From an uncultured Clostridia bacterium (GTDB lineage: Bacteria > Bacillota > Clostridia > TANB77 > CAG-508), in NCBI GenBank assembly GCA_944386165.1, contig CALXAA010000009.1, positions 1-64,000 on the forward strand: DNA of 64,000 bases, given 5' to 3'. Both the position numbers and the translations under genes were made by a program. Under the pieces are notes generated by a model. The model was not told the DNA's origin and made no database searches. It saw only the letters and a list, made by a program, of their open reading frames with translations. Positions 1-64,000 of the stretch are shown in pieces. Each line of letters begins with the position of its first letter. The first letter of the stretch is position 1.

Positions 1-90
1 TGGAAAGAATATAAAAATGAAGCCTTAAAATGTATTCTTGTTTGTTCAAATTGTCATAAAGAAATACATAGTAAAATGGGGTATAAATAA
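1..90 (+). CDS. HNH endonuclease, C-terminal fragment
   Basis: An open frame runs in from the left edge and stops at position 90. Its 29 visible residues contain CSNCHKEIH, the Cys-x-x-Cys-His ... His end of many HNH nuclease domains, where the cysteines hold a structural zinc. Only the tail of the gene is here, so its start, length and partners cannot be judged. A free-standing or element-linked HNH nuclease is likely, but the short match limits certainty. Confidence 0.55.
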   Translation, partial: WKEYKNEALKCILVCSNCHKEIHSKMGYK

Positions 91-267
91 AATTACATAA
101 TGTTAATAAAAAAATAAATTATCATTAAAATAAAACAGATAAGTTAAAAAATATAAAGATAGATAAAATACTTTAAAAACAATTTACTCACAAAATTAAA
201 TTAAGTATTGCATAAATTTACATATTATGATATTATCCTCTTAAAAGTAAAAGGGGGAAAAATAAAT

Positions 268-708
268 ATGTCAAATGAAGAAACAAAAACCAAAAAAGGT
301 TTAGTAGCACTTATTATTATTGTAGTTATTGCAGTAGTAATAGGAGGATTCTTTGTACTAGAAAACAAAGGAATAATAAAAATAGGAAGAAAAGCTAAAG
401 TTCTAAATGAAACAATAACAGCAGAAAACTTTGACGAATTAACAAAAAGCATTGCAGAAGAATTAGGAAAAAGTGATGAATTATATTATTTTGCTTATGC
501 TGGAATGTATTATATGATGACTGATGGAATGTCATCAGCTTTTTCTGGAAATGAAGATGAAAATGCAATGTATGTAAACATTTATGGTAAAACTGCAGAA
601 AATTTAATTGAAGAAGGAAGGCAACTTATGGAAGAAAATAATGTTTCATTAGATGAATTCAAAGAAAACATAGAAAATTTATCAAATACAAATAGTACTT
701 ATGAATAA
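268..708 (+). CDS. small membrane-anchored protein of unknown function
   Basis: This encodes 146 residues, with the start chosen at ATG 268 behind a GGGGG Shine-Dalgarno. Residues about 11-34 form one hydrophobic helix after a Lys-rich N-terminus, so the protein is probably a single-pass anchor with the acidic remainder outside the cell. The outer part contains a Tyr/Met-rich stretch (YYFAYAGMYYMM). I recognise no family. It stands alone: the HNH fragment ends upstream and a shared terminator lies downstream, facing thyX. Confidence 0.6.
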   Translation: MSNEETKTKKGLVALIIIVVIAVVIGGFFVLENKGIIKIGRKAKVLNETITAENFDELTKSIAEELGKSDELYYFAYAGMYYMMTDGMSSAFSGNEDENAMYVNIYGKTAENLIEEGRQLMEENNVSLDEFKENIENLSNTNSTYE

Positions 709-749
709 TTATATGCAGAGGATAAGTAATAAACTCAAATTAATAAAAA

Positions 750-778
750 ACACTTACAATTAATGCAAGTGTTTTTTT
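750..778. terminator. bidirectional intrinsic terminator
   Basis: Inverted repeat ACACTT...AAGTGT with A-runs on the left and T7 on the right, lying between the convergent genes ending at 708 (+) and 780 (-). Confidence 0.75.
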
Positions 779-779
779 G

Positions 780-2204
780 CTATTTATTATTTTGACTTAA
801 CAAAGAATTAATAAGTCCACAACATTCTTTACCCTCATTACAAACCAAATCAGTAACACAAGTAGGTCCAAGACCTTTACCAAGTAAAGGAGAAACATCT
901 TTAATTTGTCTTGCAATTTCCTTTGCAATATTTCTAATTTGCCATTGAGCCTTATTACAACAACGCATTCTACAAATCCATTGAGCAGTTCTAGCATTTA
1001 AAGTTGTAACAACATTAAGCATCTGACAACCTAGATAAAAATGTACTAAATCTTCTTCAATAACACCAGCAGATTTAAATTCTTCTAAAACTTGAATATT
1101 CTTTTTTACAGCTTCAGTATATAATTTTAAACAATCTTTATTTGCAGAAATAGTAGCTGGTGTAATGTAATTGTTAAAATCCCACAAAGGAGTAAACTCA
1201 GGTATTAATAATGAATGTGTACGATGACGTGTTAAATGAGTAAGTATAGAAAGTGAAATAGGAATCTGGAATGTAAATTGTACTTGCTCAAGTTCACGAC
1301 TTTCATTTTTATGAAGAATAATATTCATAAATTTTTCTTTAAAACTAGAATCTTTATTAATAGCCTTTTCAACTATACTATTTGCTGTATTTTTATCACA
1401 TTGATAATGGTACATAATTGAACTATTAATTATTACATCATCAGAATCTGGAGTATAACTTATTAATTTTGGTTTGTCAATAACTTTTATTTCTGGTCTT
1501 GGACATAAATCTTCTAAATATTTAAAAGATGTATCATCAGTATTTTTTTCCATTTCTTTATCAATACTATCTGTCAAATAAGGAACGTATTCTCTTGTAA
1601 TAGATAATAATTCATTTCCAAAATCTTTTAAATCATTTATTTTACTTAAATGTCCAGAAACTAAAGAAATTATAAGTTTTTCAAGCTCTCGTGCATCTAA
1701 TCCCATAATAATATTGCTATGATATGAATATGGAAGCACAAATCTTGCATCTTCTTTATTTATTCCTAAATCAACAATATCGCCATAAGTATTAAATAAA
1801 TATTTCATATGAGTTATGTATTTTTCTTTTAATTTTTCATTATCTTTATGGATATTTAAGCTTTTGTCTCTAAAATCAGGAATATAAAACCCAACATTTC
1901 TAAAATCAACTTCACGTCTAGATTTTATTGTAAAAGATGTAAGTCTATTGCCAATAATAGTTTGTTCAACAATTGGAGTAACATCACAAAGAGCAAATAC
2001 TAAATAATCATGCTCAATTATTGATTTATGCCCCATTCCAATAATTCTTTTTATTAATTTAATATTTTTTTCTGTATCATTACAAGTTTCTAGTACTTCT
2101 AAAACATTTCCAGGATATCTTGAAAGCTTTCCTGCAGCAGCTACTTTTTTTATTCTAGAATCTAATTCATCTTTAGTATATCCACCTAATAATTCAATTT
2201 TCAT
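780..2204 (-). CDS. thyX: FAD-dependent thymidylate synthase with two ThyX domains
   Basis: The 474-residue product should make dTMP from dUMP using methylene-tetrahydrofolate, FAD and NADPH. It is about twice the usual ThyX length and reads as two ThyX-like halves. The N-terminal half has GNRLTSFTIKSRR (about residues 85-97), matching the end of the RHRxxS...SxR signature but with the first RHR replaced by GNR. The C-terminal half has RHRTHS (from about 326) but no following SxR, and ends with the family's AQWQIRNIAKE segment. The signature is therefore split between halves, which suggests one composite site or an internal pseudo-dimer. The start is ATG 2204 behind AAGGTG; an upstream in-frame TTG is less likely. 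The last 50 residues are Cys-rich. Confidence 0.85.
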   Translation of the reverse strand: MKIELLGGYTKDELDSRIKKVAAAGKLSRYPGNVLEVLETCNDTEKNIKLIKRIIGMGHKSIIEHDYLVFALCDVTPIVEQTIIGNRLTSFTIKSRREVDFRNVGFYIPDFRDKSLNIHKDNEKLKEKYITHMKYLFNTYGDIVDLGINKEDARFVLPYSYHSNIIMGLDARELEKLIISLVSGHLSKINDLKDFGNELLSITREYVPYLTDSIDKEMEKNTDDTSFKYLEDLCPRPEIKVIDKPKLISYTPDSDDVIINSSIMYHYQCDKNTANSIVEKAINKDSSFKEKFMNIILHKNESRELEQVQFTFQIPISLSILTHLTRHRTHSLLIPEFTPLWDFNNYITPATISANKDCLKLYTEAVKKNIQVLEEFKSAGVIEEDLVHFYLGCQMLNVVTTLNARTAQWICRMRCCNKAQWQIRNIAKEIARQIKDVSPLLGKGLGPTCVTDLVCNEGKECCGLINSLLSQNNK

Positions 2205-2231
2205 TTTTTTCACCTTCAAAAATAATATTTT

Positions 2232-2606
2232 CTATAAAAGACATTGAGATATATACTGCCCAAGAGCTCTTATATCTGTTTGAGAAGATAATTCAAAAAT
2301 TACAGAACCTAGACCGCAAATAGTAATTTCTAGTTTAGAAGATATGTCAAAAGTTCCAGATGTTTCAATAGAAAATGTTTGTATTCTTGAATATGGAATT
2401 GAAGTATAATCTACTTCTCTACCTGTTATCCCTTGAACATTAACAGATATCAATCTCTTATTTGTAAAAATTAATTTATCTCTCATAGAAGTAAATGCAT
2501 ATCCTATTTCTTCATTTGAACATAGTATTGCAATAATATCTGATTCGACCTCATGTATTGGTGCTGGTTTTAATTTAATAATAGTTTTATTTGTAAAATC
2601 TAACAT
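2232..2606 (-). CDS. bacterial PH-domain protein
   Basis: The 124-residue product fits the bacterial pleckstrin-homology family (bPH, YdjP/DUF1696-like): an alternating beta pattern with FTNKRLISVNVQGITGREVDYTSIPYSRI, written here in pieces as FTNKRLISVNVQG and YTSIPYSRIQTF. There is no signal peptide or membrane helix. The start is ATG 2606, placed by GGAGG at 2613-2617. The gene lies 27 bases upstream of thyX on the same strand and is probably cotranscribed. Its biochemical role is not known; the family is assigned by fold. Confidence 0.75.
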   Translation of the reverse strand: MLDFTNKTIIKLKPAPIHEVESDIIAILCSNEEIGYAFTSMRDKLIFTNKRLISVNVQGITGREVDYTSIPYSRIQTFSIETSGTFDISSKLEITICGLGSVIFELSSQTDIRALGQYISQCLL

Positions 2607-2691
2607 ATGTAACCTCCATTTTAAAAATTTCATTGTTATTTTATAAAAAAATATTAATAAAAACAAGTAGTTTAGAAAATTTAATAAAATA

Positions 2692-2720
2692 TTGAAAAGG
2701 TATTCTTTATAAGATATAAT
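2692..2720 (+). promoter_or_regulatory. sigma-A promoter TTGAAA-N17-TATAAT
   Basis: TTGAAA at 2692-2697 and TATAAT at 2715-2720 with 17-base spacing. The start point would be near 2727, only about 60 bases before a terminator-like hairpin and about 150 bases before the SGNH gene. Confidence 0.7.
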
Positions 2721-2739
2721 TAAAGTGTTATAAAAATAG

Positions 2740-2788
2740 TCTTAACCCAAAATAGTAGTTAAGTTTAAAATTTCTACTATTTTTTTTA
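2740..2788 (+). terminator. terminator or attenuator in the SGNH-gene leader
   Basis: AATAGTAG (2751-2758) pairs with CTACTATT (2774-2781) and runs into T8. An alternative stem CTTAAC (2740-2745) with GTTAAG (2758-2763) would break into the terminator's left arm. It sits directly after the promoter at 2692-2720, so it could end a short RNA or attenuate the downstream gene. Confidence 0.55.
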
Positions 2789-2876
2789 AATAATATAAAC
2801 TTTTTATAAGTTAAAAAAATCTAATAATTGTAAGACTAAGATATATAATAATGATAAAAAGGTTTTGGTGAAAAAA

Positions 2877-3749
2877 ATGTTTAAAATAAATAATAAAAAT
2901 AAAATACTAAGTTTTTTTAGTATTTTGTTGATTTTATTAATAATATTTTTTTTAATAATAATATTTTCATCTAAAAATATTAATGCTAACAATTCAAATC
3001 AACAAAATACAAATGATATCAGTAAAGTGGATAATGATACTGAAACAACCAATAATGATAATATGATAATAAAAATTACAGAAAATAATGAAAGCAAAAA
3101 TGAAAACTTAAATAGTGAAAGTGAAAATGAAAACACGGAGTCCACAGAGCAAATTGAAAATGATGCTAATGTAGCTAATAAAACAAGAGAATTTAATAAT
3201 AAAGTAGCTTTTATAGGTGATTCAAGAACACAGGCATTTTTAATGTATGCTGGTTTAAGTGATGTTGTTGATTATACAAGCATAGGTCTTATGGTAGATA
3301 CAGCGATAACGAAACAATTTATAACAAATGATAAAGGCGAAAAAATAACATTACTAGAAGATTTAAAAAATAGAAATGTAGATACTGTATATATCATGCT
3401 AGGTGTAAATGAACTTGGGTGGGTATATAGTAGTATATTTATAAAAAAATATGAAGAATTAATAGATAAAATAATAGAACTAAAACCGAATTGTGAAATT
3501 ATATTACAATCTATTATTCCAGTCACAAAAACAAAATCAGATAGTGACAAAATTTACAATAATACTAGAATAACAGAATATAATACTTTAATCAAAGAAA
3601 TGGCAAGTAGAAAAAATGTTAAATATATAGATTTAGTTCCAATACTTACAGATGAAAATGGAAATTTGCCAGAAAAAGCGAGTCCTGATGGAATTCACTT
3701 AAACAAAGAATATTGTTTAAAATGGCTAGACTGTTTAAAAAATAATTAA
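2877..3749 (+). CDS. membrane-anchored SGNH/GDSL-type hydrolase
   Basis: An N-terminal hydrophobic helix (about residues 12-34) is followed by a long Asn/Glu/Ser-rich linker and an SGNH hydrolase domain. Block I is FIGDSRT with the nucleophile Ser, the GxN block is GVNELGW, and the final block is DGIHL with the catalytic Asp and His. The enzyme should act outside the membrane, probably on an ester of a cell-wall or surface polymer. The start is ATG 2877 behind TTGGTG; an in-frame TTG at 2865 is possible. It heads a likely operon with the DUF4358 gene and the SigV/RsiV-like gene, which hints at a wall-stress role (inference). Confidence 0.8.
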   Translation: MFKINNKNKILSFFSILLILLIIFFLIIIFSSKNINANNSNQQNTNDISKVDNDTETTNNDNMIIKITENNESKNENLNSESENENTESTEQIENDANVANKTREFNNKVAFIGDSRTQAFLMYAGLSDVVDYTSIGLMVDTAITKQFITNDKGEKITLLEDLKNRNVDTVYIMLGVNELGWVYSSIFIKKYEELIDKIIELKPNCEIILQSIIPVTKTKSDSDKIYNNTRITEYNTLIKEMASRKNVKYIDLVPILTDENGNLPEKASPDGIHLNKEYCLKWLDCLKNN

Positions 3750-3770
3750 TTTATAATAGGAGAGTAAAAA

Positions 3771-4253
3771 GTGAAAAAGAAGATTTTAATAGCAATGTTA
3801 ATTGTACTATTAACTATAATAATTTTTATAGGAATAGCATTTATTCCTAAAGAAACAAATATTCAAATAGATATACAAAAATTAGCAAATGAATTAATTA
3901 ATTCTCAGATATTTGAAGATAACTTAAATGCAATAGATAGTGAAAGTATAATAAAAAAGTACAATTTTGACATTAATAAGATAAAAGATATTAATTCATA
4001 TGTAGGAACAGGAGCTACAGCTGAAGAAATTTTAATAATAGAATTAAAAGATAAAGCATATATAAATGAAGCAAAAAAAATAATTGAAACAAAAATAGAT
4101 GAAAGAAAAATAGATTTTGAAAACTATTTACCAAAAGAAGTTTTTAAATTAGAAAATTACAATTTAGAAAGTAATGGAAATTATATAATTTTATGTATTT
4201 CTAACGACAGTGACAAAGCAAATGAAATAATAAGAAAAAATATTAATAGTTAA
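3771..4253 (+). CDS. DUF4358-family membrane-anchored protein
   Basis: The 160-residue product starts with GTG 3771 behind AGGAGAG. A signal-anchor helix (residues 5-26) is followed by a short extracellular domain containing YVGTGATAEEILIIEL, typical of the DUF4358 family common in Clostridia. Function is unknown. It lies 21 bases after the SGNH hydrolase and 14 bases before the sigma-factor gene, so the three form one unit. Confidence 0.7.
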   Translation: MKKKILIAMLIVLLTIIIFIGIAFIPKETNIQIDIQKLANELINSQIFEDNLNAIDSESIIKKYNFDINKIKDINSYVGTGATAEEILIIELKDKAYINEAKKIIETKIDERKIDFENYLPKEVFKLENYNLESNGNYIILCISNDSDKANEIIRKNINS

Positions 4254-4267
4254 AGGAAGTAGAAAAA

Positions 4268-5608
4268 GTGCAAGATGCAAAAAATATATTAATAGACTAT
4301 GTAAAAGAAAATCAAGAAAAATTATACAGAATTGCATTTAGTTATTCAAAAGATGAAGATGCTTCTCTAGATATTGTTCAAGAAGCAATAGCAAAAGCAT
4401 TAAAAAACATTAATAAACTAAAAGAAGAAAAATATTTAAAAACGTGGTTTTATCGAATTTTGATTAATGAATGTTTACAGGATATAAAAAAGAATAAAAG
4501 GATAACAACTTGTGAATTACAAGAAATAGAAAACCAAATACAATGGAATGATAATATAAATGCTGATGGAATTGATATTTACAAACATATTCAAAATTTA
4601 AACGAAAAGCTAAGAACAGTTATTATATTAAGATTTTTTGAAGATATGAAAATAGAAGAAATTGCTAGAATAACGAAAACTAATCAAAATACAGTTAAAT
4701 CAAGATTATACAAAGGATTAAAAGAATTAAAAAAATTAATAGAAAGGCGGGGGAAAAAAGTGAAAAATATTCAGAAGGCAAAAGAAGTTTATAATGCCAT
4801 AAAAATACCTGAGCAGTTAAATTATATGGTAAATAGAGCAATTTATCATGAAAGAAAAAGAAATAAATTTGTATTTAAACCTGTAAAACATGTGTTATCA
4901 ACAGCAATTTGCATATTTTTTGTATTTACAATAATGATTAATGTAAACCCTAGTTTTGCTATGAGTATTTCAGAAATACCGATTTTAGGAGATATAGCAA
5001 AAGTTTTTACTGTAAAGGAATATAGAGTAGAGGATAAAGAAAAATTAATAAATGCAAAAATACCAGCTATAGAAAATACAGGTAATACTGAATTAGAAAA
5101 AAGAATAAACTATGAGATAATGCTAAAAATGGATGAAGTTTTGAAGGAAGCAGAACAAAGAGCTGCAGAATACAAAGAAGCTGTTATAGAAACAGGAGGA
5201 AAAGAAGAAGACTATCAGCCAATAAATATACAAATAGACTATGAAGTAGGTTATTCTAGTGAGAAAATAGTATCATTTGTTATACTAAAATCTGAAACAT
5301 TAGCAAGCACATATACAGAAAGATTTTTCTATAATATAGATATTGAAACTGGAAAGAAATTAAATTTAAGAGATGTACTTGGAAATGATTACAAGAAAAT
5401 AGTTGATGAAACAATTTATAAAGAAATAGAAGAAAGAAGCAAAAATCCAGATAATGTATATTTTACCAAAGATGAATATGGATTTTCAGGTATAGAAAAT
5501 GAGTATCAAAACTTTTATATTAATTCAGAGGGAAAAGTTGTAATTGTATTTGAAAAATATGAAATTGCACCAGGATATATGGGAGCCCAAGAATTTGTAA
5601 TTAATTAA
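4268..5608 (+). CDS. ECF sigma factor fused in frame to an RsiV-like anti-sigma factor
   Basis: The 446-codon frame joins two proteins that are normally separate. Residues 1-160 are an ECF sigma factor: region 2 (YRIAFSYSKDEDASLDIVQEA) and region 4 helix-turn-helix (MKIEEIARITKTNQNTVKS). Residues about 165-446 resemble RsiV, with a cytoplasmic segment, one membrane helix (about 209-231) and an extracellular DUF3298/DUF4163-type domain. No stop separates them. A GTG at 4760 with AGGCGGGGG ahead of it could start the RsiV part (282 residues) separately. In Bacillus, RsiV holds SigV at the membrane and is cleaved when lysozyme binds; a similar role here is inference. Start GTG 4268 has AAAGGAAG ahead. 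Confidence 0.8.
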   Translation: MQDAKNILIDYVKENQEKLYRIAFSYSKDEDASLDIVQEAIAKALKNINKLKEEKYLKTWFYRILINECLQDIKKNKRITTCELQEIENQIQWNDNINADGIDIYKHIQNLNEKLRTVIILRFFEDMKIEEIARITKTNQNTVKSRLYKGLKELKKLIERRGKKVKNIQKAKEVYNAIKIPEQLNYMVNRAIYHERKRNKFVFKPVKHVLSTAICIFFVFTIMINVNPSFAMSISEIPILGDIAKVFTVKEYRVEDKEKLINAKIPAIENTGNTELEKRINYEIMLKMDEVLKEAEQRAAEYKEAVIETGGKEEDYQPINIQIDYEVGYSSEKIVSFVILKSETLASTYTERFFYNIDIETGKKLNLRDVLGNDYKKIVDETIYKEIEERSKNPDNVYFTKDEYGFSGIENEYQNFYINSEGKVVIVFEKYEIAPGYMGAQEFVIN

Positions 5609-5634
5609 TGAAAAATATTAATTCAATTAAATAA

Positions 5635-5663
5635 TTGACAATAAAGAAATATAAAGTTATAAT
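5635..5663 (+). promoter_or_regulatory. consensus sigma-A promoter TTGACA-N17-TATAAT
   Basis: A perfect match to both hexamers with 17-base spacing, 53 bases before the ATG of the (AC)14-containing ORF. It is one of the strongest-looking promoters in the window. Confidence 0.85.
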
Positions 5664-5715
5664 TAAATAGAAAAAGAAATAATAATACTAAATAAAAATT
5701 CTTGGAGGGAAACAA

Positions 5716-5802
<87 letters not shown>

Positions 5803-5892
5803 AAATGCAAAAAAAATAGTTGCACAAAAAGAGAAAGTAAATAATTTTGAATTCCAAAAATATAATGCAATAAATAATATTAAAAAGGAAGT

Positions 5893-5940
5893 AAACAGCT
5901 TATGTATACAAATACATAAGCTAAGTTTGCTTTCTTTTTT
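5893..5940 (+). terminator. strong hairpin with distal T-run
   Basis: AGCTTATGTAT (5897-5907) and ATACATAAGCT (5912-5922) form a perfect 11-bp stem with a 4-base loop. AAAC/GTTT extends it across a small bulge, and T6 follows at 5935-5940. It may end the transcript from the 5635 promoter. Confidence 0.55.
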
Positions 5941-6030
5941 GTGTCTATTGAATAATTACATATTACAACTCTGCTTCAGCCAAAAGATTTACACCAAAAA
6001 TGAAATTTGCACAGAAGGAGGTAATATGTA

Positions 6031-6267
6031 ATGGAAAAGAAAAACTTAAATAATAAAATTCATAAAAACACTAAGAAAAATAAAGATTCAAAAAAATTCT
6101 CCACATTTATGTTGTGTGGAATGCTACTACTAATTATAATAGTAACACTAATATATTTTTTAATAATATACTATAAGCCAGAATACATAGTAAAATATTC
6201 AGGATATGCAGTAAAAGAAAATGTAATAGAAAAGAACCTAAAAGCAGCAAATAGACATGATAAATGA
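6031..6267 (+). CDS. small single-pass membrane protein
   Basis: The 78-residue product starts at ATG 6031 behind GAAGGAGG. A Lys/Asn-rich cytoplasmic head is followed by a hydrophobic helix at about residues 25-47 and a short outer segment (YIVKYSGYAVKENVI). The frame overlaps the next gene by 11 bases. The next gene lacks its own Shine-Dalgarno, so either translation is coupled or the two were one gene now split by a frameshift. I recognise no family. Confidence 0.55.
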   Translation: MEKKNLNNKIHKNTKKNKDSKKFSTFMLCGMLLLIIIVTLIYFLIIYYKPEYIVKYSGYAVKENVIEKNLKAANRHDK

Positions 6268-6802
6268 AAGAGAATATGAAACAATACTACTAGAGAGTGG
6301 AACAATACAAGACATAAAACAAAGCCTATCAAACATAATACCAAATAGTACCAAAAACACAAGCAAAGAATACGAAGAAAGTAAAGAACTAGTAGAAAAA
6401 CTAGAAGAAATGCCTGTAGAAGAAGCAATACAAGAAGTAAAACAAAATAATAGCATAACACAAGAGACAAACAACAGCACCAATACACAAAACACAGAAA
6501 CAAACAGTAGCCAAACAGGAGGAAACTTGGCTGGAACAAGCAAAAACTATGTAACATCATACAACCCAGAAACAGGAACATATGAAGTATACAGTGTGGA
6601 AGAAATAATAAACAACAACCAAGAAGAACCAAAATCAGAAACAGAAAAAATTCAAGCAAACGGATTACAACAATTCTATGAAAACTACAATACAACAGGA
6701 AAGAAAACAAAAATACAACCTGGACTAGTCATAATAATAATAACAATAACGGCAATAGGATTTTTAAGTATAATAATTTTAGAAAGAGCAAAAGAACAAT
6801 AA
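6257..6802 (+). CDS. Asn/Thr-rich protein with C-terminal membrane helix
   Basis: The 181-residue product has an N-terminal helical segment (REYETILLESGTIQDIKQSL), then a low-complexity Thr/Asn/Gln/Glu region (about 65-150), then a hydrophobic helix (about 155-174) and a short basic tail. No ribosome binding site precedes ATG 6257, which lies inside the end of the previous frame. Read together, the two frames would give a two-helix membrane protein with an extracellular linker. Function is unknown. A strong terminator follows. Confidence 0.55.
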   Translation: MINEREYETILLESGTIQDIKQSLSNIIPNSTKNTSKEYEESKELVEKLEEMPVEEAIQEVKQNNSITQETNNSTNTQNTETNSSQTGGNLAGTSKNYVTSYNPETGTYEVYSVEEIINNNQEEPKSETEKIQANGLQQFYENYNTTGKKTKIQPGLVIIIITITAIGFLSIIILERAKEQ

Positions 6803-6825
6803 AGTTATGCTATAAAAAATCAAAT

Positions 6826-6870
6826 AAAAAATAAGATTTGTATTATTTTTTAATACAAGTCTTATTTTTT
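6826..6870. terminator. bidirectional intrinsic terminator
   Basis: A long stem, AATAAGATTTGTATTA with TAATACAAGTCTTATT, flanked by A-runs and T-runs between convergent genes. Confidence 0.85.
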
Positions 6871-6888
6871 CTGAAAAGTATATAGATT

Positions 6889-7317
6889 CTATAAATAGGC
6901 ATTTTTTGCAATGTAGTTAAGAATAAAGGCAAACAAACCAAGAAAGAAAAATGGTGCAACAATATACATAAAGAAAAGGTGAAGTGCAATGCTAACCATA
7001 ATAGAAGCATTTGTAATATAGCAAAACCAATCAATAAATTTAAAATGAATAAAACCAAGTCCTTTATTCATACTATTATTTTTTGACTGAACCAATTCTT
7101 CACTTGGAATATTATAAATTTCAGATAATTTATAAATTGTATTTAAGTCAGGATATAATAATCCATATTCCCACTTTTTTACTGTTTTTTCATTAATATT
7201 TGTATCATCAATTCTTTTTGCAACATCATAATAATCCCATTTTTTTCTATTTCTAGCAGTCTTTAAAATAACTTCAATTAGAGCAATATTTTGATATTTT
7301 TCTTTCAATTTTTTCAT
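6889..7317 (-). CDS. XRE-family HTH regulator with membrane-spanning C-terminus
   Basis: The 142-residue product starts at ATG 7317 behind AAGGG. Residues about 20-75 form an XRE-type helix-turn-helix (DVAKRIDDTNINEKTVKKWE, then LNTIYKLSEIYNIPSEELV). Two hydrophobic helices follow (about 98-138). A DNA-binding domain tethered to two membrane helices suggests a membrane-associated regulator. The target is unknown; the gene is divergent from the transketolase pair. Confidence 0.75.
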   Translation of the reverse strand: MKKLKEKYQNIALIEVILKTARNRKKWDYYDVAKRIDDTNINEKTVKKWEYGLLYPDLNTIYKLSEIYNIPSEELVQSKNNSMNKGLGFIHFKFIDWFCYITNASIMVSIALHLFFMYIVAPFFFLGLFAFILNYIAKNAYL

Positions 7318-7481
7318 AAACAAATCCCTTTCAACAAATTCATTATACATATAAAAATGATAAAAATCAAATTTTTTTTCATATATACTAGTTTTTAAAC
7401 AAATAATATTATATAATAAATTTGCATTAAAGGTTTATAGATATCCTCAAAAATCTAAATTTAATGTAAAGGTTAAAAATT

Positions 7482-8288
7482 ATGAGAGATATAAAAGAAT
7501 TAGAAAAATTAGCAAATGAGAACAGAAAAAGAATAATAAATATGATTTATAAAGCAAAATCTGGACATTCTGGAGGATCTTTATCAATAATAGATATGCT
7601 TACAGCAATATATGAAATAGATGTGAATTTTAATGAAAATCCAAGAAGTAGAGTTGTATTGTCAAAAGGTCACACAGTTCCAGCCCAGTATGCTATTTTA
7701 AATTCCAAAGGAATTATAAAAGATGAGGAAATGAGTACTTTAAGAAAAATCAATTCTAGACTTCAAGGGCATCCTTCAATTAAAGACATACCAGAAGTAG
7801 ATGCAACAACTGGATTATTAGGACAGGGGCTTTCAATAGCTGTAGGAATGGCAATTGCAAAAAGGAATAAAAATGATAATCATCATGTATATGCAATTGT
7901 TGGTGATGGAGAAATGCAAGAAGGTCAAATTTGGGAAGCAATGATGCAAGCAGCACATTATAAATTAAATAATTTAATTTTAATAATTGACTATAACAAA
8001 TTATCATCTTATGGAGATGTAAATCAATCAATGAATTTAGAGCCATTAAAACAAAAGGTAGAAGCTTTTAATTTTCATACAATTGAAATAGACGGAAACA
8101 ATATGGAACAAGTTGTAAATGCATTATATGAATCTTATGAAGTAAAAGATAAGCCAATTGCAATTATATGTAATACAATAAAAGGAAAAGGAGTTTCTTT
8201 TATGGAAAATAATCCTAAATGGCATAATGGAGAAATAAGTGATGAAGAATATAAAATAGCAATGCAAGATTTAGAAAATAAAGAATAA
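7482..8288 (+). CDS. transketolase, N-terminal (thiamine-diphosphate) subunit
   Basis: The 268-residue product is the ThDP/Mg-binding half of a split transketolase. GHSGGSLS lies near the N-terminus, KGHTVPAQYAIL carries a substrate-site His, and GDGEMQEGQIWEA ... IDYNK is the ThDP motif. It works with the next gene in the non-oxidative pentose phosphate pathway, moving two-carbon ketol units between sugar phosphates. Split two-subunit transketolases are common in Clostridia and archaea. The start is ATG 7482. Confidence 0.93.
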   Translation: MRDIKELEKLANENRKRIINMIYKAKSGHSGGSLSIIDMLTAIYEIDVNFNENPRSRVVLSKGHTVPAQYAILNSKGIIKDEEMSTLRKINSRLQGHPSIKDIPEVDATTGLLGQGLSIAVGMAIAKRNKNDNHHVYAIVGDGEMQEGQIWEAMMQAAHYKLNNLILIIDYNKLSSYGDVNQSMNLEPLKQKVEAFNFHTIEIDGNNMEQVVNALYESYEVKDKPIAIICNTIKGKGVSFMENNPKWHNGEISDEEYKIAMQDLENKE

Positions 8289-8305
8289 GAAAGGACCTAT
8301 ATAGC

Positions 8306-9241
8306 ATGGAAAATGAAATGATTTGTTTAAGAGATAAAATTGGTGAATTTTTATGTGAATTTGCAAAACAAGATAATAGAATATATGTAATTGACAGCGA
8401 TTTAGCAAAATCAACAAAAACATTACAATTTGAAAAAGAATTTCCTAATAGATTTGTTGAAACTGGAATATCAGAAGCAAGTGCAATGTCAATTGCAACA
8501 GGATTAGCATCAGAAGGAATGATTCCATTCTATGTTAATTTTGCAATTTTTGTTGCAGGAACAGCCTGGACACAAATTCGTCAAGCAGCATATGCTAATG
8601 CAAATATAAAAATGATTGGAACATATGCAGGAATGGATAATGGAAAAGATGGAGCTTCACATCATGCAAATGAAGATATAGCTTTAGTAAGAGCAATTCC
8701 AAATGTAAAAATACTAGTACCATCAAATGTAAAAGAAATGAAAGAAGCTATAAAAATCGCAATTGAATATAATGGACCAGTATATATTCGTATAGCTAGA
8801 GATAATGTGCCAAATGTTGAATTTAATGGAGTACCAGAAATGGGGAAATCAACAATTGTAAAAGATGAAGGTAATGATTTTGCCTGTTTTTATGAAGGCA
8901 CTTCGGCAACCATTGCATATAAAGGATTTGAGGCTTTAAAAGAAAAAGGATATAAAGGAAAATTAATTAATATATTTTCAATAAAACCACTAGATTTAGA
9001 ACTAATAAACGAGATATCAGAAAAAGTTAAATGTATTTTAACAATTGAAAATCATTCTATAATAGGAGGCATTGGAGGAGCAATAGCAGAAGTTTTAGCA
9101 CAAAAGCCAACTCATGCTCCAATAAGGTTTATAGGAGTAAAAGATGTGTTTACAGAGTCTGGTACGGCTACAGAAGTAAAAGAAAAATATGGGTTAAACG
9201 TTGAAAATATTATAGAACAAGTTAAGTCTGTTATAAATTAA
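8306..9241 (+). CDS. transketolase, C-terminal (pyrimidine-binding) subunit
   Basis: The 311-residue partner of the preceding gene begins 18 bases downstream behind AGAAAGGA. It has the Pyr domain with the activating Glu in FVETGISEASAMSIATGLA, and a C-terminal transketolase domain (IENHSIIGGIGGAIAEVLA). The two subunits should form one active enzyme. A strong terminator closes the pair. Confidence 0.93.
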   Translation: MENEMICLRDKIGEFLCEFAKQDNRIYVIDSDLAKSTKTLQFEKEFPNRFVETGISEASAMSIATGLASEGMIPFYVNFAIFVAGTAWTQIRQAAYANANIKMIGTYAGMDNGKDGASHHANEDIALVRAIPNVKILVPSNVKEMKEAIKIAIEYNGPVYIRIARDNVPNVEFNGVPEMGKSTIVKDEGNDFACFYEGTSATIAYKGFEALKEKGYKGKLINIFSIKPLDLELINEISEKVKCILTIENHSIIGGIGGAIAEVLAQKPTHAPIRFIGVKDVFTESGTATEVKEKYGLNVENIIEQVKSVIN

Positions 9242-9258
9242 GTAGATTCTTAAATAAA

Positions 9259-9312
9259 AAAGCTAAGATTTTCTAATTACACTTAGTCACTTAGAAAACC
9301 TTAGCTTTATTT
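9259..9312. terminator. bidirectional intrinsic terminator
   Basis: AAAGCTAAG.TTTTCTAA pairs with TTAGAAAA.CTTAGCTTT, followed by T-rich sequence, between convergent genes. Confidence 0.85.
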
Positions 9313-9340
9313 TAATCATAAAATGGATAAGAAAAAAATT

Positions 9341-10153
9341 TTACTTATAATAATCTTTACTATATATTTTTAAATAATATTGTTTTATATCAGGCAATAA
9401 GTCTTTAAAATAAACAATGTTGCCATCTACTTCTTCTTGCTTTAAATTAGGATAAGTTCTAATCATTTTTTTATCATTAAAAAGATAATGAATTAAAAAC
9501 AAATTTATTTTGCTTTCATTTATATTCTCGTTCATTTCTATAATTTTTTCTTTATTTTCAACATTCAAATTATTTATAGCAATCATTCTTATTCTAAATA
9601 AACTTATAGCATAAGCAGATACAATGCAATCAACAAGTATAAATATCATAATTACAGATATTATAGATTTTACTGTTGATAAATTAATTTTTTTTAGAAT
9701 AAAGGCCATAAGCTTTCTAACTTTAGGATGAATGGCTTTCATTAAGAAAATTGCTAAAATTCCCCAAAAAATTGAGTAATAAAAACATATTCTACCATTA
9801 ACGTTAAGTGGCATATTTGAATAATCCCACCATTTTACATGTAAAATAAATTCTCCAACTAAGCTTACCAAATATTCAGTTATTGAACCTATTATAAAAC
9901 CACCAATAAATAAGGTTATTCTATTTTTCTTAAAATATTGTAGAAATAAAATCATTATTACTGCGCCAAGTCCATATATACTACAAAAAGGGCCATATAA
10001 AAAACTTTTTCTGCTTTCTAAAACGCCATATCTTACAAATGCAAATATTGTTTCAACGAAAAAACCTGCTATACTGTAAATTATGAAATATGCAAATAGG
10101 TTCCATATATCCATTCCTAAAATTGTTATTTTTTTGTTACTTTTTGAATTCAT
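9341..10153 (-). CDS. CmpB-type putative ABC-transporter permease (membrane protein)
   Basis: The 270-residue product starts at ATG 10153 behind GAGGT. The N-terminal half has about five hydrophobic helices and family motifs such as YSIAGFFVET, SFLYGPFCSIYG and the KWWDYS segment, matching the clostridial family annotated putative ABC transporter permease (PF06541). A last helix (about 190-212) is followed by a charged tail. No ATPase gene is nearby, so transport is unproven. The frame stays open 5' of this start to 10489, but that extension differs in base composition and is treated separately. Confidence 0.8.
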   Translation of the reverse strand: MNSKSNKKITILGMDIWNLFAYFIIYSIAGFFVETIFAFVRYGVLESRKSFLYGPFCSIYGLGAVIMILFLQYFKKNRITLFIGGFIIGSITEYLVSLVGEFILHVKWWDYSNMPLNVNGRICFYYSIFWGILAIFLMKAIHPKVRKLMAFILKKINLSTVKSIISVIMIFILVDCIVSAYAISLFRIRMIAINNLNVENKEKIIEMNENINESKINLFLIHYLFNDKKMIRTYPNLKQEEVDGNIVYFKDLLPDIKQYYLKIYSKDYYK

Positions 10154-10239
10154 ATAATTACCTCGGAATAATTTTACTATAACTAAAAATAAATTGCAAT
10201 AAAATGTTGAATAATGTAGAAAAAAGACTTTGGAACTAA

Positions 10240-10489
10240 TAAATTTGCTGATTTTGTCAAAAACCATCTCAACTAACTGGGTCTCATCCTTACCTTTCTG
10301 ACGATATACTCGTCCGATTACTATTGCCTGTTCCGAGACCATAGTAGAAAATTGTCTGTTGGAGAAATAGGCGTTTTGGGGAACTTTCGCCCAAATTTCC
10401 ATTCCCTTTTCTAACCGAATAAGGTCTCCTTTACGTAATAGACGTTCTATAATTATCTCCAATTCATTGTGAGGTGAAAGACACCTCAA
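10240..10489 (-). pseudogene. fragment of a foreign, higher-GC coding sequence
   Basis: The open frame here reads (LEIIIERLLRKGDLIRLEKG ... FSNRQFSTMVSEQAIVIGR) and uses CGT, CGG, TCG and CCC codons that neighbouring genes avoid; its G+C is clearly higher. It has no good start of its own and runs by chance into the leader of the CmpB-type gene. A perfect 6-bp hairpin GAGGTG/CACCTC (10471-10487) sits at its 5' edge. I do not recognise the parent protein. It is probably the remnant of a transferred gene. Confidence 0.45.
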
Positions 10490-10642
10490 ATAAAAAGTAA
10501 AAAGCGTACATTAATATTATAACATATTTTACATAATATTGAAATATTTACATAAAATTAAAATTGCTATAGGATTATAAAAATTGAGAAAAGTTTTACA
10601 CTATATGATATAAAAATATCAGAACAAATTTTTGTAAATATA

Positions 10643-10671
10643 TTGAAAAGGTTTATAAATTATGATATAAA
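10643..10671 (+). promoter_or_regulatory. sigma-A promoter TTGAAA-N17-TATAAA
   Basis: The two hexamers lie 17 bases apart, 58 bases before the GNAT gene start. Between 10490 and this promoter I see only AT-rich sequence. Confidence 0.65.
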
Positions 10672-10728
10672 TAGAAGAGATTTAAAGTTGTTCAAAATTT
10701 CTGAGCAGTTTTTGGAAAAGAGGTAGCA

Positions 10729-11277
10729 ATGGAACAAAATAATGAATTAAAAGAAAAAATAATAATTAGAAAAGCAAAATATGATGACATTGAAACAATT
10801 GTAGATATAAATATCAAAGACTGGAAAAAAGTATATAAAGGAATAATAGATGATGAGATATTGGACAACTTAGATAAAAATAAAAAAATAGAAAAGATGA
10901 GAAAACATTATAATACTGAAAATATAATTGTAGCAGAAAAAAACAAAAATATCTTAGGATATTGCAGATATAATGATAATGCAGTTTATAAAAATTCTAA
11001 TATAGATTCAGAAATAATAGCTATATATGTTGATTATGACAATTTAGGCAATGGAGTAGGCAGAAAATTAGTAGAATATGTAATGACAGATTTAAAAAAT
11101 AAGAGAAAAAATAAAATGATAATTTGGTGTTTGGAGAAAAATAAAAATGCAAGAAGATTTTATGAAAAAATGGGTGGAAAATTAATAAATGATGAAAAAT
11201 ACTTTGAAAAAGAGGGAAAAAAATATAAAGAAGTAGGTTATGTCTTTGATATAAAAAAGCTTTATAGTGAACTATAG
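10729..11277 (+). CDS. GNAT-family N-acetyltransferase
   Basis: The 182-residue product starts at ATG 10729 behind AGAGGTAG. It has the GNAT fold order: IIIRKAKYDDIETIVDIN at the N-terminus, IAIYVDYDNLGNGVGRKLVE as the acetyl-CoA loop (G-x-G-x-G-like) and CLEKNKNARRFYEKMGGK near the end. It should transfer an acetyl group from acetyl-CoA to an amine; the substrate cannot be read from sequence. Confidence 0.85.
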   Translation: MEQNNELKEKIIIRKAKYDDIETIVDINIKDWKKVYKGIIDDEILDNLDKNKKIEKMRKHYNTENIIVAEKNKNILGYCRYNDNAVYKNSNIDSEIIAIYVDYDNLGNGVGRKLVEYVMTDLKNKRKNKMIIWCLEKNKNARRFYEKMGGKLINDEKYFEKEGKKYKEVGYVFDIKKLYSEL

Positions 11278-11313
11278 ATATGTATCATGTATATGGAAAA
11301 GGAGATGATATAT

Positions 11314-11931
11314 ATGACAAATAATCTAGTAAATAAAACAGAGAAAGACTTTGAAAGTATTAAACATGTAGATGAGAATAGAGTAGAATTTTGGTATGCT
11401 AGAGAACTAATGACAATGTTGGAATATAGTAAATGAGGAAATTTTGTTAAAGTAATTGACAAAGCAAAATAATCTTGCAAAAACAGTAATATTAATATAT
11501 TTGAACATTTTGCTGACGTCGGCAAAACGATAAAAATGCCGAAAGGGGCAGAAAAAATAATTGAAGATTTAAAACTAACCAGATACTCATGATATCTTAT
11601 AGCTCAAAATGAAGACAGTAGAAAAAAAGCAATAGCATTAGCACAAACTTATTTTGCAGTACAAACTAGGAAACAAGAAATAACAAGACAAGAATATGAA
11701 CAATTAAGTGAAGAAGAGAAAAGATTATATACTAGAAGAAATGTAAAAGATAAAAATAAATATTTATTTAGAATTACACAAACAGATGAAGTATTAAAAA
11801 ATAAGCAAATAAATAATGAAGAAGATGCTTATAAAACCCATCATAATGTAGGACAAGCAGTTAGAGAAACAAAAAGAATTAAAATAAATTATCATATCCA
11901 TTTAATTCTTAGAAGGTCAAAAAAGTTCTAA
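11314..11931 (+). pseudogene. dinD: decayed dinD (DNA-damage-inducible protein D) gene
   Basis: A ribosome binding site (AAGGAG) and ATG 11314 begin a frame that stays DinD-like from end to end but has three in-frame stops: TGA 11434, TAA 11470 and TGA 11590. Recognisable pieces are VEFWYARELMTMLEYSK, IEDLKLTRYS, AIALAQTYFAVQTRKQE, EEEKRLYTRRNVKDKNK, RITQTDEVLKN and HHNVGQAVRETK. A central block usual in DinD is missing between RRNVKDKNK and YLFRITQ. Elsewhere in the window TGA acts as a normal stop, so this is decay rather than recoding. It is an old SOS-linked or phage-type gene. Confidence 0.8.
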
Positions 11932-12082
11932 AATTTCAGTAGAAATATTGAAAATTTAGGATTTTTTTGTTATACAAAAGATTTTCGAAAGAAGAGTATA
12001 TTTAGAAGATTCACATATTTTGTTAAATAACATAAAATATAGCAGAATAACTACAAAAAATCCTAAAAAGAAAGGAGAGAAA

Positions 12083-12439
12083 ATGTCAAAATTTATAATA
12101 CAAGGTGGAAAAAAGTTAGAAGGAGAGGTAAAAAACTCTGGTTCAAAAAATGCAGCACTACCAATACTTGCTGCAACAATATTAAATGGTGGAAAAACGA
12201 CATTATATAATGTTCCAAATATTCAAGATGTAAATACAATGTTTGAAATACTAAAAGAAATAGGTGCAACAATTACAAGAAAAAATAATAAAGTCATAAT
12301 TAACACAAACAAAATACATACATATGAAATTCCAGACAATTTAATGAGAAAAATGAGGTCATCAGTAATACTTGCAGGAGCAATAATAGGAAAATATCAT
12401 AAAGCAAAGTTTTCATATCCAGGGGATTGCGATATTTGA
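12083..12439 (+). pseudogene. murA: murA 5' part, interrupted by the integrated element
   Basis: UDP-N-acetylglucosamine 1-carboxyvinyltransferase carries out the first committed step of peptidoglycan synthesis. ATG 12083 follows AAAGGAGAG. The visible part has the usual N-terminus (FIIQGGKKLEGEVKNSGSKNAALPILAA), here in order, and reaches AKFSYPG. After 12423 the sequence is element DNA, and the frame stops at 12439 as PGDCDI. The rest lies at 23657-24566. Joined, the pieces give 416 residues, a normal MurA length. As integrated, neither half should work, so the cell needs a second MurA or excision. Confidence 0.95.
12420..12423 (+). other. left attachment-site core (attL), CAGG
   Basis: The last murA bases shared with the right junction are CAGG. 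Left of them is murA; right of them (GGATTGCGATA) is element. A short shared core is normal for large serine recombinases. The exact crossover could lie at any base of the shared run. Confidence 0.85.
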
Positions 12440-12492
12440 TTGATACATCGGACAAGCATAAGATAAATGAGTGGATACAGGAATTTAAATAA
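12424..12492 (+). other. displaced 3' end of the serine recombinase gene
   Basis: In the frame set by the recombinase at the other end of the element, this reads 22 codons (GLRYLIDTSDKH ... IQEFK) and then TAA 12490. A terminator follows within 10 bases. In the excised circle it would be fused to codon 545 of the recombinase. In the integrated state it has no start and is silent. Confidence 0.8.
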
Positions 12493-12501
12493 TAAAACAG
12501 A

Positions 12502-12537
12502 TAAGCTTTAAAAGTAAAATTTTAAGGCTTATTTTTT
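12502..12537 (+). terminator. intrinsic terminator of the recombinase gene in the circular form
   Basis: AAGCTTTAAAA and TTTTAAGGCTT form a near-perfect stem followed by T6. It lies 10 bases after the displaced recombinase stop, where only a circular element would use it as that gene's terminator. Confidence 0.8.
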
Positions 12538-12611
12538 AACTTTAAAACTATACTAAAAATTATTTTAAAAACCACAAAATTGAACGTGAGGCGAAAGGAG
12601 ATGTAGAAAAT

Positions 12612-13157
12612 ATGGTAACACAAAAACTAAAAGGACTATGGATACCAGTAGAAGTTTTATTAAATAAAGATTTATCAGATAAAGAAAAGATAATACTATC
12701 TATGATTTTGTATTTAAGTGAAGAAACTAAAAGTTGTTTTGCAAGTAATAAATATATAGCAAATATAGTAAAGGTAAGTGCAGATAGAGTATCAAAAATA
12801 GTAACTTCTTTAAGAAAAAAGAATTATATAAAAGTAAAACTAAAATATAAAACAGATAGCAAAGAGATAGAAGAACGACAAATTTTACCTATAGTCGAAA
12901 ACATCAATAGGTGTAGTCAAAAACACCTAGAGGGTATAGATATAAATAACTATTCAGATAGTCAAAAGCAACCATACCCTATAGGTGATAATGACAAAGA
13001 TATAATAAATAATATAAAAAATAAAAATAATTATAATAAAGAGGACACACATAAAAAGAAAAATATTTCATATAGAAGTGACAGGTATGGCGATGACTTC
13101 AATTGGGATAGCTTATATGCAAATTATAAAGAGATTAGTGCTACTTCAAATGTATAG
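12612..13157 (+). CDS. helix-turn-helix protein of the element
   Basis: The 181-residue product starts at ATG 12612 behind GAAAGGAG. Residues about 1-85 form a winged-helix domain of the HTH_36/replication-initiator-like kind (LSDKEKIILSMILYLSEE, then ASNKYIANIVKVSADRVSKI). A Lys/Asn-rich linker and a short C-terminal segment follow. Such proteins are usual next to relaxase genes in Firmicutes mobile elements and may control replication or transfer genes; the function here is not proven. Confidence 0.7.
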   Translation: MVTQKLKGLWIPVEVLLNKDLSDKEKIILSMILYLSEETKSCFASNKYIANIVKVSADRVSKIVTSLRKKNYIKVKLKYKTDSKEIEERQILPIVENINRCSQKHLEGIDINNYSDSQKQPYPIGDNDKDIINNIKNKNNYNKEDTHKKKNISYRSDRYGDDFNWDSLYANYKEISATSNV

Positions 13158-13168
13158 CTAATCTCTTT
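13128..13168 (+). terminator. terminator hairpin overlapping the end of the HTH gene
   Basis: AAAGAGATTAG (13128-13138) pairs perfectly with CTAATCTCTTT (13158-13168). The stem spans the stop codon of the HTH gene and ends in a short T-rich run. Confidence 0.65.
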
Positions 13169-13176
13169 TAATTTGC

Positions 13177-13202
13177 CTAAAAAACTATGAATAGTTTTTT
13201 AG
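13177..13202. repeat. perfect 12-bp inverted repeat
   Basis: CTAAAAAACTAT and ATAGTTTTTTAG are separated by two bases. It lies between the HTH gene terminator and the origin of transfer, and may be a protein-binding site or a second terminator. Confidence 0.6.
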
Positions 13203-13244
13203 CAATCCCAAAATAAAAAAGTGAATTTTTATTTTAGATTGAAT

Positions 13245-13325
13245 GGGGTGTGGGGCGATGCCCTGCCACACGAAACACTTTTTGAAGCAGTGAGCTAAAA
13301 AAGTGTTGTAGTGTGTTACAAGACA
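13245..13325 (+). other. oriT: predicted origin of transfer (oriT) with MobV-type nick site
   Basis: TAGTGTGTTA (13309-13318) equals the pMV158 MobM nick sequence TAGTGTG/TTA, as I recall it from that family. Immediately before it, AACACTTTTT and AAAAAGTGTT form a 10-bp inverted repeat. A G+C-rich inverted repeat (GTGTGG..GGC/GCC..CCACAC) lies further upstream. The MobV relaxase gene begins about 100 bases downstream. Predicted cut: between 13315 and 13316. Confidence 0.75.
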
Positions 13326-13413
13326 ATTAAAAAAGAGCAGAATTTAAGAAATAAATATGTCTTATTAGCTAGTAGCACAAGAGAGAAACTAGCTGAGGCA
13401 AAGGAGGTTAGAG

Positions 13414-14601
13414 ATGAGTTATGCAATAATAAGAAACACAAAATACAAAAGAGAAAATCTAAAAGGAATATTTAGACACAACGAAAGAAGAAACAGAAAT
13501 TATTCAAATAATAATATAGATAAAGAAAAATCATATTTAAATTATTCAATAAAATCTCCACAATATAGTTACGAAAAGGAATTTGAACAAATACGAAAAC
13601 AATATGATTTGAAAGGACAAATAAAAGTAGTTAGTAATATAGCTTGTGAATATATAATAACATCAGATAAAGAATTTTTTGAGAGAATAGGAGAAGAAGA
13701 AACAAAAAGATATTTTGAAACAGCATATAAATTTGTAAGTGAATATAAAAATTTAGGAGAACAATATATATTATCTGCAAAAGTGCATATGGATGAACAA
13801 AGTCCACATATGCATTTAATTTTTTTACCTATTGTTCATACAAAAGATAAAAAAGGAAATGATATTGATAAACTAGCTTGTAGCGAATTTTGGAAAGCCA
13901 AAGATAGTTATAGACAACTTCAAAATGCTTTTTACAATTATATGGTATCAAATGGGTTTGAATTAGAAAGAGGTTTACCAAAGGAAGAAACAGGAAGAGA
14001 ACATATAGATTTGAAAGAATATAAAGAAATAACTAATTTTGAAAAAACAAAAGAAACTTTGAAAAATATAAAATTAGAATTGCCTAATCTTCCAAACATT
14101 GATGATATTAATATTAATAGATTGTCAAAGAAAAGAGATGAAAAGATTTTAGAAGAAATCATAAAACCAAAAGATGATGTTATTCAAAACTTATACAAAG
14201 ATAATTTGAATTTACATAGAGAATTATCAAGACAAACTAAAATAATTGAAAAAGCAGAAAAATATCAAAAAGAAAGAGATTCAATAATTACAGATAATGA
14301 AAAATTGCACAATCAAGTAGAAAATATTCAAGCAGAATATAAAGAAAAAGAATTTGATATGGAATGGAAATATAAAAGTAAAATAAAAAGTTTGGAAAAA
14401 GAAAATAACCATTTGCACAAAGTAGTAGAGAAGTTTTATGAGACAGTAGAAAAATTTATAGATTGGATTTGTCAAAAATTTGGTATTGGAGAATCTAAAG
14501 AATTAGTTAGAGAATTTGAAAAAGAAACTAATATGTATATTGATCCAAAGAAACAACTAAAAAAAGAAGAAAGAGCAAAAGAATGGGATTTGGAAATATA
14601 A
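13414..14601 (+). CDS. MobV-family (Pre/Mob) relaxase
   Basis: The 395-residue product starts at ATG 13414 behind AAAGGAGG. It should nick oriT, stay bound to the 5' end and pilot strand transfer. Motif I is FRHNERRNRNY with His22, the position of the catalytic His in pMV158 MobM. Motif III is HMDEQSPHMH (His125, Asp127, Glu128, His132, His134), the metal-binding set. The C-terminal half (about 245-350) is coiled-coil, usual for this family. A predicted oriT lies just upstream. With no secretion genes in the element, transfer must rely on another conjugative system. Confidence 0.93.
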   Translation: MSYAIIRNTKYKRENLKGIFRHNERRNRNYSNNNIDKEKSYLNYSIKSPQYSYEKEFEQIRKQYDLKGQIKVVSNIACEYIITSDKEFFERIGEEETKRYFETAYKFVSEYKNLGEQYILSAKVHMDEQSPHMHLIFLPIVHTKDKKGNDIDKLACSEFWKAKDSYRQLQNAFYNYMVSNGFELERGLPKEETGREHIDLKEYKEITNFEKTKETLKNIKLELPNLPNIDDININRLSKKRDEKILEEIIKPKDDVIQNLYKDNLNLHRELSRQTKIIEKAEKYQKERDSIITDNEKLHNQVENIQAEYKEKEFDMEWKYKSKIKSLEKENNHLHKVVEKFYETVEKFIDWICQKFGIGESKELVREFEKETNMYIDPKKQLKKEERAKEWDLEI

Positions 14602-14628
14602 GAGCAAACAAAATTTATTTGCTCTTAT
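14598..14628. terminator. hairpin between convergent genes
   Basis: ATAAGAGCAAA and TTTGCTCTTAT form a perfect 11-bp stem between the relaxase stop and the end of the minus-strand ribbon-helix-helix gene. Confidence 0.6.
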
Positions 14629-14633
14629 AACTA

Positions 14634-14822
14634 CTATTTCATATGTTTTAATGCAAATTCACAAGCAGATACTACGAAACCATTAAAAGAATATTCTTTT
14701 TTGTCTAGTCCTTCATTAGCTTTGTCAACAATTTCAATGATTTGAGAATTTATTTCAACAGGAAACCTAATACTTTTATAAATGTTAGCTTCGGTAGATT
14801 TTTTCATAACAAATTTATCCAT
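14634..14822 (-). CDS. small ribbon-helix-helix-type DNA-binding protein
   Basis: The 62-residue product starts at ATG 14822. The segment KSIRFPVEINSQIIEIVDKA followed by FNGFVVSACEFALKHM matches the beta strand and two helices of Arc/CopG-like (YlcI/YnfO-type) repressors. AGAGGTT lies before the start. A small regulator beside a relaxase typically represses transfer genes, or could be a recombination directionality factor; neither is shown. Confidence 0.65.
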   Translation of the reverse strand: MDKFVMKKSTEANIYKSIRFPVEINSQIIEIVDKANEGLDKKEYSFNGFVVSACEFALKHMK

Positions 14823-15086
14823 AAATATAACCTCTTTTCATATTATTTGAATTTTTTCGTTAGTTTAAAACCATTGAAAGAGTAAGAGCAAAAAAACTAA
14901 AAAAAACTTAACGACATGAAGTTAAGCGGTTTTTAATATAAAAAAATATAGAAAAATAGAAAGATTTAAAATTTACGACAGAAATAGCAAAAACGCTTGA
15001 TTTTTCAAGCGTTTTTGTAGATTTTTCAACTCACATTTGATATAATGTAATTGCTAAAAAACACAAACAAAGGAGTTGAAAAATCT

Positions 15087-16361
15087 ATGAATAATATATC
15101 ACAAATTTCAATATTTGACTATACTGAAATTGAAAATTTAGGAGATTTAGAAAAATTAAAATTGTTTTTAGAGAATGTAGAAGATGACGAATTATGTGAA
15201 ATACTTGAAAAAGAAAGAAAAAATGGAAGAAATGATTATCCAGTAAGAGCAATGTTAAATTCAATATATGCAATGAAAATATTTGAGCATAGAGGAATTG
15301 AATCATTAAGAAGAGAATTAAAAAGAAGTTCTCAATTAAGAACATTATGTGGATTTAATGAAGGAGAATATAAATTTTTAAAAAAGAGAAAACATTTAGT
15401 GCCACCAGCACGAGTGTATACAGGATTTATAAAAAGTTTAAAAAGGCATAAAAAGGAAATAGAAAAAATAAAGGAAGAATTAATAAAATTCATGTATGAA
15501 AATTTAAAAGATTTCGGAAAAGATTGTGCAGTAGATGGAAAATACTTAGATTCATATGGAAATCAATTTTACAAGAATAAGGCAAATGATGATAGAGGAG
15601 AACATGAAGCAACAAGCTCATGTAAAACATATTACATGAAAGATGGAACAACAAAGAAGGAATGGCATTATGGATATAGAGCACATATAATATGTGATGC
15701 AAAATATGGATTACCAATAAAAAGTAAAGTAACACCAGCAAATAATTCTGAACAAGTAGAATTAGATAATATGATAGAAGAAATGTCAGAAGGAGAAGAA
15801 AGATATAAATTAGAAAAAATGGAAAATCTAATGGGAGATGCTGGATATGACAATGGAGCAAGAAATAAAATCTTAAAAGAAGAATATAATATAAATCCAA
15901 TAATGGATATAAGACATATGTGGAAAGAAGAAAAATATAGAGAAGTAGAAAATCAAGAGCTTGCATATAATGAAGACGGAGAGGTATTTTTAATAATAGA
16001 TATAGAAAAACAAGAATATGAAAAACTAAAATATTTAGGATACGATAAAGAAAATCGAGCTTTAAGGTATGGAAGATATACAAAAGGAAAAAAAGTATAT
16101 AGAGTACCACTTTCAACAGATTATAGAATATTTGTACCAGTAGCAAGAGATAGTAAAAAATTTAAAACAAAATATAAAATGAGAACAGAAGTTGAAAGAT
16201 TAAATGGAAGGCTAGATAGAGATTATATGTTTAATGACCATTTTATACGAGGACAAGAAAAAATGGAATTAATGGTAGATTTAAGTTTTTTAGTAATGCT
16301 AACAATGGCAAAAGGGCATATAAAAAATAAACAAGAAAATATAAGAAGTTTAGTGGCATAA
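15087..16361 (+). CDS. DDE transposase (IS5/IS1182-like)
   Basis: The 424-residue product starts at ATG 15087 behind AAAGGAG. An N-terminal DUF772-like domain (YPVRAMLNSIYAMKIFEHRG) is followed by a DDE domain with Asp in CAVDGKYLDSYG, Asp in LMGDAGYDN and Glu in MRTEVERLNGRLDRDY. It is full length with no internal stop. A hairpin (AAAAACGCTTGA/TCAAGCGTTTTT, 14991-15018) and a TATAAT box lie upstream. I could not find matching terminal inverted repeats or a target duplication, so whether this is a free insertion sequence within the element is unsettled. Confidence 0.85.
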   Translation: MNNISQISIFDYTEIENLGDLEKLKLFLENVEDDELCEILEKERKNGRNDYPVRAMLNSIYAMKIFEHRGIESLRRELKRSSQLRTLCGFNEGEYKFLKKRKHLVPPARVYTGFIKSLKRHKKEIEKIKEELIKFMYENLKDFGKDCAVDGKYLDSYGNQFYKNKANDDRGEHEATSSCKTYYMKDGTTKKEWHYGYRAHIICDAKYGLPIKSKVTPANNSEQVELDNMIEEMSEGEERYKLEKMENLMGDAGYDNGARNKILKEEYNINPIMDIRHMWKEEKYREVENQELAYNEDGEVFLIIDIEKQEYEKLKYLGYDKENRALRYGRYTKGKKVYRVPLSTDYRIFVPVARDSKKFKTKYKMRTEVERLNGRLDRDYMFNDHFIRGQEKMELMVDLSFLVMLTMAKGHIKNKQENIRSLVA

Positions 16362-16538
16362 GTAGATAATATGAAATTATGTAAATATAAAATAAGGATA
16401 TTGTGCTCTTTTTATACTGGAAATATTTACCATACAAATAATAACTATAAAAAATATCAAATTAAGAAAAAAAGACGTATATTTTTTTTAAAATAAATAA
16501 AAAAACGTTACAAACGAAAAAATTCAAGTTTACAAAAT

Positions 16539-16567
16539 TTGCAAAATGCAAGAAAATGTGGTATTAT
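16539..16567 (+). promoter_or_regulatory. promoter of the DGR variable-protein gene, TTGCAA-N17-TATTAT
   Basis: The -35 and -10 hexamers are 17 bases apart, with TGG before the -10 (extended -10). A small hairpin ATGGC/GCCAT lies in the leader, and TAAGGAGG precedes the start codon. The rest of 16362-16538 is AT-rich with nothing recognised. Confidence 0.7.
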
Positions 16568-16629
16568 TAACATAATGGCAATAGCCATGTTGAAACCGTT
16601 ATAAAATTATCACTTAAGGAGGTATAACT

Positions 16630-17535
16630 ATGAAACGGTATGAAAAATTTGTGCTTGAGGCAGAAAAGGGTATAACCTTTGAAGTCTCAGAGGGAACAAG
16701 TGGAGAGTTAATTATCAGAGCTCTGAACATTGCTACAGCCAATGTCTACTCTACAAACTATGTAAATCCTCCAATTCCAGAAGGATATAAGCATGTCTGT
16801 GGAGAATGGAACAATGGATTTGTAATTGAAAGATGTTCTGATGGAAGCCAGTTTGTATGGATTCCTGTTGGAAGTCTCGACTCTAATGGAACACTTGATG
16901 GAGATCATTTTTCGGAGAAATTCGGCAGACGGGATTATATGAACAATGAATTTTCGGATGATGAATTCAATGAAGCTTTAAATGATGAACTGCTTGAACA
17001 ATTTGAAAGTGTTAAGAAATATGGGGGATTTTATATTTCTCGTTATAACATTTCAAAAAATTCAGAAGGAAAACCACAGTCGGTAAAAGGCGTTATGCCG
17101 TGGGTAAACATCAATTTTGATGATGCCAAGAAGGTTGCATCCACTATCGAAGATAATGAAGCAGTTAAGAGTCATCTGACTTTTGGTGCAGAATATGATT
17201 CGGTATTGGAATGGTTTATCAAAACGCAAGTTAAAACTCTTGCTGAAATTGCAGAGGACTCTACTGAATGGGGCAACCATTGGAATACAGAGAATTCTCC
17301 GAAGAAAGTAGTTGAAACAGGAAGCAGAGAAGAATGGTGTGCTAATAACATCTACGACTTTGCAGGTAATGTAGATGAATGGACACAAGAACAGAACGAA
17401 AGTTCGTATCGTGTTATCCGTGGTGGCTATTACAACAATGTTGGTGTCGATTATCCTGTAGCCTATCGCAATTACTGCTATCCTTTTAACCTCTTTAGCA
17501 GCACTGGTTTTCGTGCCACGCTTTATATTAAGTAG
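16630..17535 (+). CDS. DGR variable (target) protein with FGE-sulfatase/C-type lectin fold
   Basis: The 301-residue product starts at ATG 16630 behind AAGGAGG. Residues about 50-301 resemble formylglycine-generating-enzyme-type domains, the commonest DGR display scaffold: GGFYISRYNIS (132-142), VMPWVNINFDDAKKVA, YDFAGNVDEWTQE (242-254), VIRGG (262-266) and a GFRATL ending. Residues 259-301 are encoded by the variable repeat, where 10 of 14 template Asn codons have changed. It should bind a variable ligand rather than act as an enzyme. No signal peptide or membrane helix is visible. G+C and codon use are clearly higher than in the neighbouring avd and RT genes, which suggests a separate origin. 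Confidence 0.92.
   Translation: MKRYEKFVLEAEKGITFEVSEGTSGELIIRALNIATANVYSTNYVNPPIPEGYKHVCGEWNNGFVIERCSDGSQFVWIPVGSLDSNGTLDGDHFSEKFGRRDYMNNEFSDDEFNEALNDELLEQFESVKKYGGFYISRYNISKNSEGKPQSVKGVMPWVNINFDDAKKVASTIEDNEAVKSHLTFGAEYDSVLEWFIKTQVKTLAEIAEDSTEWGNHWNTENSPKKVVETGSREEWCANNIYDFAGNVDEWTQEQNESSYRVIRGGYYNNVGVDYPVAYRNYCYPFNLFSSTGFRATLYIK
17403..17533 (+). repeat. DGR variable repeat (VR), 131 bp
   Basis: It aligns with the template repeat at 19034-19165 at a constant offset of 1631. The first 25 bases are identical. The core then has 17 substitutions, every one at a template adenine (to T, G or C). An identical stretch ACTGGTTTTCGTGCCACGCT forms the initiation-of-mutagenic-homology region. After it come one C/T change and a one-base gap, then ATATTAAGT again identical. 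It encodes the C-terminus of the variable protein. Confidence 0.95.
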
Positions 17536-17580
17536 CACTGACCACTGTAAAACTATCCTAATTTGTTTCCAAACACAGAT

Positions 17581-17629
17581 AGAAGGAGAGAACTTTGAAA
17601 TTTCAGAGTCTCTTCTTCTTTTTTTTTGA
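17581..17629 (+). terminator. hairpin with T-run just downstream of the VR
   Basis: AGAAGGAGAGAACTTTGAAA pairs imperfectly with TTTCAGAGTCTCTTCTTCT and is followed by T8. It ends the target gene. A hairpin soon after the VR is also known to aid retrohoming in the Bordetella phage DGR, so it may have a second role. Confidence 0.7.
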
Positions 17630-17644
17630 AAGGGGATATATGAG

Positions 17645-18013
17645 ATGGAAAAAAACAAAGATAACAGATTGGTAATAATAGTAAAAATAGAAAAGTATAT
17701 TGAATATATGCTTACAATATTACTTAAACTTCCAAGAACAGAAAAATTTAGTATAGGAACAGAAGTAAAGACAAGTATGTATGAAATGCTAAAAAATATT
17801 CTTTTAGCAAGTAAAATAGATAAAAGTAAAAGACTACAAATTTATAATATCGTTGATAGTAATATATATTATCAAAGAATTTGTATAAGAATGATGTATA
17901 ATCAAAAATGGATAGATGAAAAGAAATACAAACATAGCAACGAGTTACTAGCTGAAATTGGAAAAATTTTAGGAGGACTTATTAAATCTCTAGAGGTGAA
18001 GAAATATGCCTAA
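17645..18013 (+). CDS. avd: DGR accessory variability determinant (Avd)
   Basis: The 122-residue, all-helical basic protein matches the size and style of Avd four-helix bundles. In known DGRs, Avd forms a barrel-shaped pentamer that binds the reverse transcriptase and the template RNA and is needed for cDNA synthesis. Motif-like pieces are IEKYIEYMLTILLKLPRTEK and LQIYNIVDSNIYYQRICIR. The start is ATG 17645 behind AAAGGGG. It overlaps the reverse transcriptase gene by 8 bases, so the two are translationally coupled. Confidence 0.88.
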   Translation: MEKNKDNRLVIIVKIEKYIEYMLTILLKLPRTEKFSIGTEVKTSMYEMLKNILLASKIDKSKRLQIYNIVDSNIYYQRICIRMMYNQKWIDEKKYKHSNELLAEIGKILGGLIKSLEVKKYA

Positions 18014-19019
18014 AACAATTAAAAATATATATGATAATTCAGTATCGTTTGAAAATTTACTAAAAGCACATAAAAAAGCAAGATGTGGAAAAAGAGAAAA
18101 GAAAAAAATAATATTGTTTGAGTTAAAACTAGAACAAGAATTATTAGAATTAGAGAAACAATTAAAAAATGGTACATACAAACATGGTGGTTACACAAAA
18201 TTTAAAATATATGAGCCAAAAGAAAGAATAATTATGGCATCAGAATATAAGGATAGAGTAATACATCAATGGTATGTCGAAAAATTTATAAAGCCATACT
18301 TTGTACCACAATTTATTAGTACATCATATGCTGGAATAGAAGGAAGAGGAATGCATAAAGCGTCTAAAGATGTTCAAAAAGCAATGAGAAGTGCAAAATC
18401 TAAATGGAAGAATTATTACATATTAAAAATGGATGTTACAAAGTATTTTCAAAATATAGACAAAAGAATACTTTGGGAAATATTAAAAAGAAAAATGAAG
18501 GATAAAAAGTTACTATGGTTAACTAGAGAAATTTTATTATCTACAGAAGGCATGGTAGGACTTCCTTTAGGTAATTATACATCTCAAATGTTTGCTAATA
18601 TATATTTAAATGAATTAGATCAATATGTTAAACACAAATTAAAATGCAGATATTATTACAGATATATGGATGATATGGTTATAATGTGCGAAAATAAAGA
18701 AATTGCAAAAGATAGTTTAAATAATATAACTAAATTTTTAAAAGAAAATTTAAAATTAACTTTAAACTCAAAAACAAGAATTTTTAAAGATATACAAGGG
18801 GTTAATTTTTGTGGTTATAAAATCAATGAGAAAAGACTAAAAATAAGGCATACAAGTAAATGTAGAATGAAAAGAAAATTAAAAAGATATACAAGACAAT
18901 TGAAAGAAGGCAAAATAACATTACCTGAGATACAAAGAAGTATAGCAGGTTGGCTAGGCTATGTTAAACATGCAGATTCTTATAATTTAAGAAAAAGTAT
19001 GTTTTATATAGAGGGATAG
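18006..19019 (+). CDS. DGR-type reverse transcriptase
   Basis: The 337-residue product starts at ATG 18006, within the end of avd, behind GAGGTG. Motif 3 is MDVTKYFQNID (catalytic Asp143), motif 4 is LPLGNYTSQ (186-194) and motif 5 is YMDD (220-223). The LGxxxSQ form of motif 4 is the mark of the DGR clade; group II intron enzymes have QG instead, and there is no maturase or endonuclease domain. It copies template-repeat RNA with errors at adenines. The template repeat begins 15 bases after its stop. Confidence 0.95.
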   Translation: MPKTIKNIYDNSVSFENLLKAHKKARCGKREKKKIILFELKLEQELLELEKQLKNGTYKHGGYTKFKIYEPKERIIMASEYKDRVIHQWYVEKFIKPYFVPQFISTSYAGIEGRGMHKASKDVQKAMRSAKSKWKNYYILKMDVTKYFQNIDKRILWEILKRKMKDKKLLWLTREILLSTEGMVGLPLGNYTSQMFANIYLNELDQYVKHKLKCRYYYRYMDDMVIMCENKEIAKDSLNNITKFLKENLKLTLNSKTRIFKDIQGVNFCGYKINEKRLKIRHTSKCRMKRKLKRYTRQLKEGKITLPEIQRSIAGWLGYVKHADSYNLRKSMFYIEG

Positions 19020-19033
19020 ACTTTAAAAAGGCA

Positions 19034-19165
19034 TTCGTATCGTGTTATCCGTGGTGGCAATTACAACAATAATGGAAACAATTATCCTGTAGCCTATCGC
19101 AATTACAACAATCCTAATAACAACTATAACAACACTGGTTTTCGTGCCACGCTCTAATATTAAGT
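19034..19165 (+). repeat. DGR template repeat (TR), 132 bp
   Basis: This is the invariant donor for the VR. Its core holds about 36 adenines and 14 AAY (Asn) codons; randomising AAY gives many amino acids but no stop codon. Translated in the VR frame it reads SYRVIRGGNYNNNGNNYPVA at first, then more Asn, and hits a stop right after GFRATL. It has no start codon of its own and is expected to act as RNA. Order VR-avd-RT-TR, all on the plus strand. Confidence 0.95.
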
Positions 19166-19311
19166 CAGATTATATATTTTATGGAATATATACAGTATAG
19201 GTATTAGATATTAAAGGAAGTCTATTCCTTCTTAAAAGCAATTTTAAGTAAATATGAATTATAAAAGTATATGTATTAGTAAATTGAAAAATTGAATATA
19301 TGTATACTTTT
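19166..19311 (+). ncRNA. candidate 3' spacer of the DGR template RNA
   Basis: A stretch of 146 bases without a gene lies between the TR and the convergent DUF6076 gene. It contains a small hairpin AAGGAA/TTCCTT (19214-19230). In the Bordetella phage DGR, about 140 bases downstream of TR fold, bind Avd and prime cDNA synthesis. The matching position and length suggest the same here; there is no direct proof. Confidence 0.45.
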
Positions 19312-20472
19312 CTATTTCCAATACAAACCACTTAATTTCTTCAATTCTATTTTAAAATCTTCTATTTGTTCATTAGTATAAGTATCTCTTAATTCTCTAG
19401 CTTTTTCAGACCATTCTTTGAATTGTTTTTCTTTAAATTCTTTCGTATGATTATAGTGTAAACCATGCATTCTTTTATATTCTCTGTTGTATTCCTTTAA
19501 AATTGAACTATTTTGAACTTTTTCTTTTTGTTTATTTAATGCTCCAATTTCTTTACAAGTTTTTCCAGTATTTAAATATAAGTTATTGCAATATTTTTGG
19601 TCATTTCTTCCTTTTTGATTTGGATTTTTACTACTGGTTACAGGAATAAATAATTTTCCACAATTTTCACATTTATTGATAGTAAAATTATTTTGAATTA
19701 CTTTAAATAACTCAAATCTAATTTGTTCTTCCGTATTTTCCAATTCATAGACTTCTTCTACTGCTATATGCTTTTCTTTTATTAATTTAACTACATCCTC
19801 TACATCTAATCTTCTTTCTTGTAGTGATAACCCTTTATCACATACATATTTTGTTTTAAATTTAGTATCTAAAAAAATTGCATGTGCTGGATTAATATTA
19901 AGATAGTGTATGTCAAAAACTCGTTTTGCCTCATATAAATATAGTCTTTCTTCTGTACTTAAATTTCTTACAATAGAGTTATTAGAATATTTATTTATCA
20001 ATTCTAATCTCTTTTTTAAATCAGTCTTTTTTTCCATAAGATTTTCTATTAATAAGTCTCTTATAGTTTCAAAGTATTTTATATATTCATTATGTTTTTT
20101 AGTCGATACTTTTTCAATGTTATAAGTAAATTCATGAAGGATAAGCTCTATTGTATAAGGGTTTTCTTGTATTTCCTCATAAAGTTCTTTCGCATAGTAT
20201 TTTGGATTTTCAATAAAAACGCCAATTTGAGATTTAAATAATAGGTCAGTTCTAAATACTTTAGAATTATATGTTTTAACAATTATATCTATTAAGACTT
20301 GTGTATAAAAATGAGTATATGGAGAAAATTCTAAACATGCTCTAACTATTTGAAACATTTTAAAGAAACAATTCAATTTTTCATCCATAGTATCTGCTTC
20401 TTTAGCAGTACATAGTAGTTCTATTAATTGTGTATAAATTGCCTTCAATTTATCAAAATCTTCATAACTCAT
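19312..20472 (-). CDS. DUF6076-type zinc-finger protein (N-terminus probably frameshifted)
   Basis: The 386-residue frame is mostly helical. A Cys-x2-Cys ... Cys zinc motif lies around residue 280 (CENCGKLFIPV ... YCNN ... CKEIG), as in DUF6076 proteins of clostridial mobile elements, followed by a coiled-coil, Lys-rich tail. The listed ATG 20472 has no ribosome binding site. A better start is ATG 20593 (GGAGG at 20604-20608), whose frame would join this one if one base were removed from an A6 run. Function is unknown. It is convergent to the DGR. Confidence 0.6.
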   Translation of the reverse strand: MSYEDFDKLKAIYTQLIELLCTAKEADTMDEKLNCFFKMFQIVRACLEFSPYTHFYTQVLIDIIVKTYNSKVFRTDLLFKSQIGVFIENPKYYAKELYEEIQENPYTIELILHEFTYNIEKVSTKKHNEYIKYFETIRDLLIENLMEKKTDLKKRLELINKYSNNSIVRNLSTEERLYLYEAKRVFDIHYLNINPAHAIFLDTKFKTKYVCDKGLSLQERRLDVEDVVKLIKEKHIAVEEVYELENTEEQIRFELFKVIQNNFTINKCENCGKLFIPVTSSKNPNQKGRNDQKYCNNLYLNTGKTCKEIGALNKQKEKVQNSSILKEYNREYKRMHGLHYNHTKEFKEKQFKEWSEKARELRDTYTNEQIEDFKIELKKLSGLYWK

Positions 20473-20593
20473 TATTGCAAATTCATAAAGTTTATCTCCA
20501 ATATTATATTCAAAATCATGAGTAGCACCGAAAAACTCTCCGATTATTTTTTATTACAATTTTATTATTTTTAAGTGTGAAATTAGTTATCAT

Positions 20594-20931
20594 ATCAATG
20601 TTTCCTCCATTTTCAAAAATAGAATATAGCTATTTCGATTTTTAATTTATCTATAGACTTGCAAAAATGTATTTACAACACTTTTTAAGGCTCTTATAAT
20701 AAAAATTGCAAGTAGAAAATAGCACGTGTAAATAATTATTTTCTATTATAGTATAGCACATTGAAAATTGAATAGCAAACTACAAGCACAGATAATGAAA
20801 CTTTCGTCTGGCTAACGTGATGTAAAGGGGCGATTCTCTAAAAAGAGGAATGAGGGCAAATCTCATATGGGATTAAATCCACTTGTGGCTTTTAGTAATA
20901 AGGACAAAGAATAAAACAATATAATTTATAA
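20594..20931 (+). other. intergenic region with inverted repeat and several hairpins
   Basis: No gene is seen. TAGAAAATA (20713-20721) and TATTTTCTA (20737-20745) form a perfect 9-bp inverted repeat that may be an operator. From about 20810 to 20895 the sequence is richer in G+C than its surroundings, with short stems in a row: ATTC.TCT/AGAGGAAT, ATGAG/CTCAT, GGAT/ATCC and CCAC/GTGG. This could be a structured leader RNA for the small ORF downstream. Confidence 0.4.
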
Positions 20932-21117
20932 ATGGAAGTGGAGGTGAATACACTGGAAAAGCAGAATAAGAAAGATACAAATACTAATAAAAAAGCAAAA
21001 GACAAACTACCATTTGCAGTTTTTATATGTCCAAAATTAAATATGGGTGATAGTAAAGATTATAAACAGGTATTCACCGATATTATATCTGATAGAATAC
21101 AAGAAAAATACAAATAA
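20932..21117 (+). CDS. small hypothetical protein of the element
   Basis: A frame of 61 codons: a Lys/Asn-rich head, then LPFAVFICPKLNMGDSKDY and a short tail. The start is uncertain: ATG 20932 has no ribosome binding site, while GGAGGTG at 20941-20947 would serve a start a few codons later, where only CTG is found. I recognise no family. Its size and place in the element would suit a regulator or directionality factor, but nothing in the sequence proves this. Confidence 0.4.
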   Translation: MEVEVNTLEKQNKKDTNTNKKAKDKLPFAVFICPKLNMGDSKDYKQVFTDIISDRIQEKYK

Positions 21118-21181
21118 AAATGATAAAAACAATTGCATAAATTATTCATTTTATGCTAAAATAGATAAGGAGGAGAAAAAA

Positions 21182-21508
21182 TTGAACGAAGATTTATTAA
21201 ATATTGAAATTATAAGAGAATATATAGCAAAAAGAAAAATAGATTGGACAAAGCATTGCTTAAACAGATTAAATCAAAGAAATATTTTAATATCTGATGT
21301 GAAAACTGCAATTAATAATGGAAATATAATAGAATATTATTATGATGATTATCCATATCCAAGTTGCTTGATTTTAGGATATAATACAAATAATAAGATA
21401 ATACATATAGTATGTGGAGTAAGTGAAGACACTGTTCATATGATAACGGCATATTATCCAAATACGGATAAATGGGAAGAAAATATGAAAACAAGGAGGA
21501 AAAAATAA
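21182..21508 (+). CDS. DUF4258-domain protein, likely toxin of a toxin-antitoxin pair
   Basis: The 108-residue product starts at TTG 21182, fixed by AAGGAGGAG seven bases upstream. WTKHCLNRLNQRNILISDV, then YPYPSCLILGYN and IIHIVCGV, are typical of DUF4258, a small fold related to mRNA-cleaving toxins of the RelE/MqsR kind. Its stop overlaps the next start by one base (TAATG), giving tight coupling with a YgiT-type zinc-finger gene. This pairing is common in mobile elements and is read as toxin plus antitoxin by analogy with MqsRA. Confidence 0.75.
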   Translation: MNEDLLNIEIIREYIAKRKIDWTKHCLNRLNQRNILISDVKTAINNGNIIEYYYDDYPYPSCLILGYNTNNKIIHIVCGVSEDTVHMITAYYPNTDKWEENMKTRRKK

Positions 21509-21738
21509 TGAATTGTTTTATGTGTAAAGGAAATCTAGAAGAAAAGAAAGTAAATTATGTAGTTGATTTAGAAGATACAATTATTATTATTAAAGGAGTT
21601 CCAGCAAAAGTATGTACTCAATGTGGAGAACAATACTTTGATGATGAAACAGCAGAAAACATTGAAAAAATTGTAAATCAGTTAAAGCAATTAGCAACAG
21701 AAGTAACAATTGTAAATTATAAAGAAAAGGTTGCATAA
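21508..21738 (+). CDS. YgiT-type zinc-finger protein, likely antitoxin
   Basis: The 76-residue product starts at ATG 21508 behind AAGGAGG. Two Cys pairs (MNCFMCKGNLEEKK and VCTQCGEQYFDDE) form the MqsA/YgiT N-terminal zinc finger. The protein is shorter than MqsA and lacks its C-terminal HTH. It probably neutralises the DUF4258 protein and helps retain the element. Confidence 0.8.
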   Translation: MNCFMCKGNLEEKKVNYVVDLEDTIIIIKGVPAKVCTQCGEQYFDDETAENIEKIVNQLKQLATEVTIVNYKEKVA

Positions 21739-21841
21739 TATTAAAAATAAAAAATTATTTGATTTTGATTGTATAATATAGTATACTAATAATAGCTTTA
21801 AAGTAAATGTACTGTTTAAGTCAGCAGTAATCACATAAACT

Positions 21842-21879
21842 AAGAATTAGGTGCGGTAAACCCTAGTTCTTATTTTTTT
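21842..21879 (+). terminator. intrinsic terminator
   Basis: AAGAATTAGG and CCTAGTTCTT form a stem with a G-rich loop, followed by T7. It separates the toxin-antitoxin pair from the recombinase promoter. Confidence 0.8.
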
Positions 21880-21930
21880 GAATAAAAATGAAATTTACAT
21901 GTAAAATGTCTATAAAATTTAATAAAAATA

Positions 21931-21959
21931 TTGAAAATCTTCAAGTTTTAATATATAAT
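21931..21959 (+). promoter_or_regulatory. recombinase promoter, TTGAAA-N17-TATAAT
   Basis: Near-consensus hexamers with 17-base spacing, 62 bases before the recombinase start. The gene therefore has its own strong promoter. Confidence 0.8.
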
Positions 21960-22021
21960 AGCGACAATAAAGTAACACATAAAGTGAAATGTTATTGATG
22001 CATTATAAATGGAGGTGCAAA

Positions 22022-23665
22022 ATGAAAAAGTCTAATGAAGAAAAAAGAGTTGTAATTTATTGCAGAGAAAGTAGAGATGACTATGGTGAAAACTATGAAA
22101 GAATTGAAACACAAAGAGATTTACTTATAAAATATTGTAAAGGTCATGGATATACAAATATAGTAGGTATTATAATGGATGATGACAAAAGTGGTACAGA
22201 CTTTAGTAGATTTGATGATATAAGAGAAAGAGCAAAAAATAAAGAAATAGATGTAATCATTTTTAAAAACTCTGCAAGACTTGGAAGAAATCAAAAGGAA
22301 GCATTAGACTTTGTAGAATACCTAGAAGAACAAGGTGTAGAAATAATATTTGAAGATGAACAATATAATGAAGAAATGTTTGGACTATATGCGTGGTTTA
22401 ATGAAAGAAGAGCAAGAGATGATAGTAAAAATATAAGAAGAAATTTAAGACATAAAATAGAAGAAGGAGATTTACTCGTGAAAGCAATTTATGGATATAA
22501 CAAAGATGGAAAAAAATTAGTAATAAATGAAGAAACAGCTCCTGCCGTCAAAGAAATATTTGAATTATATTCTAAAGACTGGGGGTATCAAAAGATTGCA
22601 ACTTATTTGAATAAAAAAGGAATACCAACACCATCTCAAAGCAGAAATTTTGCAAATGCAAAACAAACTGCAAATTGGAAAGCACAGCATATAGTAAGAA
22701 TATTAGATGACAGAAGATATATTGGAGATTATGTAGGGGGACATACTGAAAAAGTAAGTTTTAAATCCAAAAAAACAAGAGTAAAAGATGAGTCAGAATG
22801 GACTATAATTGAAAACCATCATGAGCCAATTATTGATAAAGAATTATTTGAAAAAGTACAAAAAATTAGAAAGAAAAGAAAAAAAGAAAGTGATAAATAT
22901 AATAATGGTTTCAAGTTTGTAGATGTAGAAAACAATTTATACTCAGGACTTTTGTATTGTGGAAGATGTGGAACTGCAATGTATAAAAGAAAAGGAACAA
23001 GTGGAACAAGAAAAAGACCAGATAGTTATTTATGTAAAAAATATTGTAATGAGGGAGCAATAAAGGATATAAGACCAGATTATGGTTGTAAACCTCATAG
23101 AGTTAGGATTGAGTATTTAGACCAAATCGTAAATGCTTATATAGATAACTTAATTAGCAATCCAGAATTTAAAGATTTTGTAATGAACAATGTAAAAGCA
23201 ATTAATACAAATAAAGATACTTTAGAAAAAGATTTAAATAAACAAAAGCAAGCTATAGAAAAATTAGAAAAACAATTCAAACAAGTATATGAAGATAAGC
23301 TAAATGACCTAATTCCAGAATTTATATATAAAGACAAAAAGCAAGAATTAGAAAAGAAGTTAAAAAATGAAAAGGAAAAATTACAAGAAACAGAAAACAA
23401 GTTTAATACATTAAATAAACTAGAAGATAAAGAAGATTTAATCTTCAAAGCAATAGATGACATCAAGAAAAATGGACTAACAAAAGAAGAACTATCAAGA
23501 TTATTTGATAAAATCGTAGTATTTGATCCAAAAGAAATAACAAAAGAGCAAAAGGAAGAATATAACCTAAATGATGAAATGTACAAAGAACTCTATGAAA
23601 ATGGAGGTCTAGCATTCCATTTGAAGTTTATGTATCCACAAACTATCACAAACAGGAGGATGTGA
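22022..23665 (+). CDS. large serine recombinase of the element (integrated-form C-terminus)
   Basis: The 547-codon product starts at ATG 22022 behind GGAGGTG. The resolvase domain has nucleophile Ser17 in VIYCRESRDD and FKNSARLGRN. A recombinase domain (about 150-270), a zinc ribbon (LYCGRCGTAMYKRK ... CKKYC) and a long coiled coil (about 380-470) follow. It should integrate and excise the element. The last codons cross the right att core: 23656 is element, while the Arg-Met-stop after it is coded by murA. In the circle the frame continues 22 codons into the left end. No terminator follows in the integrated state, so transcripts run into the murA 3' part. Confidence 0.94.
   Translation: MKKSNEEKRVVIYCRESRDDYGENYERIETQRDLLIKYCKGHGYTNIVGIIMDDDKSGTDFSRFDDIRERAKNKEIDVIIFKNSARLGRNQKEALDFVEYLEEQGVEIIFEDEQYNEEMFGLYAWFNERRARDDSKNIRRNLRHKIEEGDLLVKAIYGYNKDGKKLVINEETAPAVKEIFELYSKDWGYQKIATYLNKKGIPTPSQSRNFANAKQTANWKAQHIVRILDDRRYIGDYVGGHTEKVSFKSKKTRVKDESEWTIIENHHEPIIDKELFEKVQKIRKKRKKESDKYNNGFKFVDVENNLYSGLLYCGRCGTAMYKRKGTSGTRKRPDSYLCKKYCNEGAIKDIRPDYGCKPHRVRIEYLDQIVNAYIDNLISNPEFKDFVMNNVKAINTNKDTLEKDLNKQKQAIEKLEKQFKQVYEDKLNDLIPEFIYKDKKQELEKKLKNEKEKLQETENKFNTLNKLEDKEDLIFKAIDDIKKNGLTKEELSRLFDKIVVFDPKEITKEQKEEYNLNDEMYKELYENGGLAFHLKFMYPQTITNRRM
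23653..23656 (+). other. right attachment-site core (attR), CAGG
   Basis: CAGG matches the left core; AGGATGTGAAATAGG of murA follows. The inferred empty site is TATCCAGG-AGGATGTGAA, the MurA codons for Tyr-Pro-Gly-Gly-Cys-Glu. Confidence 0.85.
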
Positions 23666-24566
23666 AATAGGAGCAAGACCAATTGACTTACACCTAAAAG
23701 GATTTGAAAAACTAGGAATAAAAATAAATGAAGAATTTGGAGAAATAGTATGTGAAAGTGATAAAATAATAGGAAACCAAGTAAGTCTAGATTTCCCAAG
23801 TGTAGGAGCAACAGAAAACATTATTTTAGCAGCATGTTTAGGAGAAGGAACAACAATTATAACAAATGCAGCCAAAGAGCCAGAAATTGAAGATTTAGTA
23901 AAATATTTAAACAGAATGGGAACAAAAATAAAAGGAGCAGGAACAGATAAAATAGAAATAACAGGAGTAAAACATTTATCAGAAGTAAGTTATAACATTA
24001 TGCCAGATAGAATAGAAGCGGGAACATACCTAATTGCAGGAGCAATTACAGGAGGAGAAATAAAAATAACAAATGCAAACCATGAACATATTGAGCCAAT
24101 TCTAACAAAATTAGAAGAAGCAAATTGTAAAATACAGGTTAACAAAAATGAAATTGAAATAATTGCTCCAAAAAGAGTAAAAGCAGTAGATATTAAAACA
24201 ATGCCATATCCAGGATTTCCTACAGATATGCAATCTGTTTTCGGAGCATTACTTGCAACTGCAAAAGGAACATCCATTATAACAGAAAACATTTTTGAAA
24301 GCAGATATAAATATGTTCAAGAATTAGTTAGAATGGGAGCAAAAATAAAAGTTGAAGGCAGAAGTGCAATAATAAAAGGTACAAGAAAATTCCAAGGAGC
24401 AAATGTTGTTGCAACAGATTTAAGAGGTGGTGCAGCACTAGTTATAGCAGGATTAGCAGCAAAAGGAATTACAGAAGTTGAAAATGTTGACTATATTTTA
24501 AGGGGATATGAAAATATGGAACAAAAGTTAAAAAAACTAGGAGCAAAAATTTATTTAGAAAACTAA
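23657..24566 (+). pseudogene. murA: murA 3' part, cut off by the integrated element
   Basis: It begins inside the Gly-Gly-Cys active-site loop (GGCEIGARPIDLHLKG; this Cys corresponds to E. coli Cys115 and binds phosphoenolpyruvate and fosfomycin) and runs intact to TAA 24564. Later MurA motifs are present (PDRIEAGTYLIAGA, PGFPTDMQ, ATDLRGGAALVIAGL). It has no start codon or ribosome binding site in frame at the junction; the first in-frame ATG is 23916, too late for an active enzyme. Read-through from the recombinase promoter would transcribe it. Confidence 0.95.
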
Positions 24567-24639
24567 TATTTTTTAATGTATAAAAAATTTTTTCAGTTGT
24601 GTAAATAAAAGTAAATTATATATAAATTGGTCAAATAAA

Positions 24640-24694
24640 AAAGCGACAGTTTGCTTTTCTAAAATATTAGAAATTCAAACCATGTCGCTTTTAA
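24640..24694. terminator. bidirectional intrinsic terminator
   Basis: AAAGCGAC pairs with GTCGCTTT with A/T tracts at both sides, between murA (+) and the VanW gene (-). Confidence 0.75.
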
Positions 24695-24707
24695 CATTAG
24701 ATAAGTA

Positions 24708-26276
24708 TTATGGATGTTTCTGAATAATTGCTTTTTGAGGCTTATAAGTATCTGTAGAAAGAAGAGTTCTAGAAATCTCTTTATCACCTAAAGAAACAAT
24801 TTTATAAACAGAACATTTATAACCATATTTTCCAGTTTGTTTAACAAATTCTTGACCAACAGGAATCTGTGATGAATACTCATATGTTGTATCATAGTCA
24901 ATTTTTTCTATAGTTTCTACATCTAAAGATACAGTATATTCTTGCTCTTCTTTTACTCCATAAATAGATATTGTAATTATTCCAGAATTTGCAGTAGCAA
25001 CAATTTTTATTGGATAATTCCTAGAATTCTTAAATTGAAAATCTATGCTACCATAAGATACTGTTGCATCTTGACCTATTGGAACATAATTAACAGTCAT
25101 ACTATGATTTTTTCTTTCAACAATATCTAAATTAGCAAACAAAACAGCATTATATAATGTTGATGATATTTGACATATACCTCCGCCAATGCCATAATCT
25201 AATTCTCCATCAGAATAAATAATTGCATCTTTAAAACCATTTTTTGTAGTTCTTTCACCAACTACTTTATTAAAAGAAAATACTTCTCCAGGTTGAAGAA
25301 CAGTTCCATTAATTTTTTCGCAAGCAAGAATTAAATTTGTTGCTCTATTCGTATTTGTTGCATCATATTTTGTAGGAAATGAAGAAATTTTATATCCAAA
25401 AATATCTTCACCTAAATCAGCAACAGTAATTTCAGCATCTGTATATTTTAAAGGAATAGAGATTTCTGTTATATCAGGATTAGAAATTAATTGTTTAGCC
25501 TCATCTACAGAAATTGCAAAATCCACTCCTTGTTTTTCAACTGAAACACTATAAGGTTCTTTTGTAACAGAAGCATTTTGAGGTTCACAATACACTTCTG
25601 AATAAATTTTATCAATATCTACTTCTTGTGCTGAAACTTTATTAACTGGTAATGTAATATTTTTTTCATTATTTAATATTGCAGAAATAAGCAATTCTTT
25701 TGTTTTATCTATGTCTAAAGTATTTCCATCAGTTCCTTTTGTAACAATTAATTCATCATTTGAAATATAATAACTTGGTTCAATAACAAGATTTGGAATT
25801 TCAACACTAATATTTTCAATAATATTATCTAATTTATCTGTATCATAGTTTATAGATGGTGTTATATTATTTTTTTTAAAAGCAGAAAATAGAAGTGTAA
25901 AATTATTAGTCAAAATATTTCCTGTTCTACCAATACTATAAGCTTTTTCTAAAGAAGATGGAATATCATAAGAAAAATTTATTTCAGCAGGTAAAAAAGT
26001 AGTTGTGTAATCTTCAAAATTTATTGAAATTTCTTGTGACAAATTATTTTCAAATTCTTTCTCTAATTTTTCCTTTGCCTCATTAGTTGAAAGAGAAGAA
26101 ACTGAAATACCATTAATATATACATTGTTTATTATTTTGCGATTACCAATATTCATTAGAGATAAAAATGTCAATAAAAAAAGAAAAGCAATAATAATTG
26201 CAGCAATAATTACAGGAACAAAGCTGATAACTTTATTTTTTTTATTATTACGTTTTCTAATAAGTCTATCACGCAT
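24708..26276 (-). CDS. VanW-family protein with membrane anchor
   Basis: The 522-residue product has a membrane helix at about 14-40, then two PG_binding_4-like regions and a VanW domain (about 290-430) with FNKVVGERTTKNGFKDA and GIGGGICQISSTLYNAVL. A G5-like C-terminal segment follows. It is similar to YoaR of Bacillus and probably acts at the outer face on peptidoglycan; the activity is not known. The start is ATG 26276, with AAAGGG upstream and its own promoter. Confidence 0.88.
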   Translation of the reverse strand: MRDRLIRKRNNKKNKVISFVPVIIAAIIIAFLFLLTFLSLMNIGNRKIINNVYINGISVSSLSTNEAKEKLEKEFENNLSQEISINFEDYTTTFLPAEINFSYDIPSSLEKAYSIGRTGNILTNNFTLLFSAFKKNNITPSINYDTDKLDNIIENISVEIPNLVIEPSYYISNDELIVTKGTDGNTLDIDKTKELLISAILNNEKNITLPVNKVSAQEVDIDKIYSEVYCEPQNASVTKEPYSVSVEKQGVDFAISVDEAKQLISNPDITEISIPLKYTDAEITVADLGEDIFGYKISSFPTKYDATNTNRATNLILACEKINGTVLQPGEVFSFNKVVGERTTKNGFKDAIIYSDGELDYGIGGGICQISSTLYNAVLFANLDIVERKNHSMTVNYVPIGQDATVSYGSIDFQFKNSRNYPIKIVATANSGIITISIYGVKEEQEYTVSLDVETIEKIDYDTTYEYSSQIPVGQEFVKQTGKYGYKCSVYKIVSLGDKEISRTLLSTDTYKPQKAIIQKHP

Positions 26277-26300
26277 TTATATCAACCCTTTCTCTTTAAC

Positions 26301-26329
26301 ATTATATCTGTAAACCAAATTAAAGTCAA
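26301..26329 (-). promoter_or_regulatory. promoter of the VanW gene, TTGACT-N17-TATAAT
   Basis: On the minus strand the -35 lies at 26324-26329 and the -10 at 26301-26306. Confidence 0.75.
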
Positions 26330-26384
26330 TATACAAACATTTCTAATAAAAAATGTCCTCTATGTGAAAATTTCAAGAAAACTG

Positions 26385-26413
26385 TTGAAAAAAAACATGT
26401 AAAATAGTAAAAT
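26385..26413 (+). promoter_or_regulatory. promoter of the WG-repeat gene, TTGAAA-N17-TAAAAT
   Basis: Hexamers at 26385-26390 and 26408-26413. It is divergent from the VanW promoter. Confidence 0.55.
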
Positions 26414-26460
26414 AAAATATAAGAAAAAATCTTAATGAAAGCAATGAGAGGAGCTTTTCA

Positions 26461-27771
26461 ATGAAAAAAACATTAGGAGTAATATTATTTGTTTTAATAA
26501 TAATTATAAGTTTAGGACTATCTGTGTATTTACCAAACAAAGATAGAATAAATGATGAGGTTGAAGATAAATCAATTATATATAGTTTGATGGAAGAAAA
26601 TGGAAAATATGGAGTAAAAAATCAAAATAATGAAACAATAATAAATCCAGAATATGAAAAAATTATCATTCCAAATCAACATAGAGCAGTATTTATATGT
26701 TTTAATGGAGATGAGAAAAATATTTTTAATGAAAAACAGGAAGAAATTTATACAAATTACGACAGTGTAGATGCAATAAAGTTGAGTAATCTTTCTGAAG
26801 AAAAGTATATAGAAAATGCTCTAATTTATAAGAAAAATGAAAAATATGGATTATTATCCATTACAGGAAAAAATATTTTAGATGCAAGATATGATGAAAT
26901 ATACAGTTTAGGATATAAAGAAAATGAAATTATCGTAAAAGAAAATAATAAATTTATGATATATAATACAGAAGGTAAGCCATTAATAAAAGACACATTT
27001 GATTCAATTGAATCTGACGAATTTTATTCTGAACAAGATGAATATAAAAAATCAGGATATATTGTTTGCAAAATTACAAGTGATGGATATAGATATGGAT
27101 ATTATGATTATGAATATAACAAAGTTCTAGAATTAGAATATAATGAAATATCAAGACTATTAGATGTAAAAAACACAAATAATATCTATCTTATAGCTTC
27201 ATATAATGGACAATATGGAGTTTTTATAAATAATACAAAAGTAATAGATACACAATATCAATCTATAAATTATGATAGTGATCTTTCAATATTTATTGTA
27301 GAAAGAACAGGAAAATTTGGTGCTTTTAATGAGAATGGAACAGAAATTTTAAAACCTGAATATGATTCACTAAAAATACAAGGTATAAATTTATATGCAG
27401 AAAAAGAAAATGAACAAAAAGTATATGATAAAGATGGAAAAGAAGTAAATATACCATTTACAACCATCATAGAAACAACAGGAAACTCAAAATATTATAT
27501 AAAAATAGAAAATAATAAGTATGGAATTATTAATGAAAATAGTGAAACAGTAATAGGATGTGAATATGACCTAATTCAACTAATTGAAGGAACAAATGCT
27601 TTTCAAGGGGTAAAAAATGATACTAATACTACATATATTTTTAATAAAGACTTAAATAATGTTTTAGAAATGAACAATGCAAATACTGAAGTTTTGGAAA
27701 ATACAATAAGAGTTTATAATGAAACAGAAGAAGTGCAACTAGATTTTGATGGAAACATTATTTCTGAATAA
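26461..27771 (+). CDS. WG-repeat (KWG) protein, secreted or membrane-anchored
   Basis: The 436-residue product starts at ATG 26461 behind GAGAGGAG. A signal-anchor helix (about 5-24) is followed by at least five WG-type beta repeats with the pattern YGV/YGL/FGA ... G ... I(I/L) ... P/A-x-Y-D/E: YGVKNQNNETIINPEYEKI, YGLLSITGKNILDARYDEI, YGVFINNTKVIDTQYQSI, FGAFNENGTEILKPEYDSL and YGIINENSETVIGCEYDLI. Such repeats build a propeller-like scaffold for binding. The partner is unknown. A terminator follows. Confidence 0.85.
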   Translation: MKKTLGVILFVLIIIISLGLSVYLPNKDRINDEVEDKSIIYSLMEENGKYGVKNQNNETIINPEYEKIIIPNQHRAVFICFNGDEKNIFNEKQEEIYTNYDSVDAIKLSNLSEEKYIENALIYKKNEKYGLLSITGKNILDARYDEIYSLGYKENEIIVKENNKFMIYNTEGKPLIKDTFDSIESDEFYSEQDEYKKSGYIVCKITSDGYRYGYYDYEYNKVLELEYNEISRLLDVKNTNNIYLIASYNGQYGVFINNTKVIDTQYQSINYDSDLSIFIVERTGKFGAFNENGTEILKPEYDSLKIQGINLYAEKENEQKVYDKDGKEVNIPFTTIIETTGNSKYYIKIENNKYGIINENSETVIGCEYDLIQLIEGTNAFQGVKNDTNTTYIFNKDLNNVLEMNNANTEVLENTIRVYNETEEVQLDFDGNIISE

Positions 27772-27799
27772 TGTAAAAAAATGTTTAAGAATAAAAAAT

Positions 27800-27836
27800 A
27801 AGTAAATAACTATAAAAAGTATTTACTTATTTTTTT
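27800..27836 (+). terminator. intrinsic terminator
   Basis: AAGTAAATA pairs with TATTTACTT, followed by a T-run. Confidence 0.85.
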
Positions 27837-27859
27837 GTTGTTAAAAAAAGGAGGTATGT

Positions 27860-28705
27860 ATGGGAATAGGATTAGCTTTAGCTGGTGGTGGAATTAGAGG
27901 AATTGCACATGTAGGTGTTTTAAAGGCTCTTGAAGATTATAATATAAAAATAGATGCAATAGCAGGAACAAGTGCAGGTAGTATAGTTGCAACTCTATAT
28001 GCAATGGGATATAGTCCATATTATATATATTTATTATTCAAAAAATATGCAAAAGATATAATAAATCTCAAAAATGCTCCAATTATAAATGGAATTGCTA
28101 AATTTATAAGAAATAAAAAATTTGGTGTTACAGGATTAAATGATGGCCTAATACTAGAAAAAATGTATAATGAGCTTGCTAAGAAAAAAGGCTTTAAGTA
28201 TGTAGGAGATATAAAAATGCCTTTAATTATTTCAGCAGTAGATATAGGAGAAGCAAAGGAATATATATTTACTAATTGTGCTTCTAGAAGTAATCAAAAT
28301 GATAATTATATTACTGAAATTGATATTGGAAAAGCAGTTAGAGCAAGTAGTAGCTTCCCAGCAGTTTTCTGCCCATGTGAATTCAAAAATCACATGTTTA
28401 TGGATGGAGGAGTACTTGATAATATTCCTGCAGAAGAATTAAAAAAAGTGTATGATGGAAAAATAATGTCAGTAAATTTTGAAGCTGATCCAGTTGAAAA
28501 AAATTTTGACATTATGGACATTATTATGAAAACATTAGATATTATGGGAAATAAACTTTCTGAGAAATCTTTATCTATAAGTGATTTAATTTTAACAGTA
28601 CCAACAGATAGAACAGGATTACTTGATATAAAGAAAATGGATAAATGTTACAATTTTGGTTATAAAAGTGTTGAGAATAATTTGGATAAAATAAGAAATT
28701 TGTAA
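27860..28705 (+). CDS. patatin-like phospholipase
   Basis: The 281-residue product starts at ATG 27860 behind AAAGGAGG. It has the oxyanion motif LAGGGIRGIAHVGVL, the nucleophile elbow GTSAGS and the catalytic Asp in DGGVLDNIP, so the Ser-Asp dyad is complete. It resembles the RssA/YlbK group of patatin hydrolases and should cleave acyl esters of lipids in the cytoplasm or at the inner membrane face. Confidence 0.9.
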   Translation: MGIGLALAGGGIRGIAHVGVLKALEDYNIKIDAIAGTSAGSIVATLYAMGYSPYYIYLLFKKYAKDIINLKNAPIINGIAKFIRNKKFGVTGLNDGLILEKMYNELAKKKGFKYVGDIKMPLIISAVDIGEAKEYIFTNCASRSNQNDNYITEIDIGKAVRASSSFPAVFCPCEFKNHMFMDGGVLDNIPAEELKKVYDGKIMSVNFEADPVEKNFDIMDIIMKTLDIMGNKLSEKSLSISDLILTVPTDRTGLLDIKKMDKCYNFGYKSVENNLDKIRNL

Positions 28706-28745
28706 GATGTTGTCGATGAAAAATTAAAAAAAATTCTACAATAGC

Positions 28746-28774
28746 TTGACAAAAATATAAAAGGACAATATACT
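28746..28774 (+). promoter_or_regulatory. promoter TTGACA-N17-TATACT
   Basis: Near-consensus, giving a leader of about 135 bases before the next gene. The leader is very AT-rich with weak hairpins. Confidence 0.7.
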
Positions 28775-28914
28775 TTAAGTGTTAATTAAATTTCAATTAT
28801 TTTATTTCAAAAAATTAATTCAAAAATAATTATTTCTTTAGAAGAAAAAAATTAAAAATTTTAATTTTCATATTAAGTACTAAAAATAATAGTATTTTAT
28901 TCTACAAAAAAGGA

Positions 28915-29487
28915 GTGATAAATATAGAAAAAAGCAAATTAGAAAATTTAAAAACACTAATAGAAAAAAATAATAAACAATTAGTGAATATCCTAAATGA
29001 AATAATAAACACACAAATAGAAAAAATGATATTTGATAAAAAAATATGTTTAAATAATATTTCAGAATACAAATTTGAGGTAATAAAAGTTAAATCCATA
29101 TTAGAAAACCAAAAAGAAATAGAAATGTATTTAACCTGGGTAAAAAATTCTAAAATAAAAGAATCAATTTTCTGTTATTGGTGTTTAATATATGAAGAAG
29201 AATTAGAAAAGAAAAAATTGCTACAAAAAGAAGAATCATTCATAAACAAAGTACTAATTTCAGAATTAACCAAAAAGAAATATTATCAAAGTGTATTTTT
29301 AAAAATAGAGAACAACAAATTAAATATTATAGAAAAAGGAACAGAGGTAGATTTTATAGACTTAAAAAAATACATAAAAGAACAAGAAAAAATAACAAAC
29401 AACAAAGAATTTCAAAAAAATCTTGAAGGTTTAGATGAATATGTGTTAATGCTGGGAATGAAAATGAATAGAAGTAATGAATTGTAA
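28915..29487 (+). CDS. hypothetical helical protein
   Basis: Up to 190 residues, highly charged and mostly helical, Lys/Glu/Asn-rich, with no signal peptide. The first half has a heptad-like pattern (LENLKTLIEKNNKQLVNIL), like FlgN-type or coiled-coil chaperones, but similarity is too weak to name. The Shine-Dalgarno AAAGGAG overlaps the GTG 28915 start; spacing would suit the ATA at 28924 better, so the true start is unclear. It is a single gene between its own promoter and a terminator. Confidence 0.55.
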   Translation: MINIEKSKLENLKTLIEKNNKQLVNILNEIINTQIEKMIFDKKICLNNISEYKFEVIKVKSILENQKEIEMYLTWVKNSKIKESIFCYWCLIYEEELEKKKLLQKEESFINKVLISELTKKKYYQSVFLKIENNKLNIIEKGTEVDFIDLKKYIKEQEKITNNKEFQKNLEGLDEYVLMLGMKMNRSNEL

Positions 29488-29501
29488 TTATTTTAATTAA
29501 A

Positions 29502-29539
29502 AAATGCACAGAATTTTTTAATTAAAATTCTGTGCATTA
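29502..29539. terminator. bidirectional intrinsic terminator
   Basis: AATGCACAGAATTTT pairs perfectly with AAAATTCTGTGCATT between convergent genes. Confidence 0.9.
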
Positions 29540-29549
29540 ATACATATAT

Positions 29550-31409
29550 TTAATATAATTCTTCTTCAGGAATATCTGTATCTATTTCAGTAACTTTATT
29601 TCCAGCTTCAACACCTAAAATAGGTAAAATTTCTGAAAGCATTTTTCCTGCTGTTGGTGCTGCAATTTGACCACCATTATGTTGTTTACCTTGAGGATTC
29701 TCTAAAATAACAAGTAAAACTATTTTTGTGTTTTCAACAGGAGATATAGCAACATAAGATGCAGTATATCCTTCATCTGTGTTTGCTCTAGGCTCTGAAG
29801 TACCTGTTTTACCACCAATAGAATAACCTTGAACATAATCCATAACTCTATATCCAGATCCTGTTGTTGCAACAGCTTCCATCATAGATGCAACTTTATC
29901 TGCAGTAGACTTAGAAATTACTTGACGAACTTCTTTTGTTGTAAATTCTGTAACTTCTCCAGTATCTGTATTTGTAATTTTATCTACTAATTGTGGTTGA
30001 ACTAAAACACCATCATTTGCAATTGCAGCTACAGCTGTAATCATTTGTATAGGTGTAATTGTAAAACGTTCTCCAAAAGACATTGTTGCAAGTTCATGGT
30101 CATTTATTTTATCTAAATCATAAAATTGCCCAAGAGCTTCTCCTGAAAGAGATATACCAGTTTTATCAAATAAACCAAAAGCTTCATAATATTTGTATGA
30201 AAGAGGAGCTCCTATTTGTAATCCTAAATTCATAAAAAATGGATTACAAGAATTCTCTAATGCCATAGTCAAAGACTGCAAACCATGTGGCTTATTCCAA
30301 CTCCAACATCTTATTGGATTTTTTTCACCTTGTATATAATAATATCCATTACAAGTGTAAACCATTGAATCAGTATCTGCAAGATTTTCCTCAAGTGCAA
30401 TTGAAGAAGTAATTAATTTAAAAACAGAACCAGGTTCATAAGTGTCATTTACAGCTTTTGGAGTCCACATTCTAAATAAAGCATTAGTTTTTTCTTCACT
30501 TGTCATACTATCCCAATTTTCAGAAAGTTTGCTATTAGGAGTATTATGATTGTTAATATCATAATTAGGGTAATCTGCCATAGCATATATTTTTCCTGTA
30601 GAAGGATCCATTGCAATTGTTATACCACTGTCACATTGGTATTCATCAACTGCTTCTGCAAGATATTTTTCAACAATCTGCTGAATATGAACATCAATTG
30701 TAAGATTAATATCATAGCCATTTTCTGCTGCAATATATGTTTTTTCAGAATTAGCAATTTCAGATTGACTAGCATCTTTTAAACTAACAGATTTACCAGC
30801 AGTTCCACTTAAAAATGAATCCCATGAAAGTTCAATACCATATAAACCTTTATTATCAGCTCCAGTAAAACCTATTACTGTAGAAGCAAGGCTTCCATAT
30901 GGATAAGTTCTAGAAGATGTTTCTTCAAAACTAATTCCAGTAGATATTTTTAAACTGTTTTTCCATTCTTTTAATTTGTCAACTTTATCTTGTTCAACAT
31001 CAGAAGCGATTGCAAATCTACGTGTATTTGAATTTATTTTATCTAGTGTTTCTTGATAATCTAAGCCAAGATTGTCTGCTAAACCTCTAGCAACAGTTTC
31101 TTTATCTTCATCTTTTATACTTGATGGATTTACATATATTTTATCTGTTTCATAACTCATAGCTAATGTTTGACCATTAACATCATAAATTGTACCACGT
31201 TTTGCCGAAATTGTTTCTGTTAATGTTTGCTGGCTAGTTGCTAAAGTTTTTAGTTCAGCACCATCTACAAATTGTAAAAAGCCAACTCTCCCAAGCATAA
31301 TAACAATTAATAATAAAATTACAACAAAAAATGTTTTAAGTCTTGCAAAGGAAATTGTATTTTGAACATTAATGTTGTTAATATTTTTCTTATTTTTTCT
31401 ATTTTTCAT
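29550..31409 (-). CDS. class B penicillin-binding protein (FtsI/SpoVD type transpeptidase)
   Basis: The 619-residue product has an N-terminal membrane helix (about 23-45), a dimerisation domain beginning with AKRGTIYDVNGQTLA, and a transpeptidase domain with EPGSVFKL (active-site Ser in SxxK), SCN and GGKTGTSE (KTG). It crosslinks peptidoglycan at the outer membrane face during septation or sporulation. It lacks C-terminal PASTA repeats. Its isolation from a dcw cluster leaves the choice between FtsI and SpoVD open. Confidence 0.92.
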   Translation of the reverse strand: MKNRKNKKNINNINVQNTISFARLKTFFVVILLLIVIMLGRVGFLQFVDGAELKTLATSQQTLTETISAKRGTIYDVNGQTLAMSYETDKIYVNPSSIKDEDKETVARGLADNLGLDYQETLDKINSNTRRFAIASDVEQDKVDKLKEWKNSLKISTGISFEETSSRTYPYGSLASTVIGFTGADNKGLYGIELSWDSFLSGTAGKSVSLKDASQSEIANSEKTYIAAENGYDINLTIDVHIQQIVEKYLAEAVDEYQCDSGITIAMDPSTGKIYAMADYPNYDINNHNTPNSKLSENWDSMTSEEKTNALFRMWTPKAVNDTYEPGSVFKLITSSIALEENLADTDSMVYTCNGYYYIQGEKNPIRCWSWNKPHGLQSLTMALENSCNPFFMNLGLQIGAPLSYKYYEAFGLFDKTGISLSGEALGQFYDLDKINDHELATMSFGERFTITPIQMITAVAAIANDGVLVQPQLVDKITNTDTGEVTEFTTKEVRQVISKSTADKVASMMEAVATTGSGYRVMDYVQGYSIGGKTGTSEPRANTDEGYTASYVAISPVENTKIVLLVILENPQGKQHNGGQIAAPTAGKMLSEILPILGVEAGNKVTEIDTDIPEEELY

Positions 31410-31507
31410 AATATCACCATTCTTTTGTTTTAAATAATTTTATAATAAATGGTAAAAAAAAGCAATAAAAAAATAAAAAATATATCATTAAGTAAGGAAG
31501 GGTAAAT

Positions 31508-33028
31508 ATGTTATCAAAAGTAAAATCAATATCTTTAATTGGACTAGAAGGAAATTTAATAGAAATTCAAGTAGATATAAGTAATGGAATTCCAGAATTT
31601 GAAATTGTAGGTTTGCCTGATACAAGTGTAAAAGAGGCCAAAAAAAGAATAAAAACAGCAATAAAAAATTCAAAATTTGAATTTCCAAGTAGAAAAATAT
31701 TAATTAACTTAGCTCCTGCAAATATAAAAAAAGAAGGAAGTTGTTTTGATTTTCCAATGGCAATTGGAATATTAATTGCTACAGGTAAAATTGCAAAATT
31801 AGATAATACAAAATTAGAAAAAACAATTTTAATAGGAGAATTATCTTTAGACGGAAAATTAAATAGAATAAATGGAGCATTGGCAATGTGTATAGAAGCA
31901 AAAGAATTAGGAATAGAAAAAGTAATTATTCCAAAAACTAATGCTAATGAAGTAGCAATTATTGATGACTTAGATATTATTCCAGTATCTACAATTGAAG
32001 AAACAATAAAATATTTAACAGAGGAAATTAGTATAAAAAAAGCAATATGCAAAAACATTAATTCAGAAGAAAATTATAAAATTGACTTTTCTGAAGTAAA
32101 AGGACAAGAAATGGCAAAAAGAGCATTAGAAATAGTTGCTGCAGGAGGTCATAATTGTTTGATGATAGGAAGCCCAGGAACAGGAAAAACAATGTTGGCA
32201 AAAAGATTATCAACAATTTTGCCAGATTTATCTTTAGAAGAAATATTGGAAATTACTAAAATTCATAGTATTGCTGGTGAATTAAAAAAGGATGGACTTA
32301 TATTAACTAGACCATTTAGAATGCCTCATCATACTGCACCAATTAGATCTATTATTGGTGGTGGAAGAATACCAAAACCAGGTGAGATAAGTTTAGCACA
32401 TAAAGGAGTTCTGTTTTTTGATGAACTTGCAGAATATAGTAAAACTGTATTAGAAGCACTAAGAGAACCTTTAGAGGAAAAAGAAGTAACTATAAACAGA
32501 TTAAATGGAAAATATAAATTTCCGTGTAACTTTATGTTTGTTGCAAGTATGAATCCATGCCCTTGTGGTTATTATGGAGATAATGAGAAGGAATGTAAAT
32601 GTACTTCTTATGAAATACATAGATATTTAAAAAAAATAAGTGGACCACTTTTTGATAGAATTGATATACACATAGAAATTAAAAGAACTAAAATAGAAAA
32701 ATTAAATTCTAATCAAAAAGCAGAAACTTCAGAAAAAATAAAAAACAGAGTAAATAAAGCAAGAAAAATTCAAAAAGATAGATATAATAATTATGGATTT
32801 TATACTAATTCAGAACTTTCAACAAAACTAATTGGAGAATTTTGCAAACTAGATGATAAGAGTAATGAGTTACTTCAAGATGTATTTAAAAAATTAAAAT
32901 TAAGTGTTAGAGGATATGAAAAAATATTAAAAGTATCAAGAACTATTGCAGACTTAGAAAATGAAAAAAACATAAAAATAAATCATCTAGCAGAAGCAAT
33001 TCAATATAGAAGTTTAGACAAGTTTTAA
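31508..33028 (+). CDS. comM: YifB-family Mg-chelatase-like AAA+ ATPase (ComM)
   Basis: The 506-residue product starts at ATG 31508 behind AAGGAAGGG. A Lon-protease-like N-terminal domain (about 1-170) precedes an AAA+ module with Walker A GSPGTGKTMLAKRL and Walker B GVLFFDELAEY, then a Mg-chelatase C-terminal domain with the Cys-rich PCPCGYYG insert. ComM homologues are branch-migration helicases that aid recombination of incoming DNA. It leads comM-dprA-yraN, a natural-transformation and recombination cluster. Confidence 0.93.
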   Translation: MLSKVKSISLIGLEGNLIEIQVDISNGIPEFEIVGLPDTSVKEAKKRIKTAIKNSKFEFPSRKILINLAPANIKKEGSCFDFPMAIGILIATGKIAKLDNTKLEKTILIGELSLDGKLNRINGALAMCIEAKELGIEKVIIPKTNANEVAIIDDLDIIPVSTIEETIKYLTEEISIKKAICKNINSEENYKIDFSEVKGQEMAKRALEIVAAGGHNCLMIGSPGTGKTMLAKRLSTILPDLSLEEILEITKIHSIAGELKKDGLILTRPFRMPHHTAPIRSIIGGGRIPKPGEISLAHKGVLFFDELAEYSKTVLEALREPLEEKEVTINRLNGKYKFPCNFMFVASMNPCPCGYYGDNEKECKCTSYEIHRYLKKISGPLFDRIDIHIEIKRTKIEKLNSNQKAETSEKIKNRVNKARKIQKDRYNNYGFYTNSELSTKLIGEFCKLDDKSNELLQDVFKKLKLSVRGYEKILKVSRTIADLENEKNIKINHLAEAIQYRSLDKF

Positions 33029-33048
33029 AGAAAGGGACAAAATTTAAA

Positions 33049-33927
33049 ATGCAAAAAAGAATAATTGAATATTCAGATAATTTATATCCTCAAAAATTAA
33101 AGGAATTAAAAGAGCCACCATCTAGACTTTATGTAAAAGGAAATACTAATATTTTACAAGATAATGGAATAGCAGTAATAGGATCAAGATCAAATACAAA
33201 ATATGGTGAAAAAATGTGTAAACAATTTACACAAAAATTAATTGAATATAATTTAATAATAATTAGTGGTTTAGCAGTAGGAATTGACAGTATTGCACAT
33301 AAAACATGTTTAAAATACTCCGGAAAAACAATAGCGGTTCTCCCATGTGGGTTAAATAACATTTATCCAAAGCAAAATATAGAATTATTAAATAATATAA
33401 TAGAAAATGGAGGATTAGTTATTACTGAATATGAAGATAATACTAAAGCTGATTCTACAAAATTTCTGGAAAGAAATAGAATTGTTGCAGGATTAGGAAT
33501 TGGAACATTAGTAATTGAAGCAGGATATAGAAGTGGTACAAGTGTTACTGCAAGATATACTCAAAATTTAAATAAGCCAGTATTTTGCATTCCAAGTAGT
33601 CTAGAAAATTCAAAAGGGAGAACAACTAATGAACTCATAAAAAAAGGAAATAAATTAGTAACCAAAATAGAAGATATTTTGGAATGTTATCCAAACATCA
33701 AGTTTACAAAAAGTGAAATAAAAAAAGAGAAAAAAGAAGAAATAAAAGTACCAAAAGAATTATTAGATATATACAAAAATATTAAAAATATACCTCAAGA
33801 TATAAATCAAATATCGAAAAGAAGTAAACTATCTATTCAAGAAATAAGTTATAAATTATTATTATTACAAATGGAAGATTTTATAGAAGAATTACCAGGA
33901 AAAAGATATAAAATTAAAGAAAAATGA
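33049..33927 (+). CDS. dprA: DNA-processing protein DprA
   Basis: The 292-residue product starts at ATG 33049 behind AAAGAAAGGG. The Rossmann-like domain has IAVIGSRSNTKYG, ISGLAVGIDSIAHKTCL and AGYRSGTSVTARY, and a short winged-helix follows at the C-terminus. DprA binds incoming single-stranded DNA and loads RecA. It stops with TGA, showing that TGA is a normal stop here. Twenty-one bases separate it from comM. Confidence 0.94.
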   Translation: MQKRIIEYSDNLYPQKLKELKEPPSRLYVKGNTNILQDNGIAVIGSRSNTKYGEKMCKQFTQKLIEYNLIIISGLAVGIDSIAHKTCLKYSGKTIAVLPCGLNNIYPKQNIELLNNIIENGGLVITEYEDNTKADSTKFLERNRIVAGLGIGTLVIEAGYRSGTSVTARYTQNLNKPVFCIPSSLENSKGRTTNELIKKGNKLVTKIEDILECYPNIKFTKSEIKKEKKEEIKVPKELLDIYKNIKNIPQDINQISKRSKLSIQEISYKLLLLQMEDFIEELPGKRYKIKEK

Positions 33928-33945
33928 GAAGGAAAAATAAAATTT

Positions 33946-34305
33946 ATGAATAAAGTAAATAAAAGAAAAATCGGAATAATAGGAGAAAAAATAGCTAAAA
34001 AATATTTAGAAAAAAAAGAATACAAAATAGTATGTACAAATTATTATACTATAAGTGGAGAAATAGACATTATTGCAATAAAAGATGAAAAACTTGTATT
34101 TATAGAGGTAAAAACAAGAACAAATATAAAATATGGTAATCCAAGTGAAGCCGTAAACAATACAAAAAAACAACACATGAAACATAGTGCAGCAATTTTT
34201 TTATCTCATAATAATTTTTGCACTTACACAATAAGATTTGATGTTATTGAAATAATACTAATTAAAGGAAAATGTAACATAAACCACATAAAACAAGTTA
34301 TATAA
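33946..34305 (+). CDS. yraN: YraN-family (UPF0102) nuclease-fold protein
   Basis: The 119-residue product has the restriction-endonuclease-like core: GEIDIIAIKDEKLVFIEVKTRT (Asp ... Glu-x-Lys). The family accompanies dprA in many genomes; its precise role is not settled. The start is ATG 33946 behind GAAGGAA. Confidence 0.88.
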   Translation: MNKVNKRKIGIIGEKIAKKYLEKKEYKIVCTNYYTISGEIDIIAIKDEKLVFIEVKTRTNIKYGNPSEAVNNTKKQHMKHSAAIFLSHNNFCTYTIRFDVIEIILIKGKCNINHIKQVI

Positions 34306-34333
34306 AAAAATTTACAAATCTTTGAAAAATCTC

Positions 34334-34361
34334 TTGCAAATTGGAAAAAATATGATATAAT
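34334..34361 (+). promoter_or_regulatory. promoter of tig, TTGCAA-N16-TATAAT
   Basis: Hexamers at 34334-34339 and 34356-34361, 42 bases before the trigger-factor start. Confidence 0.7.
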
Positions 34362-34403
34362 ATAAAAGCTAAATAAAGCCAATACAAGAAAGGAAGAATT
34401 AAA

Positions 34404-35687
34404 ATGAATTGTAAAGTCGAGAAAACAGAAAATGCAAATGAAGTAAAATTAGAAATAACAGTAGAAGCAGAAAAATTTGAAAATGCAATAAAAAAAGTGT
34501 ATTTCCAAAATGCTAAATATATTAATATACCAGGATTCAGAAAAGGAAAAGCTCCAATGAACATAGTTGAAAAATACTATGGAGCAGAAATTTTCTATGA
34601 AGATGCATTTAATGAAATTGCAACTCAAGCATATGATGAAGCCTTAGATGAAAATAAAATAGATGCAGTAAGTAAACCAGTAGTAGATGTAATTCAAATG
34701 GAAAAAGGAAAAGACGTTATATTTACAGCAGTAGTACAAGTAAAACCAGAAGTACAACTTGGAAAATATAAAGGAATAGATATAAAGAAAATAGAATATC
34801 CTGTTACAGAAGAAGACATTGAAAAAGAAATCAAGAAAATGCAAGAAAAAAATTCAAGATTAATAACAATTGAAGATAGAGCTCTAGAAAATGGTGACAT
34901 TGCAACAATAGACTTCGAAGGATTTGTTGATGGAGTAGCATTTGAAGGAGGAAAAGCAGAAGGACATGAACTAGAAATAGGAAGTGGAACATTTATTCCT
35001 GGATTTGAAGAACAATTAGTTAACATGAAAATTGATGAAGAAAAAGAAATAAAAGTAACATTTCCAAAAGAATATTTTTCAAAAGACTTAGCTGGAAAAG
35101 AAGCAACATTTAAAGTTAAATTACATGAAATAAAGAAAAAAGAATTACCAAAACTAGATGATGAATTTGCTAAAGACGTAAGTGAATTTGACACATTAGA
35201 AGAATTAAAATCAAGCATAAAAGAAAGAATAGAAAAAGACAACGAACAAAAAGCAAAATATGAAACAGAAGAATCAGCCATAAAAGCTGTATGTGATAAG
35301 GCAAAAGTAGATATTCCATCAGGTATGATAGAAATGGAAGTTGAACATATGCTTCAAGATATCAAACAAAGACTTGCATATCAAGGATTAAAATTAGAAC
35401 AATACTTAAAAATGATTGGAAAAACAGAAGAAGAATTGAAAAAAGAATATGAACCACAAGCAATAGAAGCAATAAAATCAAGACTTACTTTAGAAGCAGT
35501 AAGAAAAGCAGAAAAAATTGAAGCTAGTGAAGAAGAAATAAAAGAAAAATTAGAAGAAATGGCTAAAAACTATGGAAAAAAAGTTGAAGAAATCCAAGAT
35601 AATGAAGACTTAAAAAATTACATAAAAGAAGGAATTGAATCAGAAAAAGCAATAGACTTCATAGTAAAAAATGCAAAAATAAAATAA
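34404..35687 (+). CDS. tig: trigger factor
   Basis: The 427-residue product has the ribosome-binding N-domain (signature GFRKGKAPMNIVEKYYG), an FKBP-type peptidyl-prolyl isomerase domain (about 150-240, ATIDFEGFVDGVAFEGG) and a helical C-terminal chaperone domain. It shields nascent chains at the ribosome exit. The order tig-clpP-clpX is conserved in bacteria. Confidence 0.97.
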   Translation: MNCKVEKTENANEVKLEITVEAEKFENAIKKVYFQNAKYINIPGFRKGKAPMNIVEKYYGAEIFYEDAFNEIATQAYDEALDENKIDAVSKPVVDVIQMEKGKDVIFTAVVQVKPEVQLGKYKGIDIKKIEYPVTEEDIEKEIKKMQEKNSRLITIEDRALENGDIATIDFEGFVDGVAFEGGKAEGHELEIGSGTFIPGFEEQLVNMKIDEEKEIKVTFPKEYFSKDLAGKEATFKVKLHEIKKKELPKLDDEFAKDVSEFDTLEELKSSIKERIEKDNEQKAKYETEESAIKAVCDKAKVDIPSGMIEMEVEHMLQDIKQRLAYQGLKLEQYLKMIGKTEEELKKEYEPQAIEAIKSRLTLEAVRKAEKIEASEEEIKEKLEEMAKNYGKKVEEIQDNEDLKNYIKEGIESEKAIDFIVKNAKIK

Positions 35688-35697
35688 AGTAAAAAAT

Positions 35698-35751
35698 AAA
35701 GTTAGGAGGGAATGTCTTTAAATAAATAGAGAAACTTTGCCTAACTTTTTT
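35698..35751 (+). terminator. intrinsic terminator after tig
   Basis: AAAGTTAGG pairs with CCTAACTTT around a long loop, followed by T-rich sequence. It may partly separate tig from clpPX. Confidence 0.65.
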
Positions 35752-35801
35752 AACTTTAGTCCAACACACTAAAGAAATAAAAATTTAAGGAGGATAAAAT
35801 T

Positions 35802-36407
35802 ATGATAGAAAAATCAAGTTTAGTACCATATGTTGTAGAACAAACAAGCAAAGGTGAACGTTCATATGATATATTTTCAAGACTATTAAAAGACAGAATA
35901 ATTTATCTAGGAGAAGATGTAAATCCAACAACATCAAGCCTTGTTGTAGCACAAATGCTATTTTTAGAGTCAGAAGATCCTGACAAAGAAATATATTTTT
36001 ATATAAATTCACCAGGAGGATCAATTACAGATGGAATGGCAATTGTAGACACAATGAATTATATCAAATGTCCTGTTGAAACAGTATGTGTAGGTTTAGC
36101 AGCAAGTATGGGAGCAGTATTATTAACAGCAGGAGAAAAAGGAAAAAGATTTGCAATGCCAAATTCTGAAATAATGATACATCAACCTCTAATTGGAGGT
36201 GGAGGACTACAAGGTCAAGCAACAGAAATAAAAATCCATGCAGACCACTTAGTTCGTACAAGAGAAAAATTAAATAAATTTTTAAGCGAAAGAACAGGAA
36301 AACCATTAGATGTTATAGAAAGAGACACAGAAAGAGATAACTATATGACAGCAGAAGAAGCATTAGAATATGGTTTGATTGATGGAATAATGACAAAAAG
36401 AGCTTAA
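35802..36407 (+). CDS. clpP: ATP-dependent Clp protease proteolytic subunit
   Basis: The 201-residue product starts at ATG 35802 behind AAGGAGG. It has the nucleophile Ser in [11 protein letters not shown], the His in MIHQPLIGG and the downstream catalytic Asp. It forms the tetradecameric protease barrel that works with ClpX, coded 17 bases downstream. Confidence 0.97.
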
Positions 36408-36423
36408 AAAAAGGAGAGTATAA

Positions 36424-37743
36424 ATGTCAAAAAATGATATACCAAATAATATAAAATGTTCATTCTGTGGAAAAACACAAGATAGTGTTAGAAAAATTGT
36501 TGCAGGACCTGGAGTATATATATGCAATGAATGTATTGGTTTATGCAATGAAATAATTGAAGCAGAATATGCAGAAGAAGAAGAAACATATACACTAGCA
36601 GGTTTAGAAGAAATACCAAGCCCAAAAGAAATAAAAGAAACACTTGATGAATATGTTATAGGTCAAGATGAAGCAAAAAAGACACTTGCTGTAGCTGTAT
36701 ATAATCACTATAAAAGAGTTGCTCATGAAGAAGAAATGGAAGAAAAGCATGAGATAGATGATAATGATGTTGAAATCCAAAAAAGTAACATATTATTAGT
36801 GGGGCCAACAGGATGTGGGAAAACATTATTAGCAAGTACACTTGCTAATATATTAAATGTTCCATTTGCAATAGCAGATGCAACAACACTTACTGAAGCT
36901 GGGTATGTTGGGGAAGATGTTGAAAACATACTTTTAAAACTAATTCAAGCTGCAGATGGAGATATTGAAAAAGCAGAAAGAGGAATAATATATATTGATG
37001 AAATAGATAAAATAACAAGAAAATCAGAAAATCCATCAATAACAAGAGATGTAAGTGGAGAAGGAGTTCAACAAGCATTATTAAAAATTGTTGAAGGAAC
37101 TATAGCATCTGTTCCACCACAAGGAGGAAGAAAACATCCTCAACAAGAAATGCTACAAATAGACACATCAAATATATTATTTATTTGTGGTGGAGCGTTT
37201 GAAGGCTTAGAAAATATCATAAAAGATAGAATTGGAAAAAAATCAATTGGGTTTGGTGCAGAAATTCAAAGTAGCAAAGATATGGATAGATATAAAGTTT
37301 TTGAAGAATTATTACCACAAGATTTACTAAAATTTGGTATGATTCCTGAATTTATAGGACGTTTACCAATAATAGCAACATTAAAAGAGTTAGATAGAAA
37401 AGCTTTAATAAAAATAACTACAGAGCCAAAAAATGCATTAGTAAAACAATATCAGAAATTATTAGAAATGGACGGAGTAGAACTAGAATTTGAACAAGAA
37501 GCTCTTGAAGCAATAGTAGATAAAGCAATTGAAAGAAAAACAGGAGCAAGAGGATTACGTTCTATAATTGAAAATGTTATGAGAGATATAATGTTTGATA
37601 TTCCATCTAATGAAAAAATTGAAAAATGTATTATAACAAAAGATACTATAACTAATAATGCTAAACCAATAATTATTGAAAATCCAAATAAAGTAAAAAT
37701 AAAGCCACAAAGAATGATTGCAGACACTCGAGAAACTGCATAA
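36424..37743 (+). CDS. clpX: ATP-dependent Clp protease ATP-binding subunit ClpX
   Basis: The 439-residue product has an N-terminal C4 zinc finger (CSFCGKTQD ... [10 protein letters not shown]), Walker A GPTGCGKT, Walker [11 protein letters not shown] and the C-terminal AAA lid ([15 protein letters not shown]). It unfolds substrates and feeds them to ClpP. Confidence 0.97.
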
Positions 37744-37749
37744 TTAGTA

Positions 37750-37782
37750 AAAACCTTAGGATAAGAAATTCTAAGGCTTTTT
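37750..37782 (+). terminator. intrinsic terminator after clpX
   Basis: AAACCTTAG pairs with CTAAGGCTT, followed by a T-run. Confidence 0.8.
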
Positions 37783-37865
37783 ACATAATATAAAAAACAA
37801 ATTATAAAAAATAGACATATTTAACATTTTTAATGAATATATTAAAATAATAAAGGGAGGTAAAT

Positions 37866-38231
37866 ATGTCTACATCATTATTAAATATTATAAAAGGTGT
37901 AATAATTTCATTTGTATCAACCATTGTATTATTATTAATATTTTCAATATTGCTAACATATACAAACATAAGTGAAAACTTTATAGCACCAACAATAATT
38001 GTTATTACTGCAATAAGCATATTTATTGGAAGTACAATAGGCAATTTTAAAATGAATAAAAATGGTTTTGCAAATGGAGCTTTAATTGGGGGAATATACT
38101 TAATAAGTATATATTTATTGTCTAGTATAATAAATCAAAACTTTTCTTTAACACTACAATCAATAATTATGATTGCAGCAGGAATTGTATGTGGTATATT
38201 TGGAGGAATTTTAGGAGTCAACAAAACTTAA
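37866..38231 (+). CDS. TIGR04086-family membrane protein
   Basis: The 121-residue product starts at ATG 37866 behind AAAGGGAGG. Four hydrophobic helices and small-residue motifs (FANGALIGGIYL, GIVCGIFGGILG) match the YrzE/TIGR04086 family of Firmicutes. Function is unknown. Confidence 0.75.
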   Translation: MSTSLLNIIKGVIISFVSTIVLLLIFSILLTYTNISENFIAPTIIVITAISIFIGSTIGNFKMNKNGFANGALIGGIYLISIYLLSSIINQNFSLTLQSIIMIAAGIVCGIFGGILGVNKT

Positions 38232-38276
38232 AATGTCAGGAATATTCCAGTCCTAGGAGAGGAATGAGATAAATAA

Positions 38277-39176
38277 ATGAATGAAAATAATGAAGAAAGA
38301 TATAAAATAACGAAAAAAGTTGGAATATATGGAATTATAGGAAATGTATTTTTACTTATAATAAAAACCATTGTTGGTTTTACAAGCAAAAGTCAAGCTA
38401 TGATTGCAGACAGTATAAATAGTGCAGGAGATATATTTGCATCTTTAATGGCCTTTATTGGAAATAAAATTGCTAGTGCTCCAAAAGATGAAGATCACAA
38501 TTTTGGGCACGGAAAAGCAGAATATTTATTTTCACTTTTTATTGCTATATCAATGATACTTGTATCAATAAAAACAATAATAGATGCAATTACTTCATTA
38601 GTAAATGGAAGTGAATTAAAATTTTCTTGGTGGCTAATAATAGTATGTATTGTTACAATTATAGTAAAATTAAGTTTATATACATATACAAAAATTGCCT
38701 ATAAAAAATGTAAAAATATTCTACTTGAAGCAAATATGGAAGACCACAGAAACGACTGTATTATAACTACATTTACACTAATTTCAGCATTACTTTCAGT
38801 AAAAGGAATTCATTGGTTTGATGGAGTGGTTGGTATTGGAATTTCTATATGGATTTGCAAAACTGGAATAGAAATTTTTATGGAAAGTTACAATATTTTA
38901 ATGGACATTTCTATTGATGAAGAAACAAAAGATATTATTTTAGATGTAATACATGCATATAAAGATGTAAAAGCAATAAATAATATTTCATCAACACCTG
39001 TTGGAAATAAATATATAATATTTTTAGTTATTGCAGTAGATGGAAATATGACGACTTTTGAAAGTCATAAACTTGCTGACGAACTTGAAAATACAATTGC
39101 AGAATTAGATAATGTGTACAAGGCAATTGTGCATGTTGAACCATTTTTAGATGAGAATGAAGATAAGGATATTTAA
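38277..39176 (+). CDS. cation diffusion facilitator (CDF) family transporter
   Basis: The 299-residue product has six membrane helices. The metal site in helix 2 reads IADSINSAGD, and helix 5 has HRNDC (HxxxD). NFGHGKAEYLF is the family's loop signature, and a cytoplasmic domain follows at about 205-295. It should export Zn, Mn or Fe against protons. The Asn in place of the usual His in helix 2 leaves metal choice open (in known family members this position influences Zn versus Mn/Fe selectivity). Confidence 0.9.
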   Translation: MNENNEERYKITKKVGIYGIIGNVFLLIIKTIVGFTSKSQAMIADSINSAGDIFASLMAFIGNKIASAPKDEDHNFGHGKAEYLFSLFIAISMILVSIKTIIDAITSLVNGSELKFSWWLIIVCIVTIIVKLSLYTYTKIAYKKCKNILLEANMEDHRNDCIITTFTLISALLSVKGIHWFDGVVGIGISIWICKTGIEIFMESYNILMDISIDEETKDIILDVIHAYKDVKAINNISSTPVGNKYIIFLVIAVDGNMTTFESHKLADELENTIAELDNVYKAIVHVEPFLDENEDKDI

Positions 39177-39207
39177 ATATTTTATAAATAAGTATCCAAC
39201 TAACAAA

Positions 39208-39235
39208 AAAGGAATCTTTAAAAGATTCCTTTTTA
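39208..39235. terminator. bidirectional intrinsic terminator
   Basis: AAAGGAATCTT pairs with AAGATTCCTTT, followed by a T-run, between convergent genes. Confidence 0.85.
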
Positions 39236-39237
39236 AA

Positions 39238-40152
39238 CTATTTTTTGCTAGATTTATCGTTCTCAGTAAATATTTCTTTAGCAGCTCCTAAACTACTTAA
39301 TGCACTAGTTGCTTCAAATGGGATAAATACTTTATTTGCATCACCTTTAGCAATTTCTTCAAGAGCTTCAAGAGATTTAATTTGAACAAGTTTTTCATCT
39401 GGATCAGCAGATTTAATAGCATCATATACCATAGCAATTTCTTTAGCTTTAGCCTCTGCAACAGCTTTAATAGCTTGCGCATCACCGGCAGCTCTACGAA
39501 TTTTTGCTTCTCTATCAGCTTCAGCTTCTAGAATAGCTGCTTGTTTTTTTCCTTCTGCAATTGTAACAGCAGATTGTTTTTGAGCTTCAGCTTCTAGAAT
39601 TAATGCTCTTTTATTTCTTTCTGCATTCATTTGTTTTTCCATTGCATCTCTAATATCAGCAGGTGGTGTAATATCTTTAATTTCTACTCTATCAATCTTA
39701 CAACCCCATCTATCTGTTGCTTCATCAAGTATAACTCTTAATTCAGAGTTTATTCCATCTCTAGAACTAAATGTTGCATCTAAGTCCATTTTACCAACAA
39801 TATCACGAATTGTTGTAATTGCTAGATATTCAATACCTTTTTTCAAACTTTGAATTTCATAAACAGCTTTTGCTGGATCTGTTATTTGATAAAATACAAC
39901 TGTATCTATTGTAATTGTAACATTATCTTTAGTAATAACTCCTTGAGGTGGAATATCCATTGTTTGTTGCTTTAAGCTTACAACACTTCTTACATGATCG
40001 AAAAATGGAACGATTATTGTAAGACCTGCATCAGCAACTTTATGAAATTTTCCTAACCTTTCAATAATGTATACCTCAGATTGTCTAACTACTTTAATTG
40101 ATTTAAATGCTATAATTAATATTATAACAAGTAGTACAATTAAAAACCACAT
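39238..40152 (-). CDS. SPFH/band-7 membrane protein (paraslipin type)
   Basis: The 304-residue product has an N-terminal membrane helix (about 2-18), an SPFH domain (VYIIERLGKFHKVADAGLT through about 185) and a long helical, Ala/Glu/Lys-rich stalk. Such proteins form large rings that organise membrane domains. The adjacent NfeD gene is its usual partner. Confidence 0.92.
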   Translation of the reverse strand: MWFLIVLLVIILIIAFKSIKVVRQSEVYIIERLGKFHKVADAGLTIIVPFFDHVRSVVSLKQQTMDIPPQGVITKDNVTITIDTVVFYQITDPAKAVYEIQSLKKGIEYLAITTIRDIVGKMDLDATFSSRDGINSELRVILDEATDRWGCKIDRVEIKDITPPADIRDAMEKQMNAERNKRALILEAEAQKQSAVTIAEGKKQAAILEAEADREAKIRRAAGDAQAIKAVAEAKAKEIAMVYDAIKSADPDEKLVQIKSLEALEEIAKGDANKVFIPFEATSALSSLGAAKEIFTENDKSSKK

Positions 40153-40202
40153 AATATCCTCCTTTTAAATTTTTATATAATTTTTTATTTTAATAACTTA
40201 AT

Positions 40203-40643
40203 TTATTTAGCTGCTACGATTTTTAATGGTTTAACATAAGCTTTTACACCTTCAATTGAAACAATTTCTACTTCACTACCAGTTGGAATGTCAATTTGCT
40301 CATCTGTTTTTGCTGACCAAACTTCACCCTCACATTTTATTTGACCTGTTCCAGAAGCCCAATCAATATCTTCTATTACAATTGCTGTTTTTCCAATAAT
40401 TGAATAAACATTAGTTGAAACAGAGTCTTTTTTTGCAAGTTTTTTTACAAGTGGTTTTGTTGCAAAAATTAATAATCCAGAAGAAATGACAAATACAGTC
40501 ATTTGTATGATAACATTTGAAGTAAAGAAGCTAACAACCATTGCAATTAAAGAAGCAATACTTAACCAAAATAATAAAAAGCCCACTGTAATAATTTCAC
40601 CTATAATAAATACTCCAGCAGCAATTAACCAAATTTGCCACAT
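40203..40643 (-). CDS. NfeD-family membrane protein
   Basis: The 146-residue product starts at ATG 40643, fixed by GGAGG at 40649-40653. It has two or three hydrophobic helices (about 1-65) and a C-terminal OB-fold domain (GKTAIVIEDIDWASGTGQIK, then VEIVSIEGVKAYVKPL). NfeD proteins pair with the SPFH protein coded downstream. Confidence 0.9.
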   Translation of the reverse strand: MWQIWLIAAGVFIIGEIITVGFLLFWLSIASLIAMVVSFFTSNVIIQMTVFVISSGLLIFATKPLVKKLAKKDSVSTNVYSIIGKTAIVIEDIDWASGTGQIKCEGEVWSAKTDEQIDIPTGSEVEIVSIEGVKAYVKPLKIVAAK

Positions 40644-40833
40644 ATTTACCTCCATTCTAATAATCTAGTTATTTTAATATCATTAAAAAATAAATAAAAT
40701 CTCACATTTCTATTATACTACAAATTTTATAAAAAAGAAATAGATTTACAAAAAAATATTGTAAAAGTAGGAAAAAAATGATAATATAAGTTACAGAAAA
40801 ATAACCTACATAACCAAAGAAAGGAAAATTCTA

Positions 40834-41301
40834 ATGAAAAATCAAAAAGGTGTAACATTAATTGCATTAGTAGTAATGATTATAATTATTTTGGTAATAG
40901 CAACAATAACAACATACTCAGGCGTAAATACATTACAAGAGTCAAAAGAAAAAAAATTAATAGTTGAGTTAGAAATGGTTCAACATGCAGCACTAGAAAT
41001 ATATACAAAATACAAAACAGTTGGAATAGAAAGTTACCTTGTTGGAGAAGAACTTACAAAAGAACAAATACCAACAATTTATTTTAACTTTTTAAATTCC
41101 ACAGCATTTTTAACAACAGCAAAAAAGGATGAAAAATATTATTTATTAAATGAAGAAGTTCTAGAAGAAATAGGAATTACAAACAGTAGTCATACATATA
41201 TTGTTAATTATGGTAGTGGAGAGGTAATGAATTATGATGTACAAGAAACTGCATCAGGTAAACTCTTATATATGTCTAATGATTTCAAGGCATTTGAATA
41301 A
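40834..41301 (+). CDS. prepilin-like secreted protein with type IV pilin N-terminus
   Basis: The 155-residue product starts at ATG 40834 behind AAAGGAAA. KNQKG-VTLIALVVMIIIILVIA is a prepilin peptidase-type signal: a short basic leader, Gly before the cut and a long hydrophobic helix, though Glu at +5 is replaced by Ala. This variant is common in gut Clostridia. The remainder is a small soluble domain. No pilus assembly gene lies nearby, so a pseudopilin or stand-alone surface protein is possible. Confidence 0.7.
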   Translation: MKNQKGVTLIALVVMIIIILVIATITTYSGVNTLQESKEKKLIVELEMVQHAALEIYTKYKTVGIESYLVGEELTKEQIPTIYFNFLNSTAFLTTAKKDEKYYLLNEEVLEEIGITNSSHTYIVNYGSGEVMNYDVQETASGKLLYMSNDFKAFE

Positions 41302-41337
41302 ATATTATTAGAGCATAAGCTCAAGATGGAGGACAAA

Positions 41338-42240
41338 GTGAATTTAGATAAGATAGAAAAAATAATTCCAAAAGAAAGAATTCATATAAATGCACCAATG
41401 GCAAAATATACATCTTTTAAAATTGGAGGAAATGCAGAATTACTAATTAATATAAACACAGTAGAAGAATTACAAGAAACTTTAAGAATATTAAATGAAG
41501 ACAATACAAAAAAATTTATATTAGGAAATGGAAGTAATATTTTAGTATCAGATGAAGGAATTAAAGGAGTAGTACTAAAAATAGACATAAAGAAATTTGA
41601 AATAACAGAAGATAAGCAAAAATATACAATAACATTAGGTGCAGGATGCAAATTAGGAGAAACAGCATATAAACTTGCAAATAAAGAAATTGCAGGTTTA
41701 GAATTTGCTTCAGGCATACCAGGAACTATTGGTGGAGCTATAAGAATGAATGCAGGAGCATATGGAACAGAAATGAAAGACATAATAAAAACAATTACAT
41801 ATGTAGATAGAAATGGAAACATTCATAAAATAAAAAATCAAGAAGCACAATTTGAATACAGAAATAGTATATTTTGTAGAAATGATGATATTATAGTTGA
41901 ATGTGAAATTGAATTAAATAAAGGAAATAAAGAAGAAATACAATCAAAAATGCAAGAATATGCAAAAAGTAGAAGAGAAAAGCAACCAATTGAATATCCA
42001 AGTGCAGGAAGTACATTTAAAAGAGGAAAAAATTTTATTACAGCAAAACTAATTGATGAATGTGGACTAAAAGGATACCAAATAGGTGATGCTCAAGTAT
42101 CAGAAAAACATGCTGGATTTATAATAAATAAAGGAAATGCTACTTCAAAAGAAGTAGAAGAATTAATTGAATATGTAAAAAAACAAGTTTTTGAAAAATT
42201 TGGCGAAAAAATAGAAACAGAAATAGAAATTATACACTAA
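41338..42240 (+). CDS. murB: UDP-N-acetylenolpyruvoylglucosamine reductase
   Basis: The 300-residue product starts at GTG 41338, placed by GGAGG at 41329-41333; an in-frame ATG at 41326 is upstream of that site. FAD-binding segments YTSFKIGGNAEL, GNGSNILVSD and GIPGTIGGAIRMNAGAYG are present, as is the catalytic Ser in SAGSTFKRG. MurB acts directly after MurA, whose gene is broken in this window. Confidence 0.95.
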   Translation: MNLDKIEKIIPKERIHINAPMAKYTSFKIGGNAELLININTVEELQETLRILNEDNTKKFILGNGSNILVSDEGIKGVVLKIDIKKFEITEDKQKYTITLGAGCKLGETAYKLANKEIAGLEFASGIPGTIGGAIRMNAGAYGTEMKDIIKTITYVDRNGNIHKIKNQEAQFEYRNSIFCRNDDIIVECEIELNKGNKEEIQSKMQEYAKSRREKQPIEYPSAGSTFKRGKNFITAKLIDECGLKGYQIGDAQVSEKHAGFIINKGNATSKEVEELIEYVKKQVFEKFGEKIETEIEIIH

Positions 42241-42266
42241 AAATTAAAGAAAGGTGTGAAGAAAAA

Positions 42267-43808
42267 ATGAAGGGAATAATGCATTGGTTAAAATCAAGTT
42301 CTAAAATGAAAAGGTGGATATTTTTAATATTAGTAGGAATAGTACTTACATGTTATGGAATATCAGATATATTAGTACAAAAAGAAATGCAAATTTCTGA
42401 AGCAGGAAAAATAATAATAATATTTGTAATAGGATTTGTATTTATTGTTTTAGGACTAATAATGTTAAATAAAAGAAATATGGAACTATTTATTGAAGCA
42501 ACAGATGATAGAATGAAAAATCAAAAAAATGTTAATGTAAAATCATTAATTTTTGACAAAACAATATATGATAAAGGTCCAAAAATAGTTGCAATTGGTG
42601 GAGGAGCAGGTTTAAATACAATTCTTACAGGAATCAAAAAATACACAAACAATATAACAGCAATTGTTGCAGTATCAGAATATGGTAAAGAACCAACAGA
42701 CTCTAGGAAAATATTACAAACAACATTACCATTTGAAGAAATAAAAGATAGTATAGTAGCACTATCACCAGAAAAAAAAGATGACTTAGGAAAACTATTA
42801 AATCATGAGATGACAAATCAAGCATTAAGAGGACTAAAATTCTCTGACATATACTTTACTGCAATGAATGAAGTATATGGAAATAATGTAAAAGCAATAG
42901 CTCAAAGCAATTCAATATTCAATATTGTTGGAAAAGTAATACCTGTAAGCAATGATGAAATGAAAATATGTGCAGAACTAGAAAATGGTTATGTTGTAGA
43001 AAACAAAGATATGATACCAGAAATAGTAAGCGAAAAAATGACAAAAATAAATAGAGTTTATATAAAACCATCAAATTGTAAGCCAGCAGAAGGAGTTATT
43101 GAAGCGATAAAAGAAGCCGACAGTATAATAATAGGACCAGGTAGCCTATATACCAATATCATTCCAAACTTATTAGTTAATGGAGTTGCAAAAGCGATAA
43201 AAGAAAGTAAAGCACAAAAAATATATGTAAATAATATAATGACAGAACTAGGACAAACAGATGACTACTCTGTTGCAGATCATTTAAGAGCCATTATTGA
43301 TCATTGCGGAGAAGGATTAATTGATTATTGTATATATGACACAGGTGAAGTTATACCAGAATACATAAAAAAATACAATAAAGAAGGATCAGATTTAGTA
43401 GAACAAGACTTAGATGATCCAAAATTAAAGAAAATCAAATTTATAAAGAAAAATATTTCAACAATTATTGATGGAAAAGTTAGACATGATCCATATATGG
43501 TAGCAGAATCTGTAATAAAACTAGTTTGTAATGATTTAAAATATGAAGATAGAGAAACTGACCCAGAATATATAATGCTTAACGCAAAACTAAAATCAGA
43601 CAAACGAATCAACAAAATAAAGAAAATGCAAACAAAAATTGAGAAAAAGAAAAAAAACAAAAAAGAAGACTCAAACCAGAACAAACACATGAAAGGCAAG
43701 AAAAGTAAATTTAGTAATAAATATAGTGACAGAATAAAATCAATAAGAGAATCAGATGAAAAATTTAAACAAAACCATAAAAATGAATTAGAAAGGAAAA
43801 AAAGATGA
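42267..43808 (+). CDS. yvcK: YvcK/CofD-family protein with added membrane segment
   Basis: The 513-residue product carries two membrane helices at the N-terminus (about 18-36 and 48-67) ahead of the CofD-like domain (VAIGGGAGLNTILTGIKKY, GPGSLYTNIIPNLLV). The C-terminal 70 residues are very Lys-rich. Bacillus YvcK, a UDP-sugar-binding factor for cell-wall precursor balance, lacks the helices. Its stop overlaps the next start (ATGA), so the two are coupled. whiA, its usual neighbour, lies 10 kb away. Confidence 0.88.
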   Translation: MKGIMHWLKSSSKMKRWIFLILVGIVLTCYGISDILVQKEMQISEAGKIIIIFVIGFVFIVLGLIMLNKRNMELFIEATDDRMKNQKNVNVKSLIFDKTIYDKGPKIVAIGGGAGLNTILTGIKKYTNNITAIVAVSEYGKEPTDSRKILQTTLPFEEIKDSIVALSPEKKDDLGKLLNHEMTNQALRGLKFSDIYFTAMNEVYGNNVKAIAQSNSIFNIVGKVIPVSNDEMKICAELENGYVVENKDMIPEIVSEKMTKINRVYIKPSNCKPAEGVIEAIKEADSIIIGPGSLYTNIIPNLLVNGVAKAIKESKAQKIYVNNIMTELGQTDDYSVADHLRAIIDHCGEGLIDYCIYDTGEVIPEYIKKYNKEGSDLVEQDLDDPKLKKIKFIKKNISTIIDGKVRHDPYMVAESVIKLVCNDLKYEDRETDPEYIMLNAKLKSDKRINKIKKMQTKIEKKKKNKKEDSNQNKHMKGKKSKFSNKYSDRIKSIRESDEKFKQNHKNELERKKR

Positions 43809-45826
43809 GATTTACCAAAGAAAGTTTAAATTTAGAAAAAGGGTTAGATAAAGAATGGGTAATAACAAATGGTATTGGAGGATATGCTTCATCTACCATA
43901 ATTGGAGTAAACACTCGTAGATATCATGGGCTATTAATAGCGCCAGTAATACCTCCAGCGAGAAGGATGCTAATATTATCAAAAATAGATGAGAGCTTTG
44001 AAATTGATGGAAAAAAATATGATTTATTCACAAATATAGGCAAAAATTACATAAAACATGGTTATGAATATCAAGTAAGTTTTACAAAAGAATTTATGCC
44101 AGTATTTGGATATAAAATTAATGATGTAGAAATAAAAAAAGTTATTTGTATGCAACACTTTAAAAATACAGTTGCAGTATACTACAAAATAAAAAACGGA
44201 AAACAAAAATCAAAAATAATTCTTACACCAATAATGAATTATAGAAATTCTCATTATATGAATAAAGACCACATATTTGACTTGCAAGAAAAATATAACA
44301 GAAGAAAACTTGAAGTAAAAATAGATAATGGAAGACCTATATATATGGCAATTTCTGAAGGAAATTATATAGAACACAAAAACGATACATTTTTTAACAT
44401 GTTTTATATTGAAGAAGAAAAACGTGGATTTGAAGCAGAAGAAAATCATATAATTCCAGGAAGATTTGAAATTGAAATAGAACCAAATGAAGAAAAACAA
44501 ATTTCACTTATATGTTCATTAGAAGAAAACATAGATGAATTAGATGCAAGAGCAATTATCACAAATGAAGTTGTAAGACAAAATGAAGAAATTATGAAAT
44601 CCCAATTAATAAAAAATTCAGAAGAAAAAACACAAGATGAACAAAAAAATGACCAATTAATAAAGCAATTTCTTATTGCAGCAGATAACTTTATTATAAA
44701 AAGACCATTATTTAACACATATTCACTTATCGCTGGATACCCATGGTTTTTAGATTGGATGAGAGATACATTAATTTCATTTGAAGGAATATTATTAGTT
44801 ACAAATAAATTCAATATTGCCAAAAAAGTATTAAAAACATGTGTAAGAGATATAAAATATGGACTAGTTCCAAATGCATATAGCGAAGAAGATGACAGAC
44901 CATTATATAACAGTGTTGATTCATCATTACTTTTATTTGAACAAGTAAAAAAATATTTAAAATACACATCAGACTATGAATTTATTATGGATGAAATCTA
45001 TCCAAAACTTGAATCTATTATTCAAAATTATTCAACAGGAATAGACATAGATGACAACAACATCTATTTAGATACAGATGGACTAATAGTTTCAGGAACA
45101 GAATTTACACAAAACACATGGATGGATGTAAAATATAATGGAGTTCCAGCAACACCTAGAAATGGAAAACCAGTAGAAATAAATGCTATGTGGTATAATG
45201 CACTAAAAATAATGTCTGAATTATCAAAACAAAAAGATGATAAAACAAGTAAAGCAAAATATGACAAAATGGCATTAAAATGCAAAAAATCATTTGTTGA
45301 AAAATTTTACAACAAAAAAAGAAAATGTTTATATGATGTTTTAGGAGACGGAAAAATAAGACCAAACCAATTATTTGCGTTAAGCCTTTCATATCCTGTT
45401 TTAGATGTAAATTCAGAAGAAGCAGAATCAATGTTTGAAGTTGTAACAAAAAAATTGTTAAACCCATATGGATTAAAAACATTAGCAAAAGGAGAAGAAA
45501 ATTATATAGAAGTATATGAAGGTAATGACTTTAAAAGAGACTTTAGTTATCATCAAGGAATAACATGGACTTGGTTATTAGGATTATATTATGATTGCTT
45601 GAAAAAATTTGCAACTAATAGAAAAACTAATAAAAATGAATATGAAGAAAGATTAAAAACATTCAGAAAACAAGTTACAGAAACATTCTCAAAAGAAATG
45701 AATGAAAGAGGATGTATTGGAAGCATTGCGGAAATATTTGACTCTAAAAAACCATATGAACCAAAAGGAGCTATTGCTCAAGCCTGGAGTGTAGCAGAAG
45801 TATTTAGAATCATCTTAGGAAAATAA
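43805..45826 (+). CDS. glycogen-debranching-type amylo-alpha-1,6-glucosidase
   Basis: The 673-residue product has an N-terminal GDE domain (EWVITNGIGGYASSTIIGVN, RRYHGLLIAP) and a C-terminal (alpha/alpha)6 barrel (LIAGYPWFLDWMRDTLIS, GTEFTQNTWMDVK, IAEIFDSKKPYEPKGAIAQA) of the GH133 family. It should release alpha-1,6-linked glucose from glycogen. It is translationally coupled to yvcK, an unusual pairing that links storage carbon with a sugar-sensing factor (inference). Confidence 0.9.
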   Translation: MRFTKESLNLEKGLDKEWVITNGIGGYASSTIIGVNTRRYHGLLIAPVIPPARRMLILSKIDESFEIDGKKYDLFTNIGKNYIKHGYEYQVSFTKEFMPVFGYKINDVEIKKVICMQHFKNTVAVYYKIKNGKQKSKIILTPIMNYRNSHYMNKDHIFDLQEKYNRRKLEVKIDNGRPIYMAISEGNYIEHKNDTFFNMFYIEEEKRGFEAEENHIIPGRFEIEIEPNEEKQISLICSLEENIDELDARAIITNEVVRQNEEIMKSQLIKNSEEKTQDEQKNDQLIKQFLIAADNFIIKRPLFNTYSLIAGYPWFLDWMRDTLISFEGILLVTNKFNIAKKVLKTCVRDIKYGLVPNAYSEEDDRPLYNSVDSSLLLFEQVKKYLKYTSDYEFIMDEIYPKLESIIQNYSTGIDIDDNNIYLDTDGLIVSGTEFTQNTWMDVKYNGVPATPRNGKPVEINAMWYNALKIMSELSKQKDDKTSKAKYDKMALKCKKSFVEKFYNKKRKCLYDVLGDGKIRPNQLFALSLSYPVLDVNSEEAESMFEVVTKKLLNPYGLKTLAKGEENYIEVYEGNDFKRDFSYHQGITWTWLLGLYYDCLKKFATNRKTNKNEYEERLKTFRKQVTETFSKEMNERGCIGSIAEIFDSKKPYEPKGAIAQAWSVAEVFRIILGK

Positions 45827-45838
45827 GGAAGGGAAAAA

Positions 45839-46852
45839 ATGCTAAAAGTAGAAGAATTAGAAAAGCAAGTAAATCAAGGAAATGTAAATGGAATCTATTT
45901 ACTATATGGTGAAGAAACTTTTTTACTAGAACAACAAGTAGCAAAAATGAAAAAAAACTTTGGTGAACTTGTAAAAGGAATTAATTACATAATTATAGAT
46001 GAAAATAATATACAGGAGTTAATTGCAGATATCGAAACTCCTGCTTTTGGCTATCCAAAAAAATTAATAATAGTCAAAAATACAGGAATATTCAAAAGAG
46101 AAACCAAAAATAGTGGAGTCAGCAAAGAATTAAAAGATAAAATAAACAATTATTTAAAAGATAATGTAAAATTAATAAATGAAGTAGCATTATTAATATT
46201 TATAGAAAAAGAAGCTGAAAAAAATGCTATTTTTAATACTATAGAAAAAATAGGAACAATATGTAATTTTGAAGAACAAAAGCCAATTCAGATAGTAAAA
46301 AGACTAAAAACAATAAGTTCTGCATATAAAGTAGATTTTTCCGAAAGCAATTTAAACTATTTAATAGAATGTTGTGGAACAAATATGCAAGATTTAATAA
46401 ATGAAACAAGAAAACTTATTGAATATGCAGGGGCAGGTGGAAGTGTTCAAAAGCAAGATATTGACTCATTATGTTCAAAAAAACTTGAGAGTGTAATATT
46501 TGATTTAACAGATAATCTAGGACAAAAGAAAATTAAAGAAGCAATAGATGTATTACACAATTTAATTGCTTCAAAAGAACCAATTCAAAAAATTTTAATC
46601 ACATTATATAATCATTTTAAAAAACTATATTTTGTAAAATTAGCCATAATGTATAATAAAAATATTGAAACAAGTCTAAAGTTAAAGCCAAACCAAGTTT
46701 TTTTAATAAGAAAATATAAAGCACAAGCACAATCTTTTCAAATTTCAGAATTAAAAAAATTAATTCAACAACTTGAAGACTTAGATTATAAATACAAAAT
46801 AGGATTAATTGATTTAAATATAGGACTAGAAGCAATTATTTGTGCAATTTAA
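45839..46852 (+). CDS. holA: DNA polymerase III delta subunit
   Basis: The 337-residue product starts at ATG 45839 behind AAGGAAGGG. NGIYLLYGEETFLLEQQ at the N-terminus and the LIASKEPIQKILITLYNHFKKL segment near residue 245 are typical of HolA. It opens the sliding clamp within the clamp loader. Confidence 0.9.
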   Translation: MLKVEELEKQVNQGNVNGIYLLYGEETFLLEQQVAKMKKNFGELVKGINYIIIDENNIQELIADIETPAFGYPKKLIIVKNTGIFKRETKNSGVSKELKDKINNYLKDNVKLINEVALLIFIEKEAEKNAIFNTIEKIGTICNFEEQKPIQIVKRLKTISSAYKVDFSESNLNYLIECCGTNMQDLINETRKLIEYAGAGGSVQKQDIDSLCSKKLESVIFDLTDNLGQKKIKEAIDVLHNLIASKEPIQKILITLYNHFKKLYFVKLAIMYNKNIETSLKLKPNQVFLIRKYKAQAQSFQISELKKLIQQLEDLDYKYKIGLIDLNIGLEAIICAI

Positions 46853-46872
46853 AAGTAGAAAGGAAATTAGTT

Positions 46873-49800
46873 ATGGGGTTAAGAGTAATTCATGGTAGAG
46901 CAGGAACAGGGAAAAGTGAATATTGCTATAACGAAATCTCTGAAAAAGTAAAAGAAAACAATAAAATACTAGTTATTACCCCAGAGCAATTCTCATTTAC
47001 AGCTGAAAAAAAACTAATGGATGCATTAAAAACAGAAGCGGTTTTAAATGCAGAAGTTGTAACATTTAGTAGAATGGCATATAGAGTAATAAATGAAATA
47101 GGTGGAAGAACAGAAACAAATTTGAGTAAATGTGGAAAAATAATGCTTATATATTCCATATTAAACAATTGTAAAAAAGATTTGAAATTTTTAGGAAAAA
47201 CAGACGAAAATGTTGATATGGTTGAAACAGCAATTACAGAATTCAAAAAACACGGAATTAGTGTAGAACAACTAAAAAAAGAAACAGAAAGTCAAGAAGA
47301 CATTTATCTAAAAAACAAATTAAATGACATAAATATTATATATGAAAAATTCCAAGAACAAATAGCGGAAAAATACATAGATGAAACAGACTTATTAACA
47401 ATATTAGCACAAAATGTGGATAAAGTTGATGAATTTAAAGATAATTTAATATATATAGATGAATTTTCAGGATTTACAAGTCAAGAATATGATATAATAA
47501 AAAAACTTTTAAAAATAGCCAAACAAGTAACAGTAACAATATGTACAGATTCAATACATGATGTAAAAAATCCAGATACAGACATATTTTATTCAAACCA
47601 AATTACAACAAACAAAATACTACAACTAGCAGAAGAAAGCCAAATTAAAGTTGAAGAAGTAAATTTAGAAAAAAACTATAGATTTAAAACACCAGAATTA
47701 AAACACTTAGAACAAAATTTATATAATTTAAAAAGCCAAATATATTCAGAAGAAGTAAAAAACATATCATTATTTTTAGCCAAAAACCAATATTCTGAAA
47801 TTGAACAAGTAGCAAAAAATATTTTTAAATTAGTAAGAGATGAAAACTATAGATATAAAGATATATCAATAATTACAAAAAATATTGATACATATGCAAA
47901 TTTAGCTAGAGTAATATTTGAAAAATATGATATCCCAATATTTATAGATGAAAATAGAGATTTAAACCAAAACATAATAATACAATATCTACTTTCAATA
48001 TTAGAAATATTTATAAAAAATTGGAGTTATGAATCAATATTTAATTACTTAAAAACTGGACTTAATGATATCGAAGAAGACGAATTATTTAAGTTAGAAA
48101 AATATTGTATAAAATGGGGAATTAAAAATAATAAATGGAAAAAAGAATTTACATATGGAAACTTTGATGAAAAAGAAAAAGCAGAAATTGAAAGACTAGA
48201 ACAAATCAGAAAAAATATAGTAGACCCACTAGTAAAATTGAAAAAAGAAATTGACGAGAACAAAACAGCTAAAGGAATATCAAAAGCAATATATCAATTT
48301 CTAGTAGACCAAGAAATAGCAAAAAAGATAAGACAAAAGCAAAATGAATTAGAAGAAAAAGGTTTAATAGACTTATCACATGAATATGAAAGTAGTATAA
48401 ATATAGTTATAAATTTATTAGATGAAATAGTATTAGTATTCAAAGATGACAAAATTACAATAGACAAATTTGCCCAAATTTTAAGAGTAGGTTTAAAAAA
48501 TAGTAATTTAACAAAAATTCCAGGAACACAAGACCAAGTAATAATGGGAGATGTAGATAGGTCAAGAAGCCATAAAGTAAAAGCAACATTTATTATAGGC
48601 CTTAATGATGGAATTTTTCCAAGTATAAACAAAGATGAAGGTTTTTTAAATGATGAAGATAGAGAAATCTTAAAAAGTCATGGAATAGAACTTGCTAAAG
48701 GAACAATAGATAAATTATATGAAGACAATTTTAATATATATAAAACATTTACAACAGCAGAACAAAAACTATATTTGTCATATCCGTCATCAGATATGCA
48801 GGGAAAGGCTTTAAGACCATCAATATTAGTAAATAGAATAAAAAAAATCTATCCAAAATTAAGTGAAGAAAGTGATGTGATAGAATCAAAATCAGAAATA
48901 CTAAATACCAAAACAACATATGAAGAATTAATAAACAATATTAGCAAATTAAGAGAAAATGAAATTGAAAAAATATGGTATTATGTTTATAATTATTATA
49001 AAAAAGATGAAAATTGGAATAATAAGCTAGAGCAGAGTTTAAAAGGACTAAATTATTCAAATTTACCAGAAAAAATAGAACAAAAAAATATAGATAAATT
49101 ATATGGTAACAAACTTTCAACAAGTATATCAAAATTAGAACAATATAGAAGATGTCCATTTTCATATTTTTTACAATATGGTTTAAAAATAAAACCACAA
49201 GAAGAATTAAAAGTAAAAAGCTTTGATACAGGAACATTTATGCATGAAGTAATAGATGAAGTTTTTGAAATTATAAAAGAAGAAAAAATAAAATTAGAAG
49301 ATATAACAGAAGATAAAATATCAGAAATTGTTGACAAAATAATTGATGAAGAACTTTTACAAAACAAAAATTACATTTTTACATCAACAGCAAAATATAG
49401 AGTATTAGTAATTAGACTTAAAAAAATAATAAAAAAAGCATTAAAATATATAATCCAATCATTAACATCAAGTGAATTTAATGTGTTAGGAACAGAATTA
49501 GAATTTGATGATAAAGGAAAATATAAAACAATTAAGTTACAATTAGAAAATGGCAAAAATGTAGAAATAACAGGAAAAATTGATAGAGTAGACACTGCTC
49601 AAAACGAAGATGGAAAATATTTAAGAATAATAGATTATAAATCATCAATAAAAAACATAGATTTAAACGAAGTCTACGCAGGACTACAAATACAATTATT
49701 AACATATTTAGATGCAGTATGTAAAGAAGAGGACTTAATGCCAGCTGGAATTTTATATTTTAGTTTAATGGAACAAATGATTGATACAGACAAAAATATG

Positions 49801-50232
49801 GAATTAGAACAAATTGAAGAAAGAATTAGAAAAAGTTTCAAAATGAAAGGACTTATTTTAGCAGACATAAAAGTTGTTAAACTACATGACAAAAATTTAG
49901 AAAATGGATATTCAAATATAGTGCCAGCTTATATTTCAAAAAGTGGACTAAGTGAAGGAAAATCTAGTTGTGTAAGCAAAGAACAATTTAAGGACTTACA
50001 AGACTATATGTATATAGTAATAAAACAAATTTCAAATGAAATTTTAAGTGGAAATATAGACTTAAAACCATTTTATAAAAACAAGAAAACACCTTGTAGT
50101 TATTGTGATTATAAAAGTATATGCAATTTCAATAATGGAGCATGTTTAAACAAATATAATTTTATTGATGAAAAAAGCAAACAAGAAATTCTTGAAAAAA
50201 TTAAAATTGAAAATAGATATGGAAGGAGATAG
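46873..50232 (+). CDS. addB: helicase-exonuclease AddAB, AddB subunit
   Basis: The 1119-residue product starts at ATG 46873 behind AAAGGAAA. It has Walker A HGRAGTGKSEYC and a RecB-type nuclease domain (GKIDRVD ... LRIIDYKSS). The iron-sulfur Cys set is in RRCPFSYF and TPCSYCDYKSICNF. It repairs double-strand breaks with AddA. addA normally follows addB but here pgeF follows, so addA must lie elsewhere. Confidence 0.93.
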   Translation: MGLRVIHGRAGTGKSEYCYNEISEKVKENNKILVITPEQFSFTAEKKLMDALKTEAVLNAEVVTFSRMAYRVINEIGGRTETNLSKCGKIMLIYSILNNCKKDLKFLGKTDENVDMVETAITEFKKHGISVEQLKKETESQEDIYLKNKLNDINIIYEKFQEQIAEKYIDETDLLTILAQNVDKVDEFKDNLIYIDEFSGFTSQEYDIIKKLLKIAKQVTVTICTDSIHDVKNPDTDIFYSNQITTNKILQLAEESQIKVEEVNLEKNYRFKTPELKHLEQNLYNLKSQIYSEEVKNISLFLAKNQYSEIEQVAKNIFKLVRDENYRYKDISIITKNIDTYANLARVIFEKYDIPIFIDENRDLNQNIIIQYLLSILEIFIKNWSYESIFNYLKTGLNDIEEDELFKLEKYCIKWGIKNNKWKKEFTYGNFDEKEKAEIERLEQIRKNIVDPLVKLKKEIDENKTAKGISKAIYQFLVDQEIAKKIRQKQNELEEKGLIDLSHEYESSINIVINLLDEIVLVFKDDKITIDKFAQILRVGLKNSNLTKIPGTQDQVIMGDVDRSRSHKVKATFIIGLNDGIFPSINKDEGFLNDEDREILKSHGIELAKGTIDKLYEDNFNIYKTFTTAEQKLYLSYPSSDMQGKALRPSILVNRIKKIYPKLSEESDVIESKSEILNTKTTYEELINNISKLRENEIEKIWYYVYNYYKKDENWNNKLEQSLKGLNYSNLPEKIEQKNIDKLYGNKLSTSISKLEQYRRCPFSYFLQYGLKIKPQEELKVKSFDTGTFMHEVIDEVFEIIKEEKIKLEDITEDKISEIVDKIIDEELLQNKNYIFTSTAKYRVLVIRLKKIIKKALKYIIQSLTSSEFNVLGTELEFDDKGKYKTIKLQLENGKNVEITGKIDRVDTAQNEDGKYLRIIDYKSSIKNIDLNEVYAGLQIQLLTYLDAVCKEEDLMPAGILYFSLMEQMIDTDKNMELEQIEERIRKSFKMKGLILADIKVVKLHDKNLENGYSNIVPAYISKSGLSEGKSSCVSKEQFKDLQDYMYIVIKQISNEILSGNIDLKPFYKNKKTPCSYCDYKSICNFNNGACLNKYNFIDEKSKQEILEKIKIENRYGRR

Positions 50233-50236
50233 AAAT

Positions 50237-51064
50237 TTGAAAAATCTATCAAATGAAATTGTACTTCACACAAATAAAAACGGTGTTCAATTTTTACAAT
50301 TTAAGAAACTATTAGAATTTAGTGATATTTTAGTACATGCTTATAGTCTTGGATTAGATAGAAACTTTAGAACTTCAAATCTTGAGCAAAATACAAGTTT
50401 AAAAGACTATAAAGACTTATGTAATGAAATAAATGCAAACTATATTAACTTAGTAAAACCAAATCAAGCACACACTAAAAATGTAACAAAAGTTGAACAC
50501 AAAATAAATATAGACAAGCCAGATTTCAATTTAGAACAATATAACTCAACAGATGGAACAGTTACAAATAAGAAAAACATACTACTAGCAACAACAAATG
50601 CAGACTGTATATTACTACTATTTTTTGACCCTATCAATAAAGTTATTGCAAATGTTCATTCAGGTTGGAGAGGAACACTTCAAAGGATTTCAGTAGAAGC
50701 AATTCATAAAATGCAAAAAGAATATAGTTGTAAACCAGAAAACATTATATGTTGTATATGTCCAAGCATAAGAAAGTGCCACTTTGAAGTTGAGCAAGAT
50801 GTAGAAAAATTATTTGAAGAAGAGTTTAAAGAAGAACTAAAAGAAAATAACAAAAACGAAGAAATAATTGAAAGAAAAAATGAAATAAAATGGACAATAG
50901 ACACAATTAAATTAAATAAAATTATATTACAAAAAGAAGGACTAAAATCAGAAAATATATTAGATTGTGGAATTTGTAGTGTATGCAATTCTGATTTAAT
51001 ACATTCATTTAGATGTGAAAAACAAGGATATGGTTTAGAAACAGCTATAATTGGATTAAAATAA
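50237..51064 (+). CDS. pgeF: PgeF/YfiH-family (laccase-domain) peptidoglycan editing factor
   Basis: The 275-residue product uses TTG 50237, chosen for AAGGAG at 50223-50228; longer in-frame starts lie within addB. The metal-site motifs TNADCILLLFF and VHSGWRGTLQRI and the Cys in GICSVCNSDLIHSFR fit the family. Homologues were first called polyphenol oxidases and in E. coli remove wrong amino acids from peptidoglycan precursors. Confidence 0.88.
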   Translation: MKNLSNEIVLHTNKNGVQFLQFKKLLEFSDILVHAYSLGLDRNFRTSNLEQNTSLKDYKDLCNEINANYINLVKPNQAHTKNVTKVEHKINIDKPDFNLEQYNSTDGTVTNKKNILLATTNADCILLLFFDPINKVIANVHSGWRGTLQRISVEAIHKMQKEYSCKPENIICCICPSIRKCHFEVEQDVEKLFEEEFKEELKENNKNEEIIERKNEIKWTIDTIKLNKIILQKEGLKSENILDCGICSVCNSDLIHSFRCEKQGYGLETAIIGLK

Positions 51065-51068
51065 TATA

Positions 51069-51107
51069 AAACACTTTGAATCTATTTTTAAATTCAAAGT
51101 GCTTTTT
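51069..51107. terminator. intrinsic terminator
   Basis: ACACTTTGAAT pairs with ATTCAAAGTGC, followed by T5. Confidence 0.8.
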
Positions 51108-51118
51108 CTTTCAAAAAA

Positions 51119-51208
51119 CTATCTATTATTATTTTTTTGATTGTTATTGTTGTTGTTATTATTGTTTTTGTCATTATTTTTATTTTTGTTATTATTTTTT
51201 TCTGACAT
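51119..51208 (-). CDS. 29-residue Asn/Lys-rich microprotein
   Basis: ATG 51208 is preceded on the minus strand by GGAGGTG, as strong as any start in the window. The frame reads MSEKNNNKNKNNDK, then a run of eight Asn, then QKNNNR and stop. It is 20 of 29 residues Asn or more by eye and hydrophilic. Similar tiny Asn-rich ORFs recur in AT-rich Clostridia, but I know no function. It lies in the 290-base gap between pgeF and murD, opposite to both. Confidence 0.5.
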   Translation of the reverse strand: MSEKNNNKNKNNDKNNNNNNNNNQKNNNR

Positions 51209-51354
51209 AAATAACACCTCCAGTTAAAAGTTTACAAAAATATTTTACCCATGAAAACAAGAAATATACAATTATATTGTAAAAACCAAAAAAAAGTTAT
51301 ATAATAAGAACGAAATCAAATAATGTGAATACAATACAAAAGTGGAGGAGAAAA

Positions 51355-52758
51355 ATGGAATTTAAAAATAAAAAATTAGAAGAATTTGAAAAAAACATAA
51401 AAAACAAAAAAGTAGCAGTAATAGGAGTAGGAGTAAGCAATATTCCATTAATTGATTATTTATATGAAAAACAAGCAATTGTAACAATATTTGATAACAA
51501 AGAAGCAGAAAAAATACCAAAAGAAATCTCAGAAAAAATAAAAAAATACAACTTTGAATTTTATTTTGGAAGCAGAAGTTTAGACAACTTACACAGATAT
51601 GATATAATATTTAGATCACCAAGTTGTTTACCAACAAAACCAGAACTAGTAAGAGAAAAAGAAAGAGGAGCAATAATTACAACAGAAATAGAACAATTAA
51701 TTAAAATGGCACCATGTAAAGTAATTGGAATAACAGGTAGTGATGGAAAAACAACAACAACAACATTAACAGCAAAAATTCTAGAAGATGCAGGATATAA
51801 TGTATATTTAGGAGGAAACATAGGAATACCACTTTTCACAAAGCTAAAAGACATAAAACCTGAAGATATAATAGTATTAGAATTAAGTAGTTTTCAATTA
51901 ATGGGAATGGAAGTAAGTCCAGATATAGCAGCAATAACAAACATAACCCCAAATCATTTAAATGTACATAAAGATTATCAAGAATATATAGATGCCAAAA
52001 AAAATATATATAAACACCAAAAAAGTACAGGAATTCTTGTATTAAATGCAGATAATGAATTAACAAATGCATGCCAAGATGACGCAAATGGAGATGTAAT
52101 ATTATTTAGTAGTAAACAAAAATTAAGTTATGGATATATAGTTGAAGATGGAATAATAAAAAAATGTAATGATGGAATTAGAAGACACTTAATATCACAA
52201 GATGAAATTAAACTAAAAGGAATTCATAACTTACAAAATATATGTACAGCACTAGCATTAACTGAAAACTTAGTAGACACAGAAAAAGCACTAGACACAG
52301 TAAAAGAATTTTCAGGAGTGCATCATAGACTAGAACTAGTAAGAACATTAAATGGAGTAGAATGGTATAATGACTCAGCAAGCACATCGCCAACAAGAGG
52401 AATATCTGCATTAAATTCATTTGAAAATGAAATAGTATTAATTGCAGGAGGAGCAGATAAAAATTTAGATTATACACCATTTGGAAAAGCAATAGTAGAA
52501 AGAAATGTAAAAAGTCTAATTTTAATAGGTCAAACTGCAGACAAAATATATACAGCAGTAAAAAACGAATTAGAAAAACAAAACAAAACATTAGACATAC
52601 ATATGTGTGAAACATTTAAACAAAGCCTAGAACTAGCAAAGAGAATTGCAAAACCAGGACAAATAGTTCTATTTTCACCAGCAAGTACAAGTTTTGATAT
52701 GTTTAAAGATATGTATGATAGAGGAGATAGATTTAGAGAAGAAGTAAATAAATTTTAA
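51355..52758 (+). CDS. murD: UDP-N-acetylmuramoyl-L-alanine--D-glutamate ligase
   Basis: The 467-residue product starts at ATG 51355 behind GTGGAGGAG. It has the Rossmann N-domain (VAVIGVGVSNIPLIDYL), the ATP loop GITGSDGKTTTTTLTAKIL and the ligase C-domain (HHRLELVRTLNGVEWYNDSA). It adds D-Glu to UDP-MurNAc-L-Ala. Confidence 0.96.
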   Translation: MEFKNKKLEEFEKNIKNKKVAVIGVGVSNIPLIDYLYEKQAIVTIFDNKEAEKIPKEISEKIKKYNFEFYFGSRSLDNLHRYDIIFRSPSCLPTKPELVREKERGAIITTEIEQLIKMAPCKVIGITGSDGKTTTTTLTAKILEDAGYNVYLGGNIGIPLFTKLKDIKPEDIIVLELSSFQLMGMEVSPDIAAITNITPNHLNVHKDYQEYIDAKKNIYKHQKSTGILVLNADNELTNACQDDANGDVILFSSKQKLSYGYIVEDGIIKKCNDGIRRHLISQDEIKLKGIHNLQNICTALALTENLVDTEKALDTVKEFSGVHHRLELVRTLNGVEWYNDSASTSPTRGISALNSFENEIVLIAGGADKNLDYTPFGKAIVERNVKSLILIGQTADKIYTAVKNELEKQNKTLDIHMCETFKQSLELAKRIAKPGQIVLFSPASTSFDMFKDMYDRGDRFREEVNKF

Positions 52759-52785
52759 AAAACAAAGGAAATAGAGGTGGTATTA

Positions 52786-53625
52786 ATGACAATAAAAGAA
52801 GCAATAACAAAAGGAATGATAATGTTAAAATCAAATAATATTGAAAGTCCAAAATTAAAATCAAGGTTATTACTTCAATATGTTTTAGATGAGCCAAGAC
52901 AATATATAATAGTTTATGACAAAAAAGAAATTACAAAAAAGCAACAATGGGAATACTTTATAAATATTGAAAAGCTAACAAAAGGAATACCATTACAACA
53001 CATAACACACAGACAAGAATTCATGAAAATGGATTTCTTTGTTGATGAAAACACATTAATACCAAGACCAGATACAGAAATTCTAGTTGAAGAAGTTATA
53101 AAAATAGCAAAACAAAAATACAACCCTAAAATTTTAGACTTATGCACAGGAAGTGGAGCAATTGCAATTTCTCTAAAAAAATATGTTCCAAATTCAGAAA
53201 TAATTGGAATTGACATTAGTGAAAAAGCAATAGAAGTTGCAAACAAAAATGCAAATAAACTTAATGTAGATGTTAAATTTATAAAATCAGATTTATTTGA
53301 AAAACTAAAAAAAGAAAAATTTGATATTATAGTTTCAAACCCGCCATATATAAAAAAAGAAGAGATAAAGAAATTGAGCAAAGAAGTACAAAAAGAGCCA
53401 GAGCTAGCATTAGATGGAGGAATAGATGGCTTAGACTTTTATAGAAAAATTACAAGTCAAGCAATAGAATATTTAAAAACAGAAAGTTTTCTATGTTTTG
53501 AAATAGGATACAATCAAAAAAATGATGTTATGCAAATAATAGAAGATCAGCAAAATTATAAAAACATATATTGCAAAAAAGATTTATATGGATATGATAG
53601 AGTAATAGTAGCACAAGTCATATAA
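52786..53625 (+). CDS. prmC: release-factor glutamine methyltransferase
   Basis: The 279-residue product starts at ATG 52786 behind GAGGTGG; a GTG at 52777 is too close to that site. DLCTGSGAIAISL is the SAM loop and SNPPYI the NPPY catalytic motif. It methylates the GGQ glutamine of RF1 and RF2. Confidence 0.94.
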   Translation: MTIKEAITKGMIMLKSNNIESPKLKSRLLLQYVLDEPRQYIIVYDKKEITKKQQWEYFINIEKLTKGIPLQHITHRQEFMKMDFFVDENTLIPRPDTEILVEEVIKIAKQKYNPKILDLCTGSGAIAISLKKYVPNSEIIGIDISEKAIEVANKNANKLNVDVKFIKSDLFEKLKKEKFDIIVSNPPYIKKEEIKKLSKEVQKEPELALDGGIDGLDFYRKITSQAIEYLKTESFLCFEIGYNQKNDVMQIIEDQQNYKNIYCKKDLYGYDRVIVAQVI

Positions 53626-53648
53626 AAGAAAGGAGCTTCACAAAAAAT

Positions 53649-54479
53649 ATGTCTTTTTCAACAGAATTAAAAGAAGAAATAAGTAAAACAGAAAATTTAT
53701 CAGATAAAGAAGCAGTAAAATATGAACTTCTAGGATACCTGATGAGTAGTAATATTTCCGAAAAAGATAACAAAATAAAATATTCAACAGAAAATGAATA
53801 TAACATAAACAGATTTTCAAGATTATTAAGTAATAGCAATATAGATGATTATGATATAAGTATACAAGGAAAAATATTTACAATAACATGCCCAAAAATA
53901 AAAATCCAAACAGAAAATTTACCAAAAGAACAAATAAAAAATGTAATAAGAGGAGCATATTTAGGATCAGGCTCAATAAATAATCCAGAAAATACATATC
54001 ACTTAGAAATAGGAATTAGAAGAAAAGAATATGCAAACTTAATTATAAAAGGATTAAATGAATATGATATAAAATGCAATTGTATTGAAAAAAACAAAGA
54101 ATATACAATATACTTAAAAGATGGAGAAGAAATATCAAAAATTTTAGCATTACTTGGAGCAAACAAATCTGTTTTAAAATATGAGGAAATTAGAGTTCAA
54201 AGAGAAATGAAAAACAAAATAAACAGAATCGTAAATTGTGAAACAGCAAATATGAACAAAACAATGAATGCAGCAATAGAACAAATTGATGCAATAAGAA
54301 AACTAAAAGAAAACGGAAAATTTGAGAAAATGGAAAAAACACTTAAAGAAATTGCAGAACTTAGAATTCAAAATCCAAGTGCAAGTTTAACAGAATTAGG
54401 AAAAATGTTACAACCACCAATAAGTAAGTCAGGAGTAAATTATAGATTAAAAAAAATAATGGAGATGGGAAAAGAATAA
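53649..54479 (+). CDS. whiA: DNA-binding protein WhiA
   Basis: The 276-residue product starts at ATG 53649 behind AAAGGAG. MSFSTELKEEISK opens a LAGLIDADG-like domain with GAYLGSGSINNPENTYHLE, and the C-terminal HTH has LTELGKMLQPPISKSGVNYRL. WhiA links cell division and chromosome segregation in Firmicutes. One base separates its stop from hemW. Confidence 0.95.
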   Translation: MSFSTELKEEISKTENLSDKEAVKYELLGYLMSSNISEKDNKIKYSTENEYNINRFSRLLSNSNIDDYDISIQGKIFTITCPKIKIQTENLPKEQIKNVIRGAYLGSGSINNPENTYHLEIGIRRKEYANLIIKGLNEYDIKCNCIEKNKEYTIYLKDGEEISKILALLGANKSVLKYEEIRVQREMKNKINRIVNCETANMNKTMNAAIEQIDAIRKLKENGKFEKMEKTLKEIAELRIQNPSASLTELGKMLQPPISKSGVNYRLKKIMEMGKE

Positions 54480-55616
54480 ATGTTAGCCAAAAATGAAATA
54501 GGAATATATGTACACATTCCATTTTGTAAGAAAAAATGTGATTATTGTGATTTTATTTCTTATTGTAATAAAGATAATTTAATAGAAAAATATGTTGAAG
54601 CCATGAAAAAAGAAATAGAATCACAAAATATAAAACCAGAAATCACTACAATATATATAGGTGGAGGAACACCATCATATATAGACAGCAAATATATCAT
54701 CCAAATTATAAATAAAATAAAGGAAAAAAATGTTTCGCCAAATCCAGAAATCACAATAGAAGTAAATCCTGGAACAGTAACAATGGAAAAACTAGAAGAC
54801 TATAGAAGTTGTGGAATAAATAGAATTAGTATTGGGTTACAATCAACTAATAATACATTACTTAAAGAAATTGGTAGAATACATGATTTTAAGCAATTTC
54901 TAGAAACATACAAAATGGCAAAAAAAGTAGGATTTAAAAATATAAATGTAGATTTAATGCTTGGACTTCCAAATCAAAGAATAAAAGACCTAAAAGAAAG
55001 TTTAGAACAAATATTAAAATTAAAACCTAAACATGTTTCTGTATATTCACTAATTGTTGAAGATGGAACACCAATTGCAAATAAAATAGAAAAAGGAGAA
55101 TTACAATTACCAGATGAAGAATTAGAAAGAAATATGTATTGGTTTGTAAAAAACACATTAGAATTAAATGGATACAAACATTATGAAATTTCAAATTTTG
55201 CCAAAAAAGGATATGAATCAAAACACAATTTAAATTGCTGGAACCAAAAAGAATATATTGGAATAGGAGTTGCAGCTCATTCATATAGAGATATCACAAG
55301 ATATTCAAATACAGAAAATATAGAAGAATATATAAGAAACGTAAATAATGAAGAATTTAATAAAAATAAAATAATACATGAAGTGCAAAAAGAAGATGAT
55401 GCAAAAAAAGAATTTATGCTTTTAGGCTTAAGAAAAATAGATGGTATAAAAATAAGTGATTTTAAAAACAAATTTGGAGATAATCCAATTTATCTATATA
55501 GAAATGAATTAAAGAAATTAATAGATGAAAAATTGCTAATAATTGACAATAATGATATAAGACTTTCTAATAAAGGTATAGATTTAGCAAATTTAGTATG
55601 GGAAGAGTTTGTATAA
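54480..55616 (+). CDS. hemW: HemW-type radical SAM protein
   Basis: The 378-residue product begins immediately after the whiA stop. The iron-sulfur motif is HIPFCKKKCDYCDF (CxxxCxxC), GGGTPSYI is the SAM-contact glycine motif and IGVAAHSY is conserved in HemW. It is a heme chaperone-like protein, not the true coproporphyrinogen oxidase HemN, since the HemN signature Cys is absent. Confidence 0.9.
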   Translation: MLAKNEIGIYVHIPFCKKKCDYCDFISYCNKDNLIEKYVEAMKKEIESQNIKPEITTIYIGGGTPSYIDSKYIIQIINKIKEKNVSPNPEITIEVNPGTVTMEKLEDYRSCGINRISIGLQSTNNTLLKEIGRIHDFKQFLETYKMAKKVGFKNINVDLMLGLPNQRIKDLKESLEQILKLKPKHVSVYSLIVEDGTPIANKIEKGELQLPDEELERNMYWFVKNTLELNGYKHYEISNFAKKGYESKHNLNCWNQKEYIGIGVAAHSYRDITRYSNTENIEEYIRNVNNEEFNKNKIIHEVQKEDDAKKEFMLLGLRKIDGIKISDFKNKFGDNPIYLYRNELKKLIDEKLLIIDNNDIRLSNKGIDLANLVWEEFV

Positions 55617-55627
55617 AACTCTTTTTT
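55603..55627 (+). terminator. terminator overlapping the end of hemW
   Basis: AAGAGTTT pairs with AAACTCTT, followed by T-rich sequence. The stop codon lies in the loop and stem. Confidence 0.75.
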
Positions 55628-55727
55628 GCATTTTAAGAGAAAAAACTATTGAGAAATCTTATTGCATGAAAGTGTTAAAATAATTCATAAAAACAAAAAA
55701 ATAAGTTTTTATAAAGAAATTAGGACA

Positions 55728-55776
55728 TTTTGTGTAATAAATTAAAAATACATTAATTTTTGTGTTAAATTATATT
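55728..55776 (+). promoter_or_regulatory. candidate agrB promoter with direct repeats
   Basis: TTTTGTGT occurs at 55728-55735 and 55758-55765 (30 bases apart, about three turns). A TATATT -10 lies at 55771-55776 without a recognisable -35, as expected of an activator-dependent promoter. AgrA-type LytTR regulators bind direct repeats. The assignment is tentative. Confidence 0.35.
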
Positions 55777-55813
55777 TGTACAAAAGAAAAGTCTTAAAAG
55801 GAGACTAATATAA

Positions 55814-56425
55814 ATGATAGATAAAATATGTGCAAAATTAACACAAAAAATCAGAAAAGAAATGCCAGAAATTGATGACGAAAGAGCAGAAATCATAATG
55901 TATGGTTTGCAAATTATTATAGGAGAAATACCAAAAGGGTTAATAATTTTAGCTATTGCATATTTTTTAGGAATTTTTAAACTAACATTAATATCAGTTT
56001 TAATAATTGCCCCATATAGATGTGTATCTGGTGGAGTACATATGAAAACACATATAGGATGCATTATATATACATTATTATTATATAGTGGATCAGCATT
56101 ATTAGGGAAATATTTAATTTTAGAAGGAAGTACAAAATTAATAGTTGGACTTACAATATGGATATTTTGCATGACAATGATTAAACTATATGCACCAGCA
56201 GACACTGAAAATGTTCCAATTTTAAGAAAAAAAGAAAGATTACAAAAACAAATACTTTCATATATTATTTTAACTGTAGAATTTATAATTGCAATATTTA
56301 TTCCAAACACAACTATTGCAGGAATAATAATATTTGGAGACTTTATACAAACTCTAACAATAACAAGACTTGCATATAATATAACCAATAATAAATATGG
56401 ACATGAAATTTATGCAAGCAATTAA
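55814..56425 (+). CDS. agrB: AgrB-type peptide-processing membrane protease
   Basis: The 203-residue product has about five or six membrane helices. The catalytic pair is in CVSGGVHMKTHIGC (His, then Cys seven residues later). It cuts the AgrD C-terminus and forms the thiolactone ring. AAAAGGAGA precedes ATG 55814. agrD follows 73 bases downstream. Confidence 0.92.
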   Translation: MIDKICAKLTQKIRKEMPEIDDERAEIIMYGLQIIIGEIPKGLIILAIAYFLGIFKLTLISVLIIAPYRCVSGGVHMKTHIGCIIYTLLLYSGSALLGKYLILEGSTKLIVGLTIWIFCMTMIKLYAPADTENVPILRKKERLQKQILSYIILTVEFIIAIFIPNTTIAGIIIFGDFIQTLTITRLAYNITNNKYGHEIYASN

Positions 56426-56498
56426 AATTTAGTATAATATAGAATATAATTTATATTCTTATATTATAAATTTTTTACAAAAGAAGGGGGAATTTATT

Positions 56499-56618
56499 AT
56501 GTTGAAATTTCTAGCAAAAATAGCAGAAAAATATGCAAAATCAACAAACACAGCATGTGTAATAGTATGGATTGGACATCAACCAAAGATGCCAGCATCA
56601 TTAATAAAAAAAGATTAA
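56499..56618 (+). CDS. agrD: AgrD cyclic autoinducer precursor peptide
   Basis: The 39-residue product starts at ATG 56499 behind AAGGGGG. An amphipathic N-terminal helix (MLKFLAKIAEKYAKS) is followed by TNTACVIVWIG and the conserved cleavage region HQPKMPASL and a charged tail. The ring Cys is residue 20. A classic five-residue ring would be CVIVW. Because HQP starts seven residues after Cys rather than five as in C. perfringens AgrD, ring size is uncertain. It is exported and processed by AgrB and sensed by AgrC. Confidence 0.88.
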   Translation: MLKFLAKIAEKYAKSTNTACVIVWIGHQPKMPASLIKKD

Positions 56619-56665
56619 ATTCCTTAAGAGAAGAAAAGTTTTTCTTAAATATTAATTCAATTCAA

Positions 56666-56691
56666 ATGAGCTCCGATAAAGCTCATTTTTT
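56666..56691 (+). terminator. intrinsic terminator after agrD
   Basis: ATGAGC pairs with GCTCAT, followed by T6. Confidence 0.8.
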
Positions 56692-56708
56692 ATGGTATAA
56701 AAAATATA

Positions 56709-56746
56709 AAGAGCAACTTACCATTTAATAAATATAAGTTGCTCTT
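56709..56746. terminator. hairpin terminator between agrD and agrC
   Basis: AAGAGCAACTTA pairs perfectly with TAAGTTGCTCTT. It serves the minus-strand agrC or both directions. Confidence 0.75.
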
Positions 56747-56752
56747 GTTTTA

Positions 56753-58120
56753 TTAATAATTTAAATCATATATTGTTAATTCCTGATTAAAAAACTCATT
56801 ATTTTTTGAAGTAAATAAATCTAAATTTTTACTATTTTTAACATATTTTCTAACTTCCCATAAGCCAATACCAGAATGATTTTGCTTACCTGAAAATCCC
56901 TTTTTAAAAATCTCTTCAATATCTACATTTTTATTTGTGTAAGTATTTTGTATTAAAATAACAGCTCTGTGGTTTTTGTTTTCTCTTCTAAATGAAACTT
57001 TAATTATCTTCTCATCACATTTTTCTGCTTCTTCAATAGCATTATCTAGAAGAACACCAAGAATTCTAGAAAATTTATAATTATTAACTTGTAAAGTATT
57101 TAAATCCAAAAAGAAATCCAATTCAAATTTTATTCCAGCATTAGTTGCTTTAAAATATTTATTATTTAACAAACTATAAATTCCAGGATTGTTTATAGTT
57201 CTTGGGTTTAAAATAGCTAAATTATTAGTAATTCTACAATCTTCTTTAACTTCTCCAATATATTGTCTAAGAGCAGAAATATCAGCATTTTCTACATATC
57301 CATCAATAGTAGAAATAATATTTTTAAAATCATGATTAAATCCTTTTACTTCATCATATAAAATTGTTAAAGACTTATTATATTCTTCTACACTTTCTAA
57401 ATTCTTTCTGGTATCTGCTAATTTTATAATACGTGTAAAACTATAAATACTCGTACAAAAGAATAAAACAAATATTACAAAGTTGGCAAAAGTAATTATA
57501 AGAGGCACAACATTTATATAAAAAGTGGTAATAACTAATTGTAATATTAATGTTATAAAACCAGTAACAATATTCAAACAAAGTATTATCAAAGTTTTTT
57601 TATCTAAATTATCTATATAATCTAGTGATATTCTCTTATTCCTAAATTTTTTCAAAACAAATATAATTAATTGTATAATACTGTAAACTATAATTAAATA
57701 GAGAATTCTATATATAGGAATATTTAAGTATGTTTCAAAATCAATATTTAATAAGGTTATGTATGGGTTTTGAATTAAAATATTTATTATTCCAAATGTA
57801 AATGTTGAAAATATTTCTCCAATAAAAGTTTTTATAAAACTTAATTTTGTAAATAATTTTATGTACAAAAATATAAAAACATAATTTAATACAATATAAT
57901 ATGGTGCAGGAACAAATGCGGAAAGTAACATACTTGTAAAAGCAAGAAGTAAAGCGCAAATAGCCATTTTAGTTTTTGGCAGAGTAATATTAAAAATAAC
58001 AATTGCTAGGCTAATGATTAAATAAGCTTCAATCAATCCAGCTGGAATTAATATAATATTTAACAACAAATCATTTTTACTATATAAAGCTCTCCAAGCA
58101 AAATTAAGAAACTGTGACAA
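56753..58120 (-). CDS. agrC: AgrC-type sensor histidine kinase (GHKL)
   Basis: The 455-residue product has six or seven membrane helices in the first 240 residues, then a histidine-kinase core: GFNHDFKNII (phospho-acceptor His), ILGVLLDNAIEEA (N box) and HSGIGLWEV (G box). This is the HPK10/AgrC layout for sensing a cyclic peptide. Its start overlaps the end of the LytTR regulator gene by 17 bases, so the two genes are coupled. Confidence 0.9.
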   Translation of the reverse strand: MSQFLNFAWRALYSKNDLLLNIILIPAGLIEAYLIISLAIVIFNITLPKTKMAICALLLAFTSMLLSAFVPAPYYIVLNYVFIFLYIKLFTKLSFIKTFIGEIFSTFTFGIINILIQNPYITLLNIDFETYLNIPIYRILYLIIVYSIIQLIIFVLKKFRNKRISLDYIDNLDKKTLIILCLNIVTGFITLILQLVITTFYINVVPLIITFANFVIFVLFFCTSIYSFTRIIKLADTRKNLESVEEYNKSLTILYDEVKGFNHDFKNIISTIDGYVENADISALRQYIGEVKEDCRITNNLAILNPRTINNPGIYSLLNNKYFKATNAGIKFELDFFLDLNTLQVNNYKFSRILGVLLDNAIEEAEKCDEKIIKVSFRRENKNHRAVILIQNTYTNKNVDIEEIFKKGFSGKQNHSGIGLWEVRKYVKNSKNLDLFTSKNNEFFNQELTIYDLNY

Positions 58121-58815
58121 AATCTAACACCTCCAATAAAGAATTTTTATATTTAGGACCAATATAACAAACAGATCCATTCTTAAAATGAATTAAATTA
58201 TCATTCAGCAAAATATTGGAAATATTATTTATATTCACAATAAACGACTTATGACATCTTACAAAATTCTTCGGAAGATTAAGCTTATTAAAAGAATTAT
58301 ATGTAACATAATCCAACTTAAAAGTATGATAAATAAGTTTAGCTCCGTCTTTTTTCAATAAACTGAATATCATTTAAATCTAAAAAAGTATTTTTATTAT
58401 CAATTTTCAAAAACTTAGTTTCAGTAGCTGAAACATCATTAAACAATCTAGTCAAAGAGGAAGTAAGAGTTTCAACATTAAGACAAGACTTAAAGATATA
58501 GTCAAAAGTTGTATACTTATAAGCTTCTGCAATATATTCAAAATGACTTGTAATAAAAATCAAATAACAATTTTTATTAATATTTCGTATTTTTTTAGCT
58601 ATATCTAATCCATTTTCATGGTGACCATTAAATTCAATATCAAGAATAACTACATTAACTTTATTTGTAGAGATATAAGACAACAACTCTTTAGAATTGT
58701 TTGTTTTAAAAACGATTTTCGCATCAAAGTCATTAGCAATAATCACTCTTTCTAATAGAGATGAAATTCTATTAACCATACGAATATCATCATCACAAAT
58801 TACGAAGTTCAACAT
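58104..58815 (-). pseudogene. agrA: AgrA-type response regulator (REC-LytTR) split by a one-base frameshift
   Basis: ATG 58815 (AGGAGAAAGA ahead) opens a receiver domain (FVICDDD, phospho-Asp in VVILDIEFNG) that runs to DLNDIQFIEK and then stops after RRS. The matching LytTR DNA-binding half (DGAKLIYHTF ... NFVRCHKSFIVNI) continues in another frame to 58104. Removing one A from the A6 run at 58350-58355 gives one protein of about 236 residues. So this is a mutation, a sequencing error or a slippage switch. Confidence 0.85.
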
Positions 58816-58872
58816 TCTTTCTCCTATGTACATTCGATAGAATTAAAAAAATTTCGACAAATCACAAGTAAA

Positions 58873-58901
58873 AATATAAAATAAATTTCAAAACTTGTCA
58901 A
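58873..58901 (-). promoter_or_regulatory. promoter of the agrA-agrC unit, TTGACA-N17-TATATT
   Basis: On the minus strand the -35 is at 58896-58901 and the -10 at 58873-58878, 58 bases before the agrA start. Confidence 0.75.
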
Positions 58902-59052
58902 TACTCTATTTGCATAGAATGATACATTGGCGCAGTATTCAAGAATCACTTAAAAATTAATTAAATTTAAAAGGTAATATTTAAAATATTTTACACATAA
59001 AATTAAAAAAAGATATAGTTAATTAAGCCTTAAGAAAGGAATGTGATTAAAA

Positions 59053-59862
59053 ATGAAAAAAATCAAAATAAACCTCAAAACATCACTTGCAATGTTAATT
59101 ATAATTGCAATTTTTACTATAAGTGTAATAACAACAAATCAAAACACTTCAATTTTAGCCAATGTAGAAGCTACTGAAAAAACTATAGGTTGGGGAATAA
59201 AAAGAGCCCAAAGCCATGAACAACCAGATGTTGGAGAATCCAACAAAAAAACACTAGAAGAAAATAACGGAATATGCTTAGGAAAAGAAAGTGAAAAAAC
59301 AATTTACTTAACATTTGATGCAGGCTATGAAGCAGGATATATGGATAAAATATTAGACACATTAAAAGAAAACAATGTAACAGCAACATTCTTTATAACA
59401 GCACATTACCTCAACTCTGCATCAGACAAAGTTCAAAGAATGATTGAAGAAAAACATATTGTAGGTAACCATACATGTCAACATCCAAGCCTCCCAAGTA
59501 TAAGTGACGAAAAAATAGAAGACGAAATAATGAAACTACATCAAGCCGTATATGAAAAATTCGGATATGAAATGAAATATTTTAGACCTCCAAAAGGAGA
59601 ATTCAACCAAAGAACATTGAAAAAAACATCATCATTAGGATATAAAACAGTAATGTGGAGTTTTGCATACTGTGACTGGGACGAAAAAAAGCAACCAACA
59701 AATGAAGAAGCAATAAAAATAATAACAAACAACTTTCACTCAGGAGAAATAATGTTACTACATTCAAATTCCAAAACAAATGCAGATGTTTTAGACACAA
59801 TAATAAAAGAAGCCAAAAACCAAGGTTATGAATTCAAAAGCCTAGACGAATTTGTAAAATAA
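59053..59862 (+). CDS. polysaccharide deacetylase, PdaA-like
   Basis: The 269-residue product starts at ATG 59053 behind AAGAAAGGAATG. A signal-anchor helix (about 12-33) precedes a NodB domain with LTFDAGYEAGY (catalytic Asp pair region), NHTCQHPS (metal His pair) and RPPKGEFN. The layout and the TFDAGYE form match the delta-lactam-forming de-N-acetylase PdaA of the spore cortex. The yqfC-yqfD genes next door support a sporulation role. Confidence 0.87.
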   Translation: MKKIKINLKTSLAMLIIIAIFTISVITTNQNTSILANVEATEKTIGWGIKRAQSHEQPDVGESNKKTLEENNGICLGKESEKTIYLTFDAGYEAGYMDKILDTLKENNVTATFFITAHYLNSASDKVQRMIEEKHIVGNHTCQHPSLPSISDEKIEDEIMKLHQAVYEKFGYEMKYFRPPKGEFNQRTLKKTSSLGYKTVMWSFAYCDWDEKKQPTNEEAIKIITNNFHSGEIMLLHSNSKTNADVLDTIIKEAKNQGYEFKSLDEFVK

Positions 59863-59875
59863 ATAGGAGGAGCAT

Positions 59876-60145
59876 ATGAAGAAAAACAGATTAGAAAAAC
59901 TATTAGAATTACCAGAAGAAGTATATTCGAACGAACCAAAGATAACAATAACAGGTTTTAATGAAATAATATTAGAAAATTATAAAGGAATATTAGAATA
60001 TGAAGAATTTTTTGCTAGTATAAGCACATATATAGGAGTTGTAAATATAAATGGATTTAATTTAAATCTTGAAAAAATGACAAATGATGATATTAAAATT
60101 ACAGGGAAAATAGAAAGTATTGATATAGAAAGGACTGAAGGGTAA
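59876..60145 (+). CDS. yqfC: sporulation protein YqfC (YabP/YqfC family)
   Basis: The 89-residue product starts at ATG 59876 behind AGGAGG. It has LPEEVYSNEPKITITGFNE and ENYKGILEYEEFFASI, the family core. It is a small sporulation protein always coded next to yqfD. Confidence 0.92.
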   Translation: MKKNRLEKLLELPEEVYSNEPKITITGFNEIILENYKGILEYEEFFASISTYIGVVNINGFNLNLEKMTNDDIKITGKIESIDIERTEG

Positions 60146-60146
60146 A

Positions 60147-61337
60147 ATGTTATTAAAGATTTTGCTAAAGTACATATTAGGATATGTTAGAATAACAGTA
60201 GAAGGATACTATATAGAAAGATTTATAAATATATGTACAACTAGCAAAATCCTAATATGGAATTTAAAAAGGGAAAAAGGTGTAAAATTACATTTAAATA
60301 TAGGAATAAATGATTTTTTTAGAGCAGTAAAAGTAGCCCAAAAACTAAAATGTAGAATAAAAATAACCAAAAAACGAGGAATACCATTTTTAATAAACAA
60401 ATATAAAAAAAGAAAAATATTTTTCATTACACTAATAATAATAGTAATTTTAATCGGAGTAAGCACAAACTTTGTTTGGAATATCAATATAGAAGTAGAA
60501 GACAATCTTGAACTTCAAAATATAGAACAAGACATTAAAGAAGCGGGATTAGAAGTAGGAATGTTAAAAAAGAATGTAGACACTCAAGAAATAATAAATA
60601 AAATAAGATTAGATAGAAGTGACATTTCCTGGGTAGGTATAGAGTTAAAAGGAACAAATGCAATTGTAAAAATTGTAAAAGCCACTGAAGCACCAGAAAT
60701 AATTGATGAAAAAGATTATTGTAATATAGTAGCAAAAAAATCAGGAACAATAACAAAAATAATAGCACAAAACGGAACAGCACAAGTCAAAATAGGAGAT
60801 GAAGTAGAAGAAGGCCAAATACTAATTCAAGGAACAATGGAAGGAAAATACACAGGAACAAGGTATGTACATAGTTTAGGAGAAGTTGAAGCAATAGTTA
60901 AATACAGTAAGACAAAAAGAATTTATCTAAAAACAGTAGAAAAAGTCACAACAGGAGAAAAAGAAACGAAATATAGAATAAAAATAAATAATTTTCAAAT
61001 AAATTTTTATAAAACTATTTCAAAATTTAATTTTTATGATACAATAGAAACAGAAAAAAAGTTTAAGATATTTTCAAATTTATATTTACCTATTTCAATA
61101 ATAAAAATTACCAACCAAGAACTACAAGAAATTCAAAAAGAATACACTGTTGAAGAAGCAACAGAAATAGGAACAAAAGAATTAGAGCAAGAAATAGAAC
61201 AAGAAATAGGAGATGGTAAAAATATATTAGGTAAAAATGCAGAAGTAACAGAAACTGAAGAATACATAGAAGTAAGCGTAACATATGAAGTAATTGAAAA
61301 TATAGGAATGCAGGAAAAAATAAAAGACAACATATAG
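60147..61337 (+). CDS. yqfD: sporulation protein YqfD
   Basis: The 396-residue product starts at ATG 60147, two bases after the yqfC stop. It has one membrane helix (about 92-112) and the SpoIV-like outer domain (DRSDISWVGIELKGTNAIVK). Together with YqfC it is used in mother-cell engulfment-stage development in spore formers. The C-terminal 60 residues are Glu-rich. Confidence 0.92.
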   Translation: MLLKILLKYILGYVRITVEGYYIERFINICTTSKILIWNLKREKGVKLHLNIGINDFFRAVKVAQKLKCRIKITKKRGIPFLINKYKKRKIFFITLIIIVILIGVSTNFVWNINIEVEDNLELQNIEQDIKEAGLEVGMLKKNVDTQEIINKIRLDRSDISWVGIELKGTNAIVKIVKATEAPEIIDEKDYCNIVAKKSGTITKIIAQNGTAQVKIGDEVEEGQILIQGTMEGKYTGTRYVHSLGEVEAIVKYSKTKRIYLKTVEKVTTGEKETKYRIKINNFQINFYKTISKFNFYDTIETEKKFKIFSNLYLPISIIKITNQELQEIQKEYTVEEATEIGTKELEQEIEQEIGDGKNILGKNAEVTETEEYIEVSVTYEVIENIGMQEKIKDNI

Positions 61338-61416
61338 ACAAAAGAAATCAAACGATAAAACATACCTGCTTGCCAAAACTTAGAATAACAATATTCTGGA
61401 AAGGAAAGGTAAGACT

Positions 61417-62610
61417 ATGGAAGAGAGAAGCCTAAGAGTAGTAGGTACAGATAAAACATTTTTTAACAAATTAACAAACACACTAACAAAACTATTAATA
61501 CCAACACAAATTGGATTCAATAGCTTAAGAATTTCAATGAAAAGAAATATAGTAGTAAAAGCATATGAAGCATATACAAATGAAAAAGAAAACAAAGACG
61601 AATCAGAAAAAAAATATGAAGAAGCATATACAGCATATTTAGAAGCACTAGACAAATTTGTATTAGACACAATATACAAAAAAGTAAAAAACAACACAGC
61701 AACACAATTTGAAAGCACAGCATTATCACAATATTATGGAATTGTACAATTAAAAGAAAGTGAATACAACGAATACAAATACAGAAAACAAAAATACTTA
61801 ATAGAACTTGACCATGAAAGCGTGAAAAACAGTGGAAAAGAAAAACTAATAGAAAAATACAACAAATTCTATGTCTCAAAACAAGACACACTATATAAAG
61901 GAATACTAAAAAACTATTCAATAAAATTAGCAGACACAACAAACATATATGATTCAAGCAAAGACTGGATATATGTAAAAATATTCAGCACATTAGAAGA
62001 CTATATACAAAACATAATACCATTAAAAGAGCCAGACCAAAAAATAGAATCTATTATAAAAGAATACGAAAGATTCTCAGTAGGAAAACTAGACACAAGA
62101 GACAACATCGAAAAAAATATGATATTATTAAAAATAAGTAGAAACCTATTTACACACAGTTTGCCACTAGTAGTTGCAGAACAATGTTATATGAAACTCC
62201 TAAAAGATGCAAGAAGTTTAGTACAAGACACAAAAATAGCAGCCAAAAGAGAAAAAGCATATACAATGGTATTAAACCTAATAGAAAACTACAATGTAGA
62301 ACTATTATCAACAAAAGTATATTGGGAAAACACAAAAGAAAGAGAAGAATTCAAAAAATTCTATGATCAGTACAAGCAAATTGAAAAACTAAAAGAAAAA
62401 GACTTCATAAAATATGTCAAAGAAAAAGAAATACTATTCATAAAAAATGATCTAAGCAAAATCAGAAATGACAAAACAGATTATAGTAGACTAATAAAAT
62501 ACTATAAAAGAAAATTAGTAGACTATGGAGCAATGAAAGAAATTAGAATAGGAAAAACTCAAAATATTATATATAAAGGAAAAACAATAAAAAAAGCACA
62601 AATAGCATAA
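61417..62610 (+). CDS. unrecognised 397-residue helical protein in the yqfD-ybeY operon
   Basis: It starts at ATG 61417 behind GGAAAGGAAAGG. The product is highly charged (Lys/Glu/Tyr), almost entirely helical, with no signal peptide, membrane helix or catalytic motif that I recognise. Sequence pieces are VVGTDKTFFNKLTNTLTKLL at the start and KIGRIK-like basic residues at the end (EIRIGKTQNIIYKGKT). It sits where phoH stands in most Firmicutes (yqfC-yqfD-phoH-ybeY). Its own repeats of YEEAYTAYLEAL type suggest a coiled-coil scaffold. Confidence 0.6.
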   Translation: MEERSLRVVGTDKTFFNKLTNTLTKLLIPTQIGFNSLRISMKRNIVVKAYEAYTNEKENKDESEKKYEEAYTAYLEALDKFVLDTIYKKVKNNTATQFESTALSQYYGIVQLKESEYNEYKYRKQKYLIELDHESVKNSGKEKLIEKYNKFYVSKQDTLYKGILKNYSIKLADTTNIYDSSKDWIYVKIFSTLEDYIQNIIPLKEPDQKIESIIKEYERFSVGKLDTRDNIEKNMILLKISRNLFTHSLPLVVAEQCYMKLLKDARSLVQDTKIAAKREKAYTMVLNLIENYNVELLSTKVYWENTKEREEFKKFYDQYKQIEKLKEKDFIKYVKEKEILFIKNDLSKIRNDKTDYSRLIKYYKRKLVDYGAMKEIRIGKTQNIIYKGKTIKKAQIA

Positions 62611-62629
62611 CAAAAAAACGAGGTAAAAA

Positions 62630-63118
62630 ATGTATCAAATAGAATATCTAGATTTAGAAGAAAATGAAAAATATGAAGAAATAATAAAAAAAGTAGTTGA
62701 ACAATGCTTTAAAGAGGAAAAAATAGAAAACTCAAAATTATATATAAGCATAATATTAACAACACCAGAAAATATTCATCAAATAAATAAACAATACAGA
62801 AATGTAGACAAAGAAACAGATGTCTTATCTTTTCCAATATTTGAAAAAGAAGAACTAGATAAAAAAATAGCACAAAAAGACTTTGAATATGAAGACATTC
62901 TTGGAGACATTATAATTTCAATAAAAAAAGTAGAAGAACAAGCAAAAGAATATGGGCACAGCTTTGAAAGAGAATTAGCATATATGATAGTACATGGATT
63001 TTATCACCTAATGGGCTATGACCATATAAAAGAAGAAGACAAACTTGTTATGAGACCAAAAGAAGAAAAAGTATTAGAAAGATTAGGAATAACAAGGGAG
63101 GAAATAGATGAAAAATAA
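62630..63118 (+). CDS. ybeY: endoribonuclease YbeY
   Basis: The 162-residue product has the zinc-binding HGFYHLMGYDH motif near the C-terminus and DVLSFPIFE and ILGDIIISI earlier. It takes part in 16S rRNA 3' end maturation and ribosome quality control. Its end overlaps the next gene by 11 bases. Confidence 0.95.
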   Translation: MYQIEYLDLEENEKYEEIIKKVVEQCFKEEKIENSKLYISIILTTPENIHQINKQYRNVDKETDVLSFPIFEKEELDKKIAQKDFEYEDILGDIIISIKKVEEQAKEYGHSFERELAYMIVHGFYHLMGYDHIKEEDKLVMRPKEEKVLERLGITREEIDEK

Positions 63119-64000
63119 AGGTATAGTAATATTAGTAGTAATTCTTGTAATTCTTATAATAGGAAGTGGAGGATTTTTAATATATAAAATACTAACAGAA
63201 AATAATCAAATTCAGAACAATCCCAATAATACTTTTGCAACAAATGAAACAGAACCAAATGATGATGAATTAGTTGTAGAGCAAAAAGAACCAGAAATCT
63301 TTAAAGGAGACGAAAGACCTATAGCTGTAATGATAGATAATCATACAGGAGCATGGCCACAAGCAAATTTAAACAAAGCATATTTAGTATATGAAATAAT
63401 AGTAGAAGGTGGAGAAACAAGACTAATGGCACTATTTAAAAACCAAGACCTTGAAGAAATAGGACCAGTCAGAAGTTCAAGACATTATTTCTTAGACTAT
63501 GCTTTAGAAAATGATGCAATATATGTACACCATGGTTGGAGTCCACAAGCACAAAGAGACATTCAGTCATTAGGTATAGACTATATAAATGGAATTCAAG
63601 AAAGTGCCAAAGACTTTTGGAGAGTAAAGGGTAAATCATCACCACATAACCTATTTACTAGTACAGAAAGCATATTAAAAATAGCAGAAAGAAAAGGATA
63701 TAAAACAACCTCAAGCAAAAAAAGTGTATTAAATTATATTGCTGGAGATGTAGAACTTAATGTAAAATATGGTTCTGCAGAAAATCAAACAGAAGCGGTA
63801 ACTGAAAATACAACAGAGCAAGTTACAGAACAAACAATAGATAATAGTACAGAAACAACGCAAACTACTAACAGCAAAGAAAAAGCTATAAAAGCTTTGT
63901 CAATAACGATACCACATTCTTCATTACAAAAAGTTAAATATTTATATAATGAAGAAACAAAAACATACACAAGATATGCAAGAGGAAAGATTCAAACAGA
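63108..64000 (+). CDS. DUF3048 (YerB-like) protein, 5' part
   Basis: It starts at ATG 63108 behind AGGGAGG and runs off the window. A signal-anchor helix (about 5-28) is followed by the DUF3048 domain: RPIAVMIDNHTGAWPQANL, IIVEGGETRLMALFK and IGPVRSSRHYFLDYA. A Thr/Glu/Asn-rich insert (about residues 225-260) interrupts the domain. YerB-type proteins are exported and of unknown function. Confidence 0.88.
   Translation, partial: MKNKGIVILVVILVILIIGSGGFLIYKILTENNQIQNNPNNTFATNETEPNDDELVVEQKEPEIFKGDERPIAVMIDNHTGAWPQANLNKAYLVYEIIVEGGETRLMALFKNQDLEEIGPVRSSRHYFLDYALENDAIYVHHGWSPQAQRDIQSLGIDYINGIQESAKDFWRVKGKSSPHNLFTSTESILKIAERKGYKTTSSKKSVLNYIAGDVELNVKYGSAENQTEAVTENTTEQVTEQTIDNSTETTQTTNSKEKAIKALSITIPHSSLQKVKYLYNEETKTYTRYARGKIQT

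Follow-up and report, generated by a model that had tools for sequence, protein, structure and literature searches.

The stretch of DNA analysed here (the window) comprises 64,000 nucleotides, and a compact set of genes and repeats lies between its positions 14848 and 19310, most of it belonging to a diversity-generating retroelement (DGR) in the order target, Avd, reverse transcriptase (RT), template repeat and structured RNA:

14848 to 16524, + strand, IS1182-like insertion sequence with terminal inverted repeats of ~16 bp (TTGAATTTTTTCGTT)
16575 to 16632, + strand, leader of the target gene: hairpin ATGGC-AATA-GCCAT, AACCG and a ribosome-binding site, common to orphan target copies
16630 to 17535, + strand, DGR target gene, 301 aa, with VR at its 3′ end and a weak FGE-sulfatase (C-type-lectin-like) C-terminal part
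17403 to 17522, + strand, VR core
17532 to 17547, + strand, motif GTAGCACTGACCACTG over the target stop codon
17645 to 18013, + strand, Avd, 122 aa
18006 to 19019, + strand, DGR reverse transcriptase, 337 aa
19034 to 19153, + strand, TR (template repeat)
19152 to 19310, + strand, RT-14 RNA (RF02921), starting at the 3′ end of TR

The initial annotation had placed the whole feature at 16630-19165 and had described a gap-free VR/TR core in which all 17 changes fall on adenine. Realignment bore out the core parts, with TR 19034-19153 matching VR 17403-17522 without gaps at an offset of 1631 and with 17 mismatches, every one of them at a TR adenine (A>T 10, A>G 6, A>C 1), while the 3′ limit of the feature moves to 19310 once the structured RNA is included. 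For 17 randomly placed differences all to land on A, given 39 A in the 119 nt of TR, the hypergeometric P is ~3e-10. The two repeats are identical at both edges, over 25 nt on the 5′ side (17403-17427) and 21 nt on the 3′ side (17502-17522), as had been claimed for the flanks, and a codon-by-codon comparison gave the same count as before of template Asn codons altered in VR (10/14) with no stop introduced; indeed a stop codon is unreachable by any A substitution in the TR reading frame. The repeat ends had been set too far out, since reaching 17533 and 19165 requires a 1-nt gap, and the gap-free core ends at 17522 and 19153. Just beyond it lies an 18th TR/VR difference, a C>T at 17523, which probably marks the IMH/IMH* boundary and is not a mutation, because relatives have a conserved boundary at the matching position, reading GCTC in TR and GCTT in VR. 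In the 1.68-Mb genome of the window, the search found one VR partner for the TR and no second one. A TR-like match on contig C4 was considered as a further repeat and rejected as a chance match within an IF-2 gene.

The Avd and the LGxxxSQ/YMDD reverse transcriptase of the initial annotation were both recovered. The Avd protein scored 72.8 bits against Pfam bAvd (cut-off 40), matched the PHROG Avd family and reached 78.6 bits against NCBIfam DivGenRetAVD (cut-off 80), and the RT carries the motifs LGNYTSQ and YMDD. A grouping of the RT with group II introns, which had been put forward for checking, was not seen: in the tree it falls with the DGR RTs of BPP-1, BalMu-1, Prosthecochloris and Bacteroidota, apart from three group II maturases, with 100/100 support. 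Its best PDB match is the reverse transcriptase entry 8ub7, which we take to be the BPP-1 enzyme (165 bits versus 78 for a group II RT). Identity as a group II intron was rejected on a score of 137 bits (cut-off 300) and on the separate clade, no group II intron RNA was found at the Rfam threshold within 9000-28000, and membership among retrons and DRTs was likewise rejected at scores far under the curated cut-offs. Judged from its sequence, the locus belongs to the Avd-containing DGRs and is complete.

A scan of genome contigs yielded 35 loci, and self-comparison, which covered these plus the loci of the genus, found ~30 A-directed TR/VR pairs. When TR-to-VR replacements were pooled over nine close loci including the window, they affected 158 of 347 A, 15 of 305 T, 15 of 259 C and 6 of 160 G, the non-A counts being inflated by two loci, L008 with its 15-nt VR duplication and L010 with differences in the 5′ flank; non-adenine differences, which the initial annotation had suggested looking for, thus do not dominate elsewhere. 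The other check that it had proposed, for VR variants over a constant TR in related genomes, found that pattern: TR is nearly constant while VR changes between relatives, and target genes compared with that of the window, in comparisons between species-level genomes, differ at 46-67% of the TR-A positions, at 1-8% of positions elsewhere in VR and at 2-6% outside VR. From this distribution it follows, as far as sequences can tell, that mutagenic retrohoming has acted repeatedly in the lineage. Two similar repeats 1.6 kb apart might also be put down to ordinary gene conversion, to recombination or to nothing but selection, the RT nearby then being an unrelated one of the group II, retron or DRT kind, and the profiles of other RT systems do give weak matches; however, all differences are at A and run in one direction, the same holds in the ~30 loci, and the RT sits in the DGR clade and far under the group II, retron and DRT cut-offs, so that this explanation is already contradicted and strikes us as extremely improbable. 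The duplication in L008 (9375-9522) is an in-frame repeat of 15 nt (CCNTTTAACAACTAT) inside VR, and perhaps arose by template slippage during cDNA synthesis.

The "active hypermutation" of the initial annotation stands for the lineage, by comparison, whereas for the present cell we infer activity. It could be that a DGR once active in the lineage has fallen silent here because the IS1182-like insertion changed or stopped its expression: the insertion lies ~100 bp upstream of the target, ~260 bp of adjacent DNA has been lost with it, it is missing at the corresponding place in most relatives, and decay is evident in nearby DGRs, with an L005 RT (10001-11011) whose frame is broken by a stop at codon 306, an L027 RT (110-1028) that lacks residues 1-166, and machinery lost altogether at L178. 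Yet none of RT, Avd, TR, RT-14 RNA and target is damaged in the window, and the target keeps its promoter-like leader on the downstream side of the insertion, and we regard silence as unlikely. In relatives a small ORF for a ~50-aa single-TM protein is found directly upstream of the target (L005, ~8300-8480, and the same place in L007, L009, L011 and L013); in the window the IS1182-like insertion stands in its place.

A hairpin or cruciform 4-34 bp behind VR is usual in phage DGRs but is not a defining feature, and none of the BPP-1 type was found at that distance behind the VR of the window; the nearest strong hairpin, ~60 nt behind VR, looks like a terminator. BPP-1 requires the hairpin behind its VR (PMC3240598). 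What is conserved at this place in the relatives is the motif GTAGCACTGACCACTG, which is present 3′ of VR and missing 3′ of TR. It recurs in DGRs of the same clade that have unrelated target bodies (L015-L029) and in orphan targets, and a looser form is found in a clade with ~55% identical RTs. We infer that GTAGCACTGACCACTG is a candidate target-recognition element and a candidate substitute for the BPP-1 hairpin.

The RNA 3′ of TR scores 84.2 bits against Rfam RT-14, above the curated gathering score of 48.1, and begins at the TR end in 11/11 relatives tested. Across the genus 58 hits exceeded the cut-off: 43 follow a DGR-RT hit on their own strand at a distance of 136-310 nt, six are near an RT in another arrangement and nine have no RT hit nearby; none of 14 control genomes had a hit. 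In 14 sequences the two main helices keep 98-100% of their pairs, with both partners changed in 11 pairs, and none of 500 shuffles showed covariation as high, in a test biased in favour of the structure in that it was taken from the same alignment. Compared with the Rfam entry, the position of the RNA is here fixed exactly at the 3′ end of TR and a role is proposed: the spacer 3′ of TR in BPP-1 recruits RT-Avd and primes the cDNA (PMC12875486), and by analogy RT-14 RNA would be its counterpart. A literature search found no paper connecting RT-14 to DGRs. A related DGR at L197 (G053:C41, ~3300-8300, RT 1040-2170) has eight TR-like copies in tandem, each followed by a weak RT-14-like RNA (37-41 bits). 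Its single VR, in a 526-aa FGE-like target, is closest to TR3, with 15 of 17 differences at A, against 28-33 differences to the other TRs, and TR5 itself appears A-rewritten relative to TR7/8 (13/18). L197 is possibly a multi-template DGR; several TRs per DGR have precedent elsewhere (PMC6642488).

Of the C-type-lectin-fold target in the initial annotation, the position of VR at the C terminus stood, and the fold is weakly supported by sequence, the window protein scoring 20.8 bits against Pfam FGE-sulfatase, under the cut-off of 23.3 (the best relative reached E 1.5e-6). A PDB profile search gave 1y4j (sulfatase modifying factor 2) as the best match, a suggestive one (E 0.05), and an AlphaFold model of the target with 14 relatives was set aside at pLDDT 38. 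Neither a signal peptide nor a TM segment was evident in the target or its close relatives when the sequences were read by eye, and no target relatives were found in viral contigs. The product is predicted to be a lectin-like binding protein that lacks an evident export signal. As to its role, we would guess, at somewhat less than even odds, that it binds a ligand inside the cell or after non-classical release. The same DGR might instead diversify a secreted or surface adhesin, which we hold possible though rather doubtful: the majority of characterised DGR targets are phage tail or surface proteins (PMC8867640) and longer FGE-like proteins are numerous in the genus, but this reading has against it that no export signal is evident and that the RT has no close relatives in viral contigs or phages (best 38-41%). 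With plasmids included, no RT match among those listed exceeded 41.1% identity. The FGE-like domain of the target has up to 34 matches per genome in the genus (G002, G033, G060, G061 and others), many of them in genomes or contigs that have no close DGR RT. The target gene has a G+C content of 38%, against 24-25% for Avd and RT and ~26% for the window, and orphan copies are also richer than their surroundings. The hairpin of the leader, for which Rfam gave no match, varies in sequence yet stays complementary and is followed by AACCG, in DGR-linked and in orphan targets (L172, L181, L182 and others).

The DGR is enclosed by a larger insertion in the cell-wall gene murA, with the following parts:

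12083 to 12423, + strand, interrupted murA, 5′ part
12424 to 23656, + strand, putative integrative mobilizable element in murA, ~11.2 kb, with CAGG at 12420-12423 and 23653-23656
12612 to 13157, + strand, replication-initiator-like HTH protein of the element
13414 to 14601, + strand, MobV relaxase (NCBIfam MobV, 127.7 bits versus 100)
19312 to 20472, − strand, DUF6076 protein, part of the element backbone
21989 to 23665, + strand, large serine recombinase of the element
23657 to 24566, + strand, interrupted murA, 3′ part

The 5′ part of murA stops at the first CAGG and the gene resumes after the second; the empty site is represented by intact murA genes of relatives, and a second intact murA lies on contig C8 of the window genome. 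Besides the DGR and the IS1182-like element, the insertion contains the replication-initiator-like protein, MobV, DUF6076 and the large serine recombinase, and thus the site-specific recombinase, the defined attachment ends and, in relatives, the empty site of an integrative mobilizable element. The relaxase comes without a conjugation apparatus of its own, MobV being above its cut-off and the list of ORFs in the element holding no further large genes. The recombinase was found in 12 of 96 genomes of the genus, adjoining the murA 3′ part in 11 and ending at a contig edge in one. In other genomes this murA site is occupied by elements whose cargo is different, and at L138 and L140 the backbone of replication-initiator-like protein, MobV and DUF6076 is present without a DGR; conversely, DGRs with ~80% identical RTs occur in other contexts, several of them beside distant serine recombinases. 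In this genus codon ~115 of murA is a recurrent insertion site of serine-recombinase elements with varied cargo (L132-L138, L140). The predicted attP, ACAAACAGG joined to GGATTGCGATA, appears inside the recombinase gene (window 12420-12490 and 23600-23665); in the circle form the recombinase frame would run on into RGLRYLIDTSDKHKINEWIQEFK and a stop at the left end, a tail that integration swaps for RRM and a stop, and the extension frame is kept in 14/17 related left ends. Such a tail swap could influence integration versus excision. Taken together, the gene content and the ends suggest that murA harbours a putative integrative mobilizable element with the DGR as its cargo and that this element may be transferred. 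DGRs on plasmids and conjugative elements are already known (PMC8867640), for instance on Prosthecochloris pPAES01, likewise as cargo of transferable DNA, whereas the carrier here is small, encodes MobV and a serine recombinase and sits in murA; no paper describing such a carrier was found in a literature search, which is not proof of absence.

It is thus highly probable that the locus is a complete Avd-type DGR, carried as cargo by a putative mobilizable element in murA and working as in BPP-1, from which most of the proposed mechanism is carried over by analogy. RT and Avd would bind an RNA spanning TR and RT-14 RNA; cDNA synthesis would begin at the 3′ end of TR, primed within RT-14, with misincorporation at template A; and retrohoming would put the cDNA in place of the VR in the neighbouring target gene, with the identical VR 3′ end as anchor and GTAGCACTGACCACTG behind VR probably serving as a second one. 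Shared with the mtd-avd-TR-brt cassette of BPP-1 are the A-specific TR-to-VR changes, Avd, an RT of the same clade with the GxxxSQ motif, a spacer RNA 3′ of TR and the position of VR at the 3′ end of the target gene. The two differ in gene order (target-Avd-RT-TR-RNA here, target-Avd-TR-spacer-RT in BPP-1), in carrier (a mobilizable element here, a phage there) and in what lies behind VR (a conserved sequence motif here, a hairpin there). The DGR machine itself is of a known kind; what the analysis adds is the carrier, the RT-14 assignment, the conserved motif 3′ of VR and the orphan targets.

Lone copies of the target with 85-88% protein identity are present in genomes G081, where the orphan sits between what look like asnS and murA, and G077, and their VRs differ from the window TR at A in 21 of 23 and 19 of 24 cases, respectively. 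At L178, 18 of 22 VR differences from the window TR are at A, and the locus resembles what is left of an element after loss of its DGR machinery; because its body has diverged by 30% yet the non-A sites of its VR by only 3.7%, we read its VR as overwritten from the same TR lineage. Distant target paralogs show no A bias. The target cassettes are ~1.1 kb long with shared leader and terminator, and no small repeats that would account for movement of the orphan cassettes were seen on reading their flanks. Homing in trans from the DGR of G081 itself as the last event at orphan L172 is unsupported, the orphan VR having none of the changes private to the TR of that genome and the RT there being truncated. 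Nor is trans homing needed to explain the orphans, since leftover targets are known in Treponema (PMC4891356). The DGRs of Treponema denticola likewise have targets with A-biased VRs away from the core and in machinery-free genomes (PMC4891356); RT context, target family and carrier differ from those described here, where the targets form ~1.1-kb cassettes with shared leader and terminator. A further reading is that DGR machinery and diversified targets travel separately in the genus, the mobilizable element with RT, Avd and TR-RT-14 rewriting in trans dispersed intracellular lectin-like genes that share the promoter/leader and the motif behind VR. Orphan targets whose VRs are A-rewritten agree with such a scheme, yet DGRs that were lost and left their targets behind explain them equally, and we consider the scheme improbable; if true, it would amount to a transferable, repertoire-like recognition system.

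For DGR biology, the orphan targets, together with the conserved sequence 3′ of VR, open the choice of target to experiment in a Gram-positive DGR, and the Rfam family RT-14 acquires a specific, testable function: an RNA placed after TR that may prime the cDNA. A DGR that is the exchangeable cargo of a small, putatively mobilizable element at a defined chromosomal site would bear on how DGRs spread among gut Clostridia.
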